Source of the DNA: Chelativorans sp. Marseille-P2723
GTDB taxonomy: Bacteria; Pseudomonadota; Alphaproteobacteria; Rhizobiales; Rhizobiaceae
Length of the DNA: 64,000 nt
Reading direction: 5' to 3'
NCBI RefSeq assembly: GCF_902809845.1
Contig: NZ_CADDWI010000007.1
Span: 248,001-312,000 of the forward strand
Each line of letters begins with the position of its first letter. Position 1 is the stretch's first letter. This document shows positions 1 through 64,000 of the stretch, in pieces. The translations under genes and the position numbers were made by a program. The notes below the pieces were generated by a model. That model did not search any database. It was not told the DNA's origin and was given only the letters and a program-made list of their open reading frames with translations.

Positions 1-1
1 G

Positions 2-322
2 TCCGCGATGATGCGGGGAGAGATGGACTACAATCCCGCCGTCGCATTGGCTGCGCTCGCCACATTCCGCGCGGTTTCCTTGTCCGTCGGCAGTTTTTTC
101 CCGGAAGGTTCCGACTCCGGAGAGACAAGGGCATCTCCACGAATCTGGGAGGACATGGCGGGCTTCCAGCAGGAAATTGCTGATTTCCAGGCCGATGCGG
201 CAGCGGCAAGAGAGGCCGCAGGCCGCGAGGGTCCAGCCGATCTCGCCGCCTTCCAATCGATGGTGGAGCCGGTTCTGGCTCATTGCAACAGTTGCCACGA
301 GACCTACCGGACCGAGAATTAG
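2..322 (+). CDS. cytochrome c' (C-556 family), 5' end cut off by window edge
   Basis: The frame is open from base 2 (Ser-Ala-Met...) and the start lies outside the window; 106 residues remain. The C-terminal heme-binding site CNSCH sits 12 residues from the end, which is the position expected in class II cytochromes c (cytochrome c'/c556), periplasmic four-helix bundles that bind a single heme c. The visible part aligns end to end with the next gene: both share an RG.xxY..AVA.AA.ATF stretch, SFFPE, a shared IW, and GPADL.AF near the C terminus. It is therefore one half of a tandem duplication. An apparent ATG at base 8 is internal to the family alignment, not the true start. The physiological role of such proteins (electron transfer or NO/CO binding) is not readable here. 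Confidence 0.85.
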   Translation, partial: SAMMRGEMDYNPAVALAALATFRAVSLSVGSFFPEGSDSGETRASPRIWEDMAGFQQEIADFQADAAAAREAAGREGPADLAAFQSMVEPVLAHCNSCHETYRTEN

Positions 323-564
323 AAGCGTCGGACCAGAATCGGAATCCGCTTCCCCGAATGGCGATCCTTGTGCCGGAAGCGGGTCGTCCGGGAGTCCGCT
401 TAAACTGCGCAAGCGACCTGAAGAGCGCGCTTCGGCTCAGGTGGAAATGGAGCATTCTGCCCCTTGAAAGGCAGTCCGGCCAAAATAGACTTGGTAAATT
501 TATGAATTGACTGGAGCCGCTTGCCGACTCCGGTCAAATTGTGTGCGGACTTCTGGAGAACTGC

Positions 565-1026
565 ATGAGAAAAATCGTAATCTGCATTTCCACTCTGTTG
601 TTTTCAGCTTCGGTCTTTTCCGTTTCGGCGGCAGCGGAGATTGAAGATCCGGTTGCCGTACGCAAGGCGCTGATGCAGGCTGTGGCCGCTTCAGCAGGCA
701 CATCGAGCGCCATGCTCAGGGGCAATCGTGAATACGACATGGCGGTGGCAAAAGCCGCCATCGCGACGTTCCACGCTAGCGCCAAGGCCCTCAGCAGCTT
801 TTTTCCCGAAAACTCTCATACAGGCGGAACCACGGCGGCTCCCACCATCTGGAAGGACCCAGAAGCTTTCGGATCGGCTGTCGCCAAGTTCCGGGCCGCT
901 GCCGCTACCGCCGTTGACCTTGCCGGGCACGACGGGCCGGCTGACCTGGAAGCTTTCCGACAAGCGGTGACGCCGGTGCTCGGCAACTGCAGCAGTTGCC
1001 ATCAAAGCTTCCGTGTGCAGAACTGA
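565..1026 (+). CDS. cytochrome c' (C-556 family)
   Basis: This 153-residue protein begins with a clear Sec signal peptide (MRK, then a hydrophobic stretch ending in SVSAAAE), so the mature protein is periplasmic. The CSSCH heme c motif is 12 residues from the C terminus, typical of class II cytochrome c'/c556. The start at 565 (ATGAGAAAA) is preferred over an upstream in-frame codon at 541 because it puts the positively charged n-region at the very N terminus. It is a tandem paralogue of the gene ending at 322. It lies 6 bp before a diheme cytochrome gene and is probably cotranscribed with it. Heme attachment would need the Ccm system, part of which is encoded at 40.6-44.7 kb. Confidence 0.88.
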   Translation: MRKIVICISTLLFSASVFSVSAAAEIEDPVAVRKALMQAVAASAGTSSAMLRGNREYDMAVAKAAIATFHASAKALSSFFPENSHTGGTTAAPTIWKDPEAFGSAVAKFRAAAATAVDLAGHDGPADLEAFRQAVTPVLGNCSSCHQSFRVQN

Positions 1027-1032
1027 CGATCC

Positions 1033-1935
1033 ATGTTGCGCAAGCTCCTGTTTCTTACCGCCGCGTTGGTCGCGGCGGCAGGCCTCGTGTTCTGGCTGCT
1101 CACCATGCCCAGACCACTGGACGAAAGTGTCCTGGCGGGCACGGAGCCGGGAGATCCTGTCCGCGGCGAGCGAATGTATTTTGCCGGCGGCTGCGCCTCC
1201 TGCCATGCGAGCCCTGAAGCCGAGGGCGTTGAGGGCGAGCTTGGAGGCGGGCTTGTGTTGACAACCGACTTCGGTGCCTTCGTGGCGCCGAACATTTCCC
1301 CTCATCCACAAGACGGGATAGGAGACTGGAGCGAGATGGATTTCGCGAATGCGATGCTCCGGGGGATTTCGCCGGAAGGCAATCATTACTATCCAGCCTA
1401 TCCTTATACTTCCTATGCGCGGATGGAGGTGCAGGACGTGCGCGACATCTTCGCCTACCTGAAGTCTCTTCCTCCGGTCGAAGGGCGCGCGGACAGTCAC
1501 AAGATCGCCTTCCCCTTTACTTTGCGGCGCGGAATAGGCCTTTGGAAACGCCTATATCTCAGTGCGGAACCGGTGGTGACGTTCCCGGAAGGAACGCCGG
1601 AAAACGTGCTGCGCGGGCGCTACCTTGTCGAGGGTCCCGGACATTGCGGCGAATGCCATACACCGCGCAACTTCATCGGCGGTCTTAAGCTAGGCCAATG
1701 GCTGGAAGGCGGCCCCGCAGCAGAGGGCGAAGGGCGAGTGCCCGGCATAACGCCGGATGAAGACGGTATCGGCTTCTGGTCGGAAGGCGACATCGCCTAT
1801 TTTCTGGAGAGCGGCTTTACGCCGGATTTCGATTCGGTCGGGGGCGCCATGGTTGCCGTGCAAAAAAACATGGCTCGATTGCCGGCCGAGGACCGCGAGT
1901 CTATCGCCGCATATCTGAAGGCGATCGGGCAATAG
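1033..1935 (+). CDS. membrane-anchored diheme cytochrome c
   Basis: The 300-residue product has an uncleaved-looking N-terminal membrane segment (residues 4-24), then two cytochrome c domains with CASCH at residues 54-58 and CGECH at 205-209. The layout resembles the c-type cytochrome subunits of membrane-bound alcohol/aldehyde/gluconate dehydrogenases and similar lone electron carriers. No dehydrogenase subunit is encoded nearby, so the electron donor is unknown. A Tyr/Pro-rich stretch around residues 119-131 ending in Met131 could supply an axial methionine to the first heme, and Met244-256 region residues may serve the second. It follows the cytochrome c' gene by 6 bp and likely forms an operon with it, suggesting that monoheme and diheme proteins exchange electrons. 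Confidence 0.85.
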   Translation: MLRKLLFLTAALVAAAGLVFWLLTMPRPLDESVLAGTEPGDPVRGERMYFAGGCASCHASPEAEGVEGELGGGLVLTTDFGAFVAPNISPHPQDGIGDWSEMDFANAMLRGISPEGNHYYPAYPYTSYARMEVQDVRDIFAYLKSLPPVEGRADSHKIAFPFTLRRGIGLWKRLYLSAEPVVTFPEGTPENVLRGRYLVEGPGHCGECHTPRNFIGGLKLGQWLEGGPAAEGEGRVPGITPDEDGIGFWSEGDIAYFLESGFTPDFDSVGGAMVAVQKNMARLPAEDRESIAAYLKAIGQ

Positions 1936-2003
1936 CGGAATTCCAGGAAAGCAGATCCGGTTTTGGGCGTTCTGAGGAAAGCAGAATCCACCCCAGGATC
2001 AGG

Positions 2004-2033
2004 AAAACGGGAGCAGGCGAATGGCTGCTCCCG
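2004..2033 (-). terminator. intrinsic terminator of the oligopeptidase B gene
   Basis: Read on the minus strand just after the ptrB stop, there is a perfect 9-bp stem (CGGGAGCAG / CTGCTCCCG) with an 8-nt loop, followed directly by TTTT. This is a typical factor-independent terminator. It also separates ptrB from the converging cytochrome genes. Confidence 0.8.
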
Positions 2034-2038
2034 CATCG

Positions 2039-4138
2039 CTATTCCTGTTTTCCAGCTGCCTTAATCATGAAGGCATAGCTGAGGGCCGTTTCCTCCAGCC
2101 GCGAAAAGCGGCCGGATGCTCCCGCATGGCCCGCGTCTAGGTTTACCTTGAGCATGATAGGGCTTTCGCTCGTGTTGAAGTCACGCAGCCGCGCCACCCA
2201 TTTGGCCGGCTCCCAATAGGTAACGCGCGGATCCGTGAGGCCTGCGAGCGCAAGGATGGCCGGATAAGCCTGCTCGCGCACATTGTCATAGGGCGAGTAG
2301 CTGGCGATAGTTTCGAAATCCTCCTTGCTGGTGATGGGGTTGCCCCATTCCGGCCATTCCGGCGGAGTGAGCGGCAACGTCTCATCCAGCATGGTGTTGA
2401 GAACATCCACGAAGGGAACCGCGGCGACGATGGCGCAAAAGTCCTGAGGGGCCATATTGGCGACGGCGCCCATCAACAGGCCGCCGGCCGATCCGCCTTC
2501 GGCGACCAGACGGTCGGGACTGGTGTAGCCTTCCGCCACCAGATGGCGCGCACAGGCAATGAAATCCATGAAGGTGTTGACCTTCTTCTCCCGCTTTCCG
2601 TCCTCATACCAGAGCTGCCCCTTGTCCTTGCCACCGCGGATGTGAGCGATGGCGTAGACGAAGCCACGGTCCACCAATGACAGCGGATTGGTGCGGAAAG
2701 AGGCCGGGATCGTGATGCCGTAAGCCCCGTAGCCATAAAGCAGACACGGGGCCGAGCCATCGAGCTTCATTCCCCGGCGGTGGACAAGGGAAATGGGCAC
2801 AAGCTCGCCATCGGGCGCAGGAGCCATCAGACGGCGCGTGACGTAGTCTTCGGGATTATGGCCTGAAGGCACTTCCTGTGTCTTCAAAAGAACGCGTTCG
2901 CGCGTACGCATGTTGTAATCGAATTCGCGCGCCGGCGTCGTCATGGACGAATAGGTGAAACGGAAGACTTCCGTATCGTATTCATAGGCGCCGCCGAGGC
3001 CGAGGGAATAGGCCTCTTCCTCGAAGGCGATTATATGCTCCTGGCCGCTGTCGCGCTCGCGCACCACGATGCGCGGCAGGCCGTCCTTCCGTTCAAGGCG
3101 AACGAGGAAATCCCGGAAGGCCACGATGTCGAGAATAAGCCGACCCGGCTCGTGCGGCACGAGCTCGCGCCAGTGGTCGCGTGATGGTGCGGATACAGGC
3201 GCGGTCATGATCTTGTAGTCCTTAGCGCCGTCCGCGTTGGTGAGGATGAAGAACTCTTCTCCTGCCGGCTCCAGATCGTATTTGAGGCCGGCCTGCCTTG
3301 CGGCAACCAACCGTGGCTCGGCAAGCGGATCATTGGCAGGAAGGATCCGGTATTCGCTGGTTTCGTGGTCGTGGATGCTGATGAAGATCCAGTCGTCGAG
3401 GCGGCTGCCGAAAACATTCATAAAGAAGCCGGGATCGGCCTCTTCGTAGATAAGCCTGTCCTTTTCCTGTTCCTCACCCAGAACGTGAAAGAAGATCCTC
3501 GACGGCCGGTGATTTTCGTCCAAAAGGGCGTAGTAGAAGCCGCTGCGGTCGGCGTTGAAGGTTGCCGAGGCGCTGGCGCTTTGGACACGGTCCTGAAGAT
3601 CGCGGCCGCTGGTCAGGTCACGCACGCGAAGCGTGTAGAGCTCCGACCCCTTGTCGTCAAAGCTCCACAGAAGAAGACCATGATCGCTGGAGTGCTGCGC
3701 AGTTCCTATGTGAAAGTAGCTTTTTCCCTCAGCTTCCCGGTCGCCATCGAGAAGCACCTCTTCCCCGCCGCCTTCCCGTGGCGTGCGGAAGAAGCGCGGA
3801 TGCTCGCCGCCTTCGCGATAGGCGACGCCATAGGCGAAGGCGCCGTCCTTCATCGGCACGGAGCTATCGTCCTCCTTGATGCGGCCCTTCATCTCCGCAA
3901 AGAGCTGCTTCTGCAGTTGCTTGGTGTCTGCCATCAACTGTTCGTGATAAGCATTTTCCGCTTCCAGATGGCTGCGGATGTCCTCGGCAAGGAGGGAAGG
4001 GTCCCGCAGGACCTCCTGCCAATTCTCGGCGCGAAGCCAACCATATTCATCCACACGGGTAATGCCGTGATGCGTGCTGTACTGCGGCCTCTTCAGCGCC
4101 TCGGGCGCGGAAAGGGAAGGAAAGGGGGCGTTACCCAT
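2039..4138 (-). CDS. ptrB: oligopeptidase B (S9 family serine peptidase)
   Basis: At 699 residues the length fits oligopeptidase B, a cytoplasmic S9A peptidase that cuts short peptides after Arg/Lys. The N-terminal two thirds form the beta-propeller that limits substrate size. The C-terminal alpha/beta-hydrolase domain carries the full triad: Ser550 in GGSAGG, Asp636 in LTDPRVTYWEP and His671 in DAGHAG. The PRVTYWEPAKW and YGAYG stretches are characteristic of the oligopeptidase B branch rather than prolyl oligopeptidase. It lies 106 bp downstream of msrB on the same strand and is followed by a strong terminator. The start at 4138 is the first ATG of the conserved N terminus. Confidence 0.93.
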   Translation of the reverse strand: MGNAPFPSLSAPEALKRPQYSTHHGITRVDEYGWLRAENWQEVLRDPSLLAEDIRSHLEAENAYHEQLMADTKQLQKQLFAEMKGRIKEDDSSVPMKDGAFAYGVAYREGGEHPRFFRTPREGGGEEVLLDGDREAEGKSYFHIGTAQHSSDHGLLLWSFDDKGSELYTLRVRDLTSGRDLQDRVQSASASATFNADRSGFYYALLDENHRPSRIFFHVLGEEQEKDRLIYEEADPGFFMNVFGSRLDDWIFISIHDHETSEYRILPANDPLAEPRLVAARQAGLKYDLEPAGEEFFILTNADGAKDYKIMTAPVSAPSRDHWRELVPHEPGRLILDIVAFRDFLVRLERKDGLPRIVVRERDSGQEHIIAFEEEAYSLGLGGAYEYDTEVFRFTYSSMTTPAREFDYNMRTRERVLLKTQEVPSGHNPEDYVTRRLMAPAPDGELVPISLVHRRGMKLDGSAPCLLYGYGAYGITIPASFRTNPLSLVDRGFVYAIAHIRGGKDKGQLWYEDGKREKKVNTFMDFIACARHLVAEGYTSPDRLVAEGGSAGGLLMGAVANMAPQDFCAIVAAVPFVDVLNTMLDETLPLTPPEWPEWGNPITSKEDFETIASYSPYDNVREQAYPAILALAGLTDPRVTYWEPAKWVARLRDFNTSESPIMLKVNLDAGHAGASGRFSRLEETALSYAFMIKAAGKQE

Positions 4139-4183
4139 GAATACGTCGTCTCCTCAATGATGCTGATCAAAAGGGGAACGCCA

Positions 4184-4203
4184 TGCCGCATCACAATGCG
4201 GCA
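4184..4203 (-). other. perfect hairpin between msrB and ptrB
   Basis: TGCCGCAT, a 4-nt loop, then ATGCGGCA: an 8-bp perfect inverted repeat in the 106-bp gap. No U-run follows on either strand, so it is a poor intrinsic terminator. It could be an mRNA-stabilising or processing hairpin between the two genes, or an operator in front of ptrB. Confidence 0.4.
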
Positions 4204-4244
4204 GACGCTGCAAGCCGTATCAATACGAACTCGCCTTGGAAGTT

Positions 4245-4652
4245 TCAGCGCTCCTCGAACTTCAGCGCATGCCCGTTCATGCAGTAACGCAGTCCGGTGG
4301 GTTCCGGTCCGTCATTGAACAGGTGACCGAGATGCGAATCGCAATCGGCACAGCGCACCTCCGTGCGTGTCATGAGAAAGGAACGATCTTCGTGCAGTGT
4401 GATCGCTTCCTGGTCAACAGGGGCGTAGAAGCTCGGCCAGCCCGTGCCCGAGTCGTATTTCGTATCTGAAAGAAAGAGCGGCCGGCCGCAGGCCACACAA
4501 CGATAAAGCCCTTCACGCTTACTGTCCCAGTGTGGGCCGGTAAATGCTCGTTCCGTACCGGCCTCCCTGGTGACATGGTATTGCTCCGGGGTGAGCTGGC
4601 TACGCCATTCCTCTTCGGATTTCCGTATCTTTGGCTCTTTGTGATTCGTCAT
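4245..4652 (-). CDS. msrB: peptide-methionine (R)-S-oxide reductase
   Basis: The 135-residue protein reduces the R form of methionine sulfoxide in proteins, using thioredoxin. It has the MsrB zinc site as two CxxC pairs (Cys52/Cys55 and Cys101/Cys104) and the catalytic Cys124 in the signature RYCMN. The [11 protein letters not shown] and [10 protein letters not shown] blocks are also present. There is no signal peptide, so it acts in the cytoplasm. It is the first gene of a probable msrB-ptrB unit reading away from the mrp operon; the promoter should lie in the 166-bp divergent gap before mrpA. Confidence 0.95.
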
Positions 4653-4818
4653 AATTGTTCTCCGTATGCTGCATCACTTATTTAGGAATTTCTCCACGGG
4701 ATTTGCAGCCTTCCTTCCGGTTCTACTTGCTCGCGCGGATATGAGCGTTTATGTCACGGCTTCATTCAAGGGGCCTTGGGACACAAACCTCAAACCTGGG
4801 GCGTTAATCTGACAGGTA

Positions 4819-7185
4819 ATGCTGATGGCTGCTGACGGGCAATGGCTGACCTTTCTTGTGCTCATCCTGCCATTTCTCGCAGCCGTCGCTGCACCGGTCG
4901 CCACCCGGTCGCTGGGCCACAACGCGGCTTGGCCGCTTGCCGCTTTTCCCGCATTCGCCTTCTATCACTTCGCCGGATTTCTTCCGGCTGTTTCCGGGGG
5001 CGTCGCCGTCAGCGGCGGCTATTCCTGGATTCCATCGCTCGACGCTGACTTCTCCTGGTACATAGACGGCCTGTCACTCACCTTCGCTTTGCTGATCTCC
5101 GGCATCGGCACCCTGATCGTGCTTTATACGGGCGGCTATCTGAAGGGCCATCCGCAGCTTGGCCGCTTCTTCTCCTTCATATTTCTATTTATGGGAGCGA
5201 TGCAGGGACTCGTGGTTGCGGATTCATTCCTAACGCTCTTTGTGTTTTGGGAACTGACCTCAATCGCCTCCTTCCTGCTGATCGGCTTCGATCACAAACG
5301 AGAGGCAGCCCGCCGTGCGGCCCTACAGGCACTAATTGTTACGGCCGCCGGGGGGCTTTCACTGCTGGCAGGCCTTATCGTCATCAGGCAGGCGACCGGA
5401 CTGAACTCCCTGTCGGAGCTTCTAAGCGCGGGAGCAGTCCTGCGCGAATCGCCGCTCTATCTTGCCGCGCTTCTGCTCGTGCTCGGTGGAGCCTTCACCA
5501 AATCGGCGCAGTTTCCGTTCCACTCCTGGCTTCCCAACGCGATGGAGGCGCCAACACCGGTCTCCGCCTATCTTCATTCCGCCACTATGGTGAAGGCTGG
5601 TGTCTATCTTCTCATGCGGCTCAACCCGGTAATGGGAGATACGGGGCCGTGGGAAACGCTGCTGCCAATAGTCGGTGCTGCAACCCTGCTAACAGGAGCG
5701 CTTCTGGCGGTACGGCAAACTGATCTTAAGCTGATGCTGGCTTATAGCACCGTGGCTTCGCTTGGCCTTCTGGTGATGCTGACCGGTTTCGGATCGGAGA
5801 TTGCGGTTGAGGCAGCGGTGCTCTACCTCGTCGCCCATTCCATGTTCAAGGGCGCGCTTTTCATGGTCACCGGCATCATTGATCAAGAAACGGGCGCCCG
5901 CGACGTTACAAGGCTCAGCGGCATCGGCCGAGCCATGCCGATCACCTTTGCAGCAGCCCTTCTGGCAGCCCTGTCGATGGGCGGCCTTCCGCCGCTTTTT
6001 GGCTTTCTCGCGAAGGAAGAGATCTATGCCGCTCTGACGATAGGGGGAGTCTGGCCGTTCGTCCTGCTGCTCGTCGCTATCGCTGGCAATGCACTGATGT
6101 TCGCGATTGGCTTTGCCGTAGGCTTGAGGCCGTTCATAGGTGCGGCTGCCGATACACCCAGGACGCCACATGAAGGGCATGTGCTTCTCTGGCTCGGGCC
6201 GGTGGTGCTTGCCGCCAGCGGATTGCTGACGGCGCTGTTCTCGGGCGTAAGCCATGCCCTTCTGTCGAGCCCCATGGCCACTGCCGTTGCGGGGGAGCCG
6301 CTTGACATTTCCATCTCGGTCATCCCCCATCCGGGACTGCCGCTTCTCCTTTCCATCGTCACCATCGCACTGGGCGTGGTCTTCTATCTTGGGTTGGACA
6401 GGGGGCGTGCGATGATGAAGGCGATGCTGGAGGCCATAGGCTGGGGGCCGGATCGCGGCTTCGACCAGCTTGTGCGCGGCACAATCCGCCTTTCGGCTGC
6501 CGTGACCGGGTTCGTGCAGAACGGCCGCCTTGAGGTTTATATGTCCGTGACCTTCATCGTCCTTGCGGCAGCCCTGCTCGTGCCGATGATCGGCTTCGCG
6601 GAACTGCCGCAGATGCCATCCTTCGAGGGAATGCGCATTTATGAGGCAGGCGTTCTTGCGGTCGCGCTGGTTGGCCTGGGGGCGGTGCTTTATGCACGCA
6701 GCCGGCTGGCCGCCATCGCTTCGCTCGGCATTCAAGGATTCGCCGTTGCGGTCCTGTTCATGCTTTTTGGCGCGGCCGATCTTTCCTTCACCCAGTTCAT
6801 GGTGGAGACGTTGACGGTGGTCATACTCGCGCTGGTGATGACGCGGCTGAAACTTTCGCCTGCCGACCGCCGGCCATCACGCCGGAGGGTGTTTGATGTT
6901 TCCGTCGCCAGCCTGTGCGGTCTCGGACTAGCCCTTATCCTGCTGCGGGTTGTGCAGATGCCCTTCGATCCTGCCCTCAGCACCTTTTTTGCGGAGAACG
7001 CGCGGGTGATCGCGCATGGGCGCAACATCGTGAACGTCATCATCGTGGATTTCCGCGGCTTGGATACGCTCGGGGAGATCGCAGTCGTGATGATCGCCGG
7101 ACTTGCCATCCTGGCGCTGATCCGGGTGCGCGCTGGCAAAATGGCAACGCGCAAGGCTGAGGAGGCGCTGACATGCAGACGCTGA
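4819..7185 (+). CDS. mrpA: Na+(K+)/H+ antiporter subunit A (Mrp/Pha)
   Basis: This 788-residue, many-times membrane-spanning protein is the largest subunit of the Mrp (rhizobial Pha) cation/proton antiporter, related to NuoL of complex I. It shows the antiporter/NADH dehydrogenase domain with the conserved membrane glutamate in [17 protein letters not shown], the [12 protein letters not shown] loop and the [11 protein letters not shown] segment. The C-terminal quarter (from about residue 600) is the MrpA/MrpB-like extension with [19 protein letters not shown]. In rhizobia this system underlies pH adaptation and K+ or Na+ tolerance. Its end overlaps mrpB by 13 bp. A second in-frame ATG at 4825 is an alternative start. 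Confidence 0.95.
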
Positions 7186-7592
7186 TCTTCCGCACGGTCG
7201 CACCTTATCTGACAAGCCTGATGGTGCTTTTCTCGGTTTTCGTGCTTCTACGTGGGCACAATGAACCGGGTGGCGGATTTATCGGCGGGCTGATCGCGGC
7301 CTCTGCCTTTGCGATATACGCGATTGCATGTGGCGTGGAGCCGGTGCGGCGGGCGCTTTATTTCCACCCGCTGGCCATTTCGGGCTCCGGCCTCATGATT
7401 TCCGCACTTTCCGGCCTCATCTCCCTGTTTTTCGGGGTGCCGTTCCTGACCGGCCAGTGGACGGTGATTCATGTCCTGGGAGTGCCGGTCGACATTTCAA
7501 CAGTGCTTTTCTTCGATATCGGCGTGTATCTCGTCGTGGTCGGATCGATCACATCGATTGCGCTTGGACTCGAAGAAAGGGAGCATGATTGA
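7173..7592 (+). CDS. mrpB: Na+/H+ antiporter subunit B
   Basis: This 139-residue membrane protein has about four transmembrane segments. It carries the MnhB-type signature [16 protein letters not shown] near residues 28-45 and a C-terminal [15 protein letters not shown] segment. It is an essential small subunit of the hetero-oligomeric Mrp complex. It overlaps mrpA (13 bp) and touches mrpC (TGATG), so translation of the three genes is likely coupled. Confidence 0.93.
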
Positions 7593-7969
7593 TGGAAGCG
7601 AACCTTGCGATAACGGTTGGCATATTCTACGCCGTCTCGATCTACCTGATGCTTTCAAAACACATCATCCGCATCCTGCTTGGCGTCGCGATTTTCTCAA
7701 ACGGGGTGAACCTGACACTTTTCACCGCCGGCAGGATCACGAGGGAGGTGCCGCCGATCATTCCGGTTGGCCTCGATATGCCCGATGTGCTGACGGCCAA
7801 CCCGCTGCCGCAGGCGCTCATCCTCACAGCTATCGTCATTTCCTTCTCGCTCTTTGCTTTCTTGCTCGTCCTTGCATTCCGCTCCTACCAGGAACTGGGC
7901 ACCGACAACACGGAAGGAATGCGCATTGCCGAGCCGGAAGGGGAAGAACTCCCCCCGCTGGGATATTGA
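7592..7969 (+). CDS. mrpC: Na+/H+ antiporter subunit C
   Basis: The 125-residue protein is homologous to NuoK: three membrane segments with conserved glycine/asparagine patches (GVAIFSNGVNL) and the ALILTAIVISFSLFAF helix. A soluble acidic tail of about 25 residues follows. The ATG at 7592 overlaps the mrpB stop as TGATG and is preferred over the TTG at 7589. It is part of the core proton-translocating module together with MrpA and MrpD. Confidence 0.93.
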   Translation: MEANLAITVGIFYAVSIYLMLSKHIIRILLGVAIFSNGVNLTLFTAGRITREVPPIIPVGLDMPDVLTANPLPQALILTAIVISFSLFAFLLVLAFRSYQELGTDNTEGMRIAEPEGEELPPLGY

Positions 7970-7977
7970 GGGCGAAG

Positions 7978-9537
7978 ATGGCGGTTGGAACAGCAGAGAC
8001 GGTCGATCTTTCCGGAGCAATGGTACTGGCGCCCGCCCCGCTGGCGGACTGGGTGGTCGTGGCGCCGGTAGCCATTCCGATCATCTTCGGCGCATTCCTG
8101 CTCATGATCCGACATGAAACGCGGCTTCATGCGACGATTGCCATTGTGGGACTTTTGACGACGCTTGCATTCAATGCGGCGCTTCTGGCGCGTGTGCTCG
8201 ATCAGGGGCCAGTCGTGATGACGATGGGCGGCTGGCTGCCTCCATTCGGCATTTCCTTCGCAGCGGACGCGCTTGGGGCATCGTTTTCGTTCGCTGCAAC
8301 GCTGGTCGCCGTGGTTGGCGCCGTCTATGCGATTACCGATATAGGATCAGTGGGCAGGCGCTACGGCTTCTACCCCTTCATGATGCTGATGATGGCGGGC
8401 GTAGGCGGCTCGTTCCTGACCGGCGACATCTTCAACCTTTATGTCTGGTTCGAGGTCTTCCTCATATCTTCCTTCGGGATGCTGGTTCTGGGGTCGGAAC
8501 GTCCGCAACTCGACGGGACGATGAAATACGCCATCCTCAACCTGATCGGCACCACCTTTTTCCTCATTGCCACGGCGTTGCTCTATGGCGCATTCGGCAC
8601 GCTCAACATGGCCGATATCGTGCGCAAGGCGGATGGTCTTCGAGGCACGGCGCCGCTCATGACGCTGGCAGTTTTCTACCTGCTCGCCTTCGGGATGAAG
8701 GCTGCGGCTTTTCCGGTCCATTTCTGGCTGCCGGCCTCCTACCACACCCCCCGCATCGTCACCGCGGCACTTTTCGGCGGTGTCCTGACGAAAGTTGGCG
8801 TCTACGCGCTGCTGCGCACGGAGGTGATGCTTTTCTCGCCGGAACGCGAAGTTCTTTCGGGGCTGATTGGCTGGGTCGCGGCAGCGACGATGATCGTCGG
8901 GATAATGGGTGCGCTTGCGCAAACGGATATCAGGCGCGTGCTTGGCTTTGTCGTCATCTCCGGTGTCGGTGTGATGCTCGCCGGGCTGGCTCTCGGCACC
9001 ATGGAGGGAGTCGCCGGGACCGTCTTCTATGCCTTCCATTCGATGGTCGTGATGTCTGCGCTCTACCTTTTGGCAGGCGTCATGAACGGAATTGGGGGGA
9101 CCTATACGCTGAGGACGCTTTCGGGCCTTTATGCAAGCCATCCGCTGGTCGCCGTCTTCGCGTTTCTGCTGATGCTATCTGTCGCGGGGTTGCCCCCCGC
9201 CTCCGGGCTATGGCCCAAGATCATGCTGGTTGAAGCGTCGATTGAGGCGGGTTCGCCCTGGCTTGCCTTCGCCATTCTTGCAACCGGCCTGCTCACCACT
9301 CTGGCGCTCGGCAGGGTCTTTCTCCTCGCCATCTGGCGACCAGCGATAGAAAAAGCGGTGCCTTCACCAACCTCTCCGACAATCGGGTATGTGGCTCTTG
9401 GCGCTCTTGCAGTGCCGACATTGCTTATGGGACTTTACCCCGAACCCTTCATCTCTGTTGCGGAACACGCAGCGGCGGGACTTCTTGATGCCTCCGTCTA
9501 TATCGGGTCGGTGTTCCCGGAAGGGGTAGTGCCATGA
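7978..9537 (+). CDS. mrpD: Na+/H+ antiporter subunit D
   Basis: This 519-residue NuoM/NuoN-like antiporter subunit has about 14 membrane segments. Visible motifs are the key membrane glutamate in YVWFEVFLISSFGMLVLG, the lysine in GMKAAAFPVHFWLPASYH, and YAFHSMVVMSALYLLAGVM. The frame stays open far upstream into mrpB/mrpC, but the ATG at 7978, 8 bp after the mrpC stop, gives the family-typical N terminus. The alternative ATG at 8020 would remove a short polar leader. Its stop overlaps the mrpE start. Confidence 0.94.
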   Translation: MAVGTAETVDLSGAMVLAPAPLADWVVVAPVAIPIIFGAFLLMIRHETRLHATIAIVGLLTTLAFNAALLARVLDQGPVVMTMGGWLPPFGISFAADALGASFSFAATLVAVVGAVYAITDIGSVGRRYGFYPFMMLMMAGVGGSFLTGDIFNLYVWFEVFLISSFGMLVLGSERPQLDGTMKYAILNLIGTTFFLIATALLYGAFGTLNMADIVRKADGLRGTAPLMTLAVFYLLAFGMKAAAFPVHFWLPASYHTPRIVTAALFGGVLTKVGVYALLRTEVMLFSPEREVLSGLIGWVAAATMIVGIMGALAQTDIRRVLGFVVISGVGVMLAGLALGTMEGVAGTVFYAFHSMVVMSALYLLAGVMNGIGGTYTLRTLSGLYASHPLVAVFAFLLMLSVAGLPPASGLWPKIMLVEASIEAGSPWLAFAILATGLLTTLALGRVFLLAIWRPAIEKAVPSPTSPTIGYVALGALAVPTLLMGLYPEPFISVAEHAAAGLLDASVYIGSVFPEGVVP

Positions 9538-10001
9538 TGCTGATCAATATACTGCTGGCGCTTACTTGGGCTCTCGTCACCGCTTCGTTCACCGTTCCCA
9601 ACCTCCTGCTGGGATTTCTACTCGGTGCCGGCGCACTTTATCTCATCCGGGGGCAGGTAGGCTCGCCCGGCTATTTCAGCCGCGGCAAGAAGATCGTCGC
9701 CCTTACCCTCCTGTTCCTTTACGAACTCGTGATGTCGGCGGTTCGCGTGGCTATCGTTGTGCTGTCGCCGCGCATGCAGATCAAGCCGGGAATCTTTGCC
9801 TATCCGCTCAAGGTCGAACGGGATTTCGAGATCACGCTTCTGGCCAACATGATCACGCTTACGCCGGGCACGCTCTCGGTGGATGTCTCGGAGGATAGGA
9901 AGATGCTCTATGTGCATGCCCTCGACTGCTCTGACCCGGATCAACTGCGGCAGGACATTGCAGAAGGTTTCGAGCGCCGCATCATGGAGGCCTTCGAATG
10001 A
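9534..10001 (+). CDS. mrpE: Na+/H+ antiporter subunit E
   Basis: The 155-residue product has one or two N-terminal membrane helices and a cytoplasmic C-terminal domain. It matches the MnhE family: the [19 protein letters not shown] block and a terminal [11 protein letters not shown]. It starts at an ATGATG inside the mrpD stop (4-bp overlap) and itself overlaps mrpF by 4 bp. Subunits E-G are needed for assembly and activity of the Mrp complex rather than for catalysis alone. Confidence 0.93.
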
Positions 10002-10336
10002 CCGTTGCACAAGGTTTTCTCGCATTTTCCGGAAACGCGGCGCTTGCAATACTGAGCCTGTCCTTCCTTCTTTCGGTGGTGCGCGTCGTGCTTGGGCCCA
10101 CTTTGCCGGATCGTGTGGTCGGCCTCGATATGCTTGTGATGATAGCAATCGGCTTTATTGCAGTTATCGGCATCCGCACCGGCTACACGCTTTATCTAGA
10201 CATTGCGATCGCACTCGGCCTTGTGGGCTTTCTTGCCACCGTCGCATTTGCCCGCTTCATCATGAGCCGGCGTTACAAGGACGAATTCGTCTCCAGGGAC
10301 CCGCTGGGGATCTACAAAGGAAAGCGTGATGATTGA
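9998..10336 (+). CDS. mrpF: Na+/H+ antiporter subunit F
   Basis: This 112-residue protein has three transmembrane helices. The MnhF signature [17 protein letters not shown] is at about residues 28-44, and the [21 protein letters not shown] helix follows. The coding region overlaps mrpE by 4 bp and mrpG by 8 bp, continuing the tightly packed operon. Confidence 0.93.
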
Positions 10337-10679
10337 GTTCCTGCAGGACGTCATCATAGGAGCGTTGATGCTCGTCGGCTCCCTGTTCGCCCTCGTTGCA
10401 GCCATGGGCGTTCTGCGCCTTCCTGATCTTTATACCCGGATGCATGCTGCATCGAAGGCAGGAACTCTTGGCTCAGGCGTGCTGCTGCTTGCGCTTGCAC
10501 TGTTCGCTGAGGACCAGGCGATTATCATGCGGGCCATTGCCGCGATCGTATTCCTGCTTCTCACCGCGCCGATTTCGGCACATCTTCTTGCGAAGTCTGC
10601 CTACGGTGCCGGTTATAGGCTCTGGCCCGGTTCAGTTCATGACGAAATGGCGGATGAGACAATGCAAAAGAAGGCATAG
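10329..10679 (+). CDS. mrpG: Na+/H+ antiporter subunit G
   Basis: The 116-residue protein is the last gene of the seven-gene Mrp/Pha operon. It has three membrane segments and the MnhG motif [26 protein letters not shown] 10329 is chosen over GTG 10326. The order A-B-C-D-E-F-G with separate A and B genes is complete, so the antiporter should be functional. No obvious intrinsic terminator follows. Confidence 0.93.
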
Positions 10680-11013
10680 CGCCGCGGAGATCCGGCCCGA
10701 TGCGATCTGACGGTTCAAGGCTTCATCGAAGCAAGAGAATTTGATTCGCCGGGCTTCTAAAGCAGCCGCCTTCCATTCTTCTTAAGCAGCAGACATCTGA
10801 CATGGCGTAGTTACTTCATCGAATGTGGAAGTAAATATAATGAATATATTAATTGCCGTTCTTAAAAAAAATTGTGTTGACTGAATGTATCGCGCGGTGA
10901 ATATCCCCGCCCAATATGACAGTGACACGTAAGAAGACTATATGACGGTGTTGCGTGCTGAAGCTTCACCTAAATAAGGGGCAAGAATCAACCGCCGATA
11001 TCGGGGCAAGGTA
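10680..11013 (+). promoter_or_regulatory. mucR: AT-rich intergenic region with mucR promoter candidate
   Basis: This 334-bp gap between mrpG and mucR contains no convincing gene. Its middle (about 10820-10875) is unusually A+T-rich for this genome and full of TA steps. A possible sigma70-type promoter follows, TTGACT at 10877-10882 and GAATAT at 10899-10904 (16-bp spacer). MucR/Ros proteins bind AT-rich DNA and repress their own genes in rhizobia, so the AT-rich block is a likely autoregulatory site; this is inference. Confidence 0.45.
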
Positions 11014-11448
11014 ATGGAAATGGATGAACAACTAGGAAAAAACACCGAAACGCTTATCGAGCTGACGGCGGATGTTGTTGCTGCCTATGTAAGCAACAAC
11101 CCGGTGCCGGCCACCGAGCTTCCAAATTTGATTGCTGATGTGCATGCAGCACTCGGCCGGGTGACACAGAGCGGCGAGCAAGTGCCTGTTGAAAAGCAGA
11201 AGCCAGCGGTCAACCCGAAGCGCTCGGTTCACGACGACTACATCATCTGTCTTGAAGACGGTAAGAAGTTCAAGTCGCTGAAGCGTCACCTCATGACTCA
11301 CTATGGGCTGACGCCGGAACAGTATCGCGAGAAATGGGGTCTTGATCCCAGCTATCCGATGGTGGCGCCGAGCTACGCTGCTGCCCGCTCAGCGCTTGCC
11401 AAGAAGATGGGGCTCGGCCGAAAGCGCAAGACGGCTGGCACCAAGTGA
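11014..11448 (+). CDS. mucR: MucR/Ros family transcriptional regulator
   Basis: The 144-residue protein belongs to the prokaryotic zinc-finger-like MucR/Ros family, global regulators of exopolysaccharide, motility and virulence/symbiosis genes in Hyphomicrobiales. The N-terminal oligomerisation region ([14 protein letters not shown]..) is followed by the DNA-binding domain [18 protein letters not shown] and [16 protein letters not shown]. Of the zinc ligands, Cys79, His92 and His96 are present, while the second cysteine position holds Asp82, as in several Mesorhizobium/Brucella-type members. A strong terminator lies 25 bp after the stop. Whether the start is the ATG at 11014 or at 11020 is open. 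Confidence 0.93.
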
Positions 11449-11473
11449 CGACCGTCACGCCCGGACAGTTCCT

Positions 11474-11501
11474 AAAAAGCGGCGCGCGAGTGCCGCTTTT
11501 T
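11474..11501 (+). terminator. intrinsic terminator after mucR
   Basis: AAAAAGCGGC, an 8-nt loop, then GCCGCTTTTT: a 10-bp perfect stem with built-in A and T runs, 25 bp after the mucR stop. The A/T flanks make it potentially bidirectional. Confidence 0.85.
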
Positions 11502-11595
11502 GCTATCCACGGCCGAATGCGCTCTGCTCCATTGATCAGTGCTTGATCGTCAGACCGCCTGCTCGCTTCGTTCTCGTGAGGACGAGCGGTTGCCT

Positions 11596-11877
11596 CTATT
11601 GACTGTCTGAGCGCCTCAAGCGGTCATAAGCCTGTTTGAGAGCGATGTGGCGGTTGATGTCGTAGCTCCAATGCCGGCGTATGCCCTTAAGCCGTTCACG
11701 TTCGATCAGGCGCGCGAGCCTCATGCAAATGGCGGCTCGTTCCGTGCCTGTGGTCTTTAAGGCAGTTGCAAGGTCGATACCGGATACAAGAAAGAAGGCG
11801 GCTTGCTGCCTTGCTTCGATGATCTCCCTGCCCTTTTTCGAGCGGAACGCCTCCGCTTCGGATCTGAACAACCCCAT
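11596..11877 (-). CDS. hypothetical protein, 93 aa
   Basis: A basic 93-residue soluble protein I do not recognise (MGLFRSEAEAFRSKKGREII..). Its interior is helical, with a pattern SGIDLATALKTTGTERAAICMRLARLIERERLKG. This could be a small helix-turn-helix, although no family is identifiable. The start at 11877 is chosen because GGAG lies 6 bp upstream of that ATG; the open frame continues to 11964 but the extra 29 residues are Pro/Arg-rich and unlike a protein N terminus. It is transcribed divergently from the DnaA-like gene at 12077 and faces mucR. Confidence 0.6.
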   Translation of the reverse strand: MGLFRSEAEAFRSKKGREIIEARQQAAFFLVSGIDLATALKTTGTERAAICMRLARLIERERLKGIRRHWSYDINRHIALKQAYDRLRRSDSQ

Positions 11878-12076
11878 GTCGATCTCCAACTGTTTGGGTC
11901 GAGATTGACGCCGCGGTGCCGGGTGGGGACAGATTCGGGCCGGAAAAATGTTCATTGTAGCCAAAGAACTAACGATTTTAGATAGTTAGAACTCTTTCCC
12001 TGAATTTTTTGTTCGCGTTATGTTCACGTCCAGGAGATGGCAGGCTATAGAGAATATATTCCTCTAATCGGAAGGG

Positions 12077-12502
12077 ATGTGTTCCGTGCAGTCGACCGCC
12101 GTAGCCAAGATTCAGAGTGAGGAAGGGGAGGAGATCATCCCTGCTTCCACGAGCGTGCGAAAGCTCAGTCCCGTAAATGATGAAAGGATCGCGGATATAT
12201 GTGAATGCGTGATGGATATTGTGGCCGCCCTTTTTAACGTCAGTGGAAAGGAGTTGCGGCGGCCTGATCGCTCCTCCACGAGCGTTGCCCGGGTACGGCA
12301 GATCGGCATGTATGTGGCGCATGTGACGCTGGGGCTCAACATGACAGAGATAGGGCGCGGTTTCGGGCGAGACAGAACCACCGTTCAGCACGCCTGCCAT
12401 CTAATCGAGGATCTGCGGGACGACGAGGATTTTGATCGTATCGTTCACATGACCGAGCAGGTCACTGCGGCTGCGTTTCGCCATAGGGGGATTGCACGTT
12501 GA
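12077..12502 (+). CDS. DnaA domain IV-like helix-turn-helix protein (GafA N-terminal/GafY-like)
   Basis: The 141-residue protein contains only the DNA-binding domain of DnaA. Residues about 74-112 read RQIGMYVAHVTLGLNMTEIG, then FGRDRTTVQHACHLI, which corresponds to DnaA's RQIAMYLAR...IGxxFGxRDHTTVxHA signature. No ATPase domain is present. In Rhodobacter GafA, the direct activator of gene transfer agent (GTA) genes, such a domain is fused to a C-terminal DUF6456-type region; in other Alphaproteobacteria the two parts are separate proteins. Here the next gene supplies that second part and overlaps by 4 bp. A complete GTA cluster lies about 9.5 kb downstream. A GTG at 12086, spaced 9 bp from GAAGGG, may be the real start. 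The GafY-like role is inference from domain and context. Confidence 0.75.
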   Translation: MCSVQSTAVAKIQSEEGEEIIPASTSVRKLSPVNDERIADICECVMDIVAALFNVSGKELRRPDRSSTSVARVRQIGMYVAHVTLGLNMTEIGRGFGRDRTTVQHACHLIEDLRDDEDFDRIVHMTEQVTAAAFRHRGIAR

Positions 12503-13314
12503 AAAGGCAAGAAGCGGGCGCAATGCGTATGAAAAAGGAGAGTTTGCGTGTGTTACGCTTCCTTTCCAGAGGGACCGCGGAGGGGCAGACAGGTGGGAAG
12601 GAAGGCATGGTGCTGCTCGACGGGGCAGATCGGGGTACGATATCTGTGACCGCCGCAACCCTTTCCATGCTTTTGCGACAGCGCATTGTTCTTTGTCGCG
12701 GGAAACGGTTTCTCTTGTCAGAGGAAGGTTTTGCCCTGGCAAAGCGCAGCAGTGGAGGCGAGCATGCTTTCAGGTGCCAGCATCAGGAGCTTTCCCAGAT
12801 AAGCATAAGTACGGAAGCTAGAGAGCAGACGGCCTGGGCGAATCTTGGCGAATCGCCCCTGGCGCTGCTTGCTCGAAGGCGCACGAAGAAAGGTGTACCG
12901 TTCCTTTCTGAAAGCGAGTTCCAAGCAGGTGAAAGGCTTCGGTCGGATTACACGCGCGCGCAGATTATTCCTCGGCTGGGCGTCAACTGGAGCAGCGCGA
13001 TCTCGAACTCCCGCCGCAGGAGCGGTGAAAACGGAATTGCGGAACTCACGGATGCTGCACTGGCAGCGCGTGATCGGGTAGACCAAGCCTTGAAAGCGGT
13101 GGGACCGGAACTGGCCGGAATTCTTGTCGATGTATGCTGCTTTTTGAAAGGGTTGGAGCGGGTCGAACTGGAGCGCGGCTGGCCGGTTCGTTCGGCAAAG
13201 GTGGTGCTCAAAACGGCTTTGTCAGCCTTGAGCCGCCATTATGAGCCTCAGGCCTTGAGCCGCAGCCAGACCATCCTGCATTGGGGCGCGGAAGACTATC
13301 GGCCGAGGATGTAG
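12499..13314 (+). CDS. DUF6456 domain protein (GafA C-terminal/GafZ-like)
   Basis: The product is about 260-271 residues, depending on the start: TTG 12499 overlapping the previous gene, or ATG 12523 or 12529. The C-terminal part (from about residue 115) has the DUF6456 hallmarks ESPLALLARRR, then FQAGERLRSDYTRAQIIPRLGVNW, and a helical end with CCFLKGLERVELERGWP. DUF6456-like sequence forms the C-terminal part of GafA, which contacts RNA polymerase in Rhodobacter. In Caulobacter the GafZ component of the split GafYZ system acts as an antiterminator of the GTA operon. The variable N-terminal half looks like a small winged helix (LSMLLRQRIVLCRGKRFLLSEEG). Translational coupling with the DnaA-like gene suggests they work as a pair. 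Function here is inferred. Confidence 0.72.
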   Translation: MKRQEAGAMRMKKESLRVLRFLSRGTAEGQTGGKEGMVLLDGADRGTISVTAATLSMLLRQRIVLCRGKRFLLSEEGFALAKRSSGGEHAFRCQHQELSQISISTEAREQTAWANLGESPLALLARRRTKKGVPFLSESEFQAGERLRSDYTRAQIIPRLGVNWSSAISNSRRRSGENGIAELTDAALAARDRVDQALKAVGPELAGILVDVCCFLKGLERVELERGWPVRSAKVVLKTALSALSRHYEPQALSRSQTILHWGAEDYRPRM

Positions 13315-13478
13315 CCGAGAAAAAACGGCACCAACCGATACCCCGTGGCGGTACAGGAAAGCAGTGCCTCATGACGCTACAGCGTCCCAAAGCGCCCGTC
13401 CCTGCGGCAGGCAAGGGCAAGCAGTTGGCCAGTTTTTCAGGGCAAGCTCTTGTTTTTGTAGTTCTGGCCGGAATGCAG

Positions 13479-13901
13479 CTAGGCAGCGCTGGCCGAACCG
13501 CTTGCCTCGTCCTTGATCCGCTGCACCATGGCACGCAGGCCGTTTGCACGTTGCGGCGTCAGATGCTCATCCAGGCCGAGCGAGTGCATCGTTTCCTCTG
13601 CGTCGATTGCGAGGATTGTGCTCGCCCGCTTGCCGCTGAACAAGGCCAGTATGATGGCGACGAGACCGCGCACGATATGGGCATCTGAATCGCCGCGGAA
13701 AACGAGTATCGGGTCAGCGCCTTCACCAAACTCGGTTAAGAGCCAAACCTGGCTGACGCAGCCGCGTACCTTGTGCCGCTCATTGCGCGCAGATTCGGGA
13801 TACTCCGGAAGACTGTTTCCCAGCTCGATAATGTAACGATAACGATCCTCCCAATCGTCCAGGAAGGCGAAATCGTCGCGTATGGTCTCAATGTCGATCA
13901 T
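13479..13901 (-). CDS. sufE: SufE family cysteine desulfuration protein
   Basis: This 140-residue protein accepts sulfur from the SufS cysteine desulfurase for iron-sulfur cluster assembly. It shows the SufE pattern WEDRYRYIIELG.SLP, then the active cysteine Cys48 in VRGCVSQVW, followed by HIVRGLVAIILALFSGK. The start at 13901 gives the usual SufE length; an in-frame ATG at 13946 would add 15 atypical residues. The suf operon itself is not in this window, which is common in this order, where sufE often stands alone near mucR-region genes. Confidence 0.9.
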   Translation of the reverse strand: MIDIETIRDDFAFLDDWEDRYRYIIELGNSLPEYPESARNERHKVRGCVSQVWLLTEFGEGADPILVFRGDSDAHIVRGLVAIILALFSGKRASTILAIDAEETMHSLGLDEHLTPQRANGLRAMVQRIKDEASGSASAA

Positions 13902-13976
13902 GCCTCGCATATAGTCATTTGACCGCGGGACGTCACGGAAAATCACCCTCGGGGAACGCTCTCACGGACCGTTTTA

Positions 13977-14270
13977 TCAAAACGGCGGATTTTGATCCAT
14001 CTGGCGGCGTGCTTCAAACGCGCTGCCTTCCGATTGATCCATGACAGCGCGCATGCTGGCGAGCACCTGCGAGGCAATTGCGGTGAAGGTGGTCTTCGCA
14101 GCCTCGCACAGGTTGGCTTCTCCTTCGCAGACCTGCGCGAACGTATCCCGGTTCAGAGACAAGCCGGAATCTTGGCCCTGCGGCGTCGTCTCCACTTGGG
14201 GTGCGGTGAAGAATGCGAGGAGGGTTATGGCGAGTGTAAGCCCAATGGTGCTGCGAATTAGGAAGTCCAT
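13977..14270 (-). CDS. DUF5330-like small secreted/anchored protein
   Basis: The 97-residue protein has a hydrophobic N terminus (residues 3-22) that is either a signal peptide or a membrane anchor. A short polar domain follows with two cysteines in VCEGEANLCEAA, which could form a disulfide in the periplasm. The pattern resembles the DUF5330 family of Hyphomicrobiales, but I recognise it only loosely. Its ATG overlaps the stop of a possible upstream small gene as TAATG, with GAAGGA just upstream as ribosome binding site. Confidence 0.65.
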   Translation of the reverse strand: MDFLIRSTIGLTLAITLLAFFTAPQVETTPQGQDSGLSLNRDTFAQVCEGEANLCEAAKTTFTAIASQVLASMRAVMDQSEGSAFEARRQMDQNPPF

Positions 14271-14491
14271 TATTCCTTCTCTGCCACGTCTGCCCCATGG
14301 ATAAGGCTCCAGAAAGGTGCAGATTTCGCTAAGCTGAAACCCAAAGCGCCGAAAAGGTGATTATACGGCCGTTCGGTTGGATCGAAGACGTCTTGGCAGC
14401 TAGCTTTCGGCTGGCAGGTTGCCGGAACTGCCTTCTCTTCGACAGCCCTTGAAACCTGGAAAGAGGCTGCAGGCGACGTTCTGTTAACCAT
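14270..14491 (-). CDS. candidate small protein, 73 aa, coupled to the DUF5330 gene
   Basis: I do not recognise this ORF. Support comes from context: the ATG at 14491 has AAGAGGA 8 bp upstream, and the stop overlaps the next start as TAATG, a usual sign of translational coupling. The product contains two closely spaced cysteines (CQPKASCQDVF) and a short hydrophobic C-terminal part (LFGALGFSLAKSAPFWSLI). No conserved domain is visible, and it could be a chance ORF in the divergent promoter region between the DUF5330 gene and the histidine kinase. The rest of this gap (14492-14645) shows nothing beyond single TTAAC boxes. Confidence 0.35.
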   Translation of the reverse strand: MVNRTSPAASFQVSRAVEEKAVPATCQPKASCQDVFDPTERPYNHLFGALGFSLAKSAPFWSLIHGADVAEKE

Positions 14492-14645
14492 GGCAGCATT
14501 CCTCTTGAGCACAACATGCCGGTTAACACCTTTTGACTGTGCTGCGCGTGTCTCAGCAGCGCGCGCTTATCCATTCCTTAAAGGGTGGATGCGAATTTCG
14601 GGTCCAGACCAGAGCCCGCCACGCGGATACGGCAGAGCGCGTCGA

Positions 14646-16433
14646 GTGAGTAGAATAAAGCCCATATTGTTAGAATGCTCCGAGCGTATCAGCGCCACCT
14701 GCAAGCGTCTGATCCATCCATCCGTGCGTGACAATGGAGAGCGCGAGCGTCAGCTTCGGCTGATGGGCGTGCTTTTGGCCGGTTCGGTGTTCGCTGCGCT
14801 GGCGGTACTGCAACCAGGAATTCAGAATTTCGGCGGAGCAGGCACTGTCGTCGTCGTCGCCATGGCATTCGGGGTGGGGCTTCTGTCGCCGATCACATTG
14901 ATGGGGACGGGGAAACGGGCTATCGCAGAAGCCATGTCACTGATCCTGGGGGCGGGAGCAGCCGCGCTGCTCATTGCTGCCGCTGGAGGACCAGCCTCGC
15001 CCATGGCGATCATGGCCGCAGCCCTCGCCCTGGAAGCAGGCTGGGTGGCGCGGACGCGCCGTGCCGCCGGCTGGAGTCTTTGTGCAATGGCGGCGGCGCT
15101 CCTTTCTGCTGCGATGCTGAAGGACATGGTCATTCCCAATGCCAAGGTCTCGGCATGGCACTGGCTGGTGCCGGCAGCCTATGCCGCCACGCTGGCTGCC
15201 CGCCTTTGGTCGGCACTGGGTGGGAGCGAACAAGACTCTGAAGAGCCTGCCACGGCGGTGGAGGATCTGATCGAGGCAGTGATCCTTCGTCTCTTGCCGA
15301 CGGGCGAGGTCGTCAAAGTCTCCGCGAAGGCGGAGGCGCTGCTTGGTGTTGCACCGGAAATGCTGCTTGGCAACGGGCTGTTCGAACGCGTACAGGTGGC
15401 GGATCGGGTGGAATGGCTGTCCGCTCTGACGGATTTGCGAGAAGGTGCGAAGGCAAGGACCCTGCGTGTGCGGCTGCGCGTTCCCCTTGAATCCGGCCTT
15501 GGTGCGGGGTCCAACTACGCGCCCTTTATCTGCGAGCTTTTTTCGCCCGCGCACCCGGAAGGCTTCGTGGCGGTGCTGCGCGCGGATTTCGCTGCAGCCG
15601 ACATTGAGGCCGCACTTGCGCAGGCGAGCGCCGCGGCCGCCGCTGCCGAGGAAGCTGTGCTTGCGCGAGACAAACTTCTTGCATCTGTAAGCCATGAACT
15701 GCGTACGCCGCTGAATGCCATTGTAGGTTTCTCTGAGGTGCTGGACAGCGAGATGTTCGGCTCTCTGGCGAACCAAAGGCAACGTGAATATGTCCGCCTC
15801 ATATATGAGGCGGGCGGGCACCTGCTGTCGGTTGTGAATGCAGTGCTCGATGCCTCTAAGCTGCAATCCAATTACAAGCCGCAGACGGAAACGTTCCGTT
15901 TTGACGAAGCGGTTCGATTGTGCATAGCGATGACTGCCCAGCAAGCACAGGCAAAATCGTTGAGGCTTGAGGCAGACATTTCCGAAGAGATCGGCGATAT
16001 AAGCTGCGACCGCCGGATCTTGCAGCAGGTCTTGATCAATCTCCTTTCGAACGCGGTGAAGTTCTCGCCTTCGGGAGAAGTGAAGGTAACGGCGCGGCGC
16101 GATGGAGACCGGCTTGACTTCACGGTGAGCGACACGGGAATAGGTATCTCCGCTGACGACCTGAAGGGGCTGGGCAAGCCGTTCCGGCAGGTGCAGGGGG
16201 ATCATTCCCATGAGGGAATGGGATTGGGCCTGGCATTAGTGAAGGGGCTTGTGCGTCTTCACGGCGGGGGAGTGAGCATCGAAAGCACGCCGGGGGAAGG
16301 CACGCGGGTTCATGTGTCCCTGCCGGTGGGAGGACTTGAGCGGCAAGAAGAGGATGAAGGGAGGGCCGCGGCAATAACTGGAGCGAACTGGAATGGCGGG
16401 TGGAACCATGAAACGGAACGCAAGACGGCATGA
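14646..16433 (+). CDS. membrane sensor histidine kinase
   Basis: From the GTG at 14646 the protein has 595 residues. A block of about six hydrophobic segments (residues 40-190) forms an N-terminal membrane sensor. A degenerate PAS-like region (about 215-320) and an Ala-rich coiled linker come next. The HisKA domain follows with His350 in LASVSHELRTPLNAIVGFSEVL, and the HATPase domain shows LINLLSNAVKFSPSGE, DTGIGIS and GMGLGLALVKGLV. No response regulator is adjacent, so it is an orphan kinase. The H-box is of the PleC/DivJ type. The frame is open back to 14490, but that part is low-complexity and overlaps the divergent gene, so a start near 14646 is favoured. The 3' end overlaps the next gene by 26 bp. 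Confidence 0.85.
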   Translation: MSRIKPILLECSERISATCKRLIHPSVRDNGERERQLRLMGVLLAGSVFAALAVLQPGIQNFGGAGTVVVVAMAFGVGLLSPITLMGTGKRAIAEAMSLILGAGAAALLIAAAGGPASPMAIMAAALALEAGWVARTRRAAGWSLCAMAAALLSAAMLKDMVIPNAKVSAWHWLVPAAYAATLAARLWSALGGSEQDSEEPATAVEDLIEAVILRLLPTGEVVKVSAKAEALLGVAPEMLLGNGLFERVQVADRVEWLSALTDLREGAKARTLRVRLRVPLESGLGAGSNYAPFICELFSPAHPEGFVAVLRADFAAADIEAALAQASAAAAAAEEAVLARDKLLASVSHELRTPLNAIVGFSEVLDSEMFGSLANQRQREYVRLIYEAGGHLLSVVNAVLDASKLQSNYKPQTETFRFDEAVRLCIAMTAQQAQAKSLRLEADISEEIGDISCDRRILQQVLINLLSNAVKFSPSGEVKVTARRDGDRLDFTVSDTGIGISADDLKGLGKPFRQVQGDHSHEGMGLGLALVKGLVRLHGGGVSIESTPGEGTRVHVSLPVGGLERQEEDEGRAAAITGANWNGGWNHETERKTA

Positions 16434-17259
16434 TCGCAGCAAGAGCCGCTGGAGGTTGTTGCACGCTGCGGCTTCCGTTATTGGCGATGCCATTGGGCGC
16501 AATCCCGTAGCTGTCGGTGGGACGACCGCTTTTTTGGTGTCGCTGGCCTTCGTCTCGGCGAACGCCTTATTCTATCAGCCGCAAACACATCCGAGCGCAT
16601 TCGTCGTCACGCGCGGTTCCTTGACAAAAACGCAAGCCACTCCATCGGCGGCTTTACCTGACGACCACCCCCTGCCAAGCGCTGCACCCGAAAGGCAAAG
16701 CCATTGGACGGTAACGGATGAGCAGGCAATTCCTCTCCCGACAAACGAAGCCACGGGATCGGTTCCACCTGCCGCTCAGCTAGTACGCATTGACGAAGGC
16801 ACGATCCGCGCCGTTCAGAAGACGCTTGCGGATCTGGGGCTATATCCTGGACCTATCGACGGAATGACTGGTCCGCAGACAGATGCCGCAATCCAGAGTT
16901 ACCGGCGAATTGTCGGCCTTGAAGCAGGGAACAGGATCGATGGGGCGCTGTTGCGGCAACTCGGCCTGAACGAATTTCTCTCTCCTGCGGCGGATTCAAC
17001 TGCGGAAAGAAGAAAAGACCGGGCAAACCGCTCCGATAGCGGAATGCAGATGGCTTCCAATCGCGGCGATGTAAGGATCCAGCGCGTTCAGGCAGGATTG
17101 AAGGCTTTTGGAAATGACGGCATCGATGTCGATGGCGTGATGGGCGAAAAGACGCGCAAAGCCATCCAGGAGTTCCAGTCTCTTTTCGGCCTGCCTGTCA
17201 CTGGCCAGCCTGATGAGGCGCTATACTCCAAGATGCAGGAAATCGGGTTGATCAGATAG
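16408..17259 (+). CDS. peptidoglycan-binding domain protein
   Basis: The 283-residue protein begins with a basic cytoplasmic tail, then one transmembrane segment (about residues 35-55). After a polar linker it has two PG_binding_1 repeats, at about 130-190 (VQKTLADLGLYPGPIDGMTGPQTDAAIQ) and 215-280 (VQAGLKAFGNDGIDVDGVMGEKTRKAIQ). It is probably an inner-membrane protein that reaches into the periplasm to bind peptidoglycan; no catalytic domain is present. ATG 16408 is chosen because GGTGG precedes it. It overlaps the histidine kinase gene by 26 bp and is likely cotranscribed with it. Confidence 0.82.
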   Translation: MKRNARRHDRSKSRWRLLHAAASVIGDAIGRNPVAVGGTTAFLVSLAFVSANALFYQPQTHPSAFVVTRGSLTKTQATPSAALPDDHPLPSAAPERQSHWTVTDEQAIPLPTNEATGSVPPAAQLVRIDEGTIRAVQKTLADLGLYPGPIDGMTGPQTDAAIQSYRRIVGLEAGNRIDGALLRQLGLNEFLSPAADSTAERRKDRANRSDSGMQMASNRGDVRIQRVQAGLKAFGNDGIDVDGVMGEKTRKAIQEFQSLFGLPVTGQPDEALYSKMQEIGLIR

Positions 17260-17301
17260 CGTTCGGCCGCAACGCCTATTAAATCGCGGAGCATCTTCGC
17301 T

Positions 17302-17655
17302 ATGCGCGTTACAAGCGACCTGTGGGTCTCGGCGCTGATCAAGAGAATCTTCAGCGATGGCGGTTTTGCCGCCATCCGCCGCAGAGGCGCTCACTCTGCC
17401 GGCGCGATCTTCGTCATCCGCAGGACACGCCTTGGCGAGTTTGAACTCTACGGTCCGGCTCCACAGACCAGCTATGACGAAGAACGACCTTCGGAACGCC
17501 GGTTCGATCTTGTTCTTGCAACGATGGATGAGGCTGAGATCGAAAAACGTCTCACGGCTGAGTCAAGGTTTGACCCTGACCTGTGGGTGGTGGAAATCGA
17601 AACGTCGGGCGAAATTTCCGCCTATCTTTCCACCACAGACGGAAGCGCTGCGTGA
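17302..17655 (+). CDS. DUF1491 family protein
   Basis: The 117-residue protein matches the DUF1491 family of Alphaproteobacteria: RVTSDLWVSALIKRIFSDGGFAAIRRRG near the start, a mid-region AGAIFVI.R, and the end region RLTAESRFDPDLWVVEIE. The function is unknown. It lies 42 bp after the peptidoglycan-binding gene, so it may belong to the same transcript. Its last 34 bp overlap the 3' end of the convergent DUF2336 gene. Confidence 0.88.
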   Translation: MRVTSDLWVSALIKRIFSDGGFAAIRRRGAHSAGAIFVIRRTRLGEFELYGPAPQTSYDEERPSERRFDLVLATMDEAEIEKRLTAESRFDPDLWVVEIETSGEISAYLSTTDGSAA

Positions 17656-18563
17656 TTCAATGCAGGAAATTTTGCATTTTCCTCGCGCCATTCTGCTACC
17701 TTCCTCAAGGCCGTTGCCAGGTCAATCGACTCATAGCGGTCGAGGAAGTTCTTGATTGCGGAGCGGTGCGTCACCTGAGCTGGAAACTTCAAGGCGGTCA
17801 GCAGAAATGCCTCTTCAGGGGTCAGTTCCATCGCCCTAAGACCCACAAGCAATTGGGAATAGGTCGTACCGGATGCAAGATTGCGGGCACATTCGGGCGG
17901 AAGGCGAAGGGCGCTTGCAAGCGCCGCTGTAAAGCGTGAGCCTTCGCTTGCAAGCGCAGACTCCCGCAAGGCAATGAATTTGTCGCGGGTGGTGAGGCGG
18001 GCGGAGACCGTTGCCTCATTCACATCCGCGTCGCTTTTCTCATGCTCCTCCTGCATGAGCTTCCGCAAGCGGCGCCTGATCTCATCAAGCGAGCCATCTT
18101 CCTGTTGAACCGGCGCTTCGGCTCCCAAGGCCTCCTGCGCCGTCTCTGCTCGCGCTACGAGCGCCCGAATAAGCGTCGCAATAACCGGATTCAGCCCGTT
18201 GCGGCGTGCGATAATGCGGGCATGGCCAAGGCCATGCTTCGAAATAAGTGCAATCAGGTCCACATCGCTGAGGGCGCGCGAGCGAAGAAGAAGGGGAGCA
18301 GAAATCTCCACCGGCTCGTCGCAAAGGCGCCGCAGCAGGCGGGGCGGCGCAGGAGCCGCATCGCAAAGAACGGCAGCAGCAAAACGGCGCGCCTCGGAGG
18401 GAACGGCGTCGAAGAGGCCAATCGCGAGATCGTCTAGCTGTGCAGTCTCATAGCTGGTTGGGCGGTCCAGCGTGCAATAGGCAGACAGTGCCGCGCGAAA
18501 GACATGCTCGCAATTGCGCAGCCCCTGCCCAAACGAAATGTGCCTGAAGTCGGTGTCTGACAC
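17622..18563 (-). CDS. DUF2336 domain protein
   Basis: The 313-residue soluble, helix-rich protein matches DUF2336, an alphaproteobacterial family with HEAT-like helical pairs (for example LLLRSRALSDVDLIALISKHGLGHARIIARR at about 90-120). The family has no settled function, though some members are linked to cell envelope or signalling genes. A charged region around residues 150-185 (KLMQEEHEKSDADVNEATVS) separates two helical parts. It converges on and overlaps the DUF1491 gene by 34 bp. Confidence 0.85.
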   Translation of the reverse strand: MSDTDFRHISFGQGLRNCEHVFRAALSAYCTLDRPTSYETAQLDDLAIGLFDAVPSEARRFAAAVLCDAAPAPPRLLRRLCDEPVEISAPLLLRSRALSDVDLIALISKHGLGHARIIARRNGLNPVIATLIRALVARAETAQEALGAEAPVQQEDGSLDEIRRRLRKLMQEEHEKSDADVNEATVSARLTTRDKFIALRESALASEGSRFTAALASALRLPPECARNLASGTTYSQLLVGLRAMELTPEEAFLLTALKFPAQVTHRSAIKNFLDRYESIDLATALRKVAEWREENAKFPALNHAALPSVVER

Positions 18564-18779
18564 CTTGGCAATACCCGACGCTGAATCCCAAGGAGCCGGG
18601 CGAGGAGCCGGCCCGACGCTGCCTCAACTTAGAGGGAATGCGTTAGCGAGCTGTTAACCGCAAAATTAAGCATGGCGTTCACCATGATGGCGCAGTGCAA
18701 CGACTGGATTAATCATGATCCTTCATGCGCAGCGATAAATTCCGGAGCAGCGACGCGCACTCGACGATGGAAATCAAGA

Positions 18780-19343
18780 CTAGCCGGTGGCAGGGGCAAG
18801 AGGTTGCTTGGTACAGTTGAGACTGTCAAGAAAGGCATCTGCCTCACCTGACCATGTTTCATCAGGTACGAATACCCGCACGACCGCTATTGCCTGTTGG
18901 ACCGCCGCCTCCACAAAGATCGATCGCTCCAATTGACTTGCAGGCTGCTGGCGCAATTGACGCATCTGTTCCGGGTTAACCACGACGAAATCCAGCACCC
19001 TGTTGTTTGCGGCGCGATCGCTGATGCTGAAGACGTTGAGACCGTTGCTGTCGAAAACGGACATGGACCAGAAGGGGACGGAACCTTCGCTGCGGATCCG
19101 CAAGCCCGAATCGGCCAGATCAAAACGGCAGGCTGCCTCCAGGATGAAAGGACCCGCGAGCGCCGACATGTTTCCGCCGAAGATCGAGCTGTCCAGGCGA
19201 GTGGTGACATATGGGGGGGTGATGGCGGAAAGGCGTGACCAGATATCTCGTTCCGAGAAGCCGGGCAACAGCAGGAGGATTACGATATGAACGATGCCTG
19301 CACTGACGATCCCGAGAGCCAATGCATAAAGGAGCCTAAGCAT
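18780..19343 (-). CDS. DUF1254 domain protein, short form
   Basis: The 187-residue protein has one N-terminal membrane segment (residues 4-26) and an extracytoplasmic domain of the DUF1254 type: a CRFDL strand, the SVPFWSMSVFDSNGLNVFSISDR block and the LDFVVVNPEQM segment. In this order short DUF1254 proteins are usually paired with a short DUF1214 protein, as here: the upstream gene overlaps it by 8 bp. The pair probably forms a membrane-anchored periplasmic unit; its biochemical role is not known. Confidence 0.78.
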   Translation of the reverse strand: MLRLLYALALGIVSAGIVHIVILLLLPGFSERDIWSRLSAITPPYVTTRLDSSIFGGNMSALAGPFILEAACRFDLADSGLRIRSEGSVPFWSMSVFDSNGLNVFSISDRAANNRVLDFVVVNPEQMRQLRQQPASQLERSIFVEAAVQQAIAVVRVFVPDETWSGEADAFLDSLNCTKQPLAPATG

Positions 19344-19920
19344 CGCAGCTAACTCGCGTAATGTCGGGCAGGGTGAGATGCCCGATAGGAAGATCAGCGG
19401 ATACCGGTGTGTCGAACAGTGTAAGATGCAGCCTCATCTGGCCTTCGCCGTTGGTGGCCAGCCAGTTGCCGGGCGAGGGATGGGGCGAAACAGTGATGGT
19501 GTAAGCATTGCCGGGGCCTCGTATGGCCATGAGCGAATGGAGAGCCGGCTGCCGACGCGCGAAAGGTGGCAAGAGCATGCCCGAAGGATTTGCGGCATAA
19601 AGCGTCCAGAAGCGCGCTAACGGTACCTGGCCTTCAATCCGATAGGTGCACTTGCGGTTGAGCGGTGCGCCGGCAGAATCACGGGAGGCGCTGAAGGCAA
19701 TGCCCTCTGCCCGGCCGAGTGGAACGCCACCTTCGCGGACAAAGCGCGCGCGCGTATAAGGGTCGGCATCAGGCGTTCCGGCCCTGGGTGTCGCCGACCA
19801 AGGGCCTTCGCCGAAGGTTCCCACTCCTGTCGTGCTCTCCATGAGAAGCAATACGCTGCCAGCGCCGCCACCGATTGCCAGGGAAAGAATGAGCAGGGTG
19901 AGCGAAATGGTCTTCAGCAT
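19336..19920 (-). CDS. DUF1214 domain protein, short form
   Basis: The 194-residue protein has an N-terminal membrane segment (residues 5-27) and a DUF1214 domain in the rest: YTRARFVREGGVPLGRAEGIAFSA, RFWTLYAANPSGMLLP and a terminal LTLPDITRVSCDA. It partners with the DUF1254 protein encoded immediately downstream (8-bp overlap). It starts 93 bp after the penicillin-binding protein gene on the same strand, so readthrough from that gene is possible. Confidence 0.8.
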   Translation of the reverse strand: MLKTISLTLLILSLAIGGGAGSVLLLMESTTGVGTFGEGPWSATPRAGTPDADPYTRARFVREGGVPLGRAEGIAFSASRDSAGAPLNRKCTYRIEGQVPLARFWTLYAANPSGMLLPPFARRQPALHSLMAIRGPGNAYTITVSPHPSPGNWLATNGEGQMRLHLTLFDTPVSADLPIGHLTLPDITRVSCDA

Positions 19921-20013
19921 GGTCCCGAGCGATTGCAGGTCGATATACTCGGTAGTCCACCCGGCATCAGCGGCGCAAGCACTCGTTCACTCCTGCTGGG
20001 GTTATTCAAAGCT

Positions 20014-22164
20014 TCAAAGTGCCGACAGGGCGGCAGCCTCACCCGGCTTGCGAAGGGACGGCGCGGCGCGGAAGCGCTCTGCCATGGCCTCCAACATGCG
20101 CCGGGTGGCAACAGGCATGGCCTGGACCCCGCGCCTGCCGCCCAGGGCTGGGCCAGCGGCGCTGTTCCCGCTCGATGCGGCCACCAGTTTGTTCCCGTCC
20201 GGTAATGGGTTCTCAATTCCGGGAATAGGCCGTAATTCGATGTTCTGATGGGCGTAGGTCATGAACCTTTGCCACACCATTGCCGGAAGGGAGCCGCCTG
20301 TCATACGGCGGCTTGGATGATAATCGTCGTTGCCGAGCCAGACGGCGGCCACATAGTTGCCGGTAAAGCCAACATACCAGGCGTCCCGATAGGCCTGGGT
20401 AGTGCCTGTCTTGCCGGCGGAGCGAATGCCCTGAAGTGCCGCGCGCCTGCCGGTGCCGCTCTCCGGCACTAGTACCAGCATGGAGTTCATTGCCGCGGCG
20501 GCTTTTTGTGACAGCACTCGCTTGGGTGGAGGCGCATCGCGGGAGTGGTCGTAGATGATGGTGCCGGAGTGGGTCTGCAAGTGAACGATACCGTGCCGCG
20601 TTCCGGCATAACCGCCATTGGCGAATACGCTATACCCCGTCGCCTGGTCCATTACTGTCATGCCCGAGGTACCCAGAACCATAGTCTTGTGGCCATTCAG
20701 CTCCGATTCCACGCCCATTTCGGCAACGAGTTCCTGGATGGCTTCGATGCCGATGTGATCGCGAGCCAGCCGAACGGGAATCGTGTTGTAGGACCTCGCA
20801 AGTGCTGTCGCAAGCGATACGGTGCCTGCATAGCTGCGCCCGTAATTCTTGGGCGACCAGCCACCCCAGTTGATCGGTGCGTCCGGAATACGCGACTGTG
20901 GCGTGAAGCCCGCTTCTACGGCGGCGGCGAAGACATAGGGCTTGAAGGAGGAGCCTGGCTGGCGCTGTGCGCGCGTGGCACGGTTGAACTGGCTCTGGCC
21001 ATAGTCGCGACCGCCGACGATCGCGCGAACGGCTCCATTGGTTTCCAGCACCACGACGGCGCCTTCCTCCACATTATAGTCCTTGCCGTACTGCCTGAGG
21101 TGAAACTCCATCGACTCTTCCACCGCATCTTGAAGGTCCGGATCGAAGGTCGTGCGTGCAATCAGCGAATGTGAGGCGCCTTCTGGCACGATCTTCTTCA
21201 CTTCCTCGAAGGCCCAGTCGAGGAAGTAATCGGGGCTTTCACGCTGGTCCCTGTCGACAACAGCGGCGGGATTGAGCCGGGCAGACAGTACCTGCCCTTC
21301 GGTCATGAAGCCAGACTGGACAAGGTTGGAGAGCACCTCGTTCGCACGTGCACGCGCCGCAGGCAGGTTGATGTGGGGCGCGTAGCGGGCCGGTGCCTTG
21401 AAGAGGCCGGCGATCATGGCGGCTTCGGCGAGAGTGAGATCCTTGACCTGCTTGTTGAAGTAGAAATCGGCGGCTGCCGCGATTCCGAATGTGCCGCCTC
21501 CCAGATAGGCGCGGTCGAGATAGAACTGCAGGATCTCACGCTTGGAAAGGTTCGCCTCCAGCCACAATGCGAGGAAGGCCTCTTTGATCTTGCGCTCCAC
21601 TGTCCGCTCGTTCGACAGGAAGACGTTCTTTGCGAGTTGCTGCGTGATGGTCGAACCGCCCTGTACGATGGTGTTGGCGCGCATGTTCTCGGTAAGCGCC
21701 CGGAAGAGGCCGACAATGTCGATGCCGAAATGGTCGAAGAAGCGCCGGTCTTCCGTGGCCAGCACCGCCTCGATCACATGGTCAGGCATTTCCTCGACCG
21801 GGACGGAATCGCGCTGCCGGATGCCCCGTTGTCCGATCTCGTTGCCGTAGCGATCCAGAAAGGTGACAGCGTAATCATCCTGGGCGCGCCAGTCTCCCGC
21901 AGTTTCCACAAATGCAGGGGTGGCAAGTGCCAGCATGACCACAGAGCCGGCGGCCATCATCGTGGTAGCTTCGCCTGCCATCTCCACGATCGCTCTTTGC
22001 AGGCCGAAAACACGGAAGCGGCGAAAAAAGACGGTGAGGTTTTCCCAGAACTCGGAAGCCTTGAAGCCGGCTTCGTAGAGCGTGGAGTCAATCCAAGCGT
22101 CGATGTCGAGGAATCTTGTCGCCCTCGGGATTTTTTGTTTTCTCGGGCGGCGCTTTTGGATCAT
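20014..22164 (-). CDS. mrcA: class A penicillin-binding protein (PBP1A family)
   Basis: At 716 residues this is a bifunctional peptidoglycan synthase. After a basic cytoplasmic tail and one membrane helix (about 65-88) comes the glycosyltransferase domain with catalytic Glu138 in LATEDRRFFDHFGID, then QGGSTITQQLAKN, ERKIKEAFLALWLE and KREILQFYLDRAYLGGG. The transpeptidase domain has Ser405-x-x-Lys408 (GSSFKPY), SYN at 458-460 and KTG at 585-587. It therefore both polymerises and cross-links glycan strands in the periplasm. The C terminus has a short Gly/Ala-rich tail. Its promoter must lie in the long gap upstream that also drives the gene transfer agent cluster in the other direction. The symbol mrcA is by family only. 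Confidence 0.92.
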   Translation of the reverse strand: MIQKRRPRKQKIPRATRFLDIDAWIDSTLYEAGFKASEFWENLTVFFRRFRVFGLQRAIVEMAGEATTMMAAGSVVMLALATPAFVETAGDWRAQDDYAVTFLDRYGNEIGQRGIRQRDSVPVEEMPDHVIEAVLATEDRRFFDHFGIDIVGLFRALTENMRANTIVQGGSTITQQLAKNVFLSNERTVERKIKEAFLALWLEANLSKREILQFYLDRAYLGGGTFGIAAAADFYFNKQVKDLTLAEAAMIAGLFKAPARYAPHINLPAARARANEVLSNLVQSGFMTEGQVLSARLNPAAVVDRDQRESPDYFLDWAFEEVKKIVPEGASHSLIARTTFDPDLQDAVEESMEFHLRQYGKDYNVEEGAVVVLETNGAVRAIVGGRDYGQSQFNRATRAQRQPGSSFKPYVFAAAVEAGFTPQSRIPDAPINWGGWSPKNYGRSYAGTVSLATALARSYNTIPVRLARDHIGIEAIQELVAEMGVESELNGHKTMVLGTSGMTVMDQATGYSVFANGGYAGTRHGIVHLQTHSGTIIYDHSRDAPPPKRVLSQKAAAAMNSMLVLVPESGTGRRAALQGIRSAGKTGTTQAYRDAWYVGFTGNYVAAVWLGNDDYHPSRRMTGGSLPAMVWQRFMTYAHQNIELRPIPGIENPLPDGNKLVAASSGNSAAGPALGGRRGVQAMPVATRRMLEAMAERFRAAPSLRKPGEAAALSAL

Positions 22165-22239
22165 GTCAGAGCGTCCGGCATCCTCGTTTGGAGTTCCTGC
22201 TTTTCATCTGTCGCCTAAACGCAGCACGGCAAGATTCGC

Positions 22240-22252
22240 TCACATTATGTGA
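22240..22252. promoter_or_regulatory. perfect palindrome, possible operator
   Basis: TCACATTATGTGA is a 13-bp perfect palindrome with a single central T, located 76 bp upstream of the PBP1A start. The half sites look like those bound by CRP/FNR-type dimers but in the opposite order, so the cognate regulator is unknown. Confidence 0.35.
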
Positions 22253-22263
22253 AGGAATTTAAC

Positions 22264-22368
22264 ATGTTTCTTCGCGCCCCGCTCGAACATTGTCACGCGA
22301 TCCACTGCGAGGCAGAAGGTAGCAGCCAAAGCTTTTCCAATCCCTATCGAAAGCCGCTGCGCGAGTGA
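22264..22368 (+). CDS. possible 34-aa small ORF
   Basis: An ATG preceded by GAAGGA at 7-bp spacing opens 34 codons ending in TGA; the product is polar with two cysteines and several histidines (EHCHAIHCEAEG). I do not recognise it, and it lies in the divergent regulatory region, so it may be a chance ORF or a leader peptide. Confidence 0.2.
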   Translation: MFLRAPLEHCHAIHCEAEGSSQSFSNPYRKPLRE

Positions 22369-22530
22369 TTGATGGGCAATGGATATCCGCCGGAAAAGTT
22401 GCAAACGCCGATCATTAGCCGATTTCATATAAGCTCGACGTGCGGAAAGAGGAAGGCGGCGGTCAGCCGGGGCATTGCAGGATGCTGGGCAAGAACCGCA
22501 CGTTGATCTCAAAAGATAGGAATTTATTCC

Positions 22531-22559
22531 TTGACACCGTAACGGTGGTCAGGTAGGGT
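22531..22559 (+). promoter_or_regulatory. candidate GTA operon promoter with internal palindrome
   Basis: TTGACA at 22531-22536 is a perfect -35 hexamer. After 17 bp comes TAGGGT (22554-22559), a weak -10. The spacer starts with CACCGTAACGGTG (22535-22547), a perfect 13-bp palindrome that overlaps the last two bases of the -35 box. A consensus -35 combined with a poor -10 and an operator-like repeat fits a promoter that needs an activator or is held by a repressor. It is the only good promoter-like sequence in the 627 bp before the GTA genes. Confidence 0.5.
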
Positions 22560-22736
22560 TGCGCCATCGTCGAAGAAGTGGGTCAACAGAAGGGTTTTTC
22601 CGAGCCCGATCTCCATTCCCGACCAGAAAGGCATAGTACCTGATTGGCGGATAGCGTGCATTGCGGGAGCCATTTTTGGTTCTGCGGGTGCTGGAGCAGA
22701 TTGCCGGCCGGTCTTTTCTTCGATTTGAGAATTCGC

Positions 22737-22767
22737 AAGCGCTGTGCCTCCTGGCCGGCGCTTTTTT
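22737..22767 (+). terminator. terminator-like hairpin in the GTA leader
   Basis: AAGCGC (22737-22742) pairs with GCGCTT (22758-22763). Inside, GCC (22746-22748) pairs with GGC (22753-22755) around a TCCT loop, leaving a 3x2 internal loop; the stem runs directly into six T residues. It sits about 200 bp after the promoter candidate and 25 bp before the first GTA gene, so it should stop leader transcription unless it is bypassed. Confidence 0.6.
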
Positions 22768-22791
22768 GTTCGCTGAACTTGGGAGAACGCG

Positions 22792-23289
22792 ATGTCCCTC
22801 AGTTCTGCCGCGGCAAAGTTGCAGGCGGCGAGGGCGCTCCTGGAGGGCGCGCCGGTAAGCATCGATCTTCTTGCGCAGCTTATGGGGCGCAGCGAAAAGT
22901 ACCTGAAGGAACGAGCATTGCGGGAGGGCTGGCGGGACGCGGGTAGTAGCGCTGCCGAGCCAGAGGCACTCGAAAAGCGCCTTGTGGTGCTGTCCGATCA
23001 ACTCGTGGGAGATCTCGAAGCCGCTGGCGCTGAAGGACGCAGCACCGGCAGTTACGACAAGAGCCGTATCGATGCACTGTCCGTGATGCTGCGGATGGTG
23101 GAGAAACTCAGTGAAATGATTCGCGTGCCCGAGCGCGCGGCAGAGAAACAGAAAAGAAGCGATGCAGAACTGGCCGCCGCGCTCGCACTTATCGATGCCC
23201 GTATCGTGGAGATTGCCTGTGAACTCGCTGCCTCCCTGGGCAGTGAAGACCTTCAGACGACAGGAACTCGTCTACCGGCTGCTCGATGA
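22792..23289 (+). CDS. GTA terminase small subunit-like protein (g1 position)
   Basis: The 165-residue, mostly helical protein lies where RcGTA encodes g1, the small terminase subunit that helps the large subunit engage DNA for headful packaging. Its N terminus has a helix-turn-helix-like run (VSIDLLAQLMGRSEKYLKERALREGW, about residues 22-47), then long helices suited to ring oligomerisation (residues 60-125). GGGAG 6 bp upstream supports the ATG at 22792. The 3' end overlaps the large subunit gene. The call rests on position and helical pattern rather than on clear homology. Confidence 0.65.
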   Translation: MSLSSAAAKLQAARALLEGAPVSIDLLAQLMGRSEKYLKERALREGWRDAGSSAAEPEALEKRLVVLSDQLVGDLEAAGAEGRSTGSYDKSRIDALSVMLRMVEKLSEMIRVPERAAEKQKRSDAELAAALALIDARIVEIACELAASLGSEDLQTTGTRLPAAR

Positions 23290-24514
23290 ATGGTGGATGC
23301 ACGGCCGCCTGCCGCAATATCCGGTGGGCGCAAGGCTGAAGGATACATGGCTGGTACTGGGCGGACGCGGTTCCGGAAAGACGCGGCTTGGAGCCGAGTG
23401 GGTGAACGCGCTGGTGCGGGGCCTTTCGCCCTTTGCTGGGCGCAAATATGGCCGCATTGCTCTAGTGGGTGAAACGCTAGGGGACGTGCGTGAGGTGATG
23501 ATCGAGGGGCCATCAGGAATCCTGTCGGTCTCGCGCACGAACCGCCCTCGTTATGAACCAAGCCGCCGTCGGCTCGTGTGGGACGACGGAGCTGTGGCGA
23601 TGGTCTTTTCCTCGGAGGACCCCGACAGTTTGCGCGGGCCGCAATTCGAGGCGGCTTGGTGCGACGAGGTCGCGAAGTGGAAGAATGCAGAGGCAGTATT
23701 CGACATGTTGCAGTTCGGTCTGCGGCTGGGGGAGCGGCCGGTACAGCTTTTGACCACCACCCCCAAGCCCGTGCCCCTGATCCGCAAGCTTGTGGTGGCG
23801 GATGGGATTACGGTGACGCGGATGCGGACGGAAGAAAATGGAGCCCATCTGGCCCCCGCTTTCCTGCGAACTGTCGAACGCAATTATGCAGGGACAAGGC
23901 TGGGGCGGCAGGAACTCGACGGGGAACTGATCGATGATCGGGATGACGCGTTGTGGACGCGGGCCAGTCTGGAAGCAACCGTAGGGCAGGTGCTGCCGGA
24001 TGAATTGAGACGGATTGTCGTTGCGGTCGACCCTCCTGCAACGAGCCGCCGGACCTCCGACGCATGCGGCATCGTCGTTGCGGGGTTGGCGGAGGATGGG
24101 ACGGGCTGGGTCCTTCATGACGGCACCCTTAGTGGGGCGAAGCCGGAAAGATGGGCCGCATCGGTGACGGCGCTCTTCCGCCGCTTCGAAGCGGATACCA
24201 TTGTGGCTGAAGTGAACCAGGGTGGAGAAATGGTGGCCAGCGTGATTGCAACCGTCGATCCGACAGCACCAGTAAAGCCGGTGCGGGCCAGCCGGGGCAA
24301 GTGGGTGCGTGCCGAACCGGTGGCCGCGCTTTACGCGCAGGGAAGGGTGCGCCATGCCGCCCGCTTTCCAGAACTGGAGGACGAGATGTGCGACTTCGGC
24401 ACCGACGGTCTTTCGGGCGGGAGATCACCCGACCGCGTTGACGCGCTGGTCTGGGCCCTCACGGAGCTTATGCTCGGCTCCGCAGGTGAACCGCGCATCC
24501 GCGATTTCTCCTAG
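23243..24514 (+). CDS. GTA terminase large subunit (g2)
   Basis: From the GTG at 23243 the product has 423 residues. The ATPase domain carries Walker A GGRGSGKT at about residues 40-47, with a Walker B-like run ending in FEAAWCDEVAKWK. The C-terminal nuclease domain starts with the acidic motif VVAVDPPATSRRTSDACG and ends with PDRVDALVWALTEL. This is the DNA-packaging motor of an RcGTA-like particle, which fills heads with host DNA by a headful mechanism. The frame is open back to 23162, but that ATG would give a 128-bp overlap with the small subunit gene; the GTG gives 47 bp. The exact start is uncertain. Confidence 0.9.
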   Translation: MKTFRRQELVYRLLDEWWMHGRLPQYPVGARLKDTWLVLGGRGSGKTRLGAEWVNALVRGLSPFAGRKYGRIALVGETLGDVREVMIEGPSGILSVSRTNRPRYEPSRRRLVWDDGAVAMVFSSEDPDSLRGPQFEAAWCDEVAKWKNAEAVFDMLQFGLRLGERPVQLLTTTPKPVPLIRKLVVADGITVTRMRTEENGAHLAPAFLRTVERNYAGTRLGRQELDGELIDDRDDALWTRASLEATVGQVLPDELRRIVVAVDPPATSRRTSDACGIVVAGLAEDGTGWVLHDGTLSGAKPERWAASVTALFRRFEADTIVAEVNQGGEMVASVIATVDPTAPVKPVRASRGKWVRAEPVAALYAQGRVRHAARFPELEDEMCDFGTDGLSGGRSPDRVDALVWALTELMLGSAGEPRIRDFS

Positions 24515-24556
24515 TTAGCTCGCAACCTGCGCGTGCTGCGCGCAGATCATGAAGGT

Positions 24557-24598
24557 AGCGCGTTCATCGTGCGCCCAGCGGACGCACCGCGCTTTATT
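24557..24598 (+). terminator. terminator-like hairpin between terminase and portal genes
   Basis: AGCGCG (24557-24562) pairs with CGCGCT (24588-24593), and the inner GTGCG (24569-24573) pairs with CGCAC (24583-24587), with a 6-nt bulge on the 5' arm; TTATT follows. It lies in the 98-bp gap, one of the few non-coding gaps in the cluster. The bulge and broken T-run make it weaker than the hairpin after the capsid gene. Confidence 0.35.
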
Positions 24599-24612
24599 CG
24601 CAGGAATGACAA

Positions 24613-25803
24613 ATGGCTTGGACTTGGCCTTGGGCTCGAACCCCGGGACGGCAGAACGCGCCCCGCGAAGAGAAACACGCCGGCGGATACGGGTTCATTG
24701 CTCTGCACGGGCAGGGCGACGCGTTCTGGACGCGGCGCGACTACGCGGCCCTGGCGCGCGAAGGCTTCATGCGCAACCCTGTGGCACATCGGGCAGTGCG
24801 CATGATTGCGGAGGCGGCCGGGGCAATACCGTGGCTGGCCTATGAGGGCGACGCAGAGCTCGACACTCACCCGCTTCTCGATCTGCTTGCCCGTCCGAAC
24901 GAACGGCAGGCCGGACCGACTTTCATGGAAACGCTTTACGGCCATCTGCTTCTGTCTGGCAATGCCTATGTCGAATTGATCGAAACCGGTACGGGCGCGC
25001 GGGAGATGCATCTTCTGCGGCCGGACCGCGTAAGGGTGGTGGCGGATGCAAGCGGGTGGCCTCTGGCGCTTGAGCATCAGGCAGGAAACGCGAAGCGCAG
25101 CATATCTCTCGACGAGGAAGGCAGCGGGCTTCATCTCACGCTGTATCACCCGCTTGACGATCATTACGGCTTTGCACCTCTCGTCGCCGCGTTGCAGGCG
25201 CTCGACATCCATAATGCGGCTGCGCGCTGGAACAAGGCCCTGCTCGATAATTCCGCCCGGCCTTCGGGGGCGCTGGTCTATGCGCCCAAGGAAGGAGGAA
25301 ACCTTACCGACGAGCAGTTTGAACGGCTGAAACGCGAACTTGAGGAAGGCTATGCCGGCGCAAGGCGAGCCGGAAGACCGCTTCTTCTGGAGGGCGGGCT
25401 CGACTGGAAGGCAATGAGCCTTTCGCCCCGAGACATGGATTTCATGGAAGCAAAGAACGGGGCAGCACGCGATATCGCCCTGACGCTCGGCGTGCCGCCA
25501 ATGCTGCTTGGCATCCCCGGTGACAACACCTATGCCAATTATCAGGAGGCCAACAGAGCATTCTACCGCTTGACGGTTCTTCCGCTGGTGGGGCGCATCA
25601 CCCAGGAACTCGACAGGTTTCTCGCTCGCCGTTTTGGCGGGCAAGTGCGCTTGTCTTTCGATCTCGACCAGGTGGAAGGGCTTGCCGCTGAGCGCGACGC
25701 GCTCTGGAAACGCGTCAATGAGGCCACCTTTCTCAGCGATGACGAGAAGCGCGAGGCCGTCGGCTACGGCGTTGCGGAGGCAACTGCTGACTTCACGCGG
25801 TAA
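24613..25803 (+). CDS. GTA portal protein (g3), HK97 family
   Basis: The 396-residue protein belongs to the HK97-type phage portal family, which forms the dodecameric ring at one capsid vertex through which DNA enters and leaves. Typical stretches are NPVAHRAVRMIAEAAGAIPWLAYEG near residues 55-80, LYGHLLLSGNAYVELIE, the RPDRVRVVAD strand, and GVPPMLLGIPGDNTYANYQEANRAFYRLTVLPLVGRI in the C-terminal stem and crown region. It is followed after 33 bp by the g3.5-like gene. Confidence 0.93.
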   Translation: MAWTWPWARTPGRQNAPREEKHAGGYGFIALHGQGDAFWTRRDYAALAREGFMRNPVAHRAVRMIAEAAGAIPWLAYEGDAELDTHPLLDLLARPNERQAGPTFMETLYGHLLLSGNAYVELIETGTGAREMHLLRPDRVRVVADASGWPLALEHQAGNAKRSISLDEEGSGLHLTLYHPLDDHYGFAPLVAALQALDIHNAAARWNKALLDNSARPSGALVYAPKEGGNLTDEQFERLKRELEEGYAGARRAGRPLLLEGGLDWKAMSLSPRDMDFMEAKNGAARDIALTLGVPPMLLGIPGDNTYANYQEANRAFYRLTVLPLVGRITQELDRFLARRFGGQVRLSFDLDQVEGLAAERDALWKRVNEATFLSDDEKREAVGYGVAEATADFTR

Positions 25804-25836
25804 GGGCCGCATGCCCCCGCACAAGAGGAAACATCC

Positions 25837-26172
25837 ATGTTCGGATTTAGCGAGGCTACCTGGCTATGGCTCGCAAAGGCGGCTGGCGCGGTGGTCGGCT
25901 CGGCGATCTCGCTTGCCTATCTCCTGCCCTCCGGGCGCCGCGATGCTGCTATCCGCTTTGCCGTCGGGGTCGCCTGCGGCGTCGTCTTTGGCGGAACGGC
26001 GGGGCGGAAGATTGCAATTGAACTCGGCATCGCCGGACATCTGGCACCGGGAGAACTGGTGCTGATGGGGTCGGCGGCTGCGAGCCTGTGCGCCTGGAGC
26101 GCCATCGGCTTCATCATGCGGTTCCTTGGCGCCGGCGGAACGAACGAACCGCGCCATGAAACAAAGGACTGA
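25837..26172 (+). CDS. small membrane protein in the g3.5 position (DUF6107-like)
   Basis: The 111-residue protein has three hydrophobic segments (about residues 8-30, 38-57, 72-95) and a charged C-terminal tail. RcGTA also has a small gene, g3.5, between portal and protease, and rhizobial GTA clusters carry a DUF6107 protein here; I recognise the latter only loosely. The topology would suit a holin-like role, or a membrane anchor during head assembly, but neither can be shown from sequence. The stop lies 8 bp before the protease start. Confidence 0.7.
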   Translation: MFGFSEATWLWLAKAAGAVVGSAISLAYLLPSGRRDAAIRFAVGVACGVVFGGTAGRKIAIELGIAGHLAPGELVLMGSAAASLCAWSAIGFIMRFLGAGGTNEPRHETKD

Positions 26173-26179
26173 ACGTACA

Positions 26180-26863
26180 ATGAAGACAAGGATCGCCCTC
26201 CGCGGTGAGGAGCGAAAATATGCCGGGCTCGATATTGAACAGGTCGAGAGCAACGGCACCTTTTCCGGTTATGCAAGCCTCTTCGGCCGCGTAGATCTGG
26301 GACGCGACATTGTGGAGCCGGGCGCCTTCGCCGCCTCGATCAGGAAGCGTGGGGCGGCTGGCATCCGTATGCTCTTTCAGCATGATCCCAACCAGCCAAT
26401 CGGGACCTGGCGCGAGATCCGTGAGGATTCGCATGGCCTTTTCGTGCGGGGCAAGCTGGCTACGGGCGCAGCCAAGGCACGTGAGGTGCTGGAATTGATG
26501 CGAGACGGTGCGCTCGACGGGCTCTCCATCGGCTTTCGAGCGGTCCGCGCGGTGCATGAACCGCGAACTGGGATAAGGCGGATCAGGGAGGCTGATCTGT
26601 GGGAGATTTCGGTCGTGACATTTCCGATGCTGCCGGAAGCACGTGTGGAAAAGGTGAAAAGCGCATCGGCTGGCCGCGAATTGCCGACGCACCGAGAATT
26701 TGAGCGTTGGCTCACGCGGGATGCGGGGCTGACGCGCAGCGAAGCCAAGACCGTAATCGCACGCGGCTTCGCACACTTGCTGCGCGAGCGGGACGCCGCG
26801 CCGGCAGCGCCGGAGAGTCTGGCGGCGATGCTCCGCCGGGCGACAACCCTTCTTGAACAATAG
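26180..26863 (+). CDS. GTA prohead protease (g4), HK97 family
   Basis: The 227-residue protein is a U35/HK97-type serine protease that trims the capsid protein during head maturation. It shows SGYASLFGRVDLGRDIVEPGAF, the catalytic-type histidine in RMLFQHDPNQPIGTW and the serine in LDGLSIGFRAV, followed by EADLWEISVVTFPML. A C-terminal extension (about residues 165-225) is Ala/Arg-rich. The ATG at 26180 gives a family-type N terminus; earlier ATGs at 26126 and 26156 lie inside the previous gene. Confidence 0.92.
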   Translation: MKTRIALRGEERKYAGLDIEQVESNGTFSGYASLFGRVDLGRDIVEPGAFAASIRKRGAAGIRMLFQHDPNQPIGTWREIREDSHGLFVRGKLATGAAKAREVLELMRDGALDGLSIGFRAVRAVHEPRTGIRRIREADLWEISVVTFPMLPEARVEKVKSASAGRELPTHREFERWLTRDAGLTRSEAKTVIARGFAHLLRERDAAPAAPESLAAMLRRATTLLEQ

Positions 26864-26872
26864 GAACACTGA

Positions 26873-28129
26873 ATGACTGAGACGATGAATATGGGCGTCC
26901 TGGAATCGAAATCCGTTGCCGGAGACAGCGATTTTACAAGCGCCTTTTACGAGTTCATGAACACGTTCGAGGCGTTTAAGCAGGAAAACGACCGGCGGAT
27001 GAGGGATATCGAACGACGTTCGGCCGATCCGCTGACACTCGAAAAAGTCGACCGGCTTTCCGACGCGCTCGACGAGCAGAAGCGTCTCATCGACCGGCTG
27101 GTACTGAAAAAGGCCCGGCCAGCGCTGGGGCGGGATGGAGGCGCACCGCTCGTGAGCCTTGAGCACAAGCAAGCCTTCGAAAATTATATCCGCACGGGCG
27201 ACGACCGCCTACTGCGCGGGCTGGAAGAGAAGGCAATGTCCTTCGGCTCAGGAAAGGATGGCGGTTACGTCGTGCCGGAGGAGTTGGAAGCGGAGATCGG
27301 CAAGAGGCTCGCCGCCATCTCTCCGATCCGCTCCATTGCCGCCGTTCGCCAGGTTTCCTCGGCCGTTCTGAAGAAACCGTTTGCAGTTTCCGGCCCGGCT
27401 ACCGGCTGGGTGGGCGAAGCGGCCAGCCGGTTGGAGACGGATTCGAGTACGCTGGACGAACTCTCCTTTCCAACGGCAGAACTTTACGCAATGCCGGCGG
27501 CGACGGCCAACCTGCTGGAGGACAGCGTTATCGATCTCGATGCGTGGATCGCCTCGGAGATCGAAACCGCCTTCGCCGAGCAGGAGGGGACAGCCTTCGT
27601 GCATGGCGACGGCGCCAACAAGCCGCGCGGCTTCCTCAACTATCCTCAGGTGGAGGAGGGCAACTGGAGCTGGGGCAAGGTAAGCTACATGGCCACGGGT
27701 GTGGATGGGGCGCTGCCTAACGGCAATCCGGCGGACGTGCTGATCGATCTCGTCTATGGGCTCAAGGCCGGGTACCGTCAGAATGCAAGCTGGGTAATGA
27801 ACCGCCGAACCCAGGCCATGCTGCGGAAGCTGAAGGACGGGGACGGCAATTACCTTTGGCAGCCTCCGGCCACGCCAGGTGGACGCGCCATGCTGATGGG
27901 CTTCCCGGTAGTGGAGGCGGAGGACATGCCGAATGTGGCAACGGATGCGACACCAATCGCTTTCGGCGATTTCGGCCGCGGCTATCTGGTGGTGGATCGT
28001 ATGGGCGTGCGCGTGCTACGCGACCCTTACTCCGCCAAGCCCTACGTACTCTTCTATACCACGAAGCGCGTGGGAGGCGGTATCCAGAACTTCGAGGCTA
28101 TAAAGCTCCTGAAGTTTTCCGCCAGCTAA
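26873..28129 (+). CDS. GTA major capsid protein (g5), HK97 family
   Basis: The 418-residue protein has an N-terminal coiled coil (residues about 25-85, EFMNTFEAFKQENDRRMRDIERR..), equivalent to the HK97 delta/scaffold region that the prohead protease removes. An HK97-fold domain follows: DGGYVVPEELEAEIGKRLAAISPIRSIA, then AFVHGDGANKPRGFLNY, AMLMGFPVVEAEDMPNV and FGDFGRGYLVVDRMGVRVLRDPY. The mature shell protein probably starts near residue 95-110. A very strong hairpin terminator follows within 80 bp. Confidence 0.94.
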   Translation: MTETMNMGVLESKSVAGDSDFTSAFYEFMNTFEAFKQENDRRMRDIERRSADPLTLEKVDRLSDALDEQKRLIDRLVLKKARPALGRDGGAPLVSLEHKQAFENYIRTGDDRLLRGLEEKAMSFGSGKDGGYVVPEELEAEIGKRLAAISPIRSIAAVRQVSSAVLKKPFAVSGPATGWVGEAASRLETDSSTLDELSFPTAELYAMPAATANLLEDSVIDLDAWIASEIETAFAEQEGTAFVHGDGANKPRGFLNYPQVEEGNWSWGKVSYMATGVDGALPNGNPADVLIDLVYGLKAGYRQNASWVMNRRTQAMLRKLKDGDGNYLWQPPATPGGRAMLMGFPVVEAEDMPNVATDATPIAFGDFGRGYLVVDRMGVRVLRDPYSAKPYVLFYTTKRVGGGIQNFEAIKLLKFSAS

Positions 28130-28204
28130 GCCTGTTGGCGATCCTTTCCTGGCCGTCGAGAGCGGCATCTCCTCCCACCCCTTCCGCTTTCCGGCCAGGC
28201 AGCG

Positions 28205-28236
28205 ACGGCCCCGGCGATAACGCCGGGGCCGTCTTT
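28205..28236 (+). terminator. strong hairpin terminator after the capsid gene
   Basis: ACGGCCCCGGCG (28205-28216), an ATAA loop, then CGCCGGGGCCGT (28221-28232): a perfect 12-bp G+C-rich stem with a tetraloop, followed by CTTTCATT. It sits in the 137-bp gap between major capsid and connector genes. A partial terminator here would give excess capsid over tail proteins. Confidence 0.7.
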
Positions 28237-28266
28237 CATTGAATCACTTCTTGAAGAGAGGCGTGC

Positions 28267-28836
28267 ATGACGCTGTTTCGTACGGTCGATCCCACTGTCG
28301 AGCCGGTCTCGCTTGCCGAAGCAAAGGCACATCTGCGCGTGGCGCATGATAGCGAGGATGCATTGATTTCAGACCTTGTTCGAACGGCCCGCCAAGAGGT
28401 CGAACAGATGACGGCGACCGCGCTGATCCATCAATGCTGGCGGCTGGTGTTGGATGACTGGCCGCAGGAGGAGGTGGTGCTGCTGAAGCGGAAGCCGGTG
28501 CGGGAAATCCTCTCGGTGACGGTTTTCGACGCTGACGGGGCCGGCTCCGTGATGGCCCCCGATGCCTATCAACTCGATGCCGCCTCGACGCCGGCACGGC
28601 TTCACCTCGCCGACCGGCCGACGCCAGGACTGGCACTCAATGGGATCGAGATCGATTTTTCCGCCGGTTTCGGTGAGGCGGGAACGGACGTGCCGGACCT
28701 GCTGAAGCGGGCAATGCTACTTCTTGTCGCCCATTGGTACGAGTTCCGCGGTGCGTTTGGCCCTGACAGCCAACCCGTTTCCGTTCCTGATGAATACCGG
28801 CGGTTGCTTGCAGCCTGGCAAGGTCCGAGGCTGTGA
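28267..28836 (+). CDS. GTA head-tail connector/adaptor (g6)
   Basis: The 189-residue protein matches the phage gp6-like connector family (phiE125 gp8 type): PVSLAEAKAHLRVAHDSEDALISDLVRTARQEVEQMTATALI at the N terminus is diagnostic, and LLKRAMLLLVAHWYEFRG lies near the end. Such proteins form a ring below the portal and start the neck. The stop overlaps the next start (GTGATG). Confidence 0.92.
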   Translation: MTLFRTVDPTVEPVSLAEAKAHLRVAHDSEDALISDLVRTARQEVEQMTATALIHQCWRLVLDDWPQEEVVLLKRKPVREILSVTVFDADGAGSVMAPDAYQLDAASTPARLHLADRPTPGLALNGIEIDFSAGFGEAGTDVPDLLKRAMLLLVAHWYEFRGAFGPDSQPVSVPDEYRRLLAAWQGPRL

Positions 28837-29171
28837 TGCAAATGCTTTTCATAGATCCGGGACGGTTCCGCACGGAACTGAAGCTGCAGAAGGCCAAGAC
28901 CGTCCAGGACGGTCTTGGCGGACACAGCGTGGAATGGCGAGAGATCGGAGTGGTTCTGGCGCATGTGGAGCCGGTAAGTGCCCAAAGCCGCTTTCGGGCG
29001 GGGCAGTTCCACGAGACCGTCTCGCATCGGATCACTCTGCGCTTTCGCCAGGACGTGCGGAGCGGGATGCGTTTCGTAAAGCAGGGAAGGGCGCTGGAGA
29101 TCGTCGGTGTCCAGGATGCCGATGAAACAGGTCGGTATCTGATCTGTCTGACACGTGAGGAAGGTCGATGA
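28836..29171 (+). CDS. GTA head-tail stopper/adaptor (g7)
   Basis: The 111-residue protein is of the phage head-tail joining (SPP1 gp16/HK97 gp9-like) family: MLFIDPGRFRTELKLQKAKTVQDGLGGHSVEWREIGVVLAHVEP, then TVSHRITLRFRQDVRSGMRFVKQGRALEIVGVQDADETGRYLICLTREE. It closes the neck after packaging. The start may be ATG 28836 or 28842. It overlaps the following small ORF as ATGA. Confidence 0.9.
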   Translation: MQMLFIDPGRFRTELKLQKAKTVQDGLGGHSVEWREIGVVLAHVEPVSAQSRFRAGQFHETVSHRITLRFRQDVRSGMRFVKQGRALEIVGVQDADETGRYLICLTREEGR

Positions 29172-29356
29172 AGGTGACGATGCGATTGACGCTCGATGGC
29201 CTTGTGCGCGCCATGCGCGCCAAAGCACATGCTGAGGCCGGTGCCGTCGAAAGCGGAACCTATCGGGAGGCCCTTGAGCGCTTCGAAATGCGCCGGAGGG
29301 CGAACATGCGCAGCAAGGCACGCAGGGGCAGTGACAATGACCGCAGCGGCGATTGA
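29168..29356 (+). CDS. small basic protein between stopper and tail terminator
   Basis: The 62-residue, Arg-rich protein is unrecognised; it begins in the stop codon of the stopper gene (ATGA) and overlaps the tail-terminator gene by 20 bp, so it is probably translated. Many HK97-like phages carry a gp10-family neck protein at this place, which is about twice as long; this could be a reduced version, but no motif proves it. Confidence 0.55.
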   Translation: MKVTMRLTLDGLVRAMRAKAHAEAGAVESGTYREALERFEMRRRANMRSKARRGSDNDRSGD

Positions 29357-29738
29357 GTTGCAGCGGGCGGTCGCAAAGAGGCTAGGTGAGGAAGCCGACC
29401 TGGTCGCCGAGATGCGCGGAGCCAAGTTCCACGACGTCGCGCCCGCCAATCTGACCTTTCCCTATATCACCTTCGGCCGCGCCAGCACGTATGACTGGAG
29501 CACCGCGACAGAGGAAGGAAGCGAGCATCTTTTCGCGCTGCATATCTGGTCGACCTACAAGGGGCGGAAGGAGGCGCTGAGGCTCATGGACATGGTGCGA
29601 GCGGCGCTACATGAGGGGGAGCTCAAGTTTGACGACCATCACCTAGTCAGCTTGCGACTGATTTCTACCGAAATGCGCTTTGACGAGGCTATTTCCGCCT
29701 ATGAGGGAGTGATGCGGTTCCGCGCGCTCGTGGAATAG
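29337..29738 (+). CDS. GTA tail terminator, DUF3168 family (g8)
   Basis: The 133-residue protein shows the DUF3168 pattern: AAIELQRAVAKRLGEEADL, HDVAPANLTFPYITFGRA, and HLFALHIWSTYKGRKEALRLMDMVRAALHE. Such proteins cap the tail tube and join it to the neck. The ATG at 29337 (ACAATGACC) is taken as start because it begins the family-typical N terminus, 20 bp inside the small gene. An 84-bp gap follows. Confidence 0.9.
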   Translation: MTAAAIELQRAVAKRLGEEADLVAEMRGAKFHDVAPANLTFPYITFGRASTYDWSTATEEGSEHLFALHIWSTYKGRKEALRLMDMVRAALHEGELKFDDHHLVSLRLISTEMRFDEAISAYEGVMRFRALVE

Positions 29739-29822
29739 CGCGACACCGAGAGATCAAGCGCGAACGAGCGGCATCCGCCCGCTTCCGCACGCCACAATTT
29801 CACACATTTAAGGAGACCTTCA

Positions 29823-30242
29823 ATGGCCGCACAAAGGGGCAAGGACCTGCTTTTGAAGCTCGACGAAACCGGGTTTGGCAACTTCATCACAGTGGCGGGA
29901 CTGCGCACAAAGCGTTTGGCCTTTAACAGCGAGACGGTGGACATCACCGACGCCGATTCGAACGGCCGCTGGCGGGAGTTGCTGGCGGGAAGCGGCGTTC
30001 AGAGGGCTTCCCTCAGCGGGTCCGGAATTTTCAAGGACGCACACTCGGATGCAGCGATCCGTTCGCGCTTCTTTGCAGGTGAGAACACAGTATGGCAGCT
30101 CGCAATTCCGGACTTCGGAACAGTTTCTGGAAGCTTCCAGATCACCGCGCTCGAATATGCCGGTAATCATGATGGGGAAGTGACTTTCGAGATCGCACTG
30201 GAATCAGCGGGGCCTGTGAGCTTTGCGGAGGTTGAGGGATGA
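29823..30242 (+). CDS. GTA major tail protein (g9), TP901-1 family
   Basis: The 139-residue tail tube protein matches the phage major tail protein 2/TP901-1 type: AAQRGKDLLLKLDE, GLRTKRLAFNSETVDITDADS, WRELLAGSGVQRASLSGSGIF and the C-terminal SFQITALEYAGNHDGEVTFE. AAGGAGA 7 bp upstream gives a strong ribosome site, as expected for an abundant structural protein. The next gene starts inside its stop codon. Confidence 0.93.
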   Translation: MAAQRGKDLLLKLDETGFGNFITVAGLRTKRLAFNSETVDITDADSNGRWRELLAGSGVQRASLSGSGIFKDAHSDAAIRSRFFAGENTVWQLAIPDFGTVSGSFQITALEYAGNHDGEVTFEIALESAGPVSFAEVEG

Positions 30243-30622
30243 GCGTTAACCGCAGGCGCGGCGAAATTGCCGCAAGGCTCGACGGGCGTGATTACCGGCT
30301 CTGCCTGACGCTTGGAGCGCTGGCCGAACTGGAGGAGGCGTTCGCCGCGGAGGATCTTAACCAGCTTGTTCAACGGTTCGGCACGGGACGCCTCTCGGCG
30401 CGGGATCTTGCCGCCATCATCGCTGCGGGGTTGAGAGGCGGGGGAACGCAGGTAAACGAGGAGGATGTGCGCGCGATGCAGTGCGAGGGCGGGGCGGCCG
30501 GCTTTGCGCAGATCGTAGCGGAACTCCTGGCTGTCACTTTTGGAATGGCGGAGGAAAACAACCGCGAAAACCCTCCAATGCCGCAGCCGGGCGAGGAGCA
30601 CCCTTCCCTTGGGACAAGGTGA
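30239..30622 (+). CDS. GTA tail assembly chaperone (g10)
   Basis: The 127-residue protein is of the GTA tail-chaperone family: RRGEIAARLDGRDYRLCLTLGALAELEEAFAAEDLNQLVQRF, then LSARDLAAIIAAGLRGGG. In lambda-like phages proteins at this place guide the tape measure during tail assembly; two such proteins are encoded in a row here. It overlaps the tail tube gene by 4 bp and touches the next gene (TGATG). Confidence 0.88.
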   Translation: MSVNRRRGEIAARLDGRDYRLCLTLGALAELEEAFAAEDLNQLVQRFGTGRLSARDLAAIIAAGLRGGGTQVNEEDVRAMQCEGGAAGFAQIVAELLAVTFGMAEENNRENPPMPQPGEEHPSLGTR

Positions 30623-30807
30623 TGGGCGTTGCTTTCGGCGTGCTGCGGCTTTCTCCCGACACGTTCTGGTCGATGACCCCGATCGAATTGAACGCTGCAC
30701 TTGGGGCCGCCGGACTGTCACGCCCAAAGGCGCCCGGGCGAGACGAGCTTGCTCGGCTTATGCGGCTTTTCCCCGACCGCAAAACTGGAGACTTGAATGG
30801 CGGATGA
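30622..30807 (+). CDS. second tail assembly chaperone (g10.1, rcc01693-like)
   Basis: The 61-residue protein begins MGVAFGVLRLSPDTFWSMTPIELNAALGA, the signature of the small GTA protein located between g10 and g11 in RcGTA. It starts in the TGATG junction with g10 and overlaps the tape measure gene by 11 bp. The frame is open further upstream, but only this start gives the family N terminus. Confidence 0.85.
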   Translation: MGVAFGVLRLSPDTFWSMTPIELNAALGAAGLSRPKAPGRDELARLMRLFPDRKTGDLNGG

Positions 30808-31360
30808 ACTGAGAGTGCCAATCGTTGCCGAAACGGCGCCTTTCGAGGAGGCGCTGAACAACCTCACAGCACTGTCGTCCACTTTCGGCGCACAACTGAC
30901 CGGAGCTTTTAAGAGTGCGGCGGTCAGCGGAAAATCACTGGATGATATCTTGCGCAAGATTGGCCTCAACCTGGCATCGATGGCGCTGGATCAGGGACTG
31001 CGTCCGCTGCAAAGCCTGGGCAATGCACTGATAAGCGGGCTTCTTGGGGGGCTTGGTGGAATCATGCCTTTTGCAAGGGGAGGCGTGGTCCCCTTCGCCG
31101 ACGGAGGGATTGTATCGACGCCGACCTATTTTCCCGCCGGCCGCAATATCGGGCTGATGGGGGAGGCAGGCGCGGAAGCGATTCTACCCTTGCAGCGAAC
31201 TGCAGACGGACGGCTGGGCGTGGCAGCGAGCGGTGGGCAAAGGCCGACACAGGTCATCTTCAACGTGACGACGCAAGATGCAGCCTCCTTCCGCAAATCG
31301 GAGGCGCAGATTACCGGAATGTTGGCACGCGCGGTCTCACGCGGAGCGCGCACCCTTTAG
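30797..31360 (+). CDS. GTA tape measure protein (g11), very short
   Basis: The 187-residue protein shows the phage tape-measure C-terminal signature FARGGVVPFADGGIVSTPTYFPAGRNIGLMGEAGAEAILPLQR, preceded by a helical stretch with a hydrophobic Gly-rich segment (LISGLLGGLGGIMP). Tail length is set by tape measure length, so this implies a tail as short as that of RcGTA-type particles (the RcGTA protein is of similar small size). Confidence 0.9.
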   Translation: MADELRVPIVAETAPFEEALNNLTALSSTFGAQLTGAFKSAAVSGKSLDDILRKIGLNLASMALDQGLRPLQSLGNALISGLLGGLGGIMPFARGGVVPFADGGIVSTPTYFPAGRNIGLMGEAGAEAILPLQRTADGRLGVAASGGQRPTQVIFNVTTQDAASFRKSEAQITGMLARAVSRGARTL

Positions 31361-31373
31361 GCTCGGAGGTAGA

Positions 31374-32012
31374 ATGGACAGTTTCCATGACGTGCGTTTC
31401 CCGCTCGGAATTTCCTTCGGAGCAACGGGAGGCCCCGAACGTGCCAACGAAATCGTCGAACTCACGTCGGGGCGCGAGAAGCGCAACGCACGCACGGCCG
31501 GATCGCGCCGGCGCTACGACGCCGGCACCGGCGTTCGTTCGCTGGAGGATCTTTACGAGGTGATTGGGTTTTTCGAGGCGCGACGCGGATCGCTTCATGC
31601 CTTCCGTTTTCGCGACCCTTTCGACATGAAATCTTGCGCACCACATCTGACACCATCTGCTTTGGACCAGCCGATTGGCATCGGCGACGGAAGCCAGAAC
31701 CGCTTCGCGCTCATCAAGACTTACGGTGAAGGGCCGGATGCCTATCAGCGGCGCATAGTGCTGCCGGTCCCGGGAACGGTGCGCGTTGCAGTCGCCGGAG
31801 TGATGAAAGCGGAAGGTCCCGACTTCACCGTCGATAATGGAACAGGCGAGATCGTCTTTGGGCCCGGCTCCCTTCCCGGTCGGGAAGAGGCAGTGACTGC
31901 GGGATACGAGTTTGACGTTTCCGTGCGCTTCGACACCGAGCGACTGACAGCGAGCATAACCGCTTTCAAGGCCGGGCAAATCCCCTCTATTCCGCTTGTG
32001 GAGGTACTTTGA
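31374..32012 (+). CDS. GTA distal tail protein, DUF2460 (g12)
   Basis: The 212-residue protein has the DUF2460 hallmarks: HDVRFPLGISFGATGGPERANEIVELTSGRE near the start, RSLEDLYEVIGFFEARRGSLHAFRFRDPFD, and a C-terminal VRFDTERLTASITAFKAGQIPSIPLVEVL. GGAGGT 3 bp upstream of ATG 31374 settles the start. The protein forms the distal end of the tail tube to which the baseplate attaches. Confidence 0.92.
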   Translation: MDSFHDVRFPLGISFGATGGPERANEIVELTSGREKRNARTAGSRRRYDAGTGVRSLEDLYEVIGFFEARRGSLHAFRFRDPFDMKSCAPHLTPSALDQPIGIGDGSQNRFALIKTYGEGPDAYQRRIVLPVPGTVRVAVAGVMKAEGPDFTVDNGTGEIVFGPGSLPGREEAVTAGYEFDVSVRFDTERLTASITAFKAGQIPSIPLVEVL

Positions 32013-32899
32013 TGGCAAACATTTCTCCAGCCTTCGCCGCACATCTGGAAGGGGAGGTGACATCGGTTTGCCATTGCTGGCGGCTGGTGCGCAAAGATGG
32101 AAAGGTGATGGGGTTCACAGACCATGACCGCATCATTCTTTGCGATGGCACGGAGTTCAAGCCGGATAGCGGATTTGCTGCAAGTGAAGCCAGAAAGTCA
32201 CTGGGACTTGCGGTCGACACGGTGGATGTGGAAGGCGCATTATCGTCGGCGGATATCCAGGAGGCGGACATTCTGGCCGGCCTCTATGATGGTGCCACCG
32301 TCGAGACCTTCCTAGTCAACTGGCAGGACCCGGTCCAATTCGCGCGCCTTCGCCGCGCCGTTATCGGGCAACTCACCCGGCGTGACGGGCGTTTCCTGGC
32401 AGAGCTTGAAAGCCCTGAGCGGGCGCTCGATCAGACCAGCGGGCGCACCGTGCGGCGTAACTGCGACGCCGAACTTGGGGACAGGCGCTGCGGCCTCATT
32501 CTCGATGCACCGAAATATAAAGGGGAGGCCGTGGTCGTTAAGGTTGAAGGAAGCAGCATCACGGTTTCGGGCCTTGATGCATTCCAGAGCGGCTGGTTCA
32601 GCCATGGCGTTGCAACCTGGATCTCCGGCAAAAGCGCGGGACGCCGAGAGCGGATATCCGCTCACCGCAATAGCTTGGAAGGCACGGTTCTCGACCTTTG
32701 GCGAGAACAGGCAGCCGGGGTCGAGGTGGGAGATACGATTACCGTTATTGCCGGGTGTGACAAGCGGTTTGCAACCTGCAAGGCGAAGTTCTCCAACTCG
32801 GAGCGCTTCCGCGGCTTTCCGCATTTGCCTGGAGATGACGCGGCCTATGGATATGTCGTGGAAGGCGATCGTTTCGATGGCGGGCCGCTGGTCGAATGA
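32012..32899 (+). CDS. GTA baseplate hub protein, DUF2163 (g13)
   Basis: The 295-residue protein matches DUF2163: SVCHCWRLVRKDGKVMGFTDHDR near the start, and a C-terminal GCDKRFATCKAKFSNSERFRGFPHLPG with cysteines that in RcGTA g13 bind an iron-sulfur cluster. The cysteines of VRRNCDAELGDRRCGL in the middle fit the same site. GGAGGT upstream of ATG 32012, which overlaps the g12 stop, fixes the start. Confidence 0.9.
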   Translation: MANISPAFAAHLEGEVTSVCHCWRLVRKDGKVMGFTDHDRIILCDGTEFKPDSGFAASEARKSLGLAVDTVDVEGALSSADIQEADILAGLYDGATVETFLVNWQDPVQFARLRRAVIGQLTRRDGRFLAELESPERALDQTSGRTVRRNCDAELGDRRCGLILDAPKYKGEAVVVKVEGSSITVSGLDAFQSGWFSHGVATWISGKSAGRRERISAHRNSLEGTVLDLWREQAAGVEVGDTITVIAGCDKRFATCKAKFSNSERFRGFPHLPGDDAAYGYVVEGDRFDGGPLVE

Positions 32900-33354
32900 G
32901 CACGTCTGATATTGCCGCAGCGGCAAGGCCGGAGCAGGTTATTGCCGAGGCACTGAGTTGGGTCGGCACACCCTACCGGCATCAGGCAAGCCGTAAAGGG
33001 GTCGCCTGCGACTGCGTTGGCCTACTGCTCGGCATCTGCCGGGGGCTCTATGGCAGGCAGCCGGTGTCACCCGGCCCTTATACGCAGGACTGGTTGGAGG
33101 CGGGAGGCGAGGAACGCCTGCTGGATGGAATGCGTCAGCATTTCATTCCCTGCGGTGATGCGCTCCTGCCGGGCAGAATTATCGTGTTTCGGTGGCGACC
33201 GCACTTGCCGGCCAAACATCTTGGCATTCTGACAGGGCCGACTGCTTTCGCGCATGCCTACGAAGGACGAGGCGTGCTCATATCGCGGCTGGTCCCGCAA
33301 TGGCGCCGGAGGATCGCCGGTGTCTTCGAGTTTCCAGCGTCTTTGAAGAGATAG
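32896..33354 (+). CDS. GTA cell-wall peptidase, NlpC/P60 family (g14)
   Basis: The 152-residue protein carries the NlpC/P60 catalytic cysteine Cys40 in ACDCVGLLLGICR and the histidine His108 in PAKHLGILTG. It should cleave peptidoglycan peptides in the recipient cell wall while the particle injects DNA. The WVGTPYRHQASRKGVACDC block is typical of the GTA version. It overlaps g13 by 4 bp and lies 4 bp before the baseplate gene. Confidence 0.92.
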   Translation: MSTSDIAAAARPEQVIAEALSWVGTPYRHQASRKGVACDCVGLLLGICRGLYGRQPVSPGPYTQDWLEAGGEERLLDGMRQHFIPCGDALLPGRIIVFRWRPHLPAKHLGILTGPTAFAHAYEGRGVLISRLVPQWRRRIAGVFEFPASLKR

Positions 33355-33358
33355 GTTC

Positions 33359-36300
33359 ATGGCAACCATCGTTCTGCAGGCCGCCGGCGCCTTTCTAGGC
33401 GGGGCGTTCGGTGCTTTTGGCACGGCTATCGGCTCGGCGGCCGGTGCAGTCGCCGGCTATGTTGTCGACCGGGCCCTTCTAGAAAGCACACGCCGCTATG
33501 AGGGACCGCGGCTTGCTGCGGCGCGCCCGTTCACCGCCGAGGATGGAGCGAGCTTGCCGCGCCTTTACGGGACGGTGCGCGTTGGCGGTACGCTCATCTG
33601 GGCGACACGCTTTGAAGAAAGGCGCACGACAGAGCGGCAGGGCGGCAAGCTCGGACCAAAGGTGACCACTTACTCGTATTACGCCAATGTTGCTTTCGCG
33701 ATCTGCGAAGGAGAAATAGCCGGGGTGCGCCGCATCTGGGCTGATGGGCGGGAAATAGACCGAGACCGGTTTGAGATCCGCATCTATCGCGGTACCGAGG
33801 ACCAGCTACCCGACCCTCTTATCGAAGCAAAGCAGGGGAAGGGAAACGCGCCTGCATATCGAGGCACAGCCTATGCGGTGATCGAGCGTTTTCCCATCGA
33901 CGACTATGGCCGGCGAATCCCGCAGTTCCATTTCGAGGTCATGCGTCCGGCTCGGGAACTCAACGAACGCATCCGGGCGGTCACGCTCATACCAGGCTCC
34001 ACCGAATATGGGCTTTCGCCAACGCTCGTGACGCAGAGGGTGGGGCCGGGCGAGACTGCTGCGGTGAACCGTCATAACCGCTACGCCAGGACGGATTTCG
34101 AGGCGTCGCTAGACGAGCTGCAGGCACTCTGCCCGAACCTGAAAACGGTGTCGCTCGTGGTTACCTGGTTCGGCACAGACCTGCGTGCGGGCGAATGCAA
34201 AATACGTCCCATGGTGACGCGGAACGATCCCAAGGGGTTTTCTGCACCCTGGCTCGTTTCAGGTGTCAGCCGACAGCAGGCCCACGTCGTTTCCACCGCC
34301 CTCGGGCATCCCGCATATGGCGGAACGCCAACAGACAGATCAGTGCGTGAGGCTATAGCGGCCATTCGCGCGAGAGGTCTGAAGGTGGGGCTTTATCCCT
34401 TCGTCATGATGGATGTGCCGGCGGAAAGCGAACTGCCGAGCCCCTATGGCGAGCCTTCACAGCCGGCCTATCCCTGGCGCGGGCGTATCACTTGCCACCC
34501 CGCGCCAGGCAGGCAGGGCACACCCGACAAGACGGCGGCGGTACGTGCGCAGATCGCAGCGCTGGCAGGGACAGCGGCGCCGGGGCAGTTTTCCCGGCAG
34601 AAGGATACGATCTCATTCAATGGCACTGCGGATGAATGGAGCTACCGCCGATTTGTGCTTCACTATGCGCATCTGGCTATGGCAGCAGGAGGTGTGGACT
34701 CCTTCCTGATCGGCTCGGAACTGCGAGGGTTGACGACCCTGCGTGACGGCTACAACCGCTTTCCCTTTGTGGAACTGCTGGAGAACCTTGCCTCGGAGGT
34801 CCGGGGCATTCTCGGTGAGAAGGCCGCCATTACCTATGCAGCCGATTGGAGCGAATATTTCGGCTATCACCCGCAGGACGGTTCGGGCGACGTCTTCTTC
34901 CATCTAGACAGCCTGTGGGCTCATCCTGACATCGATGCCGTCGGAATCGACAACTACATGCCACTATCTGACTGGCGGGACGCGGACACCGATGGCAGCA
35001 ATCCCGACGGGATGACGACACCCTATGACCTTCCGGCTCTGCGTGCCGGGATCGTATCTGGCGAGGGCTATGACTGGTTCTATGCGTCCATTGCAGACAG
35101 GGTCGAGCGAAAGCGGACACCGATTATCGACGGCGCCTATGGAAAGCACTGGGTCTTCCGCAACAAGGATCTGGTGAGCTGGTGGTCGAACCATCATTAC
35201 AACCGCATTGCAGGTGTTGAAGAAGCTGCCCCGACCGCATGGGTGCCCAAATCAAAACCTTTTCACTTCACCGAACTGGGCTGCGGCGCGGTGGACAAGG
35301 GGCCAAACCAGCCAAATGTCTTTCCCGATGCGAAATCATCGGAGAGCTTCTCACCATATTTTTCCAATGGTGGCCGTTCCGATCTCGCGCAATACCGCTT
35401 CCTCCAGGCGCATTATCTGCACTGGCTAGAGGGTGGTCAGGAGGCCAATCCGGTTTCCCCAATCTATGGCAGCCGGATGGTGGATGTGGACGCGATCAGC
35501 CTCTGGGCCTGGGACGCACGTCCCTATCCGGCCTTTCCCGTCTATGCCGACATTTGGAGCGACGGGGCCAACTGGTCGCGCGGGCATTGGCTTAACGGAA
35601 GGTTAAGCGGCATATCTGTCGGCGCGCTGATCGACATGATCCTCGCCGATCACGGTCAGCCGCCGGCGGATACAAGCCGGGCCGACGGGATGGTCACCGG
35701 CTACATCGTTGCAGATCCGACAACGGCGCGTGCCGCCATCGAGCCCATCGCTAGACTATTCGGCCTTGGCGTGCTCAACGGCGATGACGGGCTTGTATTC
35801 GCCAGCGAGGGAGCGGGGGTCGGAAAGGCGCTGGTCCTGAACGATTTGGTAAGGGCGCAAAGCAGCGGGACGGTGGAACGGCAGCGCGAGCCGGACCATG
35901 CACTACCCGCCTCGGCCCAACTGGACTTCCGCAATCCGCTGAACGACCACCAGTCGGCAACCGCAAGCATTGCATATCTTAACGCAGGAGGTACCGGTAC
36001 AAGTTTCATCAGTTTTCCCGGTGTCCTGCCGACGGGCGAGGCGGAAAGGCTTGTGCGCGACCTGCTGCGGCGGACGTGGGATGGACGCGAGCGCGTCCGC
36101 TTTGCAGTGCCTGCAACGGAGCGGCGAGTGGAGCCGGGAAGCATCGTTCGACTGCCGGGTGTGGCTTTGGGGCCCGAATATCTGGTGACGGAGGTGGAGG
36201 ACGGTCTTACACGTCGCGTAGATGCGCGGCGCATAGCAAGGGTGCCCTCGTCGCCCGCGCGTGAGGAGGAGAAGGGCGAGGAACGGGTGGGCACTGGCAG

Positions 36301-37255
36301 GGAGTTCACCGTCAGCCAGCCGGAGGCGCTGTTTCTCGACTTACCTTTGCGTTCGGCAACGGATGCGCCAGAGGATCAGTTCCGCATTGCGGTGCATGCC
36401 GTTCCATGGCGGACACAGGCAGTGCTGGTCTCGCCGGAGGAAACGGGCTTTGCCTTGCGCGCGACAGCGCCGGAGCGGGCTGTAATCGGTGCTTTGGAGA
36501 GCAGCCTTCCGGGAGGAAGAGTCGAAGGCCGGTTCGATCGCTCCTCAGGCCTTACTGTCCGGCTCCTTAGCGGCGAGCTGTATAGCGTTTCGCGGCTGCA
36601 ACTTCTCAACGGCGCCAATGCTGCCGCAATCCAATCTGCTGCGGGCGTCTGGGAGATCGTGCAGTTCGAGGAAGCGGAGGAGGTAGAGCCCGATCTATGG
36701 CATTTAACAAACCTTTTGCGGGGTCAGCTTGGTACAAATGACGCAATGTCCGCCGGGGCGAAAGCTGGAGCGTCCTTCGTGTTGCTGGATGATGCCGTCA
36801 CCCCGGCAGGATTGACCGCCAGCGAGATCGGCCTGGATCTGAACTGGCGCATCGGACCGATGGCCTATGATATTTCGGGCGAGAACTACCTGCCAATGAC
36901 CGGGCGAGGCGGCGAGCGCGCCTTGATGCCCCTATCGCCAGTGCACCTGAGAAGCAGGGTCGAGGGCGGGGACCTCCACCTTTCCTGGCTGCGGCGCGGG
37001 CGGATCGATGCCGATAGCTGGCTGGCTGAAGATATCCCGCTTGGTGAGGAGAGAGAGGAATATCGCATTGAAATCGCCCCGGTAGGCGGCAGTCCGCGAC
37101 GCATTGCGACTGTCTCGTCGCCGGAATGGATCTATAGCGCCGACATGCGGTCGGCGGATTTTCCCGAACCGAGCCAAATCGAGGTCACGGTCAGGCAAAT
37201 GAGCGTTGCAATAGGCGCAGGCCTGCCTGCACGCACAATCCTGTCCCTGCCTTAG
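33359..37255 (+). CDS. GTA host-specificity/baseplate protein (g15, 'megatron')
   Basis: At 1298 residues it is close to RcGTA g15, the large protein of the baseplate that plugs the tail and pierces the recipient envelope. A Gly/Ala-rich hydrophobic N terminus (residues 5-40, GAFLGGAFGAFGTAIGSAAG) is a likely membrane-interacting segment. The N-terminal hub region (GPRLAAARPFTAEDGASLPRLYGTVRVGGTLIWA) is followed by the GTA TIM-barrel domain (about 430-730), with DEWSYRRFVLHYAHLAMAAGGVDSFLIGSELRGL and FTELGCGAVDKGPNQPNVF. The phage-tail_3 domain (about 790-940) comes next, then a receptor-side C-terminal part. No stop or frameshift interrupts it, which speaks for a functional cluster. Confidence 0.94.
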   Translation: MATIVLQAAGAFLGGAFGAFGTAIGSAAGAVAGYVVDRALLESTRRYEGPRLAAARPFTAEDGASLPRLYGTVRVGGTLIWATRFEERRTTERQGGKLGPKVTTYSYYANVAFAICEGEIAGVRRIWADGREIDRDRFEIRIYRGTEDQLPDPLIEAKQGKGNAPAYRGTAYAVIERFPIDDYGRRIPQFHFEVMRPARELNERIRAVTLIPGSTEYGLSPTLVTQRVGPGETAAVNRHNRYARTDFEASLDELQALCPNLKTVSLVVTWFGTDLRAGECKIRPMVTRNDPKGFSAPWLVSGVSRQQAHVVSTALGHPAYGGTPTDRSVREAIAAIRARGLKVGLYPFVMMDVPAESELPSPYGEPSQPAYPWRGRITCHPAPGRQGTPDKTAAVRAQIAALAGTAAPGQFSRQKDTISFNGTADEWSYRRFVLHYAHLAMAAGGVDSFLIGSELRGLTTLRDGYNRFPFVELLENLASEVRGILGEKAAITYAADWSEYFGYHPQDGSGDVFFHLDSLWAHPDIDAVGIDNYMPLSDWRDADTDGSNPDGMTTPYDLPALRAGIVSGEGYDWFYASIADRVERKRTPIIDGAYGKHWVFRNKDLVSWWSNHHYNRIAGVEEAAPTAWVPKSKPFHFTELGCGAVDKGPNQPNVFPDAKSSESFSPYFSNGGRSDLAQYRFLQAHYLHWLEGGQEANPVSPIYGSRMVDVDAISLWAWDARPYPAFPVYADIWSDGANWSRGHWLNGRLSGISVGALIDMILADHGQPPADTSRADGMVTGYIVADPTTARAAIEPIARLFGLGVLNGDDGLVFASEGAGVGKALVLNDLVRAQSSGTVERQREPDHALPASAQLDFRNPLNDHQSATASIAYLNAGGTGTSFISFPGVLPTGEAERLVRDLLRRTWDGRERVRFAVPATERRVEPGSIVRLPGVALGPEYLVTEVEDGLTRRVDARRIARVPSSPAREEEKGEERVGTGREFTVSQPEALFLDLPLRSATDAPEDQFRIAVHAVPWRTQAVLVSPEETGFALRATAPERAVIGALESSLPGGRVEGRFDRSSGLTVRLLSGELYSVSRLQLLNGANAAAIQSAAGVWEIVQFEEAEEVEPDLWHLTNLLRGQLGTNDAMSAGAKAGASFVLLDDAVTPAGLTASEIGLDLNWRIGPMAYDISGENYLPMTGRGGERALMPLSPVHLRSRVEGGDLHLSWLRRGRIDADSWLAEDIPLGEEREEYRIEIAPVGGSPRRIATVSSPEWIYSADMRSADFPEPSQIEVTVRQMSVAIGAGLPARTILSLP

Positions 37256-37275
37256 TTCTAGTGAAGGAGAGCGAA

Positions 37276-37482
37276 ATGACGGAACTGAAACCCTGGTATC
37301 TGTCCAGAACCATCTGGGCCTCGCTGGTCACGATAGGAGCGGGGCTTGGCGGGATCTTCGGGCTGCCTGCGAGTGAGATCGACAACGCCGCGCTGGTGGA
37401 TACGTTGCTGCAAGCGATTACCGCCGCCTCTGGTCTTATTGCCATCTTCGGGCGGCTGAAAGCTTCTGCACGTATAGGTTAA
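37276..37482 (+). CDS. small holin-like membrane protein at the end of the GTA cluster
   Basis: The 68-residue protein has two hydrophobic segments (about residues 11-31 and 47-62) separated by an acidic loop (SEIDNAALVD), with a basic C terminus. Proteins of this pattern, ending in a GRxxA..RIG tail, are common as last genes of phage-like clusters in this order and are likely holins or holin-like. AAGGAG 6 bp upstream sets the start at 37276. A terminator follows. Lysis genes for GTA release are usually elsewhere in the genome, so a holin-like gene here is notable. Confidence 0.6.
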   Translation: MTELKPWYLSRTIWASLVTIGAGLGGIFGLPASEIDNAALVDTLLQAITAASGLIAIFGRLKASARIG

Positions 37483-37494
37483 ACGCTGGACGGA

Positions 37495-37525
37495 AAAGAG
37501 GGGCGGCAACCGCCGCTTCCTCTTT
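37495..37525 (+). terminator. terminator of the GTA cluster
   Basis: AAAGAGG-GGCGG, a CAA loop, then CCGCC, a 4-nt bulge and CCTCTTT: 12 bp of stem in two blocks, ending in TTT. It lies 13 bp after the last small gene and separates the cluster from the next gene. Confidence 0.65.
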
Positions 37526-37572
37526 GCCGATTGTTCATTCCCCATTCAGACGGGTTGGGCTAAAAAGCCGTT

Positions 37573-37869
37573 ATGATGAAATTCAGCTCACAAATACTTC
37601 GCGCGGCCTGTGGGGCGATAACAGTCGCGTTGCTGGTGCTCGACGCCTTCATGCATCCAGCCTTGGCTGGCAATGCCCTGCTTTTTGCCCAGGGCGCTCC
37701 CGACTGCTATGCGATCGGCCAGCGCATTGCTGCCCAGCAGGGCGGCAGGCTTGCCCGTGCCGCCGCGGAGTCCCAGGGCGGCAATACGGTCTGTAGGATC
37801 GTCATCCTTGTGCCAGGACGGGAGGGCGAACGGCCTAGGCGCACGGAGCTTGTCGTTCCGGCGGGGTAG
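37573..37869 (+). CDS. small secreted protein of unknown function
   Basis: The 98-residue product has a signal peptide (MMKFSSQILRAACGAI.., cleavage likely after HPALAG) and a mature part with two cysteines (PDCYAIGQRI and NTVCRIVIL) that may form a periplasmic disulfide. The IGQRIAAQQGGRLARA..SQGGNTVCRI pattern resembles small PepSY-like proteins often encoded beside FeuPQ/PhoPQ-type systems, but no domain is certain. It lies 81 bp upstream of the response regulator gene on the same strand. Confidence 0.7.
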   Translation: MMKFSSQILRAACGAITVALLVLDAFMHPALAGNALLFAQGAPDCYAIGQRIAAQQGGRLARAAAESQGGNTVCRIVILVPGREGERPRRTELVVPAG

Positions 37870-37949
37870 ATGTTCTAGCGATGCCTCTTCAGTTTTCCTT
37901 TCGGGTACGGGGCAGTTTACCACCATTTCGAGCGTAAGCGAGTGGGTGC

Positions 37950-38615
37950 ATGCGTATTCTCGTCGTCGAGGATGACAATAACCTGAACCGGCAAATCTGT
38001 GAGGCCCTGAGCGATGCGGGCTATGTGGTTGACCGCGCATTCGATGGTGAGGAGGGCCACTTCCTGGGCGATACGGAGCCATACGACGCTGTGGTACTGG
38101 ATCTCGGGCTGCCGCAGATGGACGGCATCAGCGTAGTGGAACGATGGCGGAGGGACGGCCGGACCATGCCGGTGCTCATTCTCACCGCCCGCGACCGGTG
38201 GAGCGACAAGGTTGCGGGGATCGACGCCGGCGCGGACGATTATGTGACCAAACCGTTCCATATGGAGGAGATTCTTGCGAGGCTGCGCGCGCTTATCCGC
38301 CGGGCCGCCGGACATGCCTCTTCGGAGCTTTTTTGCGGCCCGCTGCGGCTGGACACGAAGGCAGCCAAGGCGGACATTAACGGGATTCCGCTGAAACTTA
38401 CCTCGCACGAATACCGGATGCTCGCCTATCTGATGCACCACAAGGATTCGGTCGTTTCGCGCACGGAATTGGTCGAGCACCTCTATGACCAGGATTTCGA
38501 TCGTGATTCAAATACAATAGAAGTCTTTGTCGGGCGGTTGCGGAAGAAGCTCGGCCTTGACCTCATAGAGACGGTGCGCGGGATGGGATACCGCCTGCGC
38601 GAGCCGGATGCCTGA
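37950..38615 (+). CDS. feuP: OmpR-family response regulator, FeuP-like
   Basis: The 221-residue regulator has a receiver domain with the acidic pocket Glu7-Asp8-Asp9, phosphorylatable Asp51 and a lysine in DDYVTKPFH, then a winged-helix DNA-binding domain (NGIPLKLTSHEYRMLAYLMHHKDSVVSRTELVEHLYDQ). The receiver sequence is very like rhizobial FeuP, which with FeuQ controls genes for periplasmic cyclic glucan export and osmotic adaptation, and it is also close to PhoP. The partner kinase gene overlaps by 8 bp. Confidence 0.85.
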   Translation: MRILVVEDDNNLNRQICEALSDAGYVVDRAFDGEEGHFLGDTEPYDAVVLDLGLPQMDGISVVERWRRDGRTMPVLILTARDRWSDKVAGIDAGADDYVTKPFHMEEILARLRALIRRAAGHASSELFCGPLRLDTKAAKADINGIPLKLTSHEYRMLAYLMHHKDSVVSRTELVEHLYDQDFDRDSNTIEVFVGRLRKKLGLDLIETVRGMGYRLREPDA

Positions 38616-40026
38616 AGGACCGCAAGGTCGGACGAAACGAGCCTGGCCGCAGCTTCGCGAGCTGCCGCGAATGCTCACATTCCGGGTCATCGCTTTTTCC
38701 TCGATATGGGCGATCATCGCGCTCGTGGTGATCGCCACCGTCATCTCTACGCTATTTCGGCAGGTCAGCCAGCGCGGTTTCGAGACCGTCCTTTCAGCGC
38801 ATCTGTTCAACCTTATCGCATCGGTCAGTGCCTCTGAAACGGGGTGGCTGGCGGGTAACCCGAACCTTGGCGACTTGCGCTTTTCGCAGCCTCTTTCGGG
38901 CTGGTACTGGTCAGTCGAGCCGACGATGGAAACGCTTAACAACGAACTCCGCTCGCCTTCGCTAACGGAGCCGGTACCTTCCCCGCCGCTGGCTGCCGTG
39001 CCGTTCGACAGGAGCTTTCAGCGCCGTTATCTCGCTGTGGGGCCGGGTGGCGAAGATGTCCAGGTTCTTGAAGCGGAGGTCGTGCTCGGCGAAGGTGACC
39101 GCATCGCACGCTTCCGGATCATGGGTAACCGCAGCGAGTTGGAAGAAGAGATTGCCGAGTTCGCGAGGCAGCTCTTTATCTATCTTGCGATCTTCGGCCT
39201 TGGGATGGTTGCCATCAATGTCTTTGCGATTCTGGTGGCGCTGAAGCCCCTGAGCGGCATCCGCCGAGCACTGGCCAATATCCGCGCCGGTACAGCCGAG
39301 AGGCTGTCAGGCCCGTTCCCGGCCGAAATAGAGCCATTGGCGGAGGAAACGAACGCTCTCATCGAGAGCAATCGGCGCATCATAGAGCGCGCGCGAACAC
39401 AGGTCGGAAACCTTGCCCATTCGCTCAAAACGCCTCTGGCGGTGCTGATGAATGAGGGAAGGGCGCTTGGTGATGAACGCGGGGCTCTAATCTCCTCTCA
39501 AGCCTCAGCCATGCAGAACCAGATCGACCACTATCTTCAGAGGGCCAGGGCCGCTGCTCAACGCAACACACTCACCGCCCGCAGCCCGGTGAACCATACG
39601 CTGAAACGGCTTGCTCGTGTTGCGGAGAAGCTTAACCCGGACAAGCATCTTACCCTTGTGCTTCCGAACGACGATGTGGTCTTTGCCGGTGAGCGTGAGG
39701 ACCTTGAAGAGATTGTTGGGAACGTTTTGGAGAATGCAACGAAGTGGGCCCGTGCGCATGTCAGCCTGACCTTGCAGGCTCCGGTAGGTGCAGAGGCGGG
39801 AAGGTCAGGCTTCCTGATCGCGATTGAGGATGACGGTCCGGGAATTCCGGAGCGTTATGCGCGCAGGGCGTTGCAGCGAGGAAGACGACTGGACGAATCG
39901 AAGCCCGGAACCGGCCTGGGGCTTTCTATTGTTGCTGACATCGTGGAGGATTACAGTGGAAACGTCCTGCTGGAGCGGGCGCAGCTTGGAGGGTTGCGGG
40001 TGGAGATTATCCTTCCGGCGGCGTAA
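38608..40026 (+). CDS. feuQ: sensor histidine kinase, FeuQ-like
   Basis: The 472-residue kinase has two membrane segments (about 28-52 and 190-212) flanking a periplasmic sensor of about 135 residues, then HAMP. The H-box NLAHSLKTPLAVLMNE contains His271, and the ATPase domain has EEIVGNVLENATKWA, DDGPGIP and GTGLGLSIVADIV. The AHSLKTPLAVL box is that of PhoQ/FeuQ-type kinases. It overlaps feuP by 8 bp, so the pair is translationally coupled. Confidence 0.85.
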   Translation: MPEGPQGRTKRAWPQLRELPRMLTFRVIAFSSIWAIIALVVIATVISTLFRQVSQRGFETVLSAHLFNLIASVSASETGWLAGNPNLGDLRFSQPLSGWYWSVEPTMETLNNELRSPSLTEPVPSPPLAAVPFDRSFQRRYLAVGPGGEDVQVLEAEVVLGEGDRIARFRIMGNRSELEEEIAEFARQLFIYLAIFGLGMVAINVFAILVALKPLSGIRRALANIRAGTAERLSGPFPAEIEPLAEETNALIESNRRIIERARTQVGNLAHSLKTPLAVLMNEGRALGDERGALISSQASAMQNQIDHYLQRARAAAQRNTLTARSPVNHTLKRLARVAEKLNPDKHLTLVLPNDDVVFAGEREDLEEIVGNVLENATKWARAHVSLTLQAPVGAEAGRSGFLIAIEDDGPGIPERYARRALQRGRRLDESKPGTGLGLSIVADIVEDYSGNVLLERAQLGGLRVEIILPAA

Positions 40027-40109
40027 TTTCTTCGACAAACTTCCGACATAGATGGGCTATAGTCACGCTGTCGCTCACAGGTTGCGGATTTCAAGGGGCT
40101 TCTGAAGCA

Positions 40110-40535
40110 ATGAAATTTCCTGCGATTGCCGTGTTTGCGGTCGCACTTTCGGCCTGCACCTCGACGGCAACGGTACTCCCGTTTGCGCCGGGCCCCGATG
40201 GCTTTGCCGACAAGGAGAGTGAAGCCCAGGTTGGTGGTATCGTAGGGGGCGGCCTGATCGAGGGAGACATCAGGACTGATGTGCCGCGGCGGACGCTCCG
40301 GGCTGCGATAGAGGCCGAATACCGGGCGCTGGAGGCGACCCCCGCTGGCCAACAGGTTGCCTGGGTGGACGAGCGCAATGGCAATCGCGGAAACGTCACG
40401 GCCGCCCAGCCTTATCAGGTCGGCTCGCAGGATTGCCGCTCCTATAGTCACTCCTTCGAAGTTAACGGGACATCGCAGACGGTCCGTGGTACAGCTTGCC
40501 GCAATCCTAATGGAAGCTGGACACTACTCGAGTAA
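40110..40535 (+). CDS. surface lipoprotein, RT0821/Lpp0805 family
   Basis: The 141-residue protein starts with a lipoprotein signal peptide whose lipobox LSAC puts the lipid on Cys16. The rest contains the 16-17 kDa surface-antigen pattern: DVPRRTLRAAIEAEYRALEATPAGQQVAWVDERNGNRGNVTAAQPYQVGSQDCRSYSH, then GTACRNPNGSW. It is likely anchored in the outer membrane. Related proteins are reported as antigens in Rickettsia and Brucella; their function is unclear. Confidence 0.8.
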   Translation: MKFPAIAVFAVALSACTSTATVLPFAPGPDGFADKESEAQVGGIVGGGLIEGDIRTDVPRRTLRAAIEAEYRALEATPAGQQVAWVDERNGNRGNVTAAQPYQVGSQDCRSYSHSFEVNGTSQTVRGTACRNPNGSWTLLE

Positions 40536-40639
40536 CCCGGAGGCCCACACCCCGAAGGATCCGAAAGACGCGGCATCACGGCAAAAGGCCGCACACGGTT
40601 CGTGTTGGCAGCGACGGCCAGTATGGATATTGAAGACAC

Positions 40640-41797
40640 ATGGTATTCTGGGTCCTCGCCGCACTTTTGACGTTCGGCGCATCGATTGCGGTGCTGGGCC
40701 CCTTCTTGCGTACTGATGAAAGACGCGCTGCTGGCGCTGAACATGATCTGACAGTCTATCGTGATCAGCTTATCGAGCTGGAGCAGGAAGTCAGGCGGGG
40801 AATGATCTCCCAATCAGACGCAGCGGAAGCGAGGGCAGAGATCGGCCGCCGGATCCTTCGGTTGAAAGAGGGCGGGACAACCGAAGACGGTCAGCCACAG
40901 AAACTATCCGGAATAGCCGTAAAGGTATTCGCTCTCGTGATGGTGTTGGCGGTTCCGGTGGTGAGCTGGGGCCTTTATGCCTTTTTGGGGTCCCCGGAAT
41001 TGCAATCCGCGCCGCTGGCAGCGCGATTGACGCAGGACCCCGCGCAGGCTTCCATGGAAGAGCTTATTGTGCGGGCGGAACGTCATCTTGCTGCAAACCC
41101 CGACGATGTGCGCGGATGGGAGACACTTGGGCCCATCTACCTGCGCCTTGGCCGCTACCAGGACGCCGTCGCAGCATATCGGCGGGCAATCGAGTTCGGC
41201 GGCAGCACTCCGGAACGCGAGGCCGCCTTAGGAGAAGCGCTGGTCGGCGAGAAAGGAGGACTCGTCACTGCAGAGGCCGAAGCCGCGTTCCTACGAGCGC
41301 TTGCTGTCGACAATGCTTCCCCACGCGCGCGCTTTTTCATAGCGGTGGCGCGAGCGCAGGAAGGCAGAAACGAGGAGGCCGGCGCAATCTGGGAGGAGAT
41401 GGCGGCAGGTCTGCCCGAGAATTCCCCCTGGCGAGGCGCAGCTGAGCAGGCGCTGGTTAACCTGGCGAACTTGAGGCGGGAAGGCAGCGCACTTTCCGAA
41501 GGGACAAAAGGCGGCATTCCTGAAGAGGAACTGGCAGCCGTAGAAAACATGACGCAAGAAGAGCGTCAGGAAATGATTGAGGCTATGGTTGCAAGCCTCG
41601 ATACGAGGCTGCGCGAAAATCCTGCCGATTTAAAGGGATGGCAAAGGCTCCTGCGCTCATATGTGGTGCTCGGCCGCACCAATGAGGCAGAAAAGGTGCT
41701 TGCGCGGGCAGTAGCAGCACTTGGCGATCAAAGCCAAGAGGCGAGGGAACTGGTACAGTTTGCGACCGGTCTCGGCATATCCGAGGAAGAAAGGTGA
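40640..41797 (+). CDS. ccmI: cytochrome c biogenesis protein CcmI
   Basis: The 385-residue protein has two N-terminal membrane segments (about 3-20 and 95-115) around a cytoplasmic loop with the CcmI motif DLTVYRDQLIELEQEVRRGMIS. A periplasmic TPR region follows (about 140-260 and 300-385: GWETLGPIYLRLGRYQDAVAAYRRAIEFGG). CcmI holds apocytochrome c for CcmF/CcmH during heme ligation. It is the first gene of ccmIEFH (rhizobial cycHJKL). The remaining ccm genes are not in the window. Confidence 0.92.
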   Translation: MVFWVLAALLTFGASIAVLGPFLRTDERRAAGAEHDLTVYRDQLIELEQEVRRGMISQSDAAEARAEIGRRILRLKEGGTTEDGQPQKLSGIAVKVFALVMVLAVPVVSWGLYAFLGSPELQSAPLAARLTQDPAQASMEELIVRAERHLAANPDDVRGWETLGPIYLRLGRYQDAVAAYRRAIEFGGSTPEREAALGEALVGEKGGLVTAEAEAAFLRALAVDNASPRARFFIAVARAQEGRNEEAGAIWEEMAAGLPENSPWRGAAEQALVNLANLRREGSALSEGTKGGIPEEELAAVENMTQEERQEMIEAMVASLDTRLRENPADLKGWQRLLRSYVVLGRTNEAEKVLARAVAALGDQSQEARELVQFATGLGISEEER

Positions 41798-41801
41798 GGC
41801 T

Positions 41802-42239
41802 GTGACACGCAAGCAGAAGCGGTTGGCGATCATAGGCATGGGGATGGGATTTTTGGCACTTGCCGCAGGGCTCACCTTCTATGCCCTCGGCCAGCAGACG
41901 TCCTACTTCTATATGCCATCCGATCTTCTGACGCGGCCTGCCGCTGCGGGCGAGCGCGTTCGCCTCGGGGGCCTTGTGCAGCAGGGCTCCGTGATACGCG
42001 ACCAGGGAACGCGCGTGCGTTTTGTCGTCGAGGATGGCGGAAACGCGATCGAAGTGATCTATGAAGGCATATTGCCGGACCTCTTCCGCGAGCAGCAAGG
42101 CGTCGTCACAGAGGGCCAGATCGGGCAGGATGGGATTCTCATGGCCGACACCGTTCTAGCCAAGCATGACGAGACCTATATGCCTCGCGAGGTCGCAGAG
42201 CGGCTGAAGGAGGAAGGCGTCTGGCAGGAGGAAGAATGA
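41802..42239 (+). CDS. ccmE: heme chaperone CcmE
   Basis: The 145-residue protein is anchored by one membrane helix (about 8-28) and has a periplasmic beta-barrel. His122 in KHDETYMP is the residue that covalently binds heme before delivery to CcmF. The GTG at 41802 is the only start that fits the family N terminus (TRKQKRLAIIG) and lies 4 bp after the ccmI stop. Confidence 0.94.
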   Translation: MTRKQKRLAIIGMGMGFLALAAGLTFYALGQQTSYFYMPSDLLTRPAAAGERVRLGGLVQQGSVIRDQGTRVRFVVEDGGNAIEVIYEGILPDLFREQQGVVTEGQIGQDGILMADTVLAKHDETYMPREVAERLKEEGVWQEEE

Positions 42240-42249
42240 GGATGCGCCA

Positions 42250-44238
42250 ATGAGCGTAGAACTCGGCCACTTCGCCCTTGTTCTGGCGCTAGCTCTGGCG
42301 CTTGTGCAATCATTTGCACCACTCGTGGGCGCTCGGCTAGGCCATTCCGCGCTCATGCGCATGGGTGAGCCTGCCGCAATCACGGTTTTCGGGCTGACGG
42401 CTGCGGCATTCGCTGCCCTAACATTTGCTTATGTCCAGTCCGACTTTTCGGTACTCAACGTCTGGGAGAACTCCCATTCGGCCAAACCGCTTCTCTTCAA
42501 GATCACTGGCACGTGGGGCAACCATGAAGGTTCCATGCTCCTGTGGGTACTCATTCTTGCCCTTTTCGGCGCACTTGTGGCCGCATTCGGCCGCAACCTG
42601 CCACCGACCTTGAGGGCCAATGTGCTTGCCGTTCAGGGACTGATTGCCACTGCCTTTCTCCTTTTCATCCTGCTGACGTCCAATCCCTTTACCCGCCTCG
42701 TACCGCCGCCGATCGAGGGCAGGGACCTGAACCCGATCCTGCAGGACATCGGATTGGCGATTCACCCGCCGCTGCTTTATCTCGGCTATGTAGGCTTTTC
42801 GATTTCCTTCTCCTTTGCGGTCGCTGCGCTGATCGACGGGCGGGTCGATGCCGCCTGGGCGCGTTGGGTGCGGCCATGGACTTTGGCGGCGTGGGCCTTT
42901 CTTACCGGCGGCATCGCCATGGGCTCCTACTGGGCCTATTACGAGCTGGGCTGGGGCGGCTTCTGGTTCTGGGATCCGGTGGAAAACGCCTCGTTCCTGC
43001 CATGGCTTTCAGGGACGGCGCTGCTTCATTCGGCGATCGTGATGGAGAAGCGGTCCGCACTGAAAATCTGGACCGTGCTGCTCGCCATCTTGACCTTCTC
43101 CCTGTCTCTGCTCGGCACATTCCTCGTGCGTTCCGGCGTGCTCACATCCGTGCACGCCTTTGCCACCGATCCTTCGCGGGGCGTGTTCATCCTGGCAATT
43201 CTCGTCTTCTTCATCGGCGGCGCGCTTGCTCTATTTGCCCTCCGTGCCGCAGCGCTGACGCCGGGCGGCCTGTTCCATCCGATCTCGCGGGAGGGAGCGC
43301 TCGTCCTCAACAACCTGCTGCTGACCACAGCGGCGGCTACGGTGCTCGTCGGAACGCTCTACCCCCTGCTGGTCGAGGCGCTTACGGGCGAAAAGATTTC
43401 GGTGGGCGCTCCCTTCTTCAATCTTACCTTCATTCCCCTCTTTCTCCCGCTGCTTGCCGCCGTGCCATTCGGGCCATTGCTCGCCTGGAAACGAGGCGAT
43501 CTTCTCGCCGCAACCCAGCGGCTCCAGGTTGCCTTTGCACTGTCGGCCATTTGCAGCCTGGCGGGCTATCTGCTGATCGATCGCGCCTCGGCTCTCTCGG
43601 CGATAGGGATGGCGCTCGGTTTATGGCTTGTACTCGGCGCAGTAACAGACCTCGCCCTCAAGGCCGGTATTGGCAAAGTCGCGCCGCGAATGGCGCTGCG
43701 CAGGTTGGTGGGCCTCCCCCTTTCCATGTTCGGCACGGCTCTTGCCCATGCAGGGCTGGGGCTGACGGTGCTCGGGATTGTCTGCGTGACGACGCTTGAA
43801 GTCGAGCGGATCCTGGTGATGCGTCCGGGGGAGACGGTGGAGATCGCGGATTATCACCTGCGCTTTGACAATATGGGTCCATTCACCGGTCCCAACTACA
43901 CCGAGGATCGCGCCGCCTTCACCTTGTTTTCCGGTGGAGTGGTGCGCGGCGAGATCATATCATCGAAGCGTCTCTATACGGCTCGCGGCATGCCCACGAC
44001 CGAAGCCGGCATCCGCACCATCGGGCTCAGCCAGCTCTATGTCTCAATAGGGGACAATGTCTCCGACGACGGACTCGTGGTGCGGGTCTGGTGGAAGCCT
44101 ATGGTAACCTTAATCTGGCTTGGCGCTGTGGTGATGATGGTTGGCGGCGCCGTTTCGCTTATGGACAGGCGCTTGCGCGTCGGCGTACCGGCACCTCGAA
44201 GGGCTGCTACTGCCACAGCAGGCAAGAGCGCGCGATGA
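42250..44238 (+). CDS. ccmF: cytochrome c heme lyase subunit CcmF
   Basis: The 662-residue polytopic membrane protein has the tryptophan-rich WWD-type heme-handling motif ELGWGGFWFWDPVENASFLPWL near residue 235 and the conserved GSMLLWVLIL, PIEGRDLNPILQDIGLAIHPP and KRSALKIWTVLLAILTFSLSLLGTFLVRSG stretches. It attaches heme from CcmE to the CxxCH cysteines of apocytochromes. The coding region starts 10 bp after ccmE and overlaps ccmH by 4 bp. Confidence 0.95.
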   Translation: MSVELGHFALVLALALALVQSFAPLVGARLGHSALMRMGEPAAITVFGLTAAAFAALTFAYVQSDFSVLNVWENSHSAKPLLFKITGTWGNHEGSMLLWVLILALFGALVAAFGRNLPPTLRANVLAVQGLIATAFLLFILLTSNPFTRLVPPPIEGRDLNPILQDIGLAIHPPLLYLGYVGFSISFSFAVAALIDGRVDAAWARWVRPWTLAAWAFLTGGIAMGSYWAYYELGWGGFWFWDPVENASFLPWLSGTALLHSAIVMEKRSALKIWTVLLAILTFSLSLLGTFLVRSGVLTSVHAFATDPSRGVFILAILVFFIGGALALFALRAAALTPGGLFHPISREGALVLNNLLLTTAAATVLVGTLYPLLVEALTGEKISVGAPFFNLTFIPLFLPLLAAVPFGPLLAWKRGDLLAATQRLQVAFALSAICSLAGYLLIDRASALSAIGMALGLWLVLGAVTDLALKAGIGKVAPRMALRRLVGLPLSMFGTALAHAGLGLTVLGIVCVTTLEVERILVMRPGETVEIADYHLRFDNMGPFTGPNYTEDRAAFTLFSGGVVRGEIISSKRLYTARGMPTTEAGIRTIGLSQLYVSIGDNVSDDGLVVRVWWKPMVTLIWLGAVVMMVGGAVSLMDRRLRVGVPAPRRAATATAGKSAR

Positions 44239-44702
44239 GAGAGCGCCTCCTTTCGCTGCTGGTCGCATTGGTGCTTTCGCTCGCCGCGGCGGCTCCTGCA
44301 GTGGCGGTCCAGCCGGACGAGATTCTAGCTGATCCCGAGCTGGAAACCCGTGCTCGGGAGCTCTCTTCGCAACTGCGCTGCATGGTTTGCCAGAACCAAT
44401 CCATCGATGATTCCGAGGCAGAACTGGCTCGCGACCTGCGCTTACTGGTGCGGGATCGCATCGAGGCTGGTGATACGGATCAGGAAGTGATCGACTATGT
44501 TGTCTCGCGCTACGGCGAATTCGTTCTGCTGAAGCCGCAGCTCAGCGCCCGCAACGCGCTGCTTTGGGCCACGCCCCTCCTTCTTCTTCTCTGCGGTGGC
44601 CTCCTTGCATTCATGGCATTTCGCCGCCACGCTCATGCGGCCACTCCACTTAGCGTGGAGGAGGAGGCTGTGCTGGAGAAAATCCTCAAGGAAGGTGATT
44701 AA
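44235..44702 (+). CDS. ccmH: cytochrome c-type biogenesis protein CcmH
   Basis: The 155-residue protein has a signal peptide (MRERLLSLLVALVLSLAAAAPAVA), the redox motif LRCMVC with Cys49 and Cys52 followed by QNQSIDDSEAELARDLR, and a C-terminal membrane helix (about 108-128). It reduces or holds the apocytochrome CxxCH thiols. The frame is open further upstream inside ccmF, but the ATG at 44235 overlapping the ccmF stop (ATGA) is the proper start. It ends the ccmIEFH operon. Confidence 0.94.
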   Translation: MRERLLSLLVALVLSLAAAAPAVAVQPDEILADPELETRARELSSQLRCMVCQNQSIDDSEAELARDLRLLVRDRIEAGDTDQEVIDYVVSRYGEFVLLKPQLSARNALLWATPLLLLLCGGLLAFMAFRRHAHAATPLSVEEEAVLEKILKEGD

Positions 44703-44831
44703 ACGCGACGGCGGCTCACATTACAAAAGTTTCATCACCTGGAAATGGCATCGTAAGGTGGCGTGGCCTATCTGTTGAGCCAAGATTAGGACTATGAGAT
44801 CTAGGTTCGACAGCAAAGGGAGCTGGTTTCG

Positions 44832-46343
44832 ATGACTTCAGAACGAAGTGTACTGTCCAGAACGCGCATGCGCCTCGTGGCGGCCGCCGCTTCTTTGGCG
44901 ATTGCAGGTGCAGTGGGTTTCGGTGCGGCGAGTATGGTGCCAGGCACTGTGATGGCTGACCCGGTTCGTCTTGAGCAGCCGGTTCAGGCACCGAGCTTTG
45001 CCGATGTCGTGGACGCGGTATCGCCAGCAGTCGTCAGCGTGAGGGTGCGCGGCGAAGCTCCGCCTCCCGGCGAGGTCGTTGCTCCATTCTTCGATATGCC
45101 GGGCTTCGAGAACCTTCCGGAGAATCACCCCCTACGCCGCTTCTTCGATCAGTTCCGGGAGCCTCCGAGACAAGGGCAGCAACCGCGCCAGCGCGTGCGG
45201 CCCATTGCGCAGGGGTCGGGCTTCTTCATCTCTGCGGATGGTTATCTTGTCACCAACAACCATGTGATCGACGGAGGCAACGAATACCTCGTCGCTCTCG
45301 ATGATGGCACCGAGTTCAAGGCCGAACTTGTTGGCACAGACGAGCGCACGGATCTTGCCGTACTCAAGGTCAATGCAGATTACGAGTTCACCTATGTAGA
45401 ATTCGCCGATGACAACACCGTACGTGTGGGCGATTGGGTAGTAGCCGTCGGCAATCCCTTCGGTCTTGGCGGCACAGTGACTGCGGGAATTGTCTCGGCG
45501 CGCGGGCGCGAGATCGGCGCGGGCCCCTATGACGACTTCATCCAGATCGACGCCGCTGTAAACCGCGGCAATTCAGGCGGTCCGGCGTTCAATCTTGCAG
45601 GCCAGGTGGTTGGTGTGAATACGGCTATCTTTTCACCGTCGGGGGGCAATGTTGGTATCGCCTTTGCCATACCTGCATCACTTGCCAAGACTGTCGTCGA
45701 GGATCTGATTGAAGACGGAACGGTCAGGCGTGGGTGGCTTGGCGTCCAAATCCAGCCGCTGACGGGCCCCATCGCCGAATCGCTCGGGCTGGAGGAGAAC
45801 AGCGGCGCCCTGATCGTCGATTCCAATCAGGGTGAGCCGGCAGCCCGGGCCGGCATCCGCCCTGGCGATGTGATTACCGCCGTTAATGGCCGGCGTATCG
45901 ATTCGCCGAGAGCCCTTGCGCGTGCAATTGCCGAGAGGGATCCTGGCGAAACGGTGGAAGTGACCCTGTGGCGCAACAACGAGACCGTTGAACTCTCGGT
46001 TGAACTTGGCGAGATGCCTGGCTCCGAGCAAAGCGCGGCAGCATCGCCCGAGAGCGAGGGGACGCAAGATCCGTCGGCTACAACGACCAGCTTCGGCCTG
46101 ACGGTCACGCCTGCCGAGGATGGCGAAGGGTTGATTGTCACGAATGTGGAGCCGGGAAGCGCTGCCGATGATAATGGCATTCAGCCCGGCGATGTCATCC
46201 GCGCCATCAATTCACGGCAGGTAAGCTCAGTTGAGGATGTGACGGCAGCGATCGAGTCGGCATCCGATGCGGGGCGGACGGCTGTTCTGGTGCAGATCGA
46301 GCGCGAGGACGGCAATCGTTTCGTGGCTCTGCCGATCGGCTGA
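44832..46343 (+). CDS. degP: periplasmic serine protease/chaperone, DegP/Do family
   Basis: The 503-residue protein has a signal sequence (about residues 12-37), a trypsin-like protease domain with the triad His144 (TNNHVIDG), Asp174 (ERTDLAVLKV) and Ser248 (RGNSGGPAFN), and two PDZ domains (about 285-375 and 415-500; each with a G.QPGD- or G.RPGDVI-type loop). It degrades or refolds misfolded envelope proteins. In rhizobia degP follows the ccm genes and precedes a two-component pair, as here. Confidence 0.94.
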   Translation: MTSERSVLSRTRMRLVAAAASLAIAGAVGFGAASMVPGTVMADPVRLEQPVQAPSFADVVDAVSPAVVSVRVRGEAPPPGEVVAPFFDMPGFENLPENHPLRRFFDQFREPPRQGQQPRQRVRPIAQGSGFFISADGYLVTNNHVIDGGNEYLVALDDGTEFKAELVGTDERTDLAVLKVNADYEFTYVEFADDNTVRVGDWVVAVGNPFGLGGTVTAGIVSARGREIGAGPYDDFIQIDAAVNRGNSGGPAFNLAGQVVGVNTAIFSPSGGNVGIAFAIPASLAKTVVEDLIEDGTVRRGWLGVQIQPLTGPIAESLGLEENSGALIVDSNQGEPAARAGIRPGDVITAVNGRRIDSPRALARAIAERDPGETVEVTLWRNNETVELSVELGEMPGSEQSAAASPESEGTQDPSATTTSFGLTVTPAEDGEGLIVTNVEPGSAADDNGIQPGDVIRAINSRQVSSVEDVTAAIESASDAGRTAVLVQIEREDGNRFVALPIG

Positions 46344-46437
46344 GAAACCGCAGGATGGCCCGTGCGGGGCGGCAACGCTGTCCCGTGCGGCCGTCCTGGC
46401 ATGCGGGCGGGTGCGCATTGCATGTAGTGTGGGCTGC

Positions 46438-47112
46438 ATGAGAATTCTGATAATAGAAGACGACCGGGAAGCCGCGGGGTTTCTCAAGAAAGCCTTCGCC
46501 GAGGCCGGTCATGTGGCTGACGTTGCGGTTGATGGCGAAACGGGCTTCGCCCTTGCTGAAGAGGGCGGCTACGATGTCTTTGTGATCGACCGGATGCTAC
46601 CCCGCCGCGATGGGCTCTCCGTTATAGCTGGGCTACGCGCAAAAGGCGATACGACGCCGGCGCTCATCCTCTCCGCCTTGGGCGAGGTGGACGATCGAGT
46701 GACGGGTTTGCGCGCCGGTGGGGATGACTATCTGACAAAGCCCTATGCCTTCTCGGAACTGCTGGCCCGTGTCGAGGTGTTGAAACGCCGTGCGGGAAGC
46801 CGGGACGTGGAAACGCTTTACCGTGTCGGCGATCTGGAACTCGACCGCCTCTCCCACACGGTCAAGCGCAATGGCCAGGAAATAACCCTGCAGCCCCGTG
46901 AATTCAGGCTGCTGGAATATCTCATGCGCCATGCAGGACAGGTGGTAACACGTACCATGCTGCTGGAAAATGTCTGGGACTATCATTTCGACCCCCAAAC
47001 TAATGTGATCGACGTCCACATTTCGCGATTGCGCGGGAAAATCGAGAAGGGCTTCGACAAGCCTGTTCTTCATACGGTACGCGGAGCCGGCTATATGCTC
47101 AGAGCCGACTGA
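46438..47112 (+). CDS. OmpR-family response regulator
   Basis: The 224-residue protein has a receiver domain with Glu7-Asp8-Asp9, Asp51 in VFVIDRMLPRRDG and a lysine in DDYLTKPYAFSEL. A winged-helix output domain follows, with LQPREFRLLEYLMRHAGQVVTRTMLLENVWDYHFDPQTNVIDVHISRLRGK. ATG 46438 begins the usual MRILIIEDD. It forms a coupled pair (ATGA) with the next kinase; its position after degP suggests an envelope- or metal-stress circuit, but the signal is unknown. Confidence 0.9.
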   Translation: MRILIIEDDREAAGFLKKAFAEAGHVADVAVDGETGFALAEEGGYDVFVIDRMLPRRDGLSVIAGLRAKGDTTPALILSALGEVDDRVTGLRAGGDDYLTKPYAFSELLARVEVLKRRAGSRDVETLYRVGDLELDRLSHTVKRNGQEITLQPREFRLLEYLMRHAGQVVTRTMLLENVWDYHFDPQTNVIDVHISRLRGKIEKGFDKPVLHTVRGAGYMLRAD

Positions 47113-48515
47113 TGACGGCTCTCCCACCAATCATGAGGACGACGGCGGCCCGGCTTTCCGCCCTTTATCTAATCCTTTTCACGGCCTGCGCGGTCGTGCT
47201 CGTCGTCTATGTCAGCTCGCTTTCCACGCGCATGCTCACGGCGCAGACGCGTGAGGCTATTCTTGAAGAAGTGAGCGGCCTTGGACGGGCCTATCAACGG
47301 GGCGGCCTGCCCCGACTTGTGCGCGTGATGGAGATCCGTGCCCGCCAGCCCGGGGCCAATCTCTATCTGATCGCAGATCCTTCCGGGCTCATCCTTGCTG
47401 GCAATGTGGAAAGTCTTCAGCCGGGTGTGCTCGATGACCCCGGATGGACAGCGCGTGCATTCACCTATCGCCGTTTTGGAGAAGGGGAATCTCCCGGAGA
47501 GAAAAACCACTCGGCTGTCGCCCAGATTATCCGCCTTCCCAACCAAATGATCCTGCTGGTGGGACGAGATCTTGGGGAGCCGGAACAATTCCGTGGTGTC
47601 ATGCGGAGGGCGCTGGTTGTTGCACTCGGCATGATGGGTTTCGGGGCATTGCTCATCTGGTTGTTTGTTGGGCGACGAGCGCTCAGGCGCATAGACAGCG
47701 TATCGGAAGCCAGCCGCCAGATCATGGGTGGTGATCTGGGACGCCGGCTGCCGGTCACGGGAGCGGGGGATGAATTCGACCGCTTATCAGAAAACCTGAA
47801 CCTGATGCTCGACCGGATCGCGGCCCTGAACGAAGGGCTAAAACAGGTTTCGGCGAATATCGCCCATGACCTCAAGACGCCACTGACGCGCCTGCGAAAC
47901 CGGGCGGAGGCCGCATTGAGCCGAAGCGCCGACCCTTCTGCCGCGCACGAGGCGCTCGAGCAGACTATCGCCGAATCAGATCAGCTTATCCGCACCTTCA
48001 ACGCGATCCTGATGATCTCGCGGCTTGAGGCCGGTTCCTCGGCCGATAGTACAGAGGACATTGATCTTGCCGCTATCGTGGCGGACGTTGTGGAGCTTTA
48101 CGAGCCGGTGGCAGAAGAGATGGGGGTGGCCCTCGGGTTCAAGGTGGCAGAGACCGTGCGTGTCGACGGTAATCGGGAACTCATCGGACAGGCGCTCTCC
48201 AACATTGTGGATAATGCGATAAAATACTCGGCAGAAGCGACTGAAAAGCCCACCGTCATGGTTTCGCTTCACACGGATGCCGCTTCGGCCCGCCTCGTTG
48301 TTAGTGACAACGGGCCAGGCATTCCCGCGGCCGACCGCGAGCGGGCGATGGAACGTTTCGTGCGTCTGGAGGCAAGCCGCAGCCAGCCAGGCTCGGGTCT
48401 CGGTCTCAGCCTCGCCAAGGCGGTCATGACCTTCCACGCCGGCGCGTTGGAGCTTTCAGGCAAGAACGATGGACTTTCCGTTGCGATGGTCTTCCCGAAA
48501 GGGAAGAGTAAATAA
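47112..48515 (+). CDS. sensor histidine kinase
   Basis: The 467-residue kinase has two membrane helices (about 15-37 and 168-190), a periplasmic sensor of about 130 residues, a HAMP domain, His252 in SANIAHDLKTPLTRLRNRAEAAL, and an ATPase domain with LIGQALSNIVDNAIKYS, DNGPGIP and GSGLGLSLAKAV. The H-box resembles CusS/TctE-type kinases. The start overlaps the regulator stop as ATGA; an ATG at 47133 is an alternative. Confidence 0.9.
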   Translation: MTALPPIMRTTAARLSALYLILFTACAVVLVVYVSSLSTRMLTAQTREAILEEVSGLGRAYQRGGLPRLVRVMEIRARQPGANLYLIADPSGLILAGNVESLQPGVLDDPGWTARAFTYRRFGEGESPGEKNHSAVAQIIRLPNQMILLVGRDLGEPEQFRGVMRRALVVALGMMGFGALLIWLFVGRRALRRIDSVSEASRQIMGGDLGRRLPVTGAGDEFDRLSENLNLMLDRIAALNEGLKQVSANIAHDLKTPLTRLRNRAEAALSRSADPSAAHEALEQTIAESDQLIRTFNAILMISRLEAGSSADSTEDIDLAAIVADVVELYEPVAEEMGVALGFKVAETVRVDGNRELIGQALSNIVDNAIKYSAEATEKPTVMVSLHTDAASARLVVSDNGPGIPAADRERAMERFVRLEASRSQPGSGLGLSLAKAVMTFHAGALELSGKNDGLSVAMVFPKGKSK

Positions 48516-48574
48516 TCGTTCAGGCTCGCGCCATGCCGCGGGGGAGGCGGCAGCAAAAGAGGATTGCTGGGTAA

Positions 48575-51535
48575 GTGTTTGAAGCGACCGCAAAAGGCGA
48601 AGATGGCACGAGGTGGTTCGGTGGTCCGGTCCGCGCGCTTGCTCCCCTTGATTCTGCTCATGCGCAGGAGGAACTCGCCGACCTTGCGGAGATCGCTGGC
48701 GAAAAAAAATGTCCGCGGTTATCCGTGCTTCTTGCAGGCGATAGCAGATTAGCGGCTTTCCTTGGCGCAGTCTTCAATCTTTCGCCCTATCTGCGGGACT
48801 GCGCCCGCTCTATGCCTTGGAGTCTCGAAGCGCTTTTTGACGAGGGATTGAGGACGCGCCTTGAAGCGCTCAATGCAGCCATAGCTGCCGTGCCGTTTGC
48901 CGAAGAGGCAAGCGAAGCCAGTGTCATGAAAGCGCTACGCCGTTATAAACGCGAAGCGCATTTCCTGATTGCGCTGGACGATCTGGCCGGTCATGCCGAC
49001 GTGCGGACGACGGTGGAGAGGCTGAGTACCCTTGCCGGAAATTGCCTGAACGCCGCTGTCGATTTCCTGCTTCGTGACGCCCATCGGCAAGGCAGATTGC
49101 GGTTGGCCGATCCGGCCGAGCCGCGGCCAGGCTGTGGCTGGATCATACTGGCCATGGGGAAACTGGGCGCTCACGAGTTGAATTACTCCTCCGATATCGA
49201 CCTCATCGCCCTTATCGATCCTGAAGCTCCGGCCATTCCTGATCCCATGGAGGCGTCGGAGCTTTTTGTCAGGTTGACGCGGCGCCTGGTAAGGATTCTT
49301 CACGATCGCACCGAAGACGGTTACGTTTTCCGCACCGATCTGCGGCTTCGCCCAGATCCCGGTTCCACTCCGTTGGCGATCCCGGTGGAGGCGGCGCTCA
49401 TCTATTACGAAAGCCGCGGCCAGAACTGGGAGCGCGCGGCGATGATCAAGGCACGGGCGGTCGCAGGCGATGTGAAAGCGGGCGCTGCCTTCCTGGCCGA
49501 GCTTCAGCCTTATGTCTGGCGGAAATATCTCGATTTCGCGGCTATTGCCGACGTTCATTCCATCAAGCGGCAAATCCACGCCCATAAGGGACATGGCGCT
49601 ATCGCCGTCTTGGGGCACAATGTGAAGCTTGGCCGGGGAGGAATTCGCGAAATCGAGTTTTTCGTCCAGACTCAGCAATTGATCGCCGGCGGCCGCTTTC
49701 CTGAACTGCGTGGCCGTAATACGGCCGAGATGCTCGACATGCTGGCGGAACGCCGCTGGATCACCCGGGAAGCAGGCGACGCAATGATTGCGCAATACTG
49801 GTTCCTGCGGCGGGTGGAAAATGCCGTGCAGATGGTGAGGGACGAACAGACCCATCTGCTTCCTGATACGGATGAGGAGCTCCGCCGCATCGGGTTGATG
49901 CTGGGTTATGAGACCGCGGAACACTTTGCGGCGACGTTCCGCAGAGCATTGCAAACTGTGGAGCAACACTATGCCGCCCTCTTCGAGACGGCACCGCAGC
50001 TTACGCGCGGCATGGGCAATCTGGTCTTCACCGGCGATGTTGACGATCCCGATACCCTCGCCACGCTCGCCGCGCTCGGTTTCGAACGCCCAAGCGATAT
50101 ATGCCGGGTCATTCGCGGATGGCACTTCGGGCGCTATCGGGCCACACGATCCGCTGAAGCGCGCGAGCGGCTGACGGAGCTCACGCCGGCGCTTCTGGAA
50201 GCTTTCGGCAATACGCGGCGAGCCGACGAGGCGCTGCTGCGCTTTGACGAGTTTCTTTCCGGACTGCCCGCAGGCATCCAGCTATTCTCGCTCCTGCAAT
50301 CGCAACCTCGTCTTCTCGACCTGCTGGTGACCATCATGGGGGCAGCTCCGCGGCTTGCCGCCATCATCACCCGGCGTCCCCATGTCTTTGACGGCCTTTT
50401 AGATCCGGCCCTGCTTTCGGAACCGCCAGACCGAGCCTACCTTGCAGAACGGCTTAGCATTTTCCTGGCAGGTGCGCGCACGTTCGAGGAGATTCTTGAC
50501 CGGCTGCGCATCTTTGCTTCCGAGAAGAAGTTTCTGATCGGCATTCGGCTCCTAACCGGCAGCATCGATGCCGTTCGTGCCGGAAGGGCCTTCTCCGATC
50601 TTGCCGATCTTACCATCGGGGCGGCTTTTAACGCTGTTCTGGAGGAATTCGCCATTACCCATGGCCATGTGAAGGGCGGTCGCGTTGCGATCCTGGGCAT
50701 GGGCCGGCTCGGCAGCCGTGAACTGACGGCCGGATCAGACGTCGATCTCATTCTGCTATACGATCATGCGCCGGACGCCGACGAATCCGTGGGTGCGAAA
50801 CCGCTTGCACCTCCGCATTATTATGCACGGCTGACACAGCGCCTTATCGCTGCCGTCTCGGCGCCCACCGCAGAGGGCGTTCTGTTTGAGCTTGATCTGC
50901 GCCTGCGCCCTTCCGGCAACAAGGGGCCAGTGGCAACACATATAGACGCTTTCCGAAAATATCAGCGCACCGAGGCCTGGACCTGGGAACATATGGCGCT
51001 CACTCGCGGGCGGCCCGTCGCAGGGGACGACACCCTTTGTCAGGAAGTAAGGGCGGAGGTGGAGGCTATCGTTTCAATGCCGCGCGACTTCGGCAAGCTC
51101 GCAAGCGATGCGGTTGAGATGCGGGAGCTTTTGGAGAAGGAGAAGCCGGCCCGGAGTGTATGGGACCTGAAGCTGGTTTCCGGCGGCGTCATCGACCTGG
51201 AATTTATTGCGCAGGTGGCTGCACTGTCGGGCAATGTAAGTGCATCTCCCCGCCCGAGGGCCACGGGCGAAGCGCTGGCGGTTCTTTCGCCCTCCTTCGC
51301 GGATGGCCGGACACGGGACGAACTTGCATCCGCCTACCGGCTCTACATGGTTGTAACGCAGATTCTGCGCCTCTGCCTTACCGGCCCCCTTGACCCGAAG
51401 GATGTGCCTCCGGGCCTTGCCGATCTCCTTTTACGCAGCGTCGATCTACCGGATATCGGTGTGCTCGAAGCCCATTTGCGAGAGACGGTGAAACGGGTGC
51501 GGGAACATTTCGACCGGCTGCTGAAAGGCAGGTAG
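48575..51535 (+). CDS. glnE: glutamine synthetase adenylyltransferase/adenylyl-removing enzyme
   Basis: This 986-residue bifunctional enzyme adds or removes AMP on glutamine synthetase in response to PII/PII-UMP. Both nucleotidyltransferase domains are intact. The N-terminal adenylyl-removing one has MGKLGAHELNYSSDIDLIALID at about 190-210, and the C-terminal adenylylating one has MGRLGSRELTAGSDVDLILLYD at about 705-730. Helical linker and GlnD-like C-terminal helices follow each. The GTG start at 48575 gives a length normal for rhizobial GlnE. It lies 59 bp after the histidine kinase gene. Confidence 0.95.
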   Translation: MFEATAKGEDGTRWFGGPVRALAPLDSAHAQEELADLAEIAGEKKCPRLSVLLAGDSRLAAFLGAVFNLSPYLRDCARSMPWSLEALFDEGLRTRLEALNAAIAAVPFAEEASEASVMKALRRYKREAHFLIALDDLAGHADVRTTVERLSTLAGNCLNAAVDFLLRDAHRQGRLRLADPAEPRPGCGWIILAMGKLGAHELNYSSDIDLIALIDPEAPAIPDPMEASELFVRLTRRLVRILHDRTEDGYVFRTDLRLRPDPGSTPLAIPVEAALIYYESRGQNWERAAMIKARAVAGDVKAGAAFLAELQPYVWRKYLDFAAIADVHSIKRQIHAHKGHGAIAVLGHNVKLGRGGIREIEFFVQTQQLIAGGRFPELRGRNTAEMLDMLAERRWITREAGDAMIAQYWFLRRVENAVQMVRDEQTHLLPDTDEELRRIGLMLGYETAEHFAATFRRALQTVEQHYAALFETAPQLTRGMGNLVFTGDVDDPDTLATLAALGFERPSDICRVIRGWHFGRYRATRSAEARERLTELTPALLEAFGNTRRADEALLRFDEFLSGLPAGIQLFSLLQSQPRLLDLLVTIMGAAPRLAAIITRRPHVFDGLLDPALLSEPPDRAYLAERLSIFLAGARTFEEILDRLRIFASEKKFLIGIRLLTGSIDAVRAGRAFSDLADLTIGAAFNAVLEEFAITHGHVKGGRVAILGMGRLGSRELTAGSDVDLILLYDHAPDADESVGAKPLAPPHYYARLTQRLIAAVSAPTAEGVLFELDLRLRPSGNKGPVATHIDAFRKYQRTEAWTWEHMALTRGRPVAGDDTLCQEVRAEVEAIVSMPRDFGKLASDAVEMRELLEKEKPARSVWDLKLVSGGVIDLEFIAQVAALSGNVSASPRPRATGEALAVLSPSFADGRTRDELASAYRLYMVVTQILRLCLTGPLDPKDVPPGLADLLLRSVDLPDIGVLEAHLRETVKRVREHFDRLLKGR

Positions 51536-51578
51536 AATTTCCAGGAAAAATGGATCTCGTTTTTCCGCTGGGAATTCC
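51535..51578. terminator. bidirectional terminator between glnE and the pleC-like gene
   Basis: GGAAAAA (51544-51550) and TTTTTCC (51560-51566) form a 7-bp stem with a 9-nt loop, inside outer arms GAATTTCC and GGGAATTC. A and T runs within the stem suit termination on both strands, as expected between two converging genes. Confidence 0.55.
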
Positions 51579-51626
51579 GATAAACGGGAACTTAGGACGT
51601 TTCTCTTTCCGTGAACGCTTGACGAC

Positions 51627-53942
51627 CTAAGCCGCGATGGCCTGCGAACGGATCGGCAGGCGCACGGAAACGACGGTGCCTTTACCTTCCGTGGAACGGA
51701 TGCGCAGCGCCCCGCCATGAAGCTCGGCAAGCGAGCGGGATATGGCAAGCCCGAGACCTGAGCCGTTATGGCTCTTGGAAAACTGGTTTTCCACCTGCTC
51801 GAATGGCCGCCCCAGCTTCTTGAGGGCAGCGCGGGGAATCCCGCATCCGGTATCCTCGATCGTCAGCGTCACATAGCGCGGATAGGCGCGCGCCCTCAGC
51901 AAAACCTTCCCGCCATTCCCAGTGAACTTCACCGCGTTGGACATGAGGTTGATGAGAATCTGCTTTACCGCGCGCGGATCGGCATGAAGCGGAAGGGTGG
52001 GGGGAATATCGGTATCCACTTCAATATTCTTCTTGCCCGCTTGCAACGAAACGACCCGCACCGTTTCACTGATAATGGGGCGCAGGTCTACTTCCTCGGG
52101 ATTGATGGAGAACTGCCCGGCCTCGATCTTGGACATGTCGAGTATGTCGTTGATGACGCCCAGGAGGTAGGTGCCACTCGCATAAATGTCGCCGAGATAT
52201 TCCTCGTAGCGCTCCGAACCGAGTGGGCCAAACAATTTTGACTGCATGAGCTCGGAAAAGCCGATGATCGCGTTCAGCGGCGTACGCAGTTCATGCGACA
52301 TGTTGGCGAGGAACTCGGATTTCGCGCGGTTTGCCGCCTCCGCACGCTCGGTCTCGCGCATATATTTGCGATTGAGCTCCACAAGCTCCTCACTTCGTTC
52401 CTGCTCGGCCCGGCGTGCCAGCGAAAGGTCGTGAATCGTTGCCATGAGCCGGCGTTCGCTTTCGACCAGCTTTTCCTGATGCTTCTTGATCTGCGTAATG
52501 TCGGTACCCACCGAGACGGTGCCGCCGTCGCGAGTCTTCAGCTCCGTTACCTGCAACCAGCGCCCATCGGCAAGCTGCCGTTCGTAGGTCACGCCTGCGC
52601 GCGCGTCTGCCGCGCCTGTCAGGCGTCGCTCGTAGGGCACGGGGGTCATCTGGGATTCGATTGCCTGCCGGCTCACGCCCGGCACGATCTCCTCGCGCGA
52701 AAGCCCTGTGTCCTGCTGGTACTTGCTGTTGCACATCACAAGCCTGCCTGCGGCATCCCAAAGCACAAAGGACTCGGTGATGTTTTCGATGGCGGTGCGC
52801 AGCCGCTGGTCTGCCACCTCCGATTGCTGGACGAGCGTGCGCTGTTCCGTAATGTCCACGGCAATACCGATCAGGTGAATTTCGGGCGCATTGGGATCGA
52901 CCACCTGCGCTCTCGCCCGTGTCCAGATCCAGCGGCCGTCCGCATGACGCATACGGAAGATCTTATCGATGTGATCGATTTCACGTGCGACTATGCGGTT
53001 TGCGACCGAGAACAAGTCAGCATCGTCGGGATGGATCAGGCTTGCGACATCGCCGAAGGACAGCATGACATCAGCGGCTTGATAACCCAGCATCTCGTAC
53101 ATGGAACGTGACCAGTACATCTTTCCGCGTGCCATGTCCCAGTCCCACAGGCCGCATTTGCCGCGCGCCAGGGCAAGGTCGATCCGCTGATGGGCCTGAA
53201 GATAGATCCGGTCCGCCGTCTGCGCGCGCGCTGCCTGACTGAAATAGCCGTAAAGGATGATGATCAGTACGCCTGCCGTGAGAACAAAGAGCGTCACGTT
53301 CAAAGAAGCTGCGCGCCGCCAATCGCTGAAGATACTATCCTGCTTGGCAAGCGCTAGCGCGGCTCCCCCTTCATCGCTCAGAACGGTTGCGGAAGCCAGC
53401 CAGTCGGCGCCCCCAATGCGAACATCGAGTACGCCCGCTCGTTCTCCAAACATGAACAGGGGCTGGCCGCCGGAGATGAAGGCATCGAGCGGCCGCCCTA
53501 GCATCTCCTGACCTTCCGGCGAGGTGGCAAGCACCACGAAACGCGCATCGGTGACGGCGAGCATGTAATCACCACGTCCGGCGCGCAATGCTGCCTGATC
53601 GATGAGTTGCTGAAGCCGCTGTGTATCCGGGATGCTGCCCTCGTCGGCGAGCTCTATAGACTGGGCGAGATTGTTCGCCGTCAGACCCAGCAGCGTTCTG
53701 GCATCGCGCTCAATGTCCTCATGCCAGCTCATGAGAGTGAGAAAGCGCGTCGCGGCAATCACAAGCAGGAAGAGGATGATAAGGACGGGAATAGCCCGCC
53801 GCAGATAAGGCTCCAGCGCCAGGAGGCGCTCATAGGCGGGCGCAGCGATTACCTTGGCATTGCCGGCAAGGACGGCTTCGCGCTCGCTTCTCCGCTTTGA
53901 AAGCGCGCTTCCAGGCAATGTCCACGCGTTCCCCCGTGTCAT
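51627..53942 (-). CDS. pleC: PAS-containing hybrid-free histidine kinase, PleC-like
   Basis: The 771-residue kinase has two membrane helices (about 45-66 and 212-235) enclosing a periplasmic sensor. Two PAS domains follow (about 255-375 with CGLWDWDMARGKMYWSRSMYEMLGY, and about 385-495), then a coiled coil. His550 lies in FLANMSHELRTPLNAIIGFSELM, and the ATPase domain has LINLMSNAVKFTGNGG, DTGCGIP and GSGLGLAISRSLAELHGG. In Hyphomicrobiales the kinase next to glnE and pepN is PleC, which acts with DivJ on the cell-fate regulator DivK and thus on CtrA. The assignment rests on domain order and neighbourhood. Confidence 0.8.
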   Translation of the reverse strand: MTRGNAWTLPGSALSKRRSEREAVLAGNAKVIAAPAYERLLALEPYLRRAIPVLIILFLLVIAATRFLTLMSWHEDIERDARTLLGLTANNLAQSIELADEGSIPDTQRLQQLIDQAALRAGRGDYMLAVTDARFVVLATSPEGQEMLGRPLDAFISGGQPLFMFGERAGVLDVRIGGADWLASATVLSDEGGAALALAKQDSIFSDWRRAASLNVTLFVLTAGVLIIILYGYFSQAARAQTADRIYLQAHQRIDLALARGKCGLWDWDMARGKMYWSRSMYEMLGYQAADVMLSFGDVASLIHPDDADLFSVANRIVAREIDHIDKIFRMRHADGRWIWTRARAQVVDPNAPEIHLIGIAVDITEQRTLVQQSEVADQRLRTAIENITESFVLWDAAGRLVMCNSKYQQDTGLSREEIVPGVSRQAIESQMTPVPYERRLTGAADARAGVTYERQLADGRWLQVTELKTRDGGTVSVGTDITQIKKHQEKLVESERRLMATIHDLSLARRAEQERSEELVELNRKYMRETERAEAANRAKSEFLANMSHELRTPLNAIIGFSELMQSKLFGPLGSERYEEYLGDIYASGTYLLGVINDILDMSKIEAGQFSINPEEVDLRPIISETVRVVSLQAGKKNIEVDTDIPPTLPLHADPRAVKQILINLMSNAVKFTGNGGKVLLRARAYPRYVTLTIEDTGCGIPRAALKKLGRPFEQVENQFSKSHNGSGLGLAISRSLAELHGGALRIRSTEGKGTVVSVRLPIRSQAIAA

Positions 53943-54002
53943 ATGATGGGGCCCCTCAAAATAGTTTTGTTGCCGCTAGTCGATTCGCGAACGCGTACCT
54001 GC

Positions 54003-54032
54003 GAATCGCCACTAAGGAATCAAAGGCGATTC
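54003..54032. repeat. inverted repeat between pepN and the pleC-like gene
   Basis: GAATCGCC (54003-54010) and GGCGATTC (54025-54032) form an 8-bp perfect inverted repeat with a 14-nt spacer, 61 bp upstream of the pleC-like start and 45 bp after the pepN stop. There is no T-run in either direction, so an operator or weak hairpin is more likely than a terminator. Confidence 0.35.
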
Positions 54033-54076
54033 CCCTTGTCCAGAGGGCAGCGAAAAAATGGCAATCAGCGGCGCTT

Positions 54077-56722
54077 CTAGGCCAGCGTACGCTCGATGAT
54101 ATCGTTGAGGTCGCGCGAGAGTCCCCGCTTGCGCGCTATCATCGAAAGAGCTTCGCGCGCATGCTCCTGGCGTCCTTTCTCCAGCGACCGCCAGGACCGG
54201 AAGGCGATGGCCAACCGTGCAGCCACTTGCGGATTGTGCTCTTCGACGTTTAGGACGGTTTGCGCGGTAAAACGGTAACCTTCCCCATCGGCCCTATGGA
54301 AGCCTGTCTGATTGCTTGAGGCGAATGCCCCGATGAGCGAACGGACGCGGTTGGGGTTGGTGATCGAGAATGCCGGATGCTCCATCAGCTCGCGCACAAG
54401 GTCCACTGTCTTTTCGCCGGGAATGGTCGACTGAATGAGGAACCACTTGTCGAGCACCAACGGGTTGTCGCGATAACGTTTCTCGAAGTGCTTGAGCGCC
54501 TTTTGGGCTGCGGCGCTGTCTGGAAACTGGTGGGCGAGCACGGAAAGGGCGGCGGCGCGGTCCGTCATGTTCTTCGCGCTCTCGAATTGGGAAAGGGCAA
54601 GCGACGGCTCGCTGGATTCAGCGGCAAGATATTCAAGCAAGACATTGCGCAGCGCGCGCTTGCCCGCGCTTTCCGCATCTGCGCTGAACGGCAAATGGTC
54701 CGCAAGATCTGAATATTCGCACATGAATGTCTTGCTGGCGGCATTGGCGATCGCCAGACGCAGAGACTTGCGTGCTGCGGCAATGGCGTCGGGGTCGACA
54801 TTGCTGCCCATCTCGCGGGCGATGTCGGCCTCCGCAGGCAATGTCAGCGCCAGCGCGCGATAAGCGGCCTCAAGCGAAGTATCTGATGCGATTGCGGCAG
54901 GATAGTCGAGAATGGCCGCGCTGAACTCGGGTTCACTGCCGGCGCGTATGGATGCCGCGGCGCGGATGAGCTCATCGGTAAACAGCCAGTTGAGCGACTG
55001 CCAACGGGAAAACAGGTCCTGGTCATGCCTTGCAAGGAACATGTGATCCTCTTGCCGCATCGTAAGCGACAGGTTGATAGGCGCCGAGAAACCACGGTTG
55101 ATCGAGAGTACCGGCCGGGCGCCAACGCCACGGAAACGAACCAGATGACGCTTCGCGCGCAGATGGATGACACCACCTTCGACATCCGCGCCTTCCGCGA
55201 ACTCATATTCGATATCCTGGCCGTCTGGACCCAAAAGGCCGAATGCCAGTGGAATGTGCATGGGGCGCTTGTGTGTCTCAGATGGCGTTGATGGAATGAA
55301 CTGCTCCATCTCCAGGGAATATTCGCTGGTATCGGCGTCGTAATGGGGATGAACGGTTACGGCTGGCGTTCCCGCCTGATGGTACCACAATGCGAATTGC
55401 GAAAGGTCGTGGTTCGAGACCTCCTCAAAACACGCCAGGAAGTCTTCGATTGTGACGGCTTGCCCGTCATGCCGATCGAAATAGAGGTCCATAGCGGCGC
55501 GAAAGGGTTCGGCGCCAAGGATGGTGCGGATCATGCGGACCACTTCCGCGCCTTTTTCATAGACGGTCGGCGTGTAGAAATTGTTGATCTCGCGGTACCG
55601 GCGCGGCCGAACTGGATGGGCGAGCGGACCCTGATCCTCGGGAAATTGAAGGGCTTTCAGGGTTTTCACCTCTGCGATGCGCTTTACGGGGCGTGAACGC
55701 TGATCAGCGGAGAATTCATGATCTCGATAAACGGTCAACCCCTCCTTCAGGCAAAGCTGGAACCAATCGCGGCAAGTGATTCGATTGCCTGTCCAATTGT
55801 GAAAATATTCATGTGCAATGATGGCTTCGATATTGGCGTAGTCATGGTCCGTCGCCGTGTCCGGTTCCGCCAGAACATATTTGTCATTGAAGATATTCAG
55901 GCCCTTGTTCTCCATCGCGCCCATGTTGAAGTCCGATACGGCGACAATGTTGAAAACGTTCAGATCGTATTCCCTTCCGAAATGCTCCTCGTCCCACCGC
56001 ATGGAACGCTTCAGCGCGTCCATGGCATAGGTTGCGCGCGCCTCCTTGCCATGCTCCACATAGATGCCGAGGCTCACCTTGCGCCCCGAGGCGGTCGTGA
56101 AGCTGTCATGCAGCGCGCCAAGGTCACCCGCGACCAGGGCGAAGAGGTAGGACGGCTTAGGGAAGGGATCGTGCCACACCGCATAATGCCATCCATCCTC
56201 AAGCCGCCCGCTTTCGACGGGATTGCCATTGGAAAGAAGCAGCGGTGCCTCGCTCCTTCGAGCCTCTATCCGCACGCGATAGACGGAAAGTATGTCCGGG
56301 CGGTCAAGGAAATAGGTGATGCGGCGGAAGCCCTCCGCTTCGCACTGGGTGCAGAAAACACCGTTGGAAAGATAAAGGCCCATTAGCGCCTTGTTGGCGG
56401 CTGGGTTGAGGCGCGTGCCAATGGTCAGGCAGAAGCGTTCGGCGGACGGCAGCTTACTGATCGTCAGGCTATCATGTGCCGCTTCGTAGGAAGAGCCATC
56501 GGCGCGCTCGCCATCGATGAGCAAGTAATCCAGCGAAAGCCCATCTCCATCCAGCACGAGAGGCCTGGCGCCCTCCACACCGGACCGGCGCTCCACGGTG
56601 AGCGTTGCCGTCACCTCGGTTTCATGCGCATCCAGCCTGAACGCAAGATCCACCTGCGGAATGAGATATTCGCTCGGACGGTAATCTTCCAAGCGGAATA
56701 TCTGGCCGGTATCGGTGCGCAT
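54077..56722 (-). CDS. pepN: aminopeptidase N (M1 zinc metallopeptidase)
   Basis: The 881-residue protein is close in length to E. coli PepN and cleaves N-terminal residues from peptides in the cytoplasm. It has the exopeptidase motif GAMEN (268-272) and the zinc site HEYFH (304-308), with Glu327 in KEGLTVYRDHEFSADQ. The C-terminal half has the DUF3458-type all-helical arrangement of bacterial PepN. ATG 56722 (MRTDTGQIFRLEDYRPSEY) matches the family N terminus; an ATG at 56764 would add 14 unlikely residues. It is divergent from the CoxL-like gene. Confidence 0.95.
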   Translation of the reverse strand: MRTDTGQIFRLEDYRPSEYLIPQVDLAFRLDAHETEVTATLTVERRSGVEGARPLVLDGDGLSLDYLLIDGERADGSSYEAAHDSLTISKLPSAERFCLTIGTRLNPAANKALMGLYLSNGVFCTQCEAEGFRRITYFLDRPDILSVYRVRIEARRSEAPLLLSNGNPVESGRLEDGWHYAVWHDPFPKPSYLFALVAGDLGALHDSFTTASGRKVSLGIYVEHGKEARATYAMDALKRSMRWDEEHFGREYDLNVFNIVAVSDFNMGAMENKGLNIFNDKYVLAEPDTATDHDYANIEAIIAHEYFHNWTGNRITCRDWFQLCLKEGLTVYRDHEFSADQRSRPVKRIAEVKTLKALQFPEDQGPLAHPVRPRRYREINNFYTPTVYEKGAEVVRMIRTILGAEPFRAAMDLYFDRHDGQAVTIEDFLACFEEVSNHDLSQFALWYHQAGTPAVTVHPHYDADTSEYSLEMEQFIPSTPSETHKRPMHIPLAFGLLGPDGQDIEYEFAEGADVEGGVIHLRAKRHLVRFRGVGARPVLSINRGFSAPINLSLTMRQEDHMFLARHDQDLFSRWQSLNWLFTDELIRAAASIRAGSEPEFSAAILDYPAAIASDTSLEAAYRALALTLPAEADIAREMGSNVDPDAIAAARKSLRLAIANAASKTFMCEYSDLADHLPFSADAESAGKRALRNVLLEYLAAESSEPSLALSQFESAKNMTDRAAALSVLAHQFPDSAAAQKALKHFEKRYRDNPLVLDKWFLIQSTIPGEKTVDLVRELMEHPAFSITNPNRVRSLIGAFASSNQTGFHRADGEGYRFTAQTVLNVEEHNPQVAARLAIAFRSWRSLEKGRQEHAREALSMIARKRGLSRDLNDIIERTLA

Positions 56723-56845
56723 CGTGTTCTCCCGGTGGATCGAGCAGGCCGTGTGGCCCAACAATTTTCAGCTTGGCTCTTTACACGAAGCAGACCGTCG
56801 ACAACACTACTGCTTCTTTCGGCCCGCTCTCTCAAGGACATTGTT

Positions 56846-59152
56846 ATGGCTGTCTTCACACCGAAATTCGGTATGGGCGCATCCGTGTTGCGCAGGGAGG
56901 ACGAAAGCTTCATCCGCGGGCAGGGCCGGTACACGGATGACATCGCGCCGGACGGCCTCTTGCATGGTCATGTGGTGCGCTCGCCGATGGCAAATGCGCG
57001 CTTCACCATCGCCTCGGTGGAGGAGGCAAGGGCGGCGCCAGGCGTGCACCTCGTTCTTACCGGCACGGATTTGGCTCATCTTGGCGATTTGAAATCCACA
57101 GCCATGCGAAAGCAGCCGGACGGCAGCCGCGCTCCAACGCGTGACATCCCCATTCTCTGCCGTGAGCATGTACGCTATGTGGGCGACGCCGTGGCCTTTA
57201 TCGTTGCCGATACACGCGCCCAGGCGCAGGATGCGGCCGACCTCATCGAAATTGACTATGAGGACGAAGAGCCCGTAACCGATGCTGCGACGGCTCTATC
57301 GGAAGATGCGCCGCTGGTGTGGCCGGAGCTTGGCTCGAACCGCGCATTCCTTTTTCGCATTGGGGAGGAGGAGGCGACAAACGAGGCCTTCCGGAACGCG
57401 CAGCGCGTTGTTCGCATTTCCTTTCGCAACAACCGACTCGTCTGCAACTATATGGAGCCTCGCTCGGCGATCGGGGAGTGGCGCGGCGACGAGGAACGAT
57501 TCGTACTGACCGCCGGCAGCCAGGGCGTCCACTCCATGCGCCGCATCCTGTGCAGCCAGGTGTTCAACATTCCGCAAGAGAAGTTGCGCGTAGTGACGCC
57601 GGATGTGGGAGGCGGTTTTGGCACCAAGGCGTTTGTCTACCGCGAATACGCACTGGTTCTGGAGGCAGCGAAGCGTCTCGGGCGACCGGTCAAATGGACC
57701 AGCGAGCGCAGCGAACACTTCCTGACCGATGCACATGGCCGCGACAATTTGGCGACGGCAGAAATGGCCCTCGACGCGGATGGACGCTTTCTGGGCCTGC
57801 GTATCGATCTTGTGGCGAATATGGGCGCCTATATCTCCCAATATGCTCCCAGTATTCCTTATCTCGGCGCTTCGATGTCGACCGGCGTCTACGATATACC
57901 AGCCCTCGATGTCACCGTTCTGGGGATCTACACGAACACCTGCCCGGTAGATGCATATCGCGGAGCAGGAAGGCCGGAGGCGGCGTTCCTCATTGAAAAA
58001 CTCGTCGACGAATGCGCGCGCCAGACCGGATATGCCCCTGACGAGATCCGCCGACGCAATTTCATCAGGCCGGAGCAGTTCCCTTATCGGACACCAGCCG
58101 GCAGGGTCTACGATGTGGGTGAATTCGAGGCCCATATGGATCTTGCCATGGAGCGGGCGAGCTGGAACGATTTTGAGGCCAGGTTGCAGGAAGCTCGGGA
58201 GCGCGGACGGATCCGGGGCATCGGAATGGCAACCTATGTCGAGGCCTGCGCTTTCGCCGGTTCGGAACCGGCGCATCTGACACTGAACGAGGACGGTACA
58301 GTAACGCTGGCCATCGGCACCCAGACCAATGGCCAGGGACACGCAACCGCCTATTCACAACTGGTCGCGCAGAAGCTCAACATCGGCATTGGCCGCATCC
58401 GCGTTCATCAGGGCGATACGGACGTGCTGGATAAGGGCGGCGGTACGGGGGGCTCCCGCTCCATCCCGCTCGGTGGCGTGTCTGCGGTGCACGCCGGAGA
58501 GGATCTTGCCAAAAAAATCCGCGGGATCGCCGCAGAGGAACTTGAGGCATCCGCTGCAGACATTGAGCTTCAAGATGGCGTTGCGCGCATTGTCGGGACG
58601 GACCGCTTCATGGATTTCGCCGCAATCGCGAAGGCGGCGAAAAGCCCCGGGGACCTGAAGGGCTTTGGCGAGTTTGTACAGGAGGAAGCCACATATCCGA
58701 ACGGGACGCACATCTGCGAAGTGGAAATCGACCCCTCCACGGGCGCTACCCAAATCGTCGGATATACGGTCGTGGATGATTTCGGAGCAACCGTGAACCC
58801 GGTTCTTCTTGCAGGCCAGGTTCATGGCGGCATTGTCCAGGGGGTGGGACAGGCGCTTACGGAGAACACCATTTACAGCGAGGATGGGCAGCTCTTGACC
58901 GGAAGCTTCATGGATTATGGAATGCCGCGCGCCGACCTGATGCCCTTCATCCATTTCGAAACGCGCAATGTGCCTTCGACGACCAACGCGCTTGGCATAA
59001 AGGGTGCCGGGGAGGCTGGTACGATCGGCGCAACGCCAGCGGTTATGAATGCGGTGACAGATGCGCTGTACCGTGCCTATGGCATTTCGCATATCGAGAT
59101 GCCGGCCACTCCTGCCCGCATCTGGCAAGCCATCATGGAAGGCAAGGCATAA
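56846..59152 (+). CDS. molybdopterin-binding hydroxylase large subunit, CoxL form II-like
   Basis: This 768-residue protein belongs to the xanthine dehydrogenase/CO dehydrogenase large-subunit family that binds the molybdenum cofactor. N-terminal FIRGQGRYTDDI, the glycine-rich VGGGFGTKAF (254-263) and the C-terminal NALGIKGAGEAGTIGATPAV with the catalytic-type glutamate are present. The active-site loop reads AYRGAGR (370-376), the form II signature, not the AYxCSFR of true CO dehydrogenase, so the substrate is probably an aldehyde or N-heterocycle. Partner FAD (CoxM) and 2Fe-2S (CoxS) subunits are not adjacent. AAGGA before ATG 56846 sets the start. Confidence 0.88.
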   Translation: MAVFTPKFGMGASVLRREDESFIRGQGRYTDDIAPDGLLHGHVVRSPMANARFTIASVEEARAAPGVHLVLTGTDLAHLGDLKSTAMRKQPDGSRAPTRDIPILCREHVRYVGDAVAFIVADTRAQAQDAADLIEIDYEDEEPVTDAATALSEDAPLVWPELGSNRAFLFRIGEEEATNEAFRNAQRVVRISFRNNRLVCNYMEPRSAIGEWRGDEERFVLTAGSQGVHSMRRILCSQVFNIPQEKLRVVTPDVGGGFGTKAFVYREYALVLEAAKRLGRPVKWTSERSEHFLTDAHGRDNLATAEMALDADGRFLGLRIDLVANMGAYISQYAPSIPYLGASMSTGVYDIPALDVTVLGIYTNTCPVDAYRGAGRPEAAFLIEKLVDECARQTGYAPDEIRRRNFIRPEQFPYRTPAGRVYDVGEFEAHMDLAMERASWNDFEARLQEARERGRIRGIGMATYVEACAFAGSEPAHLTLNEDGTVTLAIGTQTNGQGHATAYSQLVAQKLNIGIGRIRVHQGDTDVLDKGGGTGGSRSIPLGGVSAVHAGEDLAKKIRGIAAEELEASAADIELQDGVARIVGTDRFMDFAAIAKAAKSPGDLKGFGEFVQEEATYPNGTHICEVEIDPSTGATQIVGYTVVDDFGATVNPVLLAGQVHGGIVQGVGQALTENTIYSEDGQLLTGSFMDYGMPRADLMPFIHFETRNVPSTTNALGIKGAGEAGTIGATPAVMNAVTDALYRAYGISHIEMPATPARIWQAIMEGKA

Positions 59153-59228
59153 GTGACCCGCTCCTTTTATACGCAAGAACCAGGCGTCCGAACGGCCTTG
59201 TGCGAATGGCGGGCGGAAGTAGGTCCCC

Positions 59229-60185
59229 ATGACGGTCGCTGAACGGGATTTCGCTGCCGAGCGCCGACCGCTGATGGGGATTGCGCTCAAGATCCTCTCC
59301 GTTGCCGTGTTCGTGGCGATGTCGTCTTTCATCAAGGCGGCAGGCACGGTGCCGGCGGGGCAGATCGTCTTCTTCCGTTCCTTTTTCGCCATCTTCCCCC
59401 TTATGGTCATGATCGCCTGGCGAAACGAGCTTGCGACTGCGTTTCATACACAGCACCCCTGGAGCCACGTTCTTCGCGGGCTTGTCGGTGTCGTCTCCAT
59501 GGGACTTGGCTTTTTCGGCCTGACGCGCCTGCCGCTGCCGGATGCCATCACGCTGAATTACGCGCAGCCGCTGCTCGTCGTGGTCTTCTCGGCGATCTTC
59601 ATCGGCGAGGTCGTCCGCATCTATCGCTGGAGCGCGGTCATTGTCGGCTTTGTAGGTGTGGTCATCATCGCCTGGCCAAAGCTGACACTTCTGACGGGCG
59701 AGGCAGGAATGGGGGAGGGAGAGGCGCTGGGGGTGATCGCCGTTCTTCTGGCCGCCGCTGCCTCGGCCGTCGTGATGCTGCTCGTGCGGCGCCTGGTGAT
59801 GACGGAGAAAACCTCCACCATCGTGCTGTGGTTTTCCGTGACGGCGACCATCGTCTCGTTCTTCACGCTGCCGTTTGGTTGGGTGCCGCTGACGAACTGG
59901 CAGATCGCGGCGCTTGCCGCCGCCGGTATCTGCGGTGGAATCGGTCAGGTACTCATGACCCAGTGCTATCGCTATGCGGAGCTGTCGACCATCGCGCCCT
60001 TCGAGTACACCTCCATGATTCTTGCCATTCTGGTGGGCTACTTCGCTTTCAACGATGTGCCGACGATCTATACGCTCGTCGGCGGGCTGATCGTCGTCGG
60101 CGCCGGCCTTTTCATCATATGGCGGGAGCACCAGCTTGGCCTTAAGCGCGTGAAGGCCCGCCGTTTCGTTCCGCCTGCATCATGA
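59229..60185 (+). CDS. DMT superfamily transporter (EamA)
   Basis: The 318-residue protein has ten predicted membrane segments in two EamA repeats (about 15-145 and 160-300), with the typical RSFFAIFPLMVMIAWR, LPLPDAITLNYAQPLLVVVFSAIFIGE and FEYTSMILAILVGYFAFNDVPTIYTLVGGLIVVGAGLFI stretches. It is a drug/metabolite exporter of unknown substrate in the inner membrane. It starts 76 bp after the CoxL-like gene on the same strand and may be cotranscribed with it. Confidence 0.88.
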   Translation: MTVAERDFAAERRPLMGIALKILSVAVFVAMSSFIKAAGTVPAGQIVFFRSFFAIFPLMVMIAWRNELATAFHTQHPWSHVLRGLVGVVSMGLGFFGLTRLPLPDAITLNYAQPLLVVVFSAIFIGEVVRIYRWSAVIVGFVGVVIIAWPKLTLLTGEAGMGEGEALGVIAVLLAAAASAVVMLLVRRLVMTEKTSTIVLWFSVTATIVSFFTLPFGWVPLTNWQIAALAAAGICGGIGQVLMTQCYRYAELSTIAPFEYTSMILAILVGYFAFNDVPTIYTLVGGLIVVGAGLFIIWREHQLGLKRVKARRFVPPAS

Positions 60186-60224
60186 ACAGAAGAGCTTACC
60201 GGGCTCGCTTGGCTTGCCGCTGTT

Positions 60225-61064
60225 TCAGCCTTCCAACTCCGCAAGTTTCATCTTGACGGCAAGGAGATCGCGCCACGCCAGCTTCTTGTGCGCCGGGTTG
60301 CGCAGCAGATAGGCGGGATGTAGCGTCGGCATGGTGGGTATTTCAAGCCCGCCTGGAGTCGTGTGAACGGACCATGTGCCGCGCATGCGCATGATGCCCG
60401 TCTTGGTTTGCAGGAGCAGCTTGGTGGACGGGTTACCCAGCGTCACCAAAACCTTCGGGCGCACCAGTTCGATGTGGCGTTCGATGAAGGGACGGCAAAT
60501 CTCACTTTCAAGTGGTGACGGCTCGCGGTTGCCGGGCGGCCGCCACGGGATGATGTTTGAGATGTAGGCCGATGTGCGATCCCGGCCGATTGCCGCGAGC
60601 ATCCGGTCGAGCAGCCTGCCGGAACGACCCACGAAGGGCAGGCCTTGCAGATCCTCGTCCCGTCCCGGCGCTTCGCCCACCAGCATCAGGTCGGCTTGCG
60701 GATTGCCATCGGCGAAGACGAGGTTCCTGGCAGTAAATTTCAGATTGCAGCCGTCGAAATCTGTCAGGATCGTCCGCAACTCCTCCAGGCTTTGCGCCTG
60801 CCGCGCCAGATCACGAGCGCGCGCGGCCTGCGCTTCATCGGGAATGGCCGCAGCTGCAAGCCTAACCGAGTTCTCCGCTTGGGGCTGCTGGGCAGTGGAT
60901 GTGGTGGAGGAAAGGGCTGAACTGACCGCTAGGCCCGTCGCGGCCTTCTGGGGAGAGAGCCTGTCATTCGGTTCCTCTGCCAGCGCCTCATCAACCCCGG
61001 CGTCGGCGTAGAATGCGAGGAGCTCATGAAGATATGCCGGGTTGTTTAGCGCTTTTGATGTCAT
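60225..61064 (-). CDS. uracil-DNA glycosylase superfamily protein, family 4-like
   Basis: The 279-residue protein has a variable N-terminal extension (about 90 residues), then a family 4/SPO1-polymerase-like glycosylase domain. Motif 1 is GEAPGRDEDLQGLPFVGRSG (130-149), followed by the SNIIPWRPPGNREPSPLESEICRPF block and motif 2, HPAYLLRNPAHK (His249). It should excise uracil from DNA. Of the four cysteines that hold the 4Fe-4S cluster in classical family 4 enzymes, only Cys106 and Cys190 align; the first is missing and the third position is Trp174. It may therefore lack the cluster. Confidence 0.85.
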   Translation of the reverse strand: MTSKALNNPAYLHELLAFYADAGVDEALAEEPNDRLSPQKAATGLAVSSALSSTTSTAQQPQAENSVRLAAAAIPDEAQAARARDLARQAQSLEELRTILTDFDGCNLKFTARNLVFADGNPQADLMLVGEAPGRDEDLQGLPFVGRSGRLLDRMLAAIGRDRTSAYISNIIPWRPPGNREPSPLESEICRPFIERHIELVRPKVLVTLGNPSTKLLLQTKTGIMRMRGTWSVHTTPGGLEIPTMPTLHPAYLLRNPAHKKLAWRDLLAVKMKLAELEG

Positions 61065-61180
61065 GGCTCCAATTTCGGCTCTTGGAGCGGCCGATGCAAG
61101 GCCGATGAGCGACTTGGAAGGCGGTAAGTGTATTTTGTAGTTATGCTTGGATAAAGTTGCAGTTATTTAATATAAACAAA

Positions 61181-61221
61181 ATGTTAAGAGCGATTATTAT
61201 AAACATTCGATAGATGTTAAG
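61181..61221 (+). repeat. direct repeat upstream of the outer-membrane protein gene
   Basis: ATGTTAAG occurs at 61181-61188 and again at 61214-61221, exactly 33 bp apart (about three helical turns) in an A+T-rich promoter region. Two regulator molecules could bind on the same DNA face. The second copy ends 16 bp before the ATG. Confidence 0.35.
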
Positions 61222-61237
61222 CACAAAGGGATAGATC

Positions 61238-61921
61238 ATGAAAGTTTTGCGCATACCGCTTCTTACGTCTTTTTGCTTCATGGCGCCCGCAGGGTCTATA
61301 TGGGCTGCTGATCCAACCTTCTACCAGCCGATTCCGCAGCCGGTACCTGTGGCAAAGTACGATTGGAGTGGCCCCTATCTTGGAATTCAAGGGGGATATG
61401 GTTGGACCGACCTCGACGGAGAGGCCGATTTTTTCGACGAGATCGATGGCATGGAGGCCCCGCTTGATCTTAAGGGTGGGTTCATCGGTGCTTTCGCTGG
61501 TTACAATTTCCAGTCGGGTCGGTTCGTGTACGGTGTCGAGGGAGACATCAACAAGGCATGGATGGACGAGGACTTCACTTTCTCCACCGCTCCGGCCAAT
61601 GCAGAAGTCGACTGGTTCGGATCGCTCCGCGCGCGCCTCGGCTATGGGCTCGACCGCACGCTGTTATACGCGACCGGAGGGTTGGCCCATGCGGAAGTCG
61701 GGATGCGCCTGGACAGCTTCGATTTTGCCCAGGACAAGGGTATGACGGGCTGGACCCTTGGCGCTGGTGTCGAACATGCAATCACGAGCACTCTGCTGGC
61801 CCGAGGGGAATACCGCTATTACGATTTCGGTGGCGGCACGTTCGGGAGCCCTGCAGTTGGCGAGCACGATCTGGATTTGTCCATGCACACGCTCTCGCTC
61901 GGACTTGCTTATAAATTTTGA
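61238..61921 (+). CDS. outer membrane beta-barrel protein, Omp25/Omp31-like
   Basis: The 227-residue protein has a signal peptide (cleavage near SIWAADP) and the Omp25/Omp31-type eight-stranded barrel pattern: DWSGPYLGIQGGYGW, GGFIGAFAGYNFQSGRFVYGVEGDINKA, WFGSLRARLGYGLDRTLLYATGGLAHAEV, LARGEYRYYDFGGG, and a C-terminal SLGLAYKF with terminal Phe needed for BAM insertion. It is an abundant-type surface protein in this order. The long A+T-rich upstream region suggests regulated, strong transcription. Confidence 0.9.
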   Translation: MKVLRIPLLTSFCFMAPAGSIWAADPTFYQPIPQPVPVAKYDWSGPYLGIQGGYGWTDLDGEADFFDEIDGMEAPLDLKGGFIGAFAGYNFQSGRFVYGVEGDINKAWMDEDFTFSTAPANAEVDWFGSLRARLGYGLDRTLLYATGGLAHAEVGMRLDSFDFAQDKGMTGWTLGAGVEHAITSTLLARGEYRYYDFGGGTFGSPAVGEHDLDLSMHTLSLGLAYKF

Positions 61922-62206
61922 CACCGCGGCAGGCTGATCCGGCAACACCATTTCGGGATGGCGGGCTGGCTCCAAGCGATAGAGCTGACCCGCCTTTTCA
62001 TAAGGGGGTACATGCGTGCCGCCATGAACTACTCTCCAACCCCGCAAGAAAGACCGGACCTTGCGCCATAGCGCCCTATTTTCCTCTTTTGCCGATTCCG
62101 CGGGTGACCGGCCGTCCGGCGGGAACATACGTGATGGTTTCCCCTTTCGCGCTGATAGGCTATAGGCAGCCTCGACAAGCAAACTATGCTCAGACTGGAG
62201 GGATGG

Positions 62207-63895
62207 ATGAGCGAACGCGAAAGCATGGAGTTCGATGTGGTCATCGTCGGTGCAGGACCGGCGGGTCTGGCAGCATCGATCAGGCTGAAGCAGCTCAACC
62301 CCGACCTTTCGATTGTCGTTCTGGAAAAAGGCGGCGAGGTCGGCGCGCACATTCTCTCCGGCGCCGTTGTCGATCCGATCGGTATAGACCGGCTTCTGCC
62401 CGGTTGGCGGGAGGAGGAAGGGCATCCGTTCACGACACCGGTCACTGATGATCATTTCCTTCTTCTTGGACCAGCGGGCAGGTTGCGGATTCCCAATTTC
62501 GTTATGCCTCCGCTTATGAACAATCACGGCAACTACATCGTCTCTCTAGGCAATGTTTGCCGGTGGCTGGCGGAGAAGGCCGAAGCGCTGGGAGTGGAGA
62601 TTTATCCCGGCTTTGCCGCTGCCGAACTGCTCTACAACGATGAAAACGCCGTCATTGGCGTGGTGACCGGCGACATGGGCGTGGAACGGGACGGAAGCCA
62701 CGGTCCGGCTTATCAGCCGGGAATGGCGTTGCTTGGCAAGTATGTGTTGTTGGGTGAGGGCGCACGCGGCTCGCTCTCCAAGGAACTCATTGCCCGCTAT
62801 CATCTGGATGAGGGGCGCGAGCCGCAGAAATATGGCATCGGGCTCAAGGAACTCTGGGAAGTGAAGCCGGAGAAGCATAAGCGCGGGCTGGTGCAACATA
62901 GCTTTGGCTGGCCGCTGGACCGCCAGACCGGCGGCGGCTCATTCCTTTATCATTTCGATGACAATCTCGTCGCTGTTGGCTTCGTTGTTCACCTCAACTA
63001 CCGCAATCCCTACCTCTCGCCCTTCGAGGAGTTCCAGCGCTTCAAGACGCACCCGGCGATCAGGGACACTTTCGAGGACGGCAAGCGCATAGGCTATGGC
63101 GCGCGTGCCATTACCGAGGGCGGCTGGCAATCCATTCCGAAAATGGCCTTTCCAGGCGGGCTTCTGATGGGCTGTTCGGCCGGCCTGGTGAACGTCCCCC
63201 GTATCAAGGGTTCGCACAATGCGGTTCTTTCCGGGATACTGGCGGCTGAGCATGTGGAGGAAGCTATCCGCGTCGGTCGGTTCAATGAGGAGCTTTCCGG
63301 CTTCGATGAAGCGTTGCGCGCATCCGATGTTGGCAAGGACCTGAAGAAGGTGCGCAACGTGAAGCCGCTCTGGTCGCGCTTTGGCACGATTGTCGGCGTC
63401 GGGATCGGCGGTTTAGATATGTGGCTCAACACGCTCCTTCGCGTTTCTCCCCTCGGTACGCTCAAGCATGGCAAGGCAGATCACGAGTCGATCGAGCCGG
63501 CGGAAAGACACAGCCCGATCGGCTATCCCAAGCCTGATGGCGTCCTGACCTTCGACCGGCTTTCCTCCGTGTTCCTGTCCAACACCAACCATGAGGAGAA
63601 CCAGCCGGTCCACCTCAAAGTCGGCGACATGGAGCTTCAAAAGAGGTCCGAGTTCGGGGTCTTTGCGGGGCCTTCCACGCGTTACTGCCCGGCGGGCGTT
63701 TATGAATGGGTGGACGCCGACGGCAACTCCTTGACGGGGCCGGATTCCGAGAAGGCCAGGGTGGCAGATGCACGCTTTGTCATCAATGCCCAGAACTGCG
63801 TCCACTGCAAGACCTGCGACATCAAGGATCCGAACCAGAATATCAACTGGGTGCCGCCGCAGGGCGGGGAAGGGCCCGTTTATCAAAACATGTGA
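62207..63895 (+). CDS. electron transfer flavoprotein:ubiquinone oxidoreductase
   Basis: The 562-residue membrane-associated flavoprotein passes electrons from ETF (fatty acid and amino acid oxidation) to ubiquinone. It has the FAD-binding dinucleotide motif VVIVGAGPAGLAASIRL at the N terminus, the GVVTGDMGVERDG region, and a C-terminal 4Fe-4S site formed by Cys494 (YCPAGVYEW) and Cys531, Cys534, Cys537 (CVHCKTC). GGAGG 6 bp upstream favours the ATG at 62207; ATG 62186 and 62225 are alternatives. All four cluster ligands and the terminal NINWVPPQGGEGP are intact. Confidence 0.95.
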   Translation: MSERESMEFDVVIVGAGPAGLAASIRLKQLNPDLSIVVLEKGGEVGAHILSGAVVDPIGIDRLLPGWREEEGHPFTTPVTDDHFLLLGPAGRLRIPNFVMPPLMNNHGNYIVSLGNVCRWLAEKAEALGVEIYPGFAAAELLYNDENAVIGVVTGDMGVERDGSHGPAYQPGMALLGKYVLLGEGARGSLSKELIARYHLDEGREPQKYGIGLKELWEVKPEKHKRGLVQHSFGWPLDRQTGGGSFLYHFDDNLVAVGFVVHLNYRNPYLSPFEEFQRFKTHPAIRDTFEDGKRIGYGARAITEGGWQSIPKMAFPGGLLMGCSAGLVNVPRIKGSHNAVLSGILAAEHVEEAIRVGRFNEELSGFDEALRASDVGKDLKKVRNVKPLWSRFGTIVGVGIGGLDMWLNTLLRVSPLGTLKHGKADHESIEPAERHSPIGYPKPDGVLTFDRLSSVFLSNTNHEENQPVHLKVGDMELQKRSEFGVFAGPSTRYCPAGVYEWVDADGNSLTGPDSEKARVADARFVINAQNCVHCKTCDIKDPNQNINWVPPQGGEGPVYQNM

Positions 63896-63935
63896 AGGCG
63901 GGAGAATAAGGTAGCAGCCTCCTATTTCCCGGCGG

Positions 63936-64000
63936 TCATACCCGCATTACATCGTCCCGATCCTTCGCCTCATTCGGCCGCAGGCCGAACTCGAGCAGGA
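63936..64000 (-). CDS. possible 3' end of a minus-strand gene
   Basis: The minus strand is open from the window edge to a TGA at 63936-63938, ending ..LLEFGLRPNEAKDRDDVMRV. The composition is protein-like and it converges on the flavoprotein gene, but 20 codons are too few to name a product. A TTCGGCC/GGCCGAA inverted repeat lies within it. Confidence 0.35.
   Translation of the reverse strand, partial: LLEFGLRPNEAKDRDDVMRV

Follow-up and report, generated by a model that had tools for sequence, protein, structure and literature searches.

The gene pair at 12077-13314 of the window, by which we mean the whole 64,000-nucleotide stretch of Chelativorans sp. Marseille-P2723 analysed here, is probably a gafYZ operon (split gafA) that activates the gene transfer agent (GTA) cluster 9.5 kb downstream, with a RogA-type repressor holding both promoters. 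This reading draws on four features of the DNA: membership of both proteins in their families, order-wide linkage of regulator and GTA, one palindrome found at both promoters, and a further palindrome within the core promoter of the GTA. In the proposed mechanism, GafY would aid RNA polymerase at the GTA promoter and GafZ would load at the palindrome between -35 and -10, so that polymerase could pass terminators through the 14-kb GTA operon, as reported for Caulobacter in the passages on the GafYZ mechanism of Gozzi 2022 (PMC9632790) and Tran & Le 2024. A RogA-type, LexA/CI-like repressor bound to TAGGA-N6-TCC at both promoters would hold off the activator and the structural operon directly and release them together.

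The proteins themselves are known. Split gafA in Rhizobiales was noted by Fogg 2019, and passages of Sherlock & Fogg 2022 describe Hyphomicrobiales two-gene gafA operons with mucR upstream and sufE downstream, so the suggestion of the first-pass annotation that a GTA role had been overlooked in this order does not hold. The relevant parts of Gozzi 2022 (PMC9632790) count 759 GafZ homologues, 494 of them with an adjacent GafY, in 1,331 genomes, and those of Kogay and co-workers 2022 report gafA in 196 of 208 genomes and suggest its co-evolution with the GTA. The linkage and the GTA-promoter operator in this order are not described in the passages of the open literature searched (PMC6363796, PMC9638019, PMC9632790, PMC9765227, PMC11150451, PMC8601537, PMC13236601). 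Apparently new here are a conserved putative GTA promoter whose -35 and -10 flank a palindrome, in the layout of Caulobacter's GafZ site, as well as TAGGA-N6-TCC at both predicted promoters, gafZ just before terL in four viral contigs and one genome of another order, and a DUF6477-like gene divergent from gafY. What the analysis adds is the precise prediction of promoters, operators and binding sites of GTA control in this order, where the combined marker TAGGA-N6-TCC next to TTGACnnCGTnACG located GTA promoters without annotation. To our knowledge, no RcGTA-type particle has been induced on purpose in this order; if the predicted repressor does hold both promoters, removing it would show directly whether these GTAs are functional.

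The gene pair and its neighbours

The genes of the region are as follows.

11014-11448, plus strand: mucR/ros regulator gene, 5' neighbour (PF05443, E 1.4e-52)
11596-11964, minus strand: small gene divergent from gafY, distant DUF6477 relative (phmmer and Pfam matches of relatives)
12077-12502, plus strand: gafY-like gene, DnaA domain IV HTH (PF08299, E 6.9e-17; family alignment)
12499-13314, plus strand: gafZ-like gene, DUF6456 (PF20057, E 3e-49; family alignments; model pLDDT 84)
13479-13946, minus strand: sufE, 3' neighbour (PF02657, E 1.4e-45)
14490-16433, plus strand: histidine kinase between gafYZ and GTA (NCBIfam kinase models, none shown over its cut-off)
20014-22164, minus strand: penicillin-binding protein (PBP) gene, divergent from the GTA cluster (named from sequence, without family scan)
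22792-23289, plus strand: small terminase-like (terS) first GTA gene (by position)
23162-37255, plus strand: GTA head-tail cluster, terL to gp15 (Pfam and position)

The gafY ORF (ATG start, 141 aa) and the gafZ ORF (TTG start, 271 aa, with a further in-frame ATG at 12523) overlap by 4 bp, and Pfam places Bac_DnaA_C on GafY (61.7 bits against a cut-off of 31.5) and DUF6456 on GafZ (167 bits against 26.3), confirming the HTH protein and overlapping DUF6456 protein read from the letters at first pass. GafZ is the sole DUF6456 match at E<=0.001 across the 3.77-Mb genome; among 14 named control genomes, the domain also matches in Caulobacter vibrioides. Against PDB sequences GafY gave five matches at E<=0.01, all of them DnaA, and GafZ gave none at E<=1 against solved-structure sequences. 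The predicted GafZ structure (pLDDT 84, pTM 0.62) had no Foldseek match in the PDB at E<=0.001; its weak matches (E ~0.5-1, probability mostly 0.84-0.95) were KorA and sigma factor chains (sigma region 4), the latter consistent with the sigma-like HTH reported for Caulobacter GafZ in the relevant part of Tran & Le 2024.

Since GafZ has a GafY-like ORF immediately 5' in 29 of 30 loci from the family and in 26 of 30 from the order, both sets being the top-scoring DUF6456 matches and no random sample, the pairing is not due to chance. Related loci were collected with a narrow GafZ alignment as query, the best 80 of at least 575 being kept; among these the closest named GafZ relatives are Chelativorans (top four, 60-62%). 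In four genomes of a single family, f34 (L004, L020, L027, L028), phmmer detected no GafY next to GafZ, and four further loci (L002, L017, L021, L025) have a GafZ of ~190-199 aa with a shortened N-terminus and GafY immediately 5'.

The pair had been taken for the two parts of GafA, and it does match both ends of fused GafA-type proteins. A 356-aa protein of this type from another alphaproteobacterial order (L062) has DUF6456 at its C-terminus (E 1.2e-52), and its N-terminus aligns with the GafY profile (hhalign, single-pair E 2.4e-7). Similarly, gp38 of Roseobacter phage RDJL Phi 1 carries a C-terminal DUF6456 (E 9.1e-11) and aligns with the GafZ profile (single-pair hhalign E 5.8e-9) and, over residues 9-65, with the GafY profile (single-pair hhalign E 1.9e-6). 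Both parts therefore aligned in the profile comparison that had been proposed, with L062 and RDJL Phi 1 gp38 as partners rather than R. capsulatus GafA itself. One phage protein family, phrog_31864, also spans both: its profile matches GafY over positions 5-62 (E 1.9e-5), whereas the GafZ match covers 252-297 (E 2.8e-4). In gene 59 of Rhodobacter phage RcPutin (L091, 8013-8618), a partial DUF6456 is joined to Trans_reg_C, a response-regulator output domain, in one protein.

The small gene divergent from gafY was detected by phmmer in 58 of 80 named loci (again the best 80 of at least 575), and its family keeps the motif E-R...HW.YDLNRHIAL. The window copy has no Pfam match at E<=1 and does not reach the DUF6477 cut-off, and profile comparison of the small protein with single DUF6477 proteins (by hhalign) and with RDJL Phi 1 gp36 was not significant; its structural model had no Foldseek match at E<=0.001. 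The link to DUF6477 comes from intermediate relatives: 5 of 36 aligned family members match the domain at E<=0.5 (best 3.9e-6), and three relatives (L143, L148, L157) exceed the curated cut-off. At L061 and L062, a DUF6477 gene is divergent to the gafA gene. The part of Sherlock & Fogg 2022 on R. capsulatus describes rcc01866 as divergent to gafA, with its loss leading to immature particles; we infer that rcc01866 is a DUF6477 protein and that 11596-11964 is its likely counterpart by position and family.

Downstream, the GTA cluster extends over ~22.8-37.3 kb, with Pfam matches for TerL, DUF6107, protease, capsid, tail tube, gp13 (PF09931/PF09356) and gp15 with GTA_TIM. The products that we take to be TerS, portal, tape measure and gp14 were placed by position and by the usual GTA gene order rather than by Pfam match. 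The distance from the end of gafZ to terS, 9.5 kb, agrees with the earlier figure of about 9 kb.

Two database records carry similar neighbourhoods. One labelled 'Bacteriophage sp.' (L090, MW462191.1, 18480-21398) has an annotated transcriptional regulator, a DNA-binding protein, a GafZ match and a sulfur acceptor protein; with this mucR-gafY-gafZ-sufE order amid genes of ordinary bacterial kind, the record resembles a piece of bacterial chromosome. The other, labelled Bacillus subtilis SK6B4 (L144, JAHREI010000009.1), has a gafYZ neighbourhood of Hyphomicrobiales type and is probably contamination or a mislabelled contig.

Linkage of gafYZ and the GTA

With DUF6456 as proxy for GafZ and GTA_TIM (gp15) as proxy for the GTA, 163 of 199 genomes of the order have GafZ and 140 have the GTA: 134 have both, 6 the GTA only and 30 neither, a few of the GafZ matches being weak. 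The co-occurrence that the first pass proposed to check is strong (odds ratio 23, kinship ignored) yet not strict, as 29 of the 163 GafZ genomes have no gp15. A family sample of 101 genomes has GafZ in 81, the GTA in 76 and both in 74.

Closeness of regulator and GTA, which had been pointed out for this stretch, is real and is the rule in the order, not a peculiarity of one genome. Among the 127 order genomes with listed places for both, they share a contig in 67 and lie within 70 kb in 60 of these, with the GTA codirectional and downstream of gafYZ in 52; the corresponding family counts (74 genomes with both) are 54, 52 and 48. Genes on separate contigs (order 60, family 20) are uninformative on linkage, and all linkage counts ignore relatedness. 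When only assemblies of <=10 contigs whose gene places are listed are counted, 21 out of 34 are linked, against 0.035 expected per genome with kinship ignored; G093, G179 and G194, which have both genes and an unlisted GafZ place, were omitted from this set. In a class sample of 190 genomes, with the window and two order members removed from the linkage count, 12 have both and 8 have them on one contig, six within 70 kb, one at 71 kb and one at 212 kb.

Linkage could nevertheless be without regulatory meaning, gafYZ and the GTA both being old and the intervening gene order simply kept. We give this roughly an even chance, and it is compatible with the reading preferred here. In its favour, family distances range over 12.7-87 kb, plus one genome at 1.7 Mb, and neighbouring genes are retained along with the pair: in 20 relatives, selected because gafYZ and GTA are linked, GafY, GafZ, sufE, the kinase (for which we claim no GTA-specific role), the PBP gene, terL and portal were matched in all 20, mucR in 16, the small divergent gene in 13 and terS in 11. 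Mere kept gene order, however, leaves unexplained both the palindrome at the two promoters and the position of gafZ before terL in viral contigs, which are described below.

Two putative promoters and a proposed shared operator

The putative control sites are as follows.

12023-12051, plus strand: putative gafYZ promoter TTCACG-N17-TATAGA (by eye; resembles TTCACn-N17-TATAA in 6/20 relatives)
12051-12062, no strand: putative RogA-type operator at the gafY promoter (AGAATATATTCC), one mismatch to GGAA-N4-TTCC
22517-22530, no strand: putative RogA-type operator at the GTA promoter (TAGGAATTTATTCC), directly adjoining its -35
22531-22559, plus strand: putative GTA promoter, -35 TTGACA at 22531-22536, 17-nt spacer, -10 TAGGGT at 22554-22559
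22535-22547, no strand: palindrome CACCGTAACGGTG between -35 and -10, candidate GafZ-binding element
22744-22767, plus strand: terminator-like hairpin and T-run in the leader before terS (terminator scan)

On the 5' side of terS the window reads TAGGAATTTATTCC-TTGACA-N17-TAGGGT, with CACCGTAACGGTG between the hexamers, the position of the Caulobacter ZBE. Of the 20 linked relatives, 18 share this design with the window, and 17 of these 19 have TAGGAA directly 5' of -35; L192 has no such GTA promoter and L196 gave an unrelated match only. The pattern TTGACNNCGTNACGGTN7TAG (<=1 mismatch, operator excluded) occurs at 64 places in 59 of the 199 genomes of the order, its reversed control at 27. For 33 of the 64, gp15 follows on the same strand at a distance of 8-25 kb, and every one of the 10 exact matches belongs to this group; for the others, gp15 is on another contig (15), not listed (11) or elsewhere (5). 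The third pair of the palindrome is C-G in 7, G-C in 15 and unpaired in 11 of the 33, i.e., paired in 22/33. Two matches without operator, L236 (G152) and L230 (G159), lie away from the listed GTA, and G159 has four gp15 matches. A chance match as the origin of the GTA promoter was rejected on the positions of the order-wide pattern and the distribution of operator sites.

A generic sigma-70 scan missed the GTA promoter, we suppose because TAGGGT fits the -10 consensus at only 3/6. The leader is estimated at ~226 nt. Its terminator-like hairpin is one of three such sites in the region against 2.9 expected in shuffles, which is chance level, and predicted folding of the window leader is no stronger than that of shuffled sequences (z 0.04); across relatives, hairpins occur in 6 of 19 leaders against 2 of 57 control windows, and are thus not a conserved feature.

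A pattern for the gafY promoter matched 8 of 21 sequences, six in the TTCACn-N17-TATAA form and the window not among them. The operator predicted there in the window lies on and just past the putative -10, and another equally good GGAA-N4-TTCC-like site is at -89. Among loci with a GafY ORF and sufficient upstream DNA, GGAA-N4-TTCC (<=1 mismatch) precedes gafY in 24 of 29 family loci, at varying sites (~4.5 expected in shuffles), in 9 of 27 order loci (2.2 expected) and in 4 of 12 class loci (1.5 expected). The longer TAGGA-N6-TCCTA (<=1 mismatch) precedes it in 18 of 29 family loci (0.04 expected) and more sparsely in the order, at 4 of 27 (0.08 expected), and in 2 of 12 class loci (none in shuffles).

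At the GTA end, 22 of 30 fetched promoter places carry TAGGA-N6-TCC (<=2 mismatches) within 30 bp upstream, 21 of them abutting -35. For these 22, gp15 lies within 25 kb in 13, at 59 kb in one, on another contig in five and is unlisted in three; none of the 8 places without operator has a listed gp15 within 25 kb on its own contig. In 21 loci totalling 418 kb, all 17 exact TAGGA-N6-TCC sites fall in two promoter intervals that add up to 36 kb, six upstream of gafY and 11 between the PBP gene and terL. Genome-wide, the operator is not enriched in the window's genome (33 places at <=1 mismatch, against 72 for the reversed control), although exact TAGGAANNNNTTCCT occurs there once, at 22517. Nor is operator-plus-TTGAC (TAGGA-N6-TCCTTGAC) enriched in the class sample, with 6 of 190 genomes against 8 control places; of the six, only the window and G420 have it at a GTA by the queries used. 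In four other alphaproteobacteria (L287-L290), TAGGA-N6-TCC immediately precedes a TTGAC promoter whose -10 is TATA-like, and no GTA gene was found close to it.

The palindrome common to both promoters agrees with the RogA element in the literature, the RogA-bound Caulobacter gafYZ promoter having two GGAA-N4-TTCC repeats (Gozzi 2022, PMC9632790, in the part on RogA), and from this we predict a RogA-type repressor on the GTA promoter as well. In the same part of that paper, RogA enrichment is confined to gafYZ and CCNA_02002 and does not extend to the GTA promoter; if the GTA promoter is repressed directly here, the wiring differs from that of Caulobacter. Further XRE-type repressors act on gafYZ in Caulobacter, as far as the passages on them go. 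A putative RogA-like protein, so called from its LexA/CI type (Caulobacter RogA itself is CCNA_00080), occurs in 148 of 199 genomes; 137 of these are among the 163 that have GafZ, and the other 11 lack it. Candidates in the window's genome are LexA, a 220-aa CI-like S24 protein (L260) and an XRE-S24 protein.

The palindrome might instead be GafY's own site, GafY serving as activator at the GTA and autoregulator at gafY, which we consider unlikely. Its place against the GTA -35 would be a good one for an activator touching sigma, and passages on Caulobacter GafY report its interaction with RpoD (Tran & Le 2024) and its enrichment upstream of both gafYZ and the GTA cluster (Gozzi 2022, PMC9632790). 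The fit to the RogA element argues against it, as does the GafY element mapped in Caulobacter (ACTATG, -123 to -113 region; Tran & Le 2024, promoter passages), and at the gafY promoter a site on or just after the putative -10 is what is expected of a repressor.

Possible ancestry, possible loss and known systems

In 4 of 7 viral-contig matches (L172, L174, L175, L176), which may be phages or GTAs, gafZ lies 0.2-2.3 kb before terL, and genes for portal, protease and capsid come next. A TTGAC promoter with a palindrome, operator absent, stands between gafZ and terL in L175 and L176; no promoter was found there in L172 and L174 by the patterns used. G420, a genome from outside this order, has gafZ, then the operator and a TTGAC promoter, then terL and the remaining GTA genes. 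This suggests that gafZ was formerly the gene before a late promoter. With somewhat less than even confidence, we propose that GTA control in Hyphomicrobiales is a kept phage late-gene module, in which gafZ stood before its own promoter and terL (cf. Q/pR'), a host RogA-type repressor came to act on both promoters via one operator, and a DUF6477-like maturation gene has stayed attached.

The same-genus G286 (L263) has no gp15 match but has mucR, the small gene, gafYZ, sufE, the kinase, the PBP gene, the promoter, terS and terL; no portal or later GTA gene was found within the ~6 kb fetched past terL, and it looks like a decaying GTA. G250 and G191, also without a gp15 match, have terL, portal and protease. 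That the pair serves this organism as a general regulator unconnected with the GTA is very improbable: it would accommodate the GafZ genomes lacking gp15 and the fetched stretches of G236, G244 and G255, which have gafYZ and no GTA gene (that of G244 ending soon after the PBP gene), but not the GTA genes kept by G286, G250 and G191 or the strong GafZ-GTA association.

Among the closest known systems, the split gafA of Hyphomicrobiales in Sherlock & Fogg 2022 has the gene pair, mucR upstream and sufE downstream in common with the window; GTA linkage, operators and the DUF6477-like neighbour go beyond the passages concerned. Caulobacter crescentus GafY/GafZ (CCNA_01111/01112) likewise form a split pair in one operon (Gozzi 2022, PMC9632790, passage on the operon), and the RogA-bound GGAA-N4-TTCC at their promoter has its counterpart here, where a RogA-type element is also predicted at the GTA promoter. 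The promoter passages of Tran & Le 2024 place a palindrome (ZBE) between -35 and -10 of the Caulobacter GTA promoter, of different sequence from that here, and a leader of similar length (ATG at +251 there, ~226 nt here), whereas the -35 is AATCAT there and consensus here. By locus numbers, Caulobacter gafYZ lie far from the GTA; here they are linked. In R. capsulatus, too, gafA is far from the GTA cluster. GafA there is a single polypeptide, in contrast to the two genes here, but it is alike in its two parts and its divergent neighbour (rcc01866 there, DUF6477-like here), as far as the passages on rcc01865 go. Finally, lambda Q/pR' is alike in having a binding element between -35 and -10, an analogy drawn in a passage of Tran & Le 2024, and in the position of gafZ just before late genes in viral contigs, a likeness for which we claim no sequence relation.
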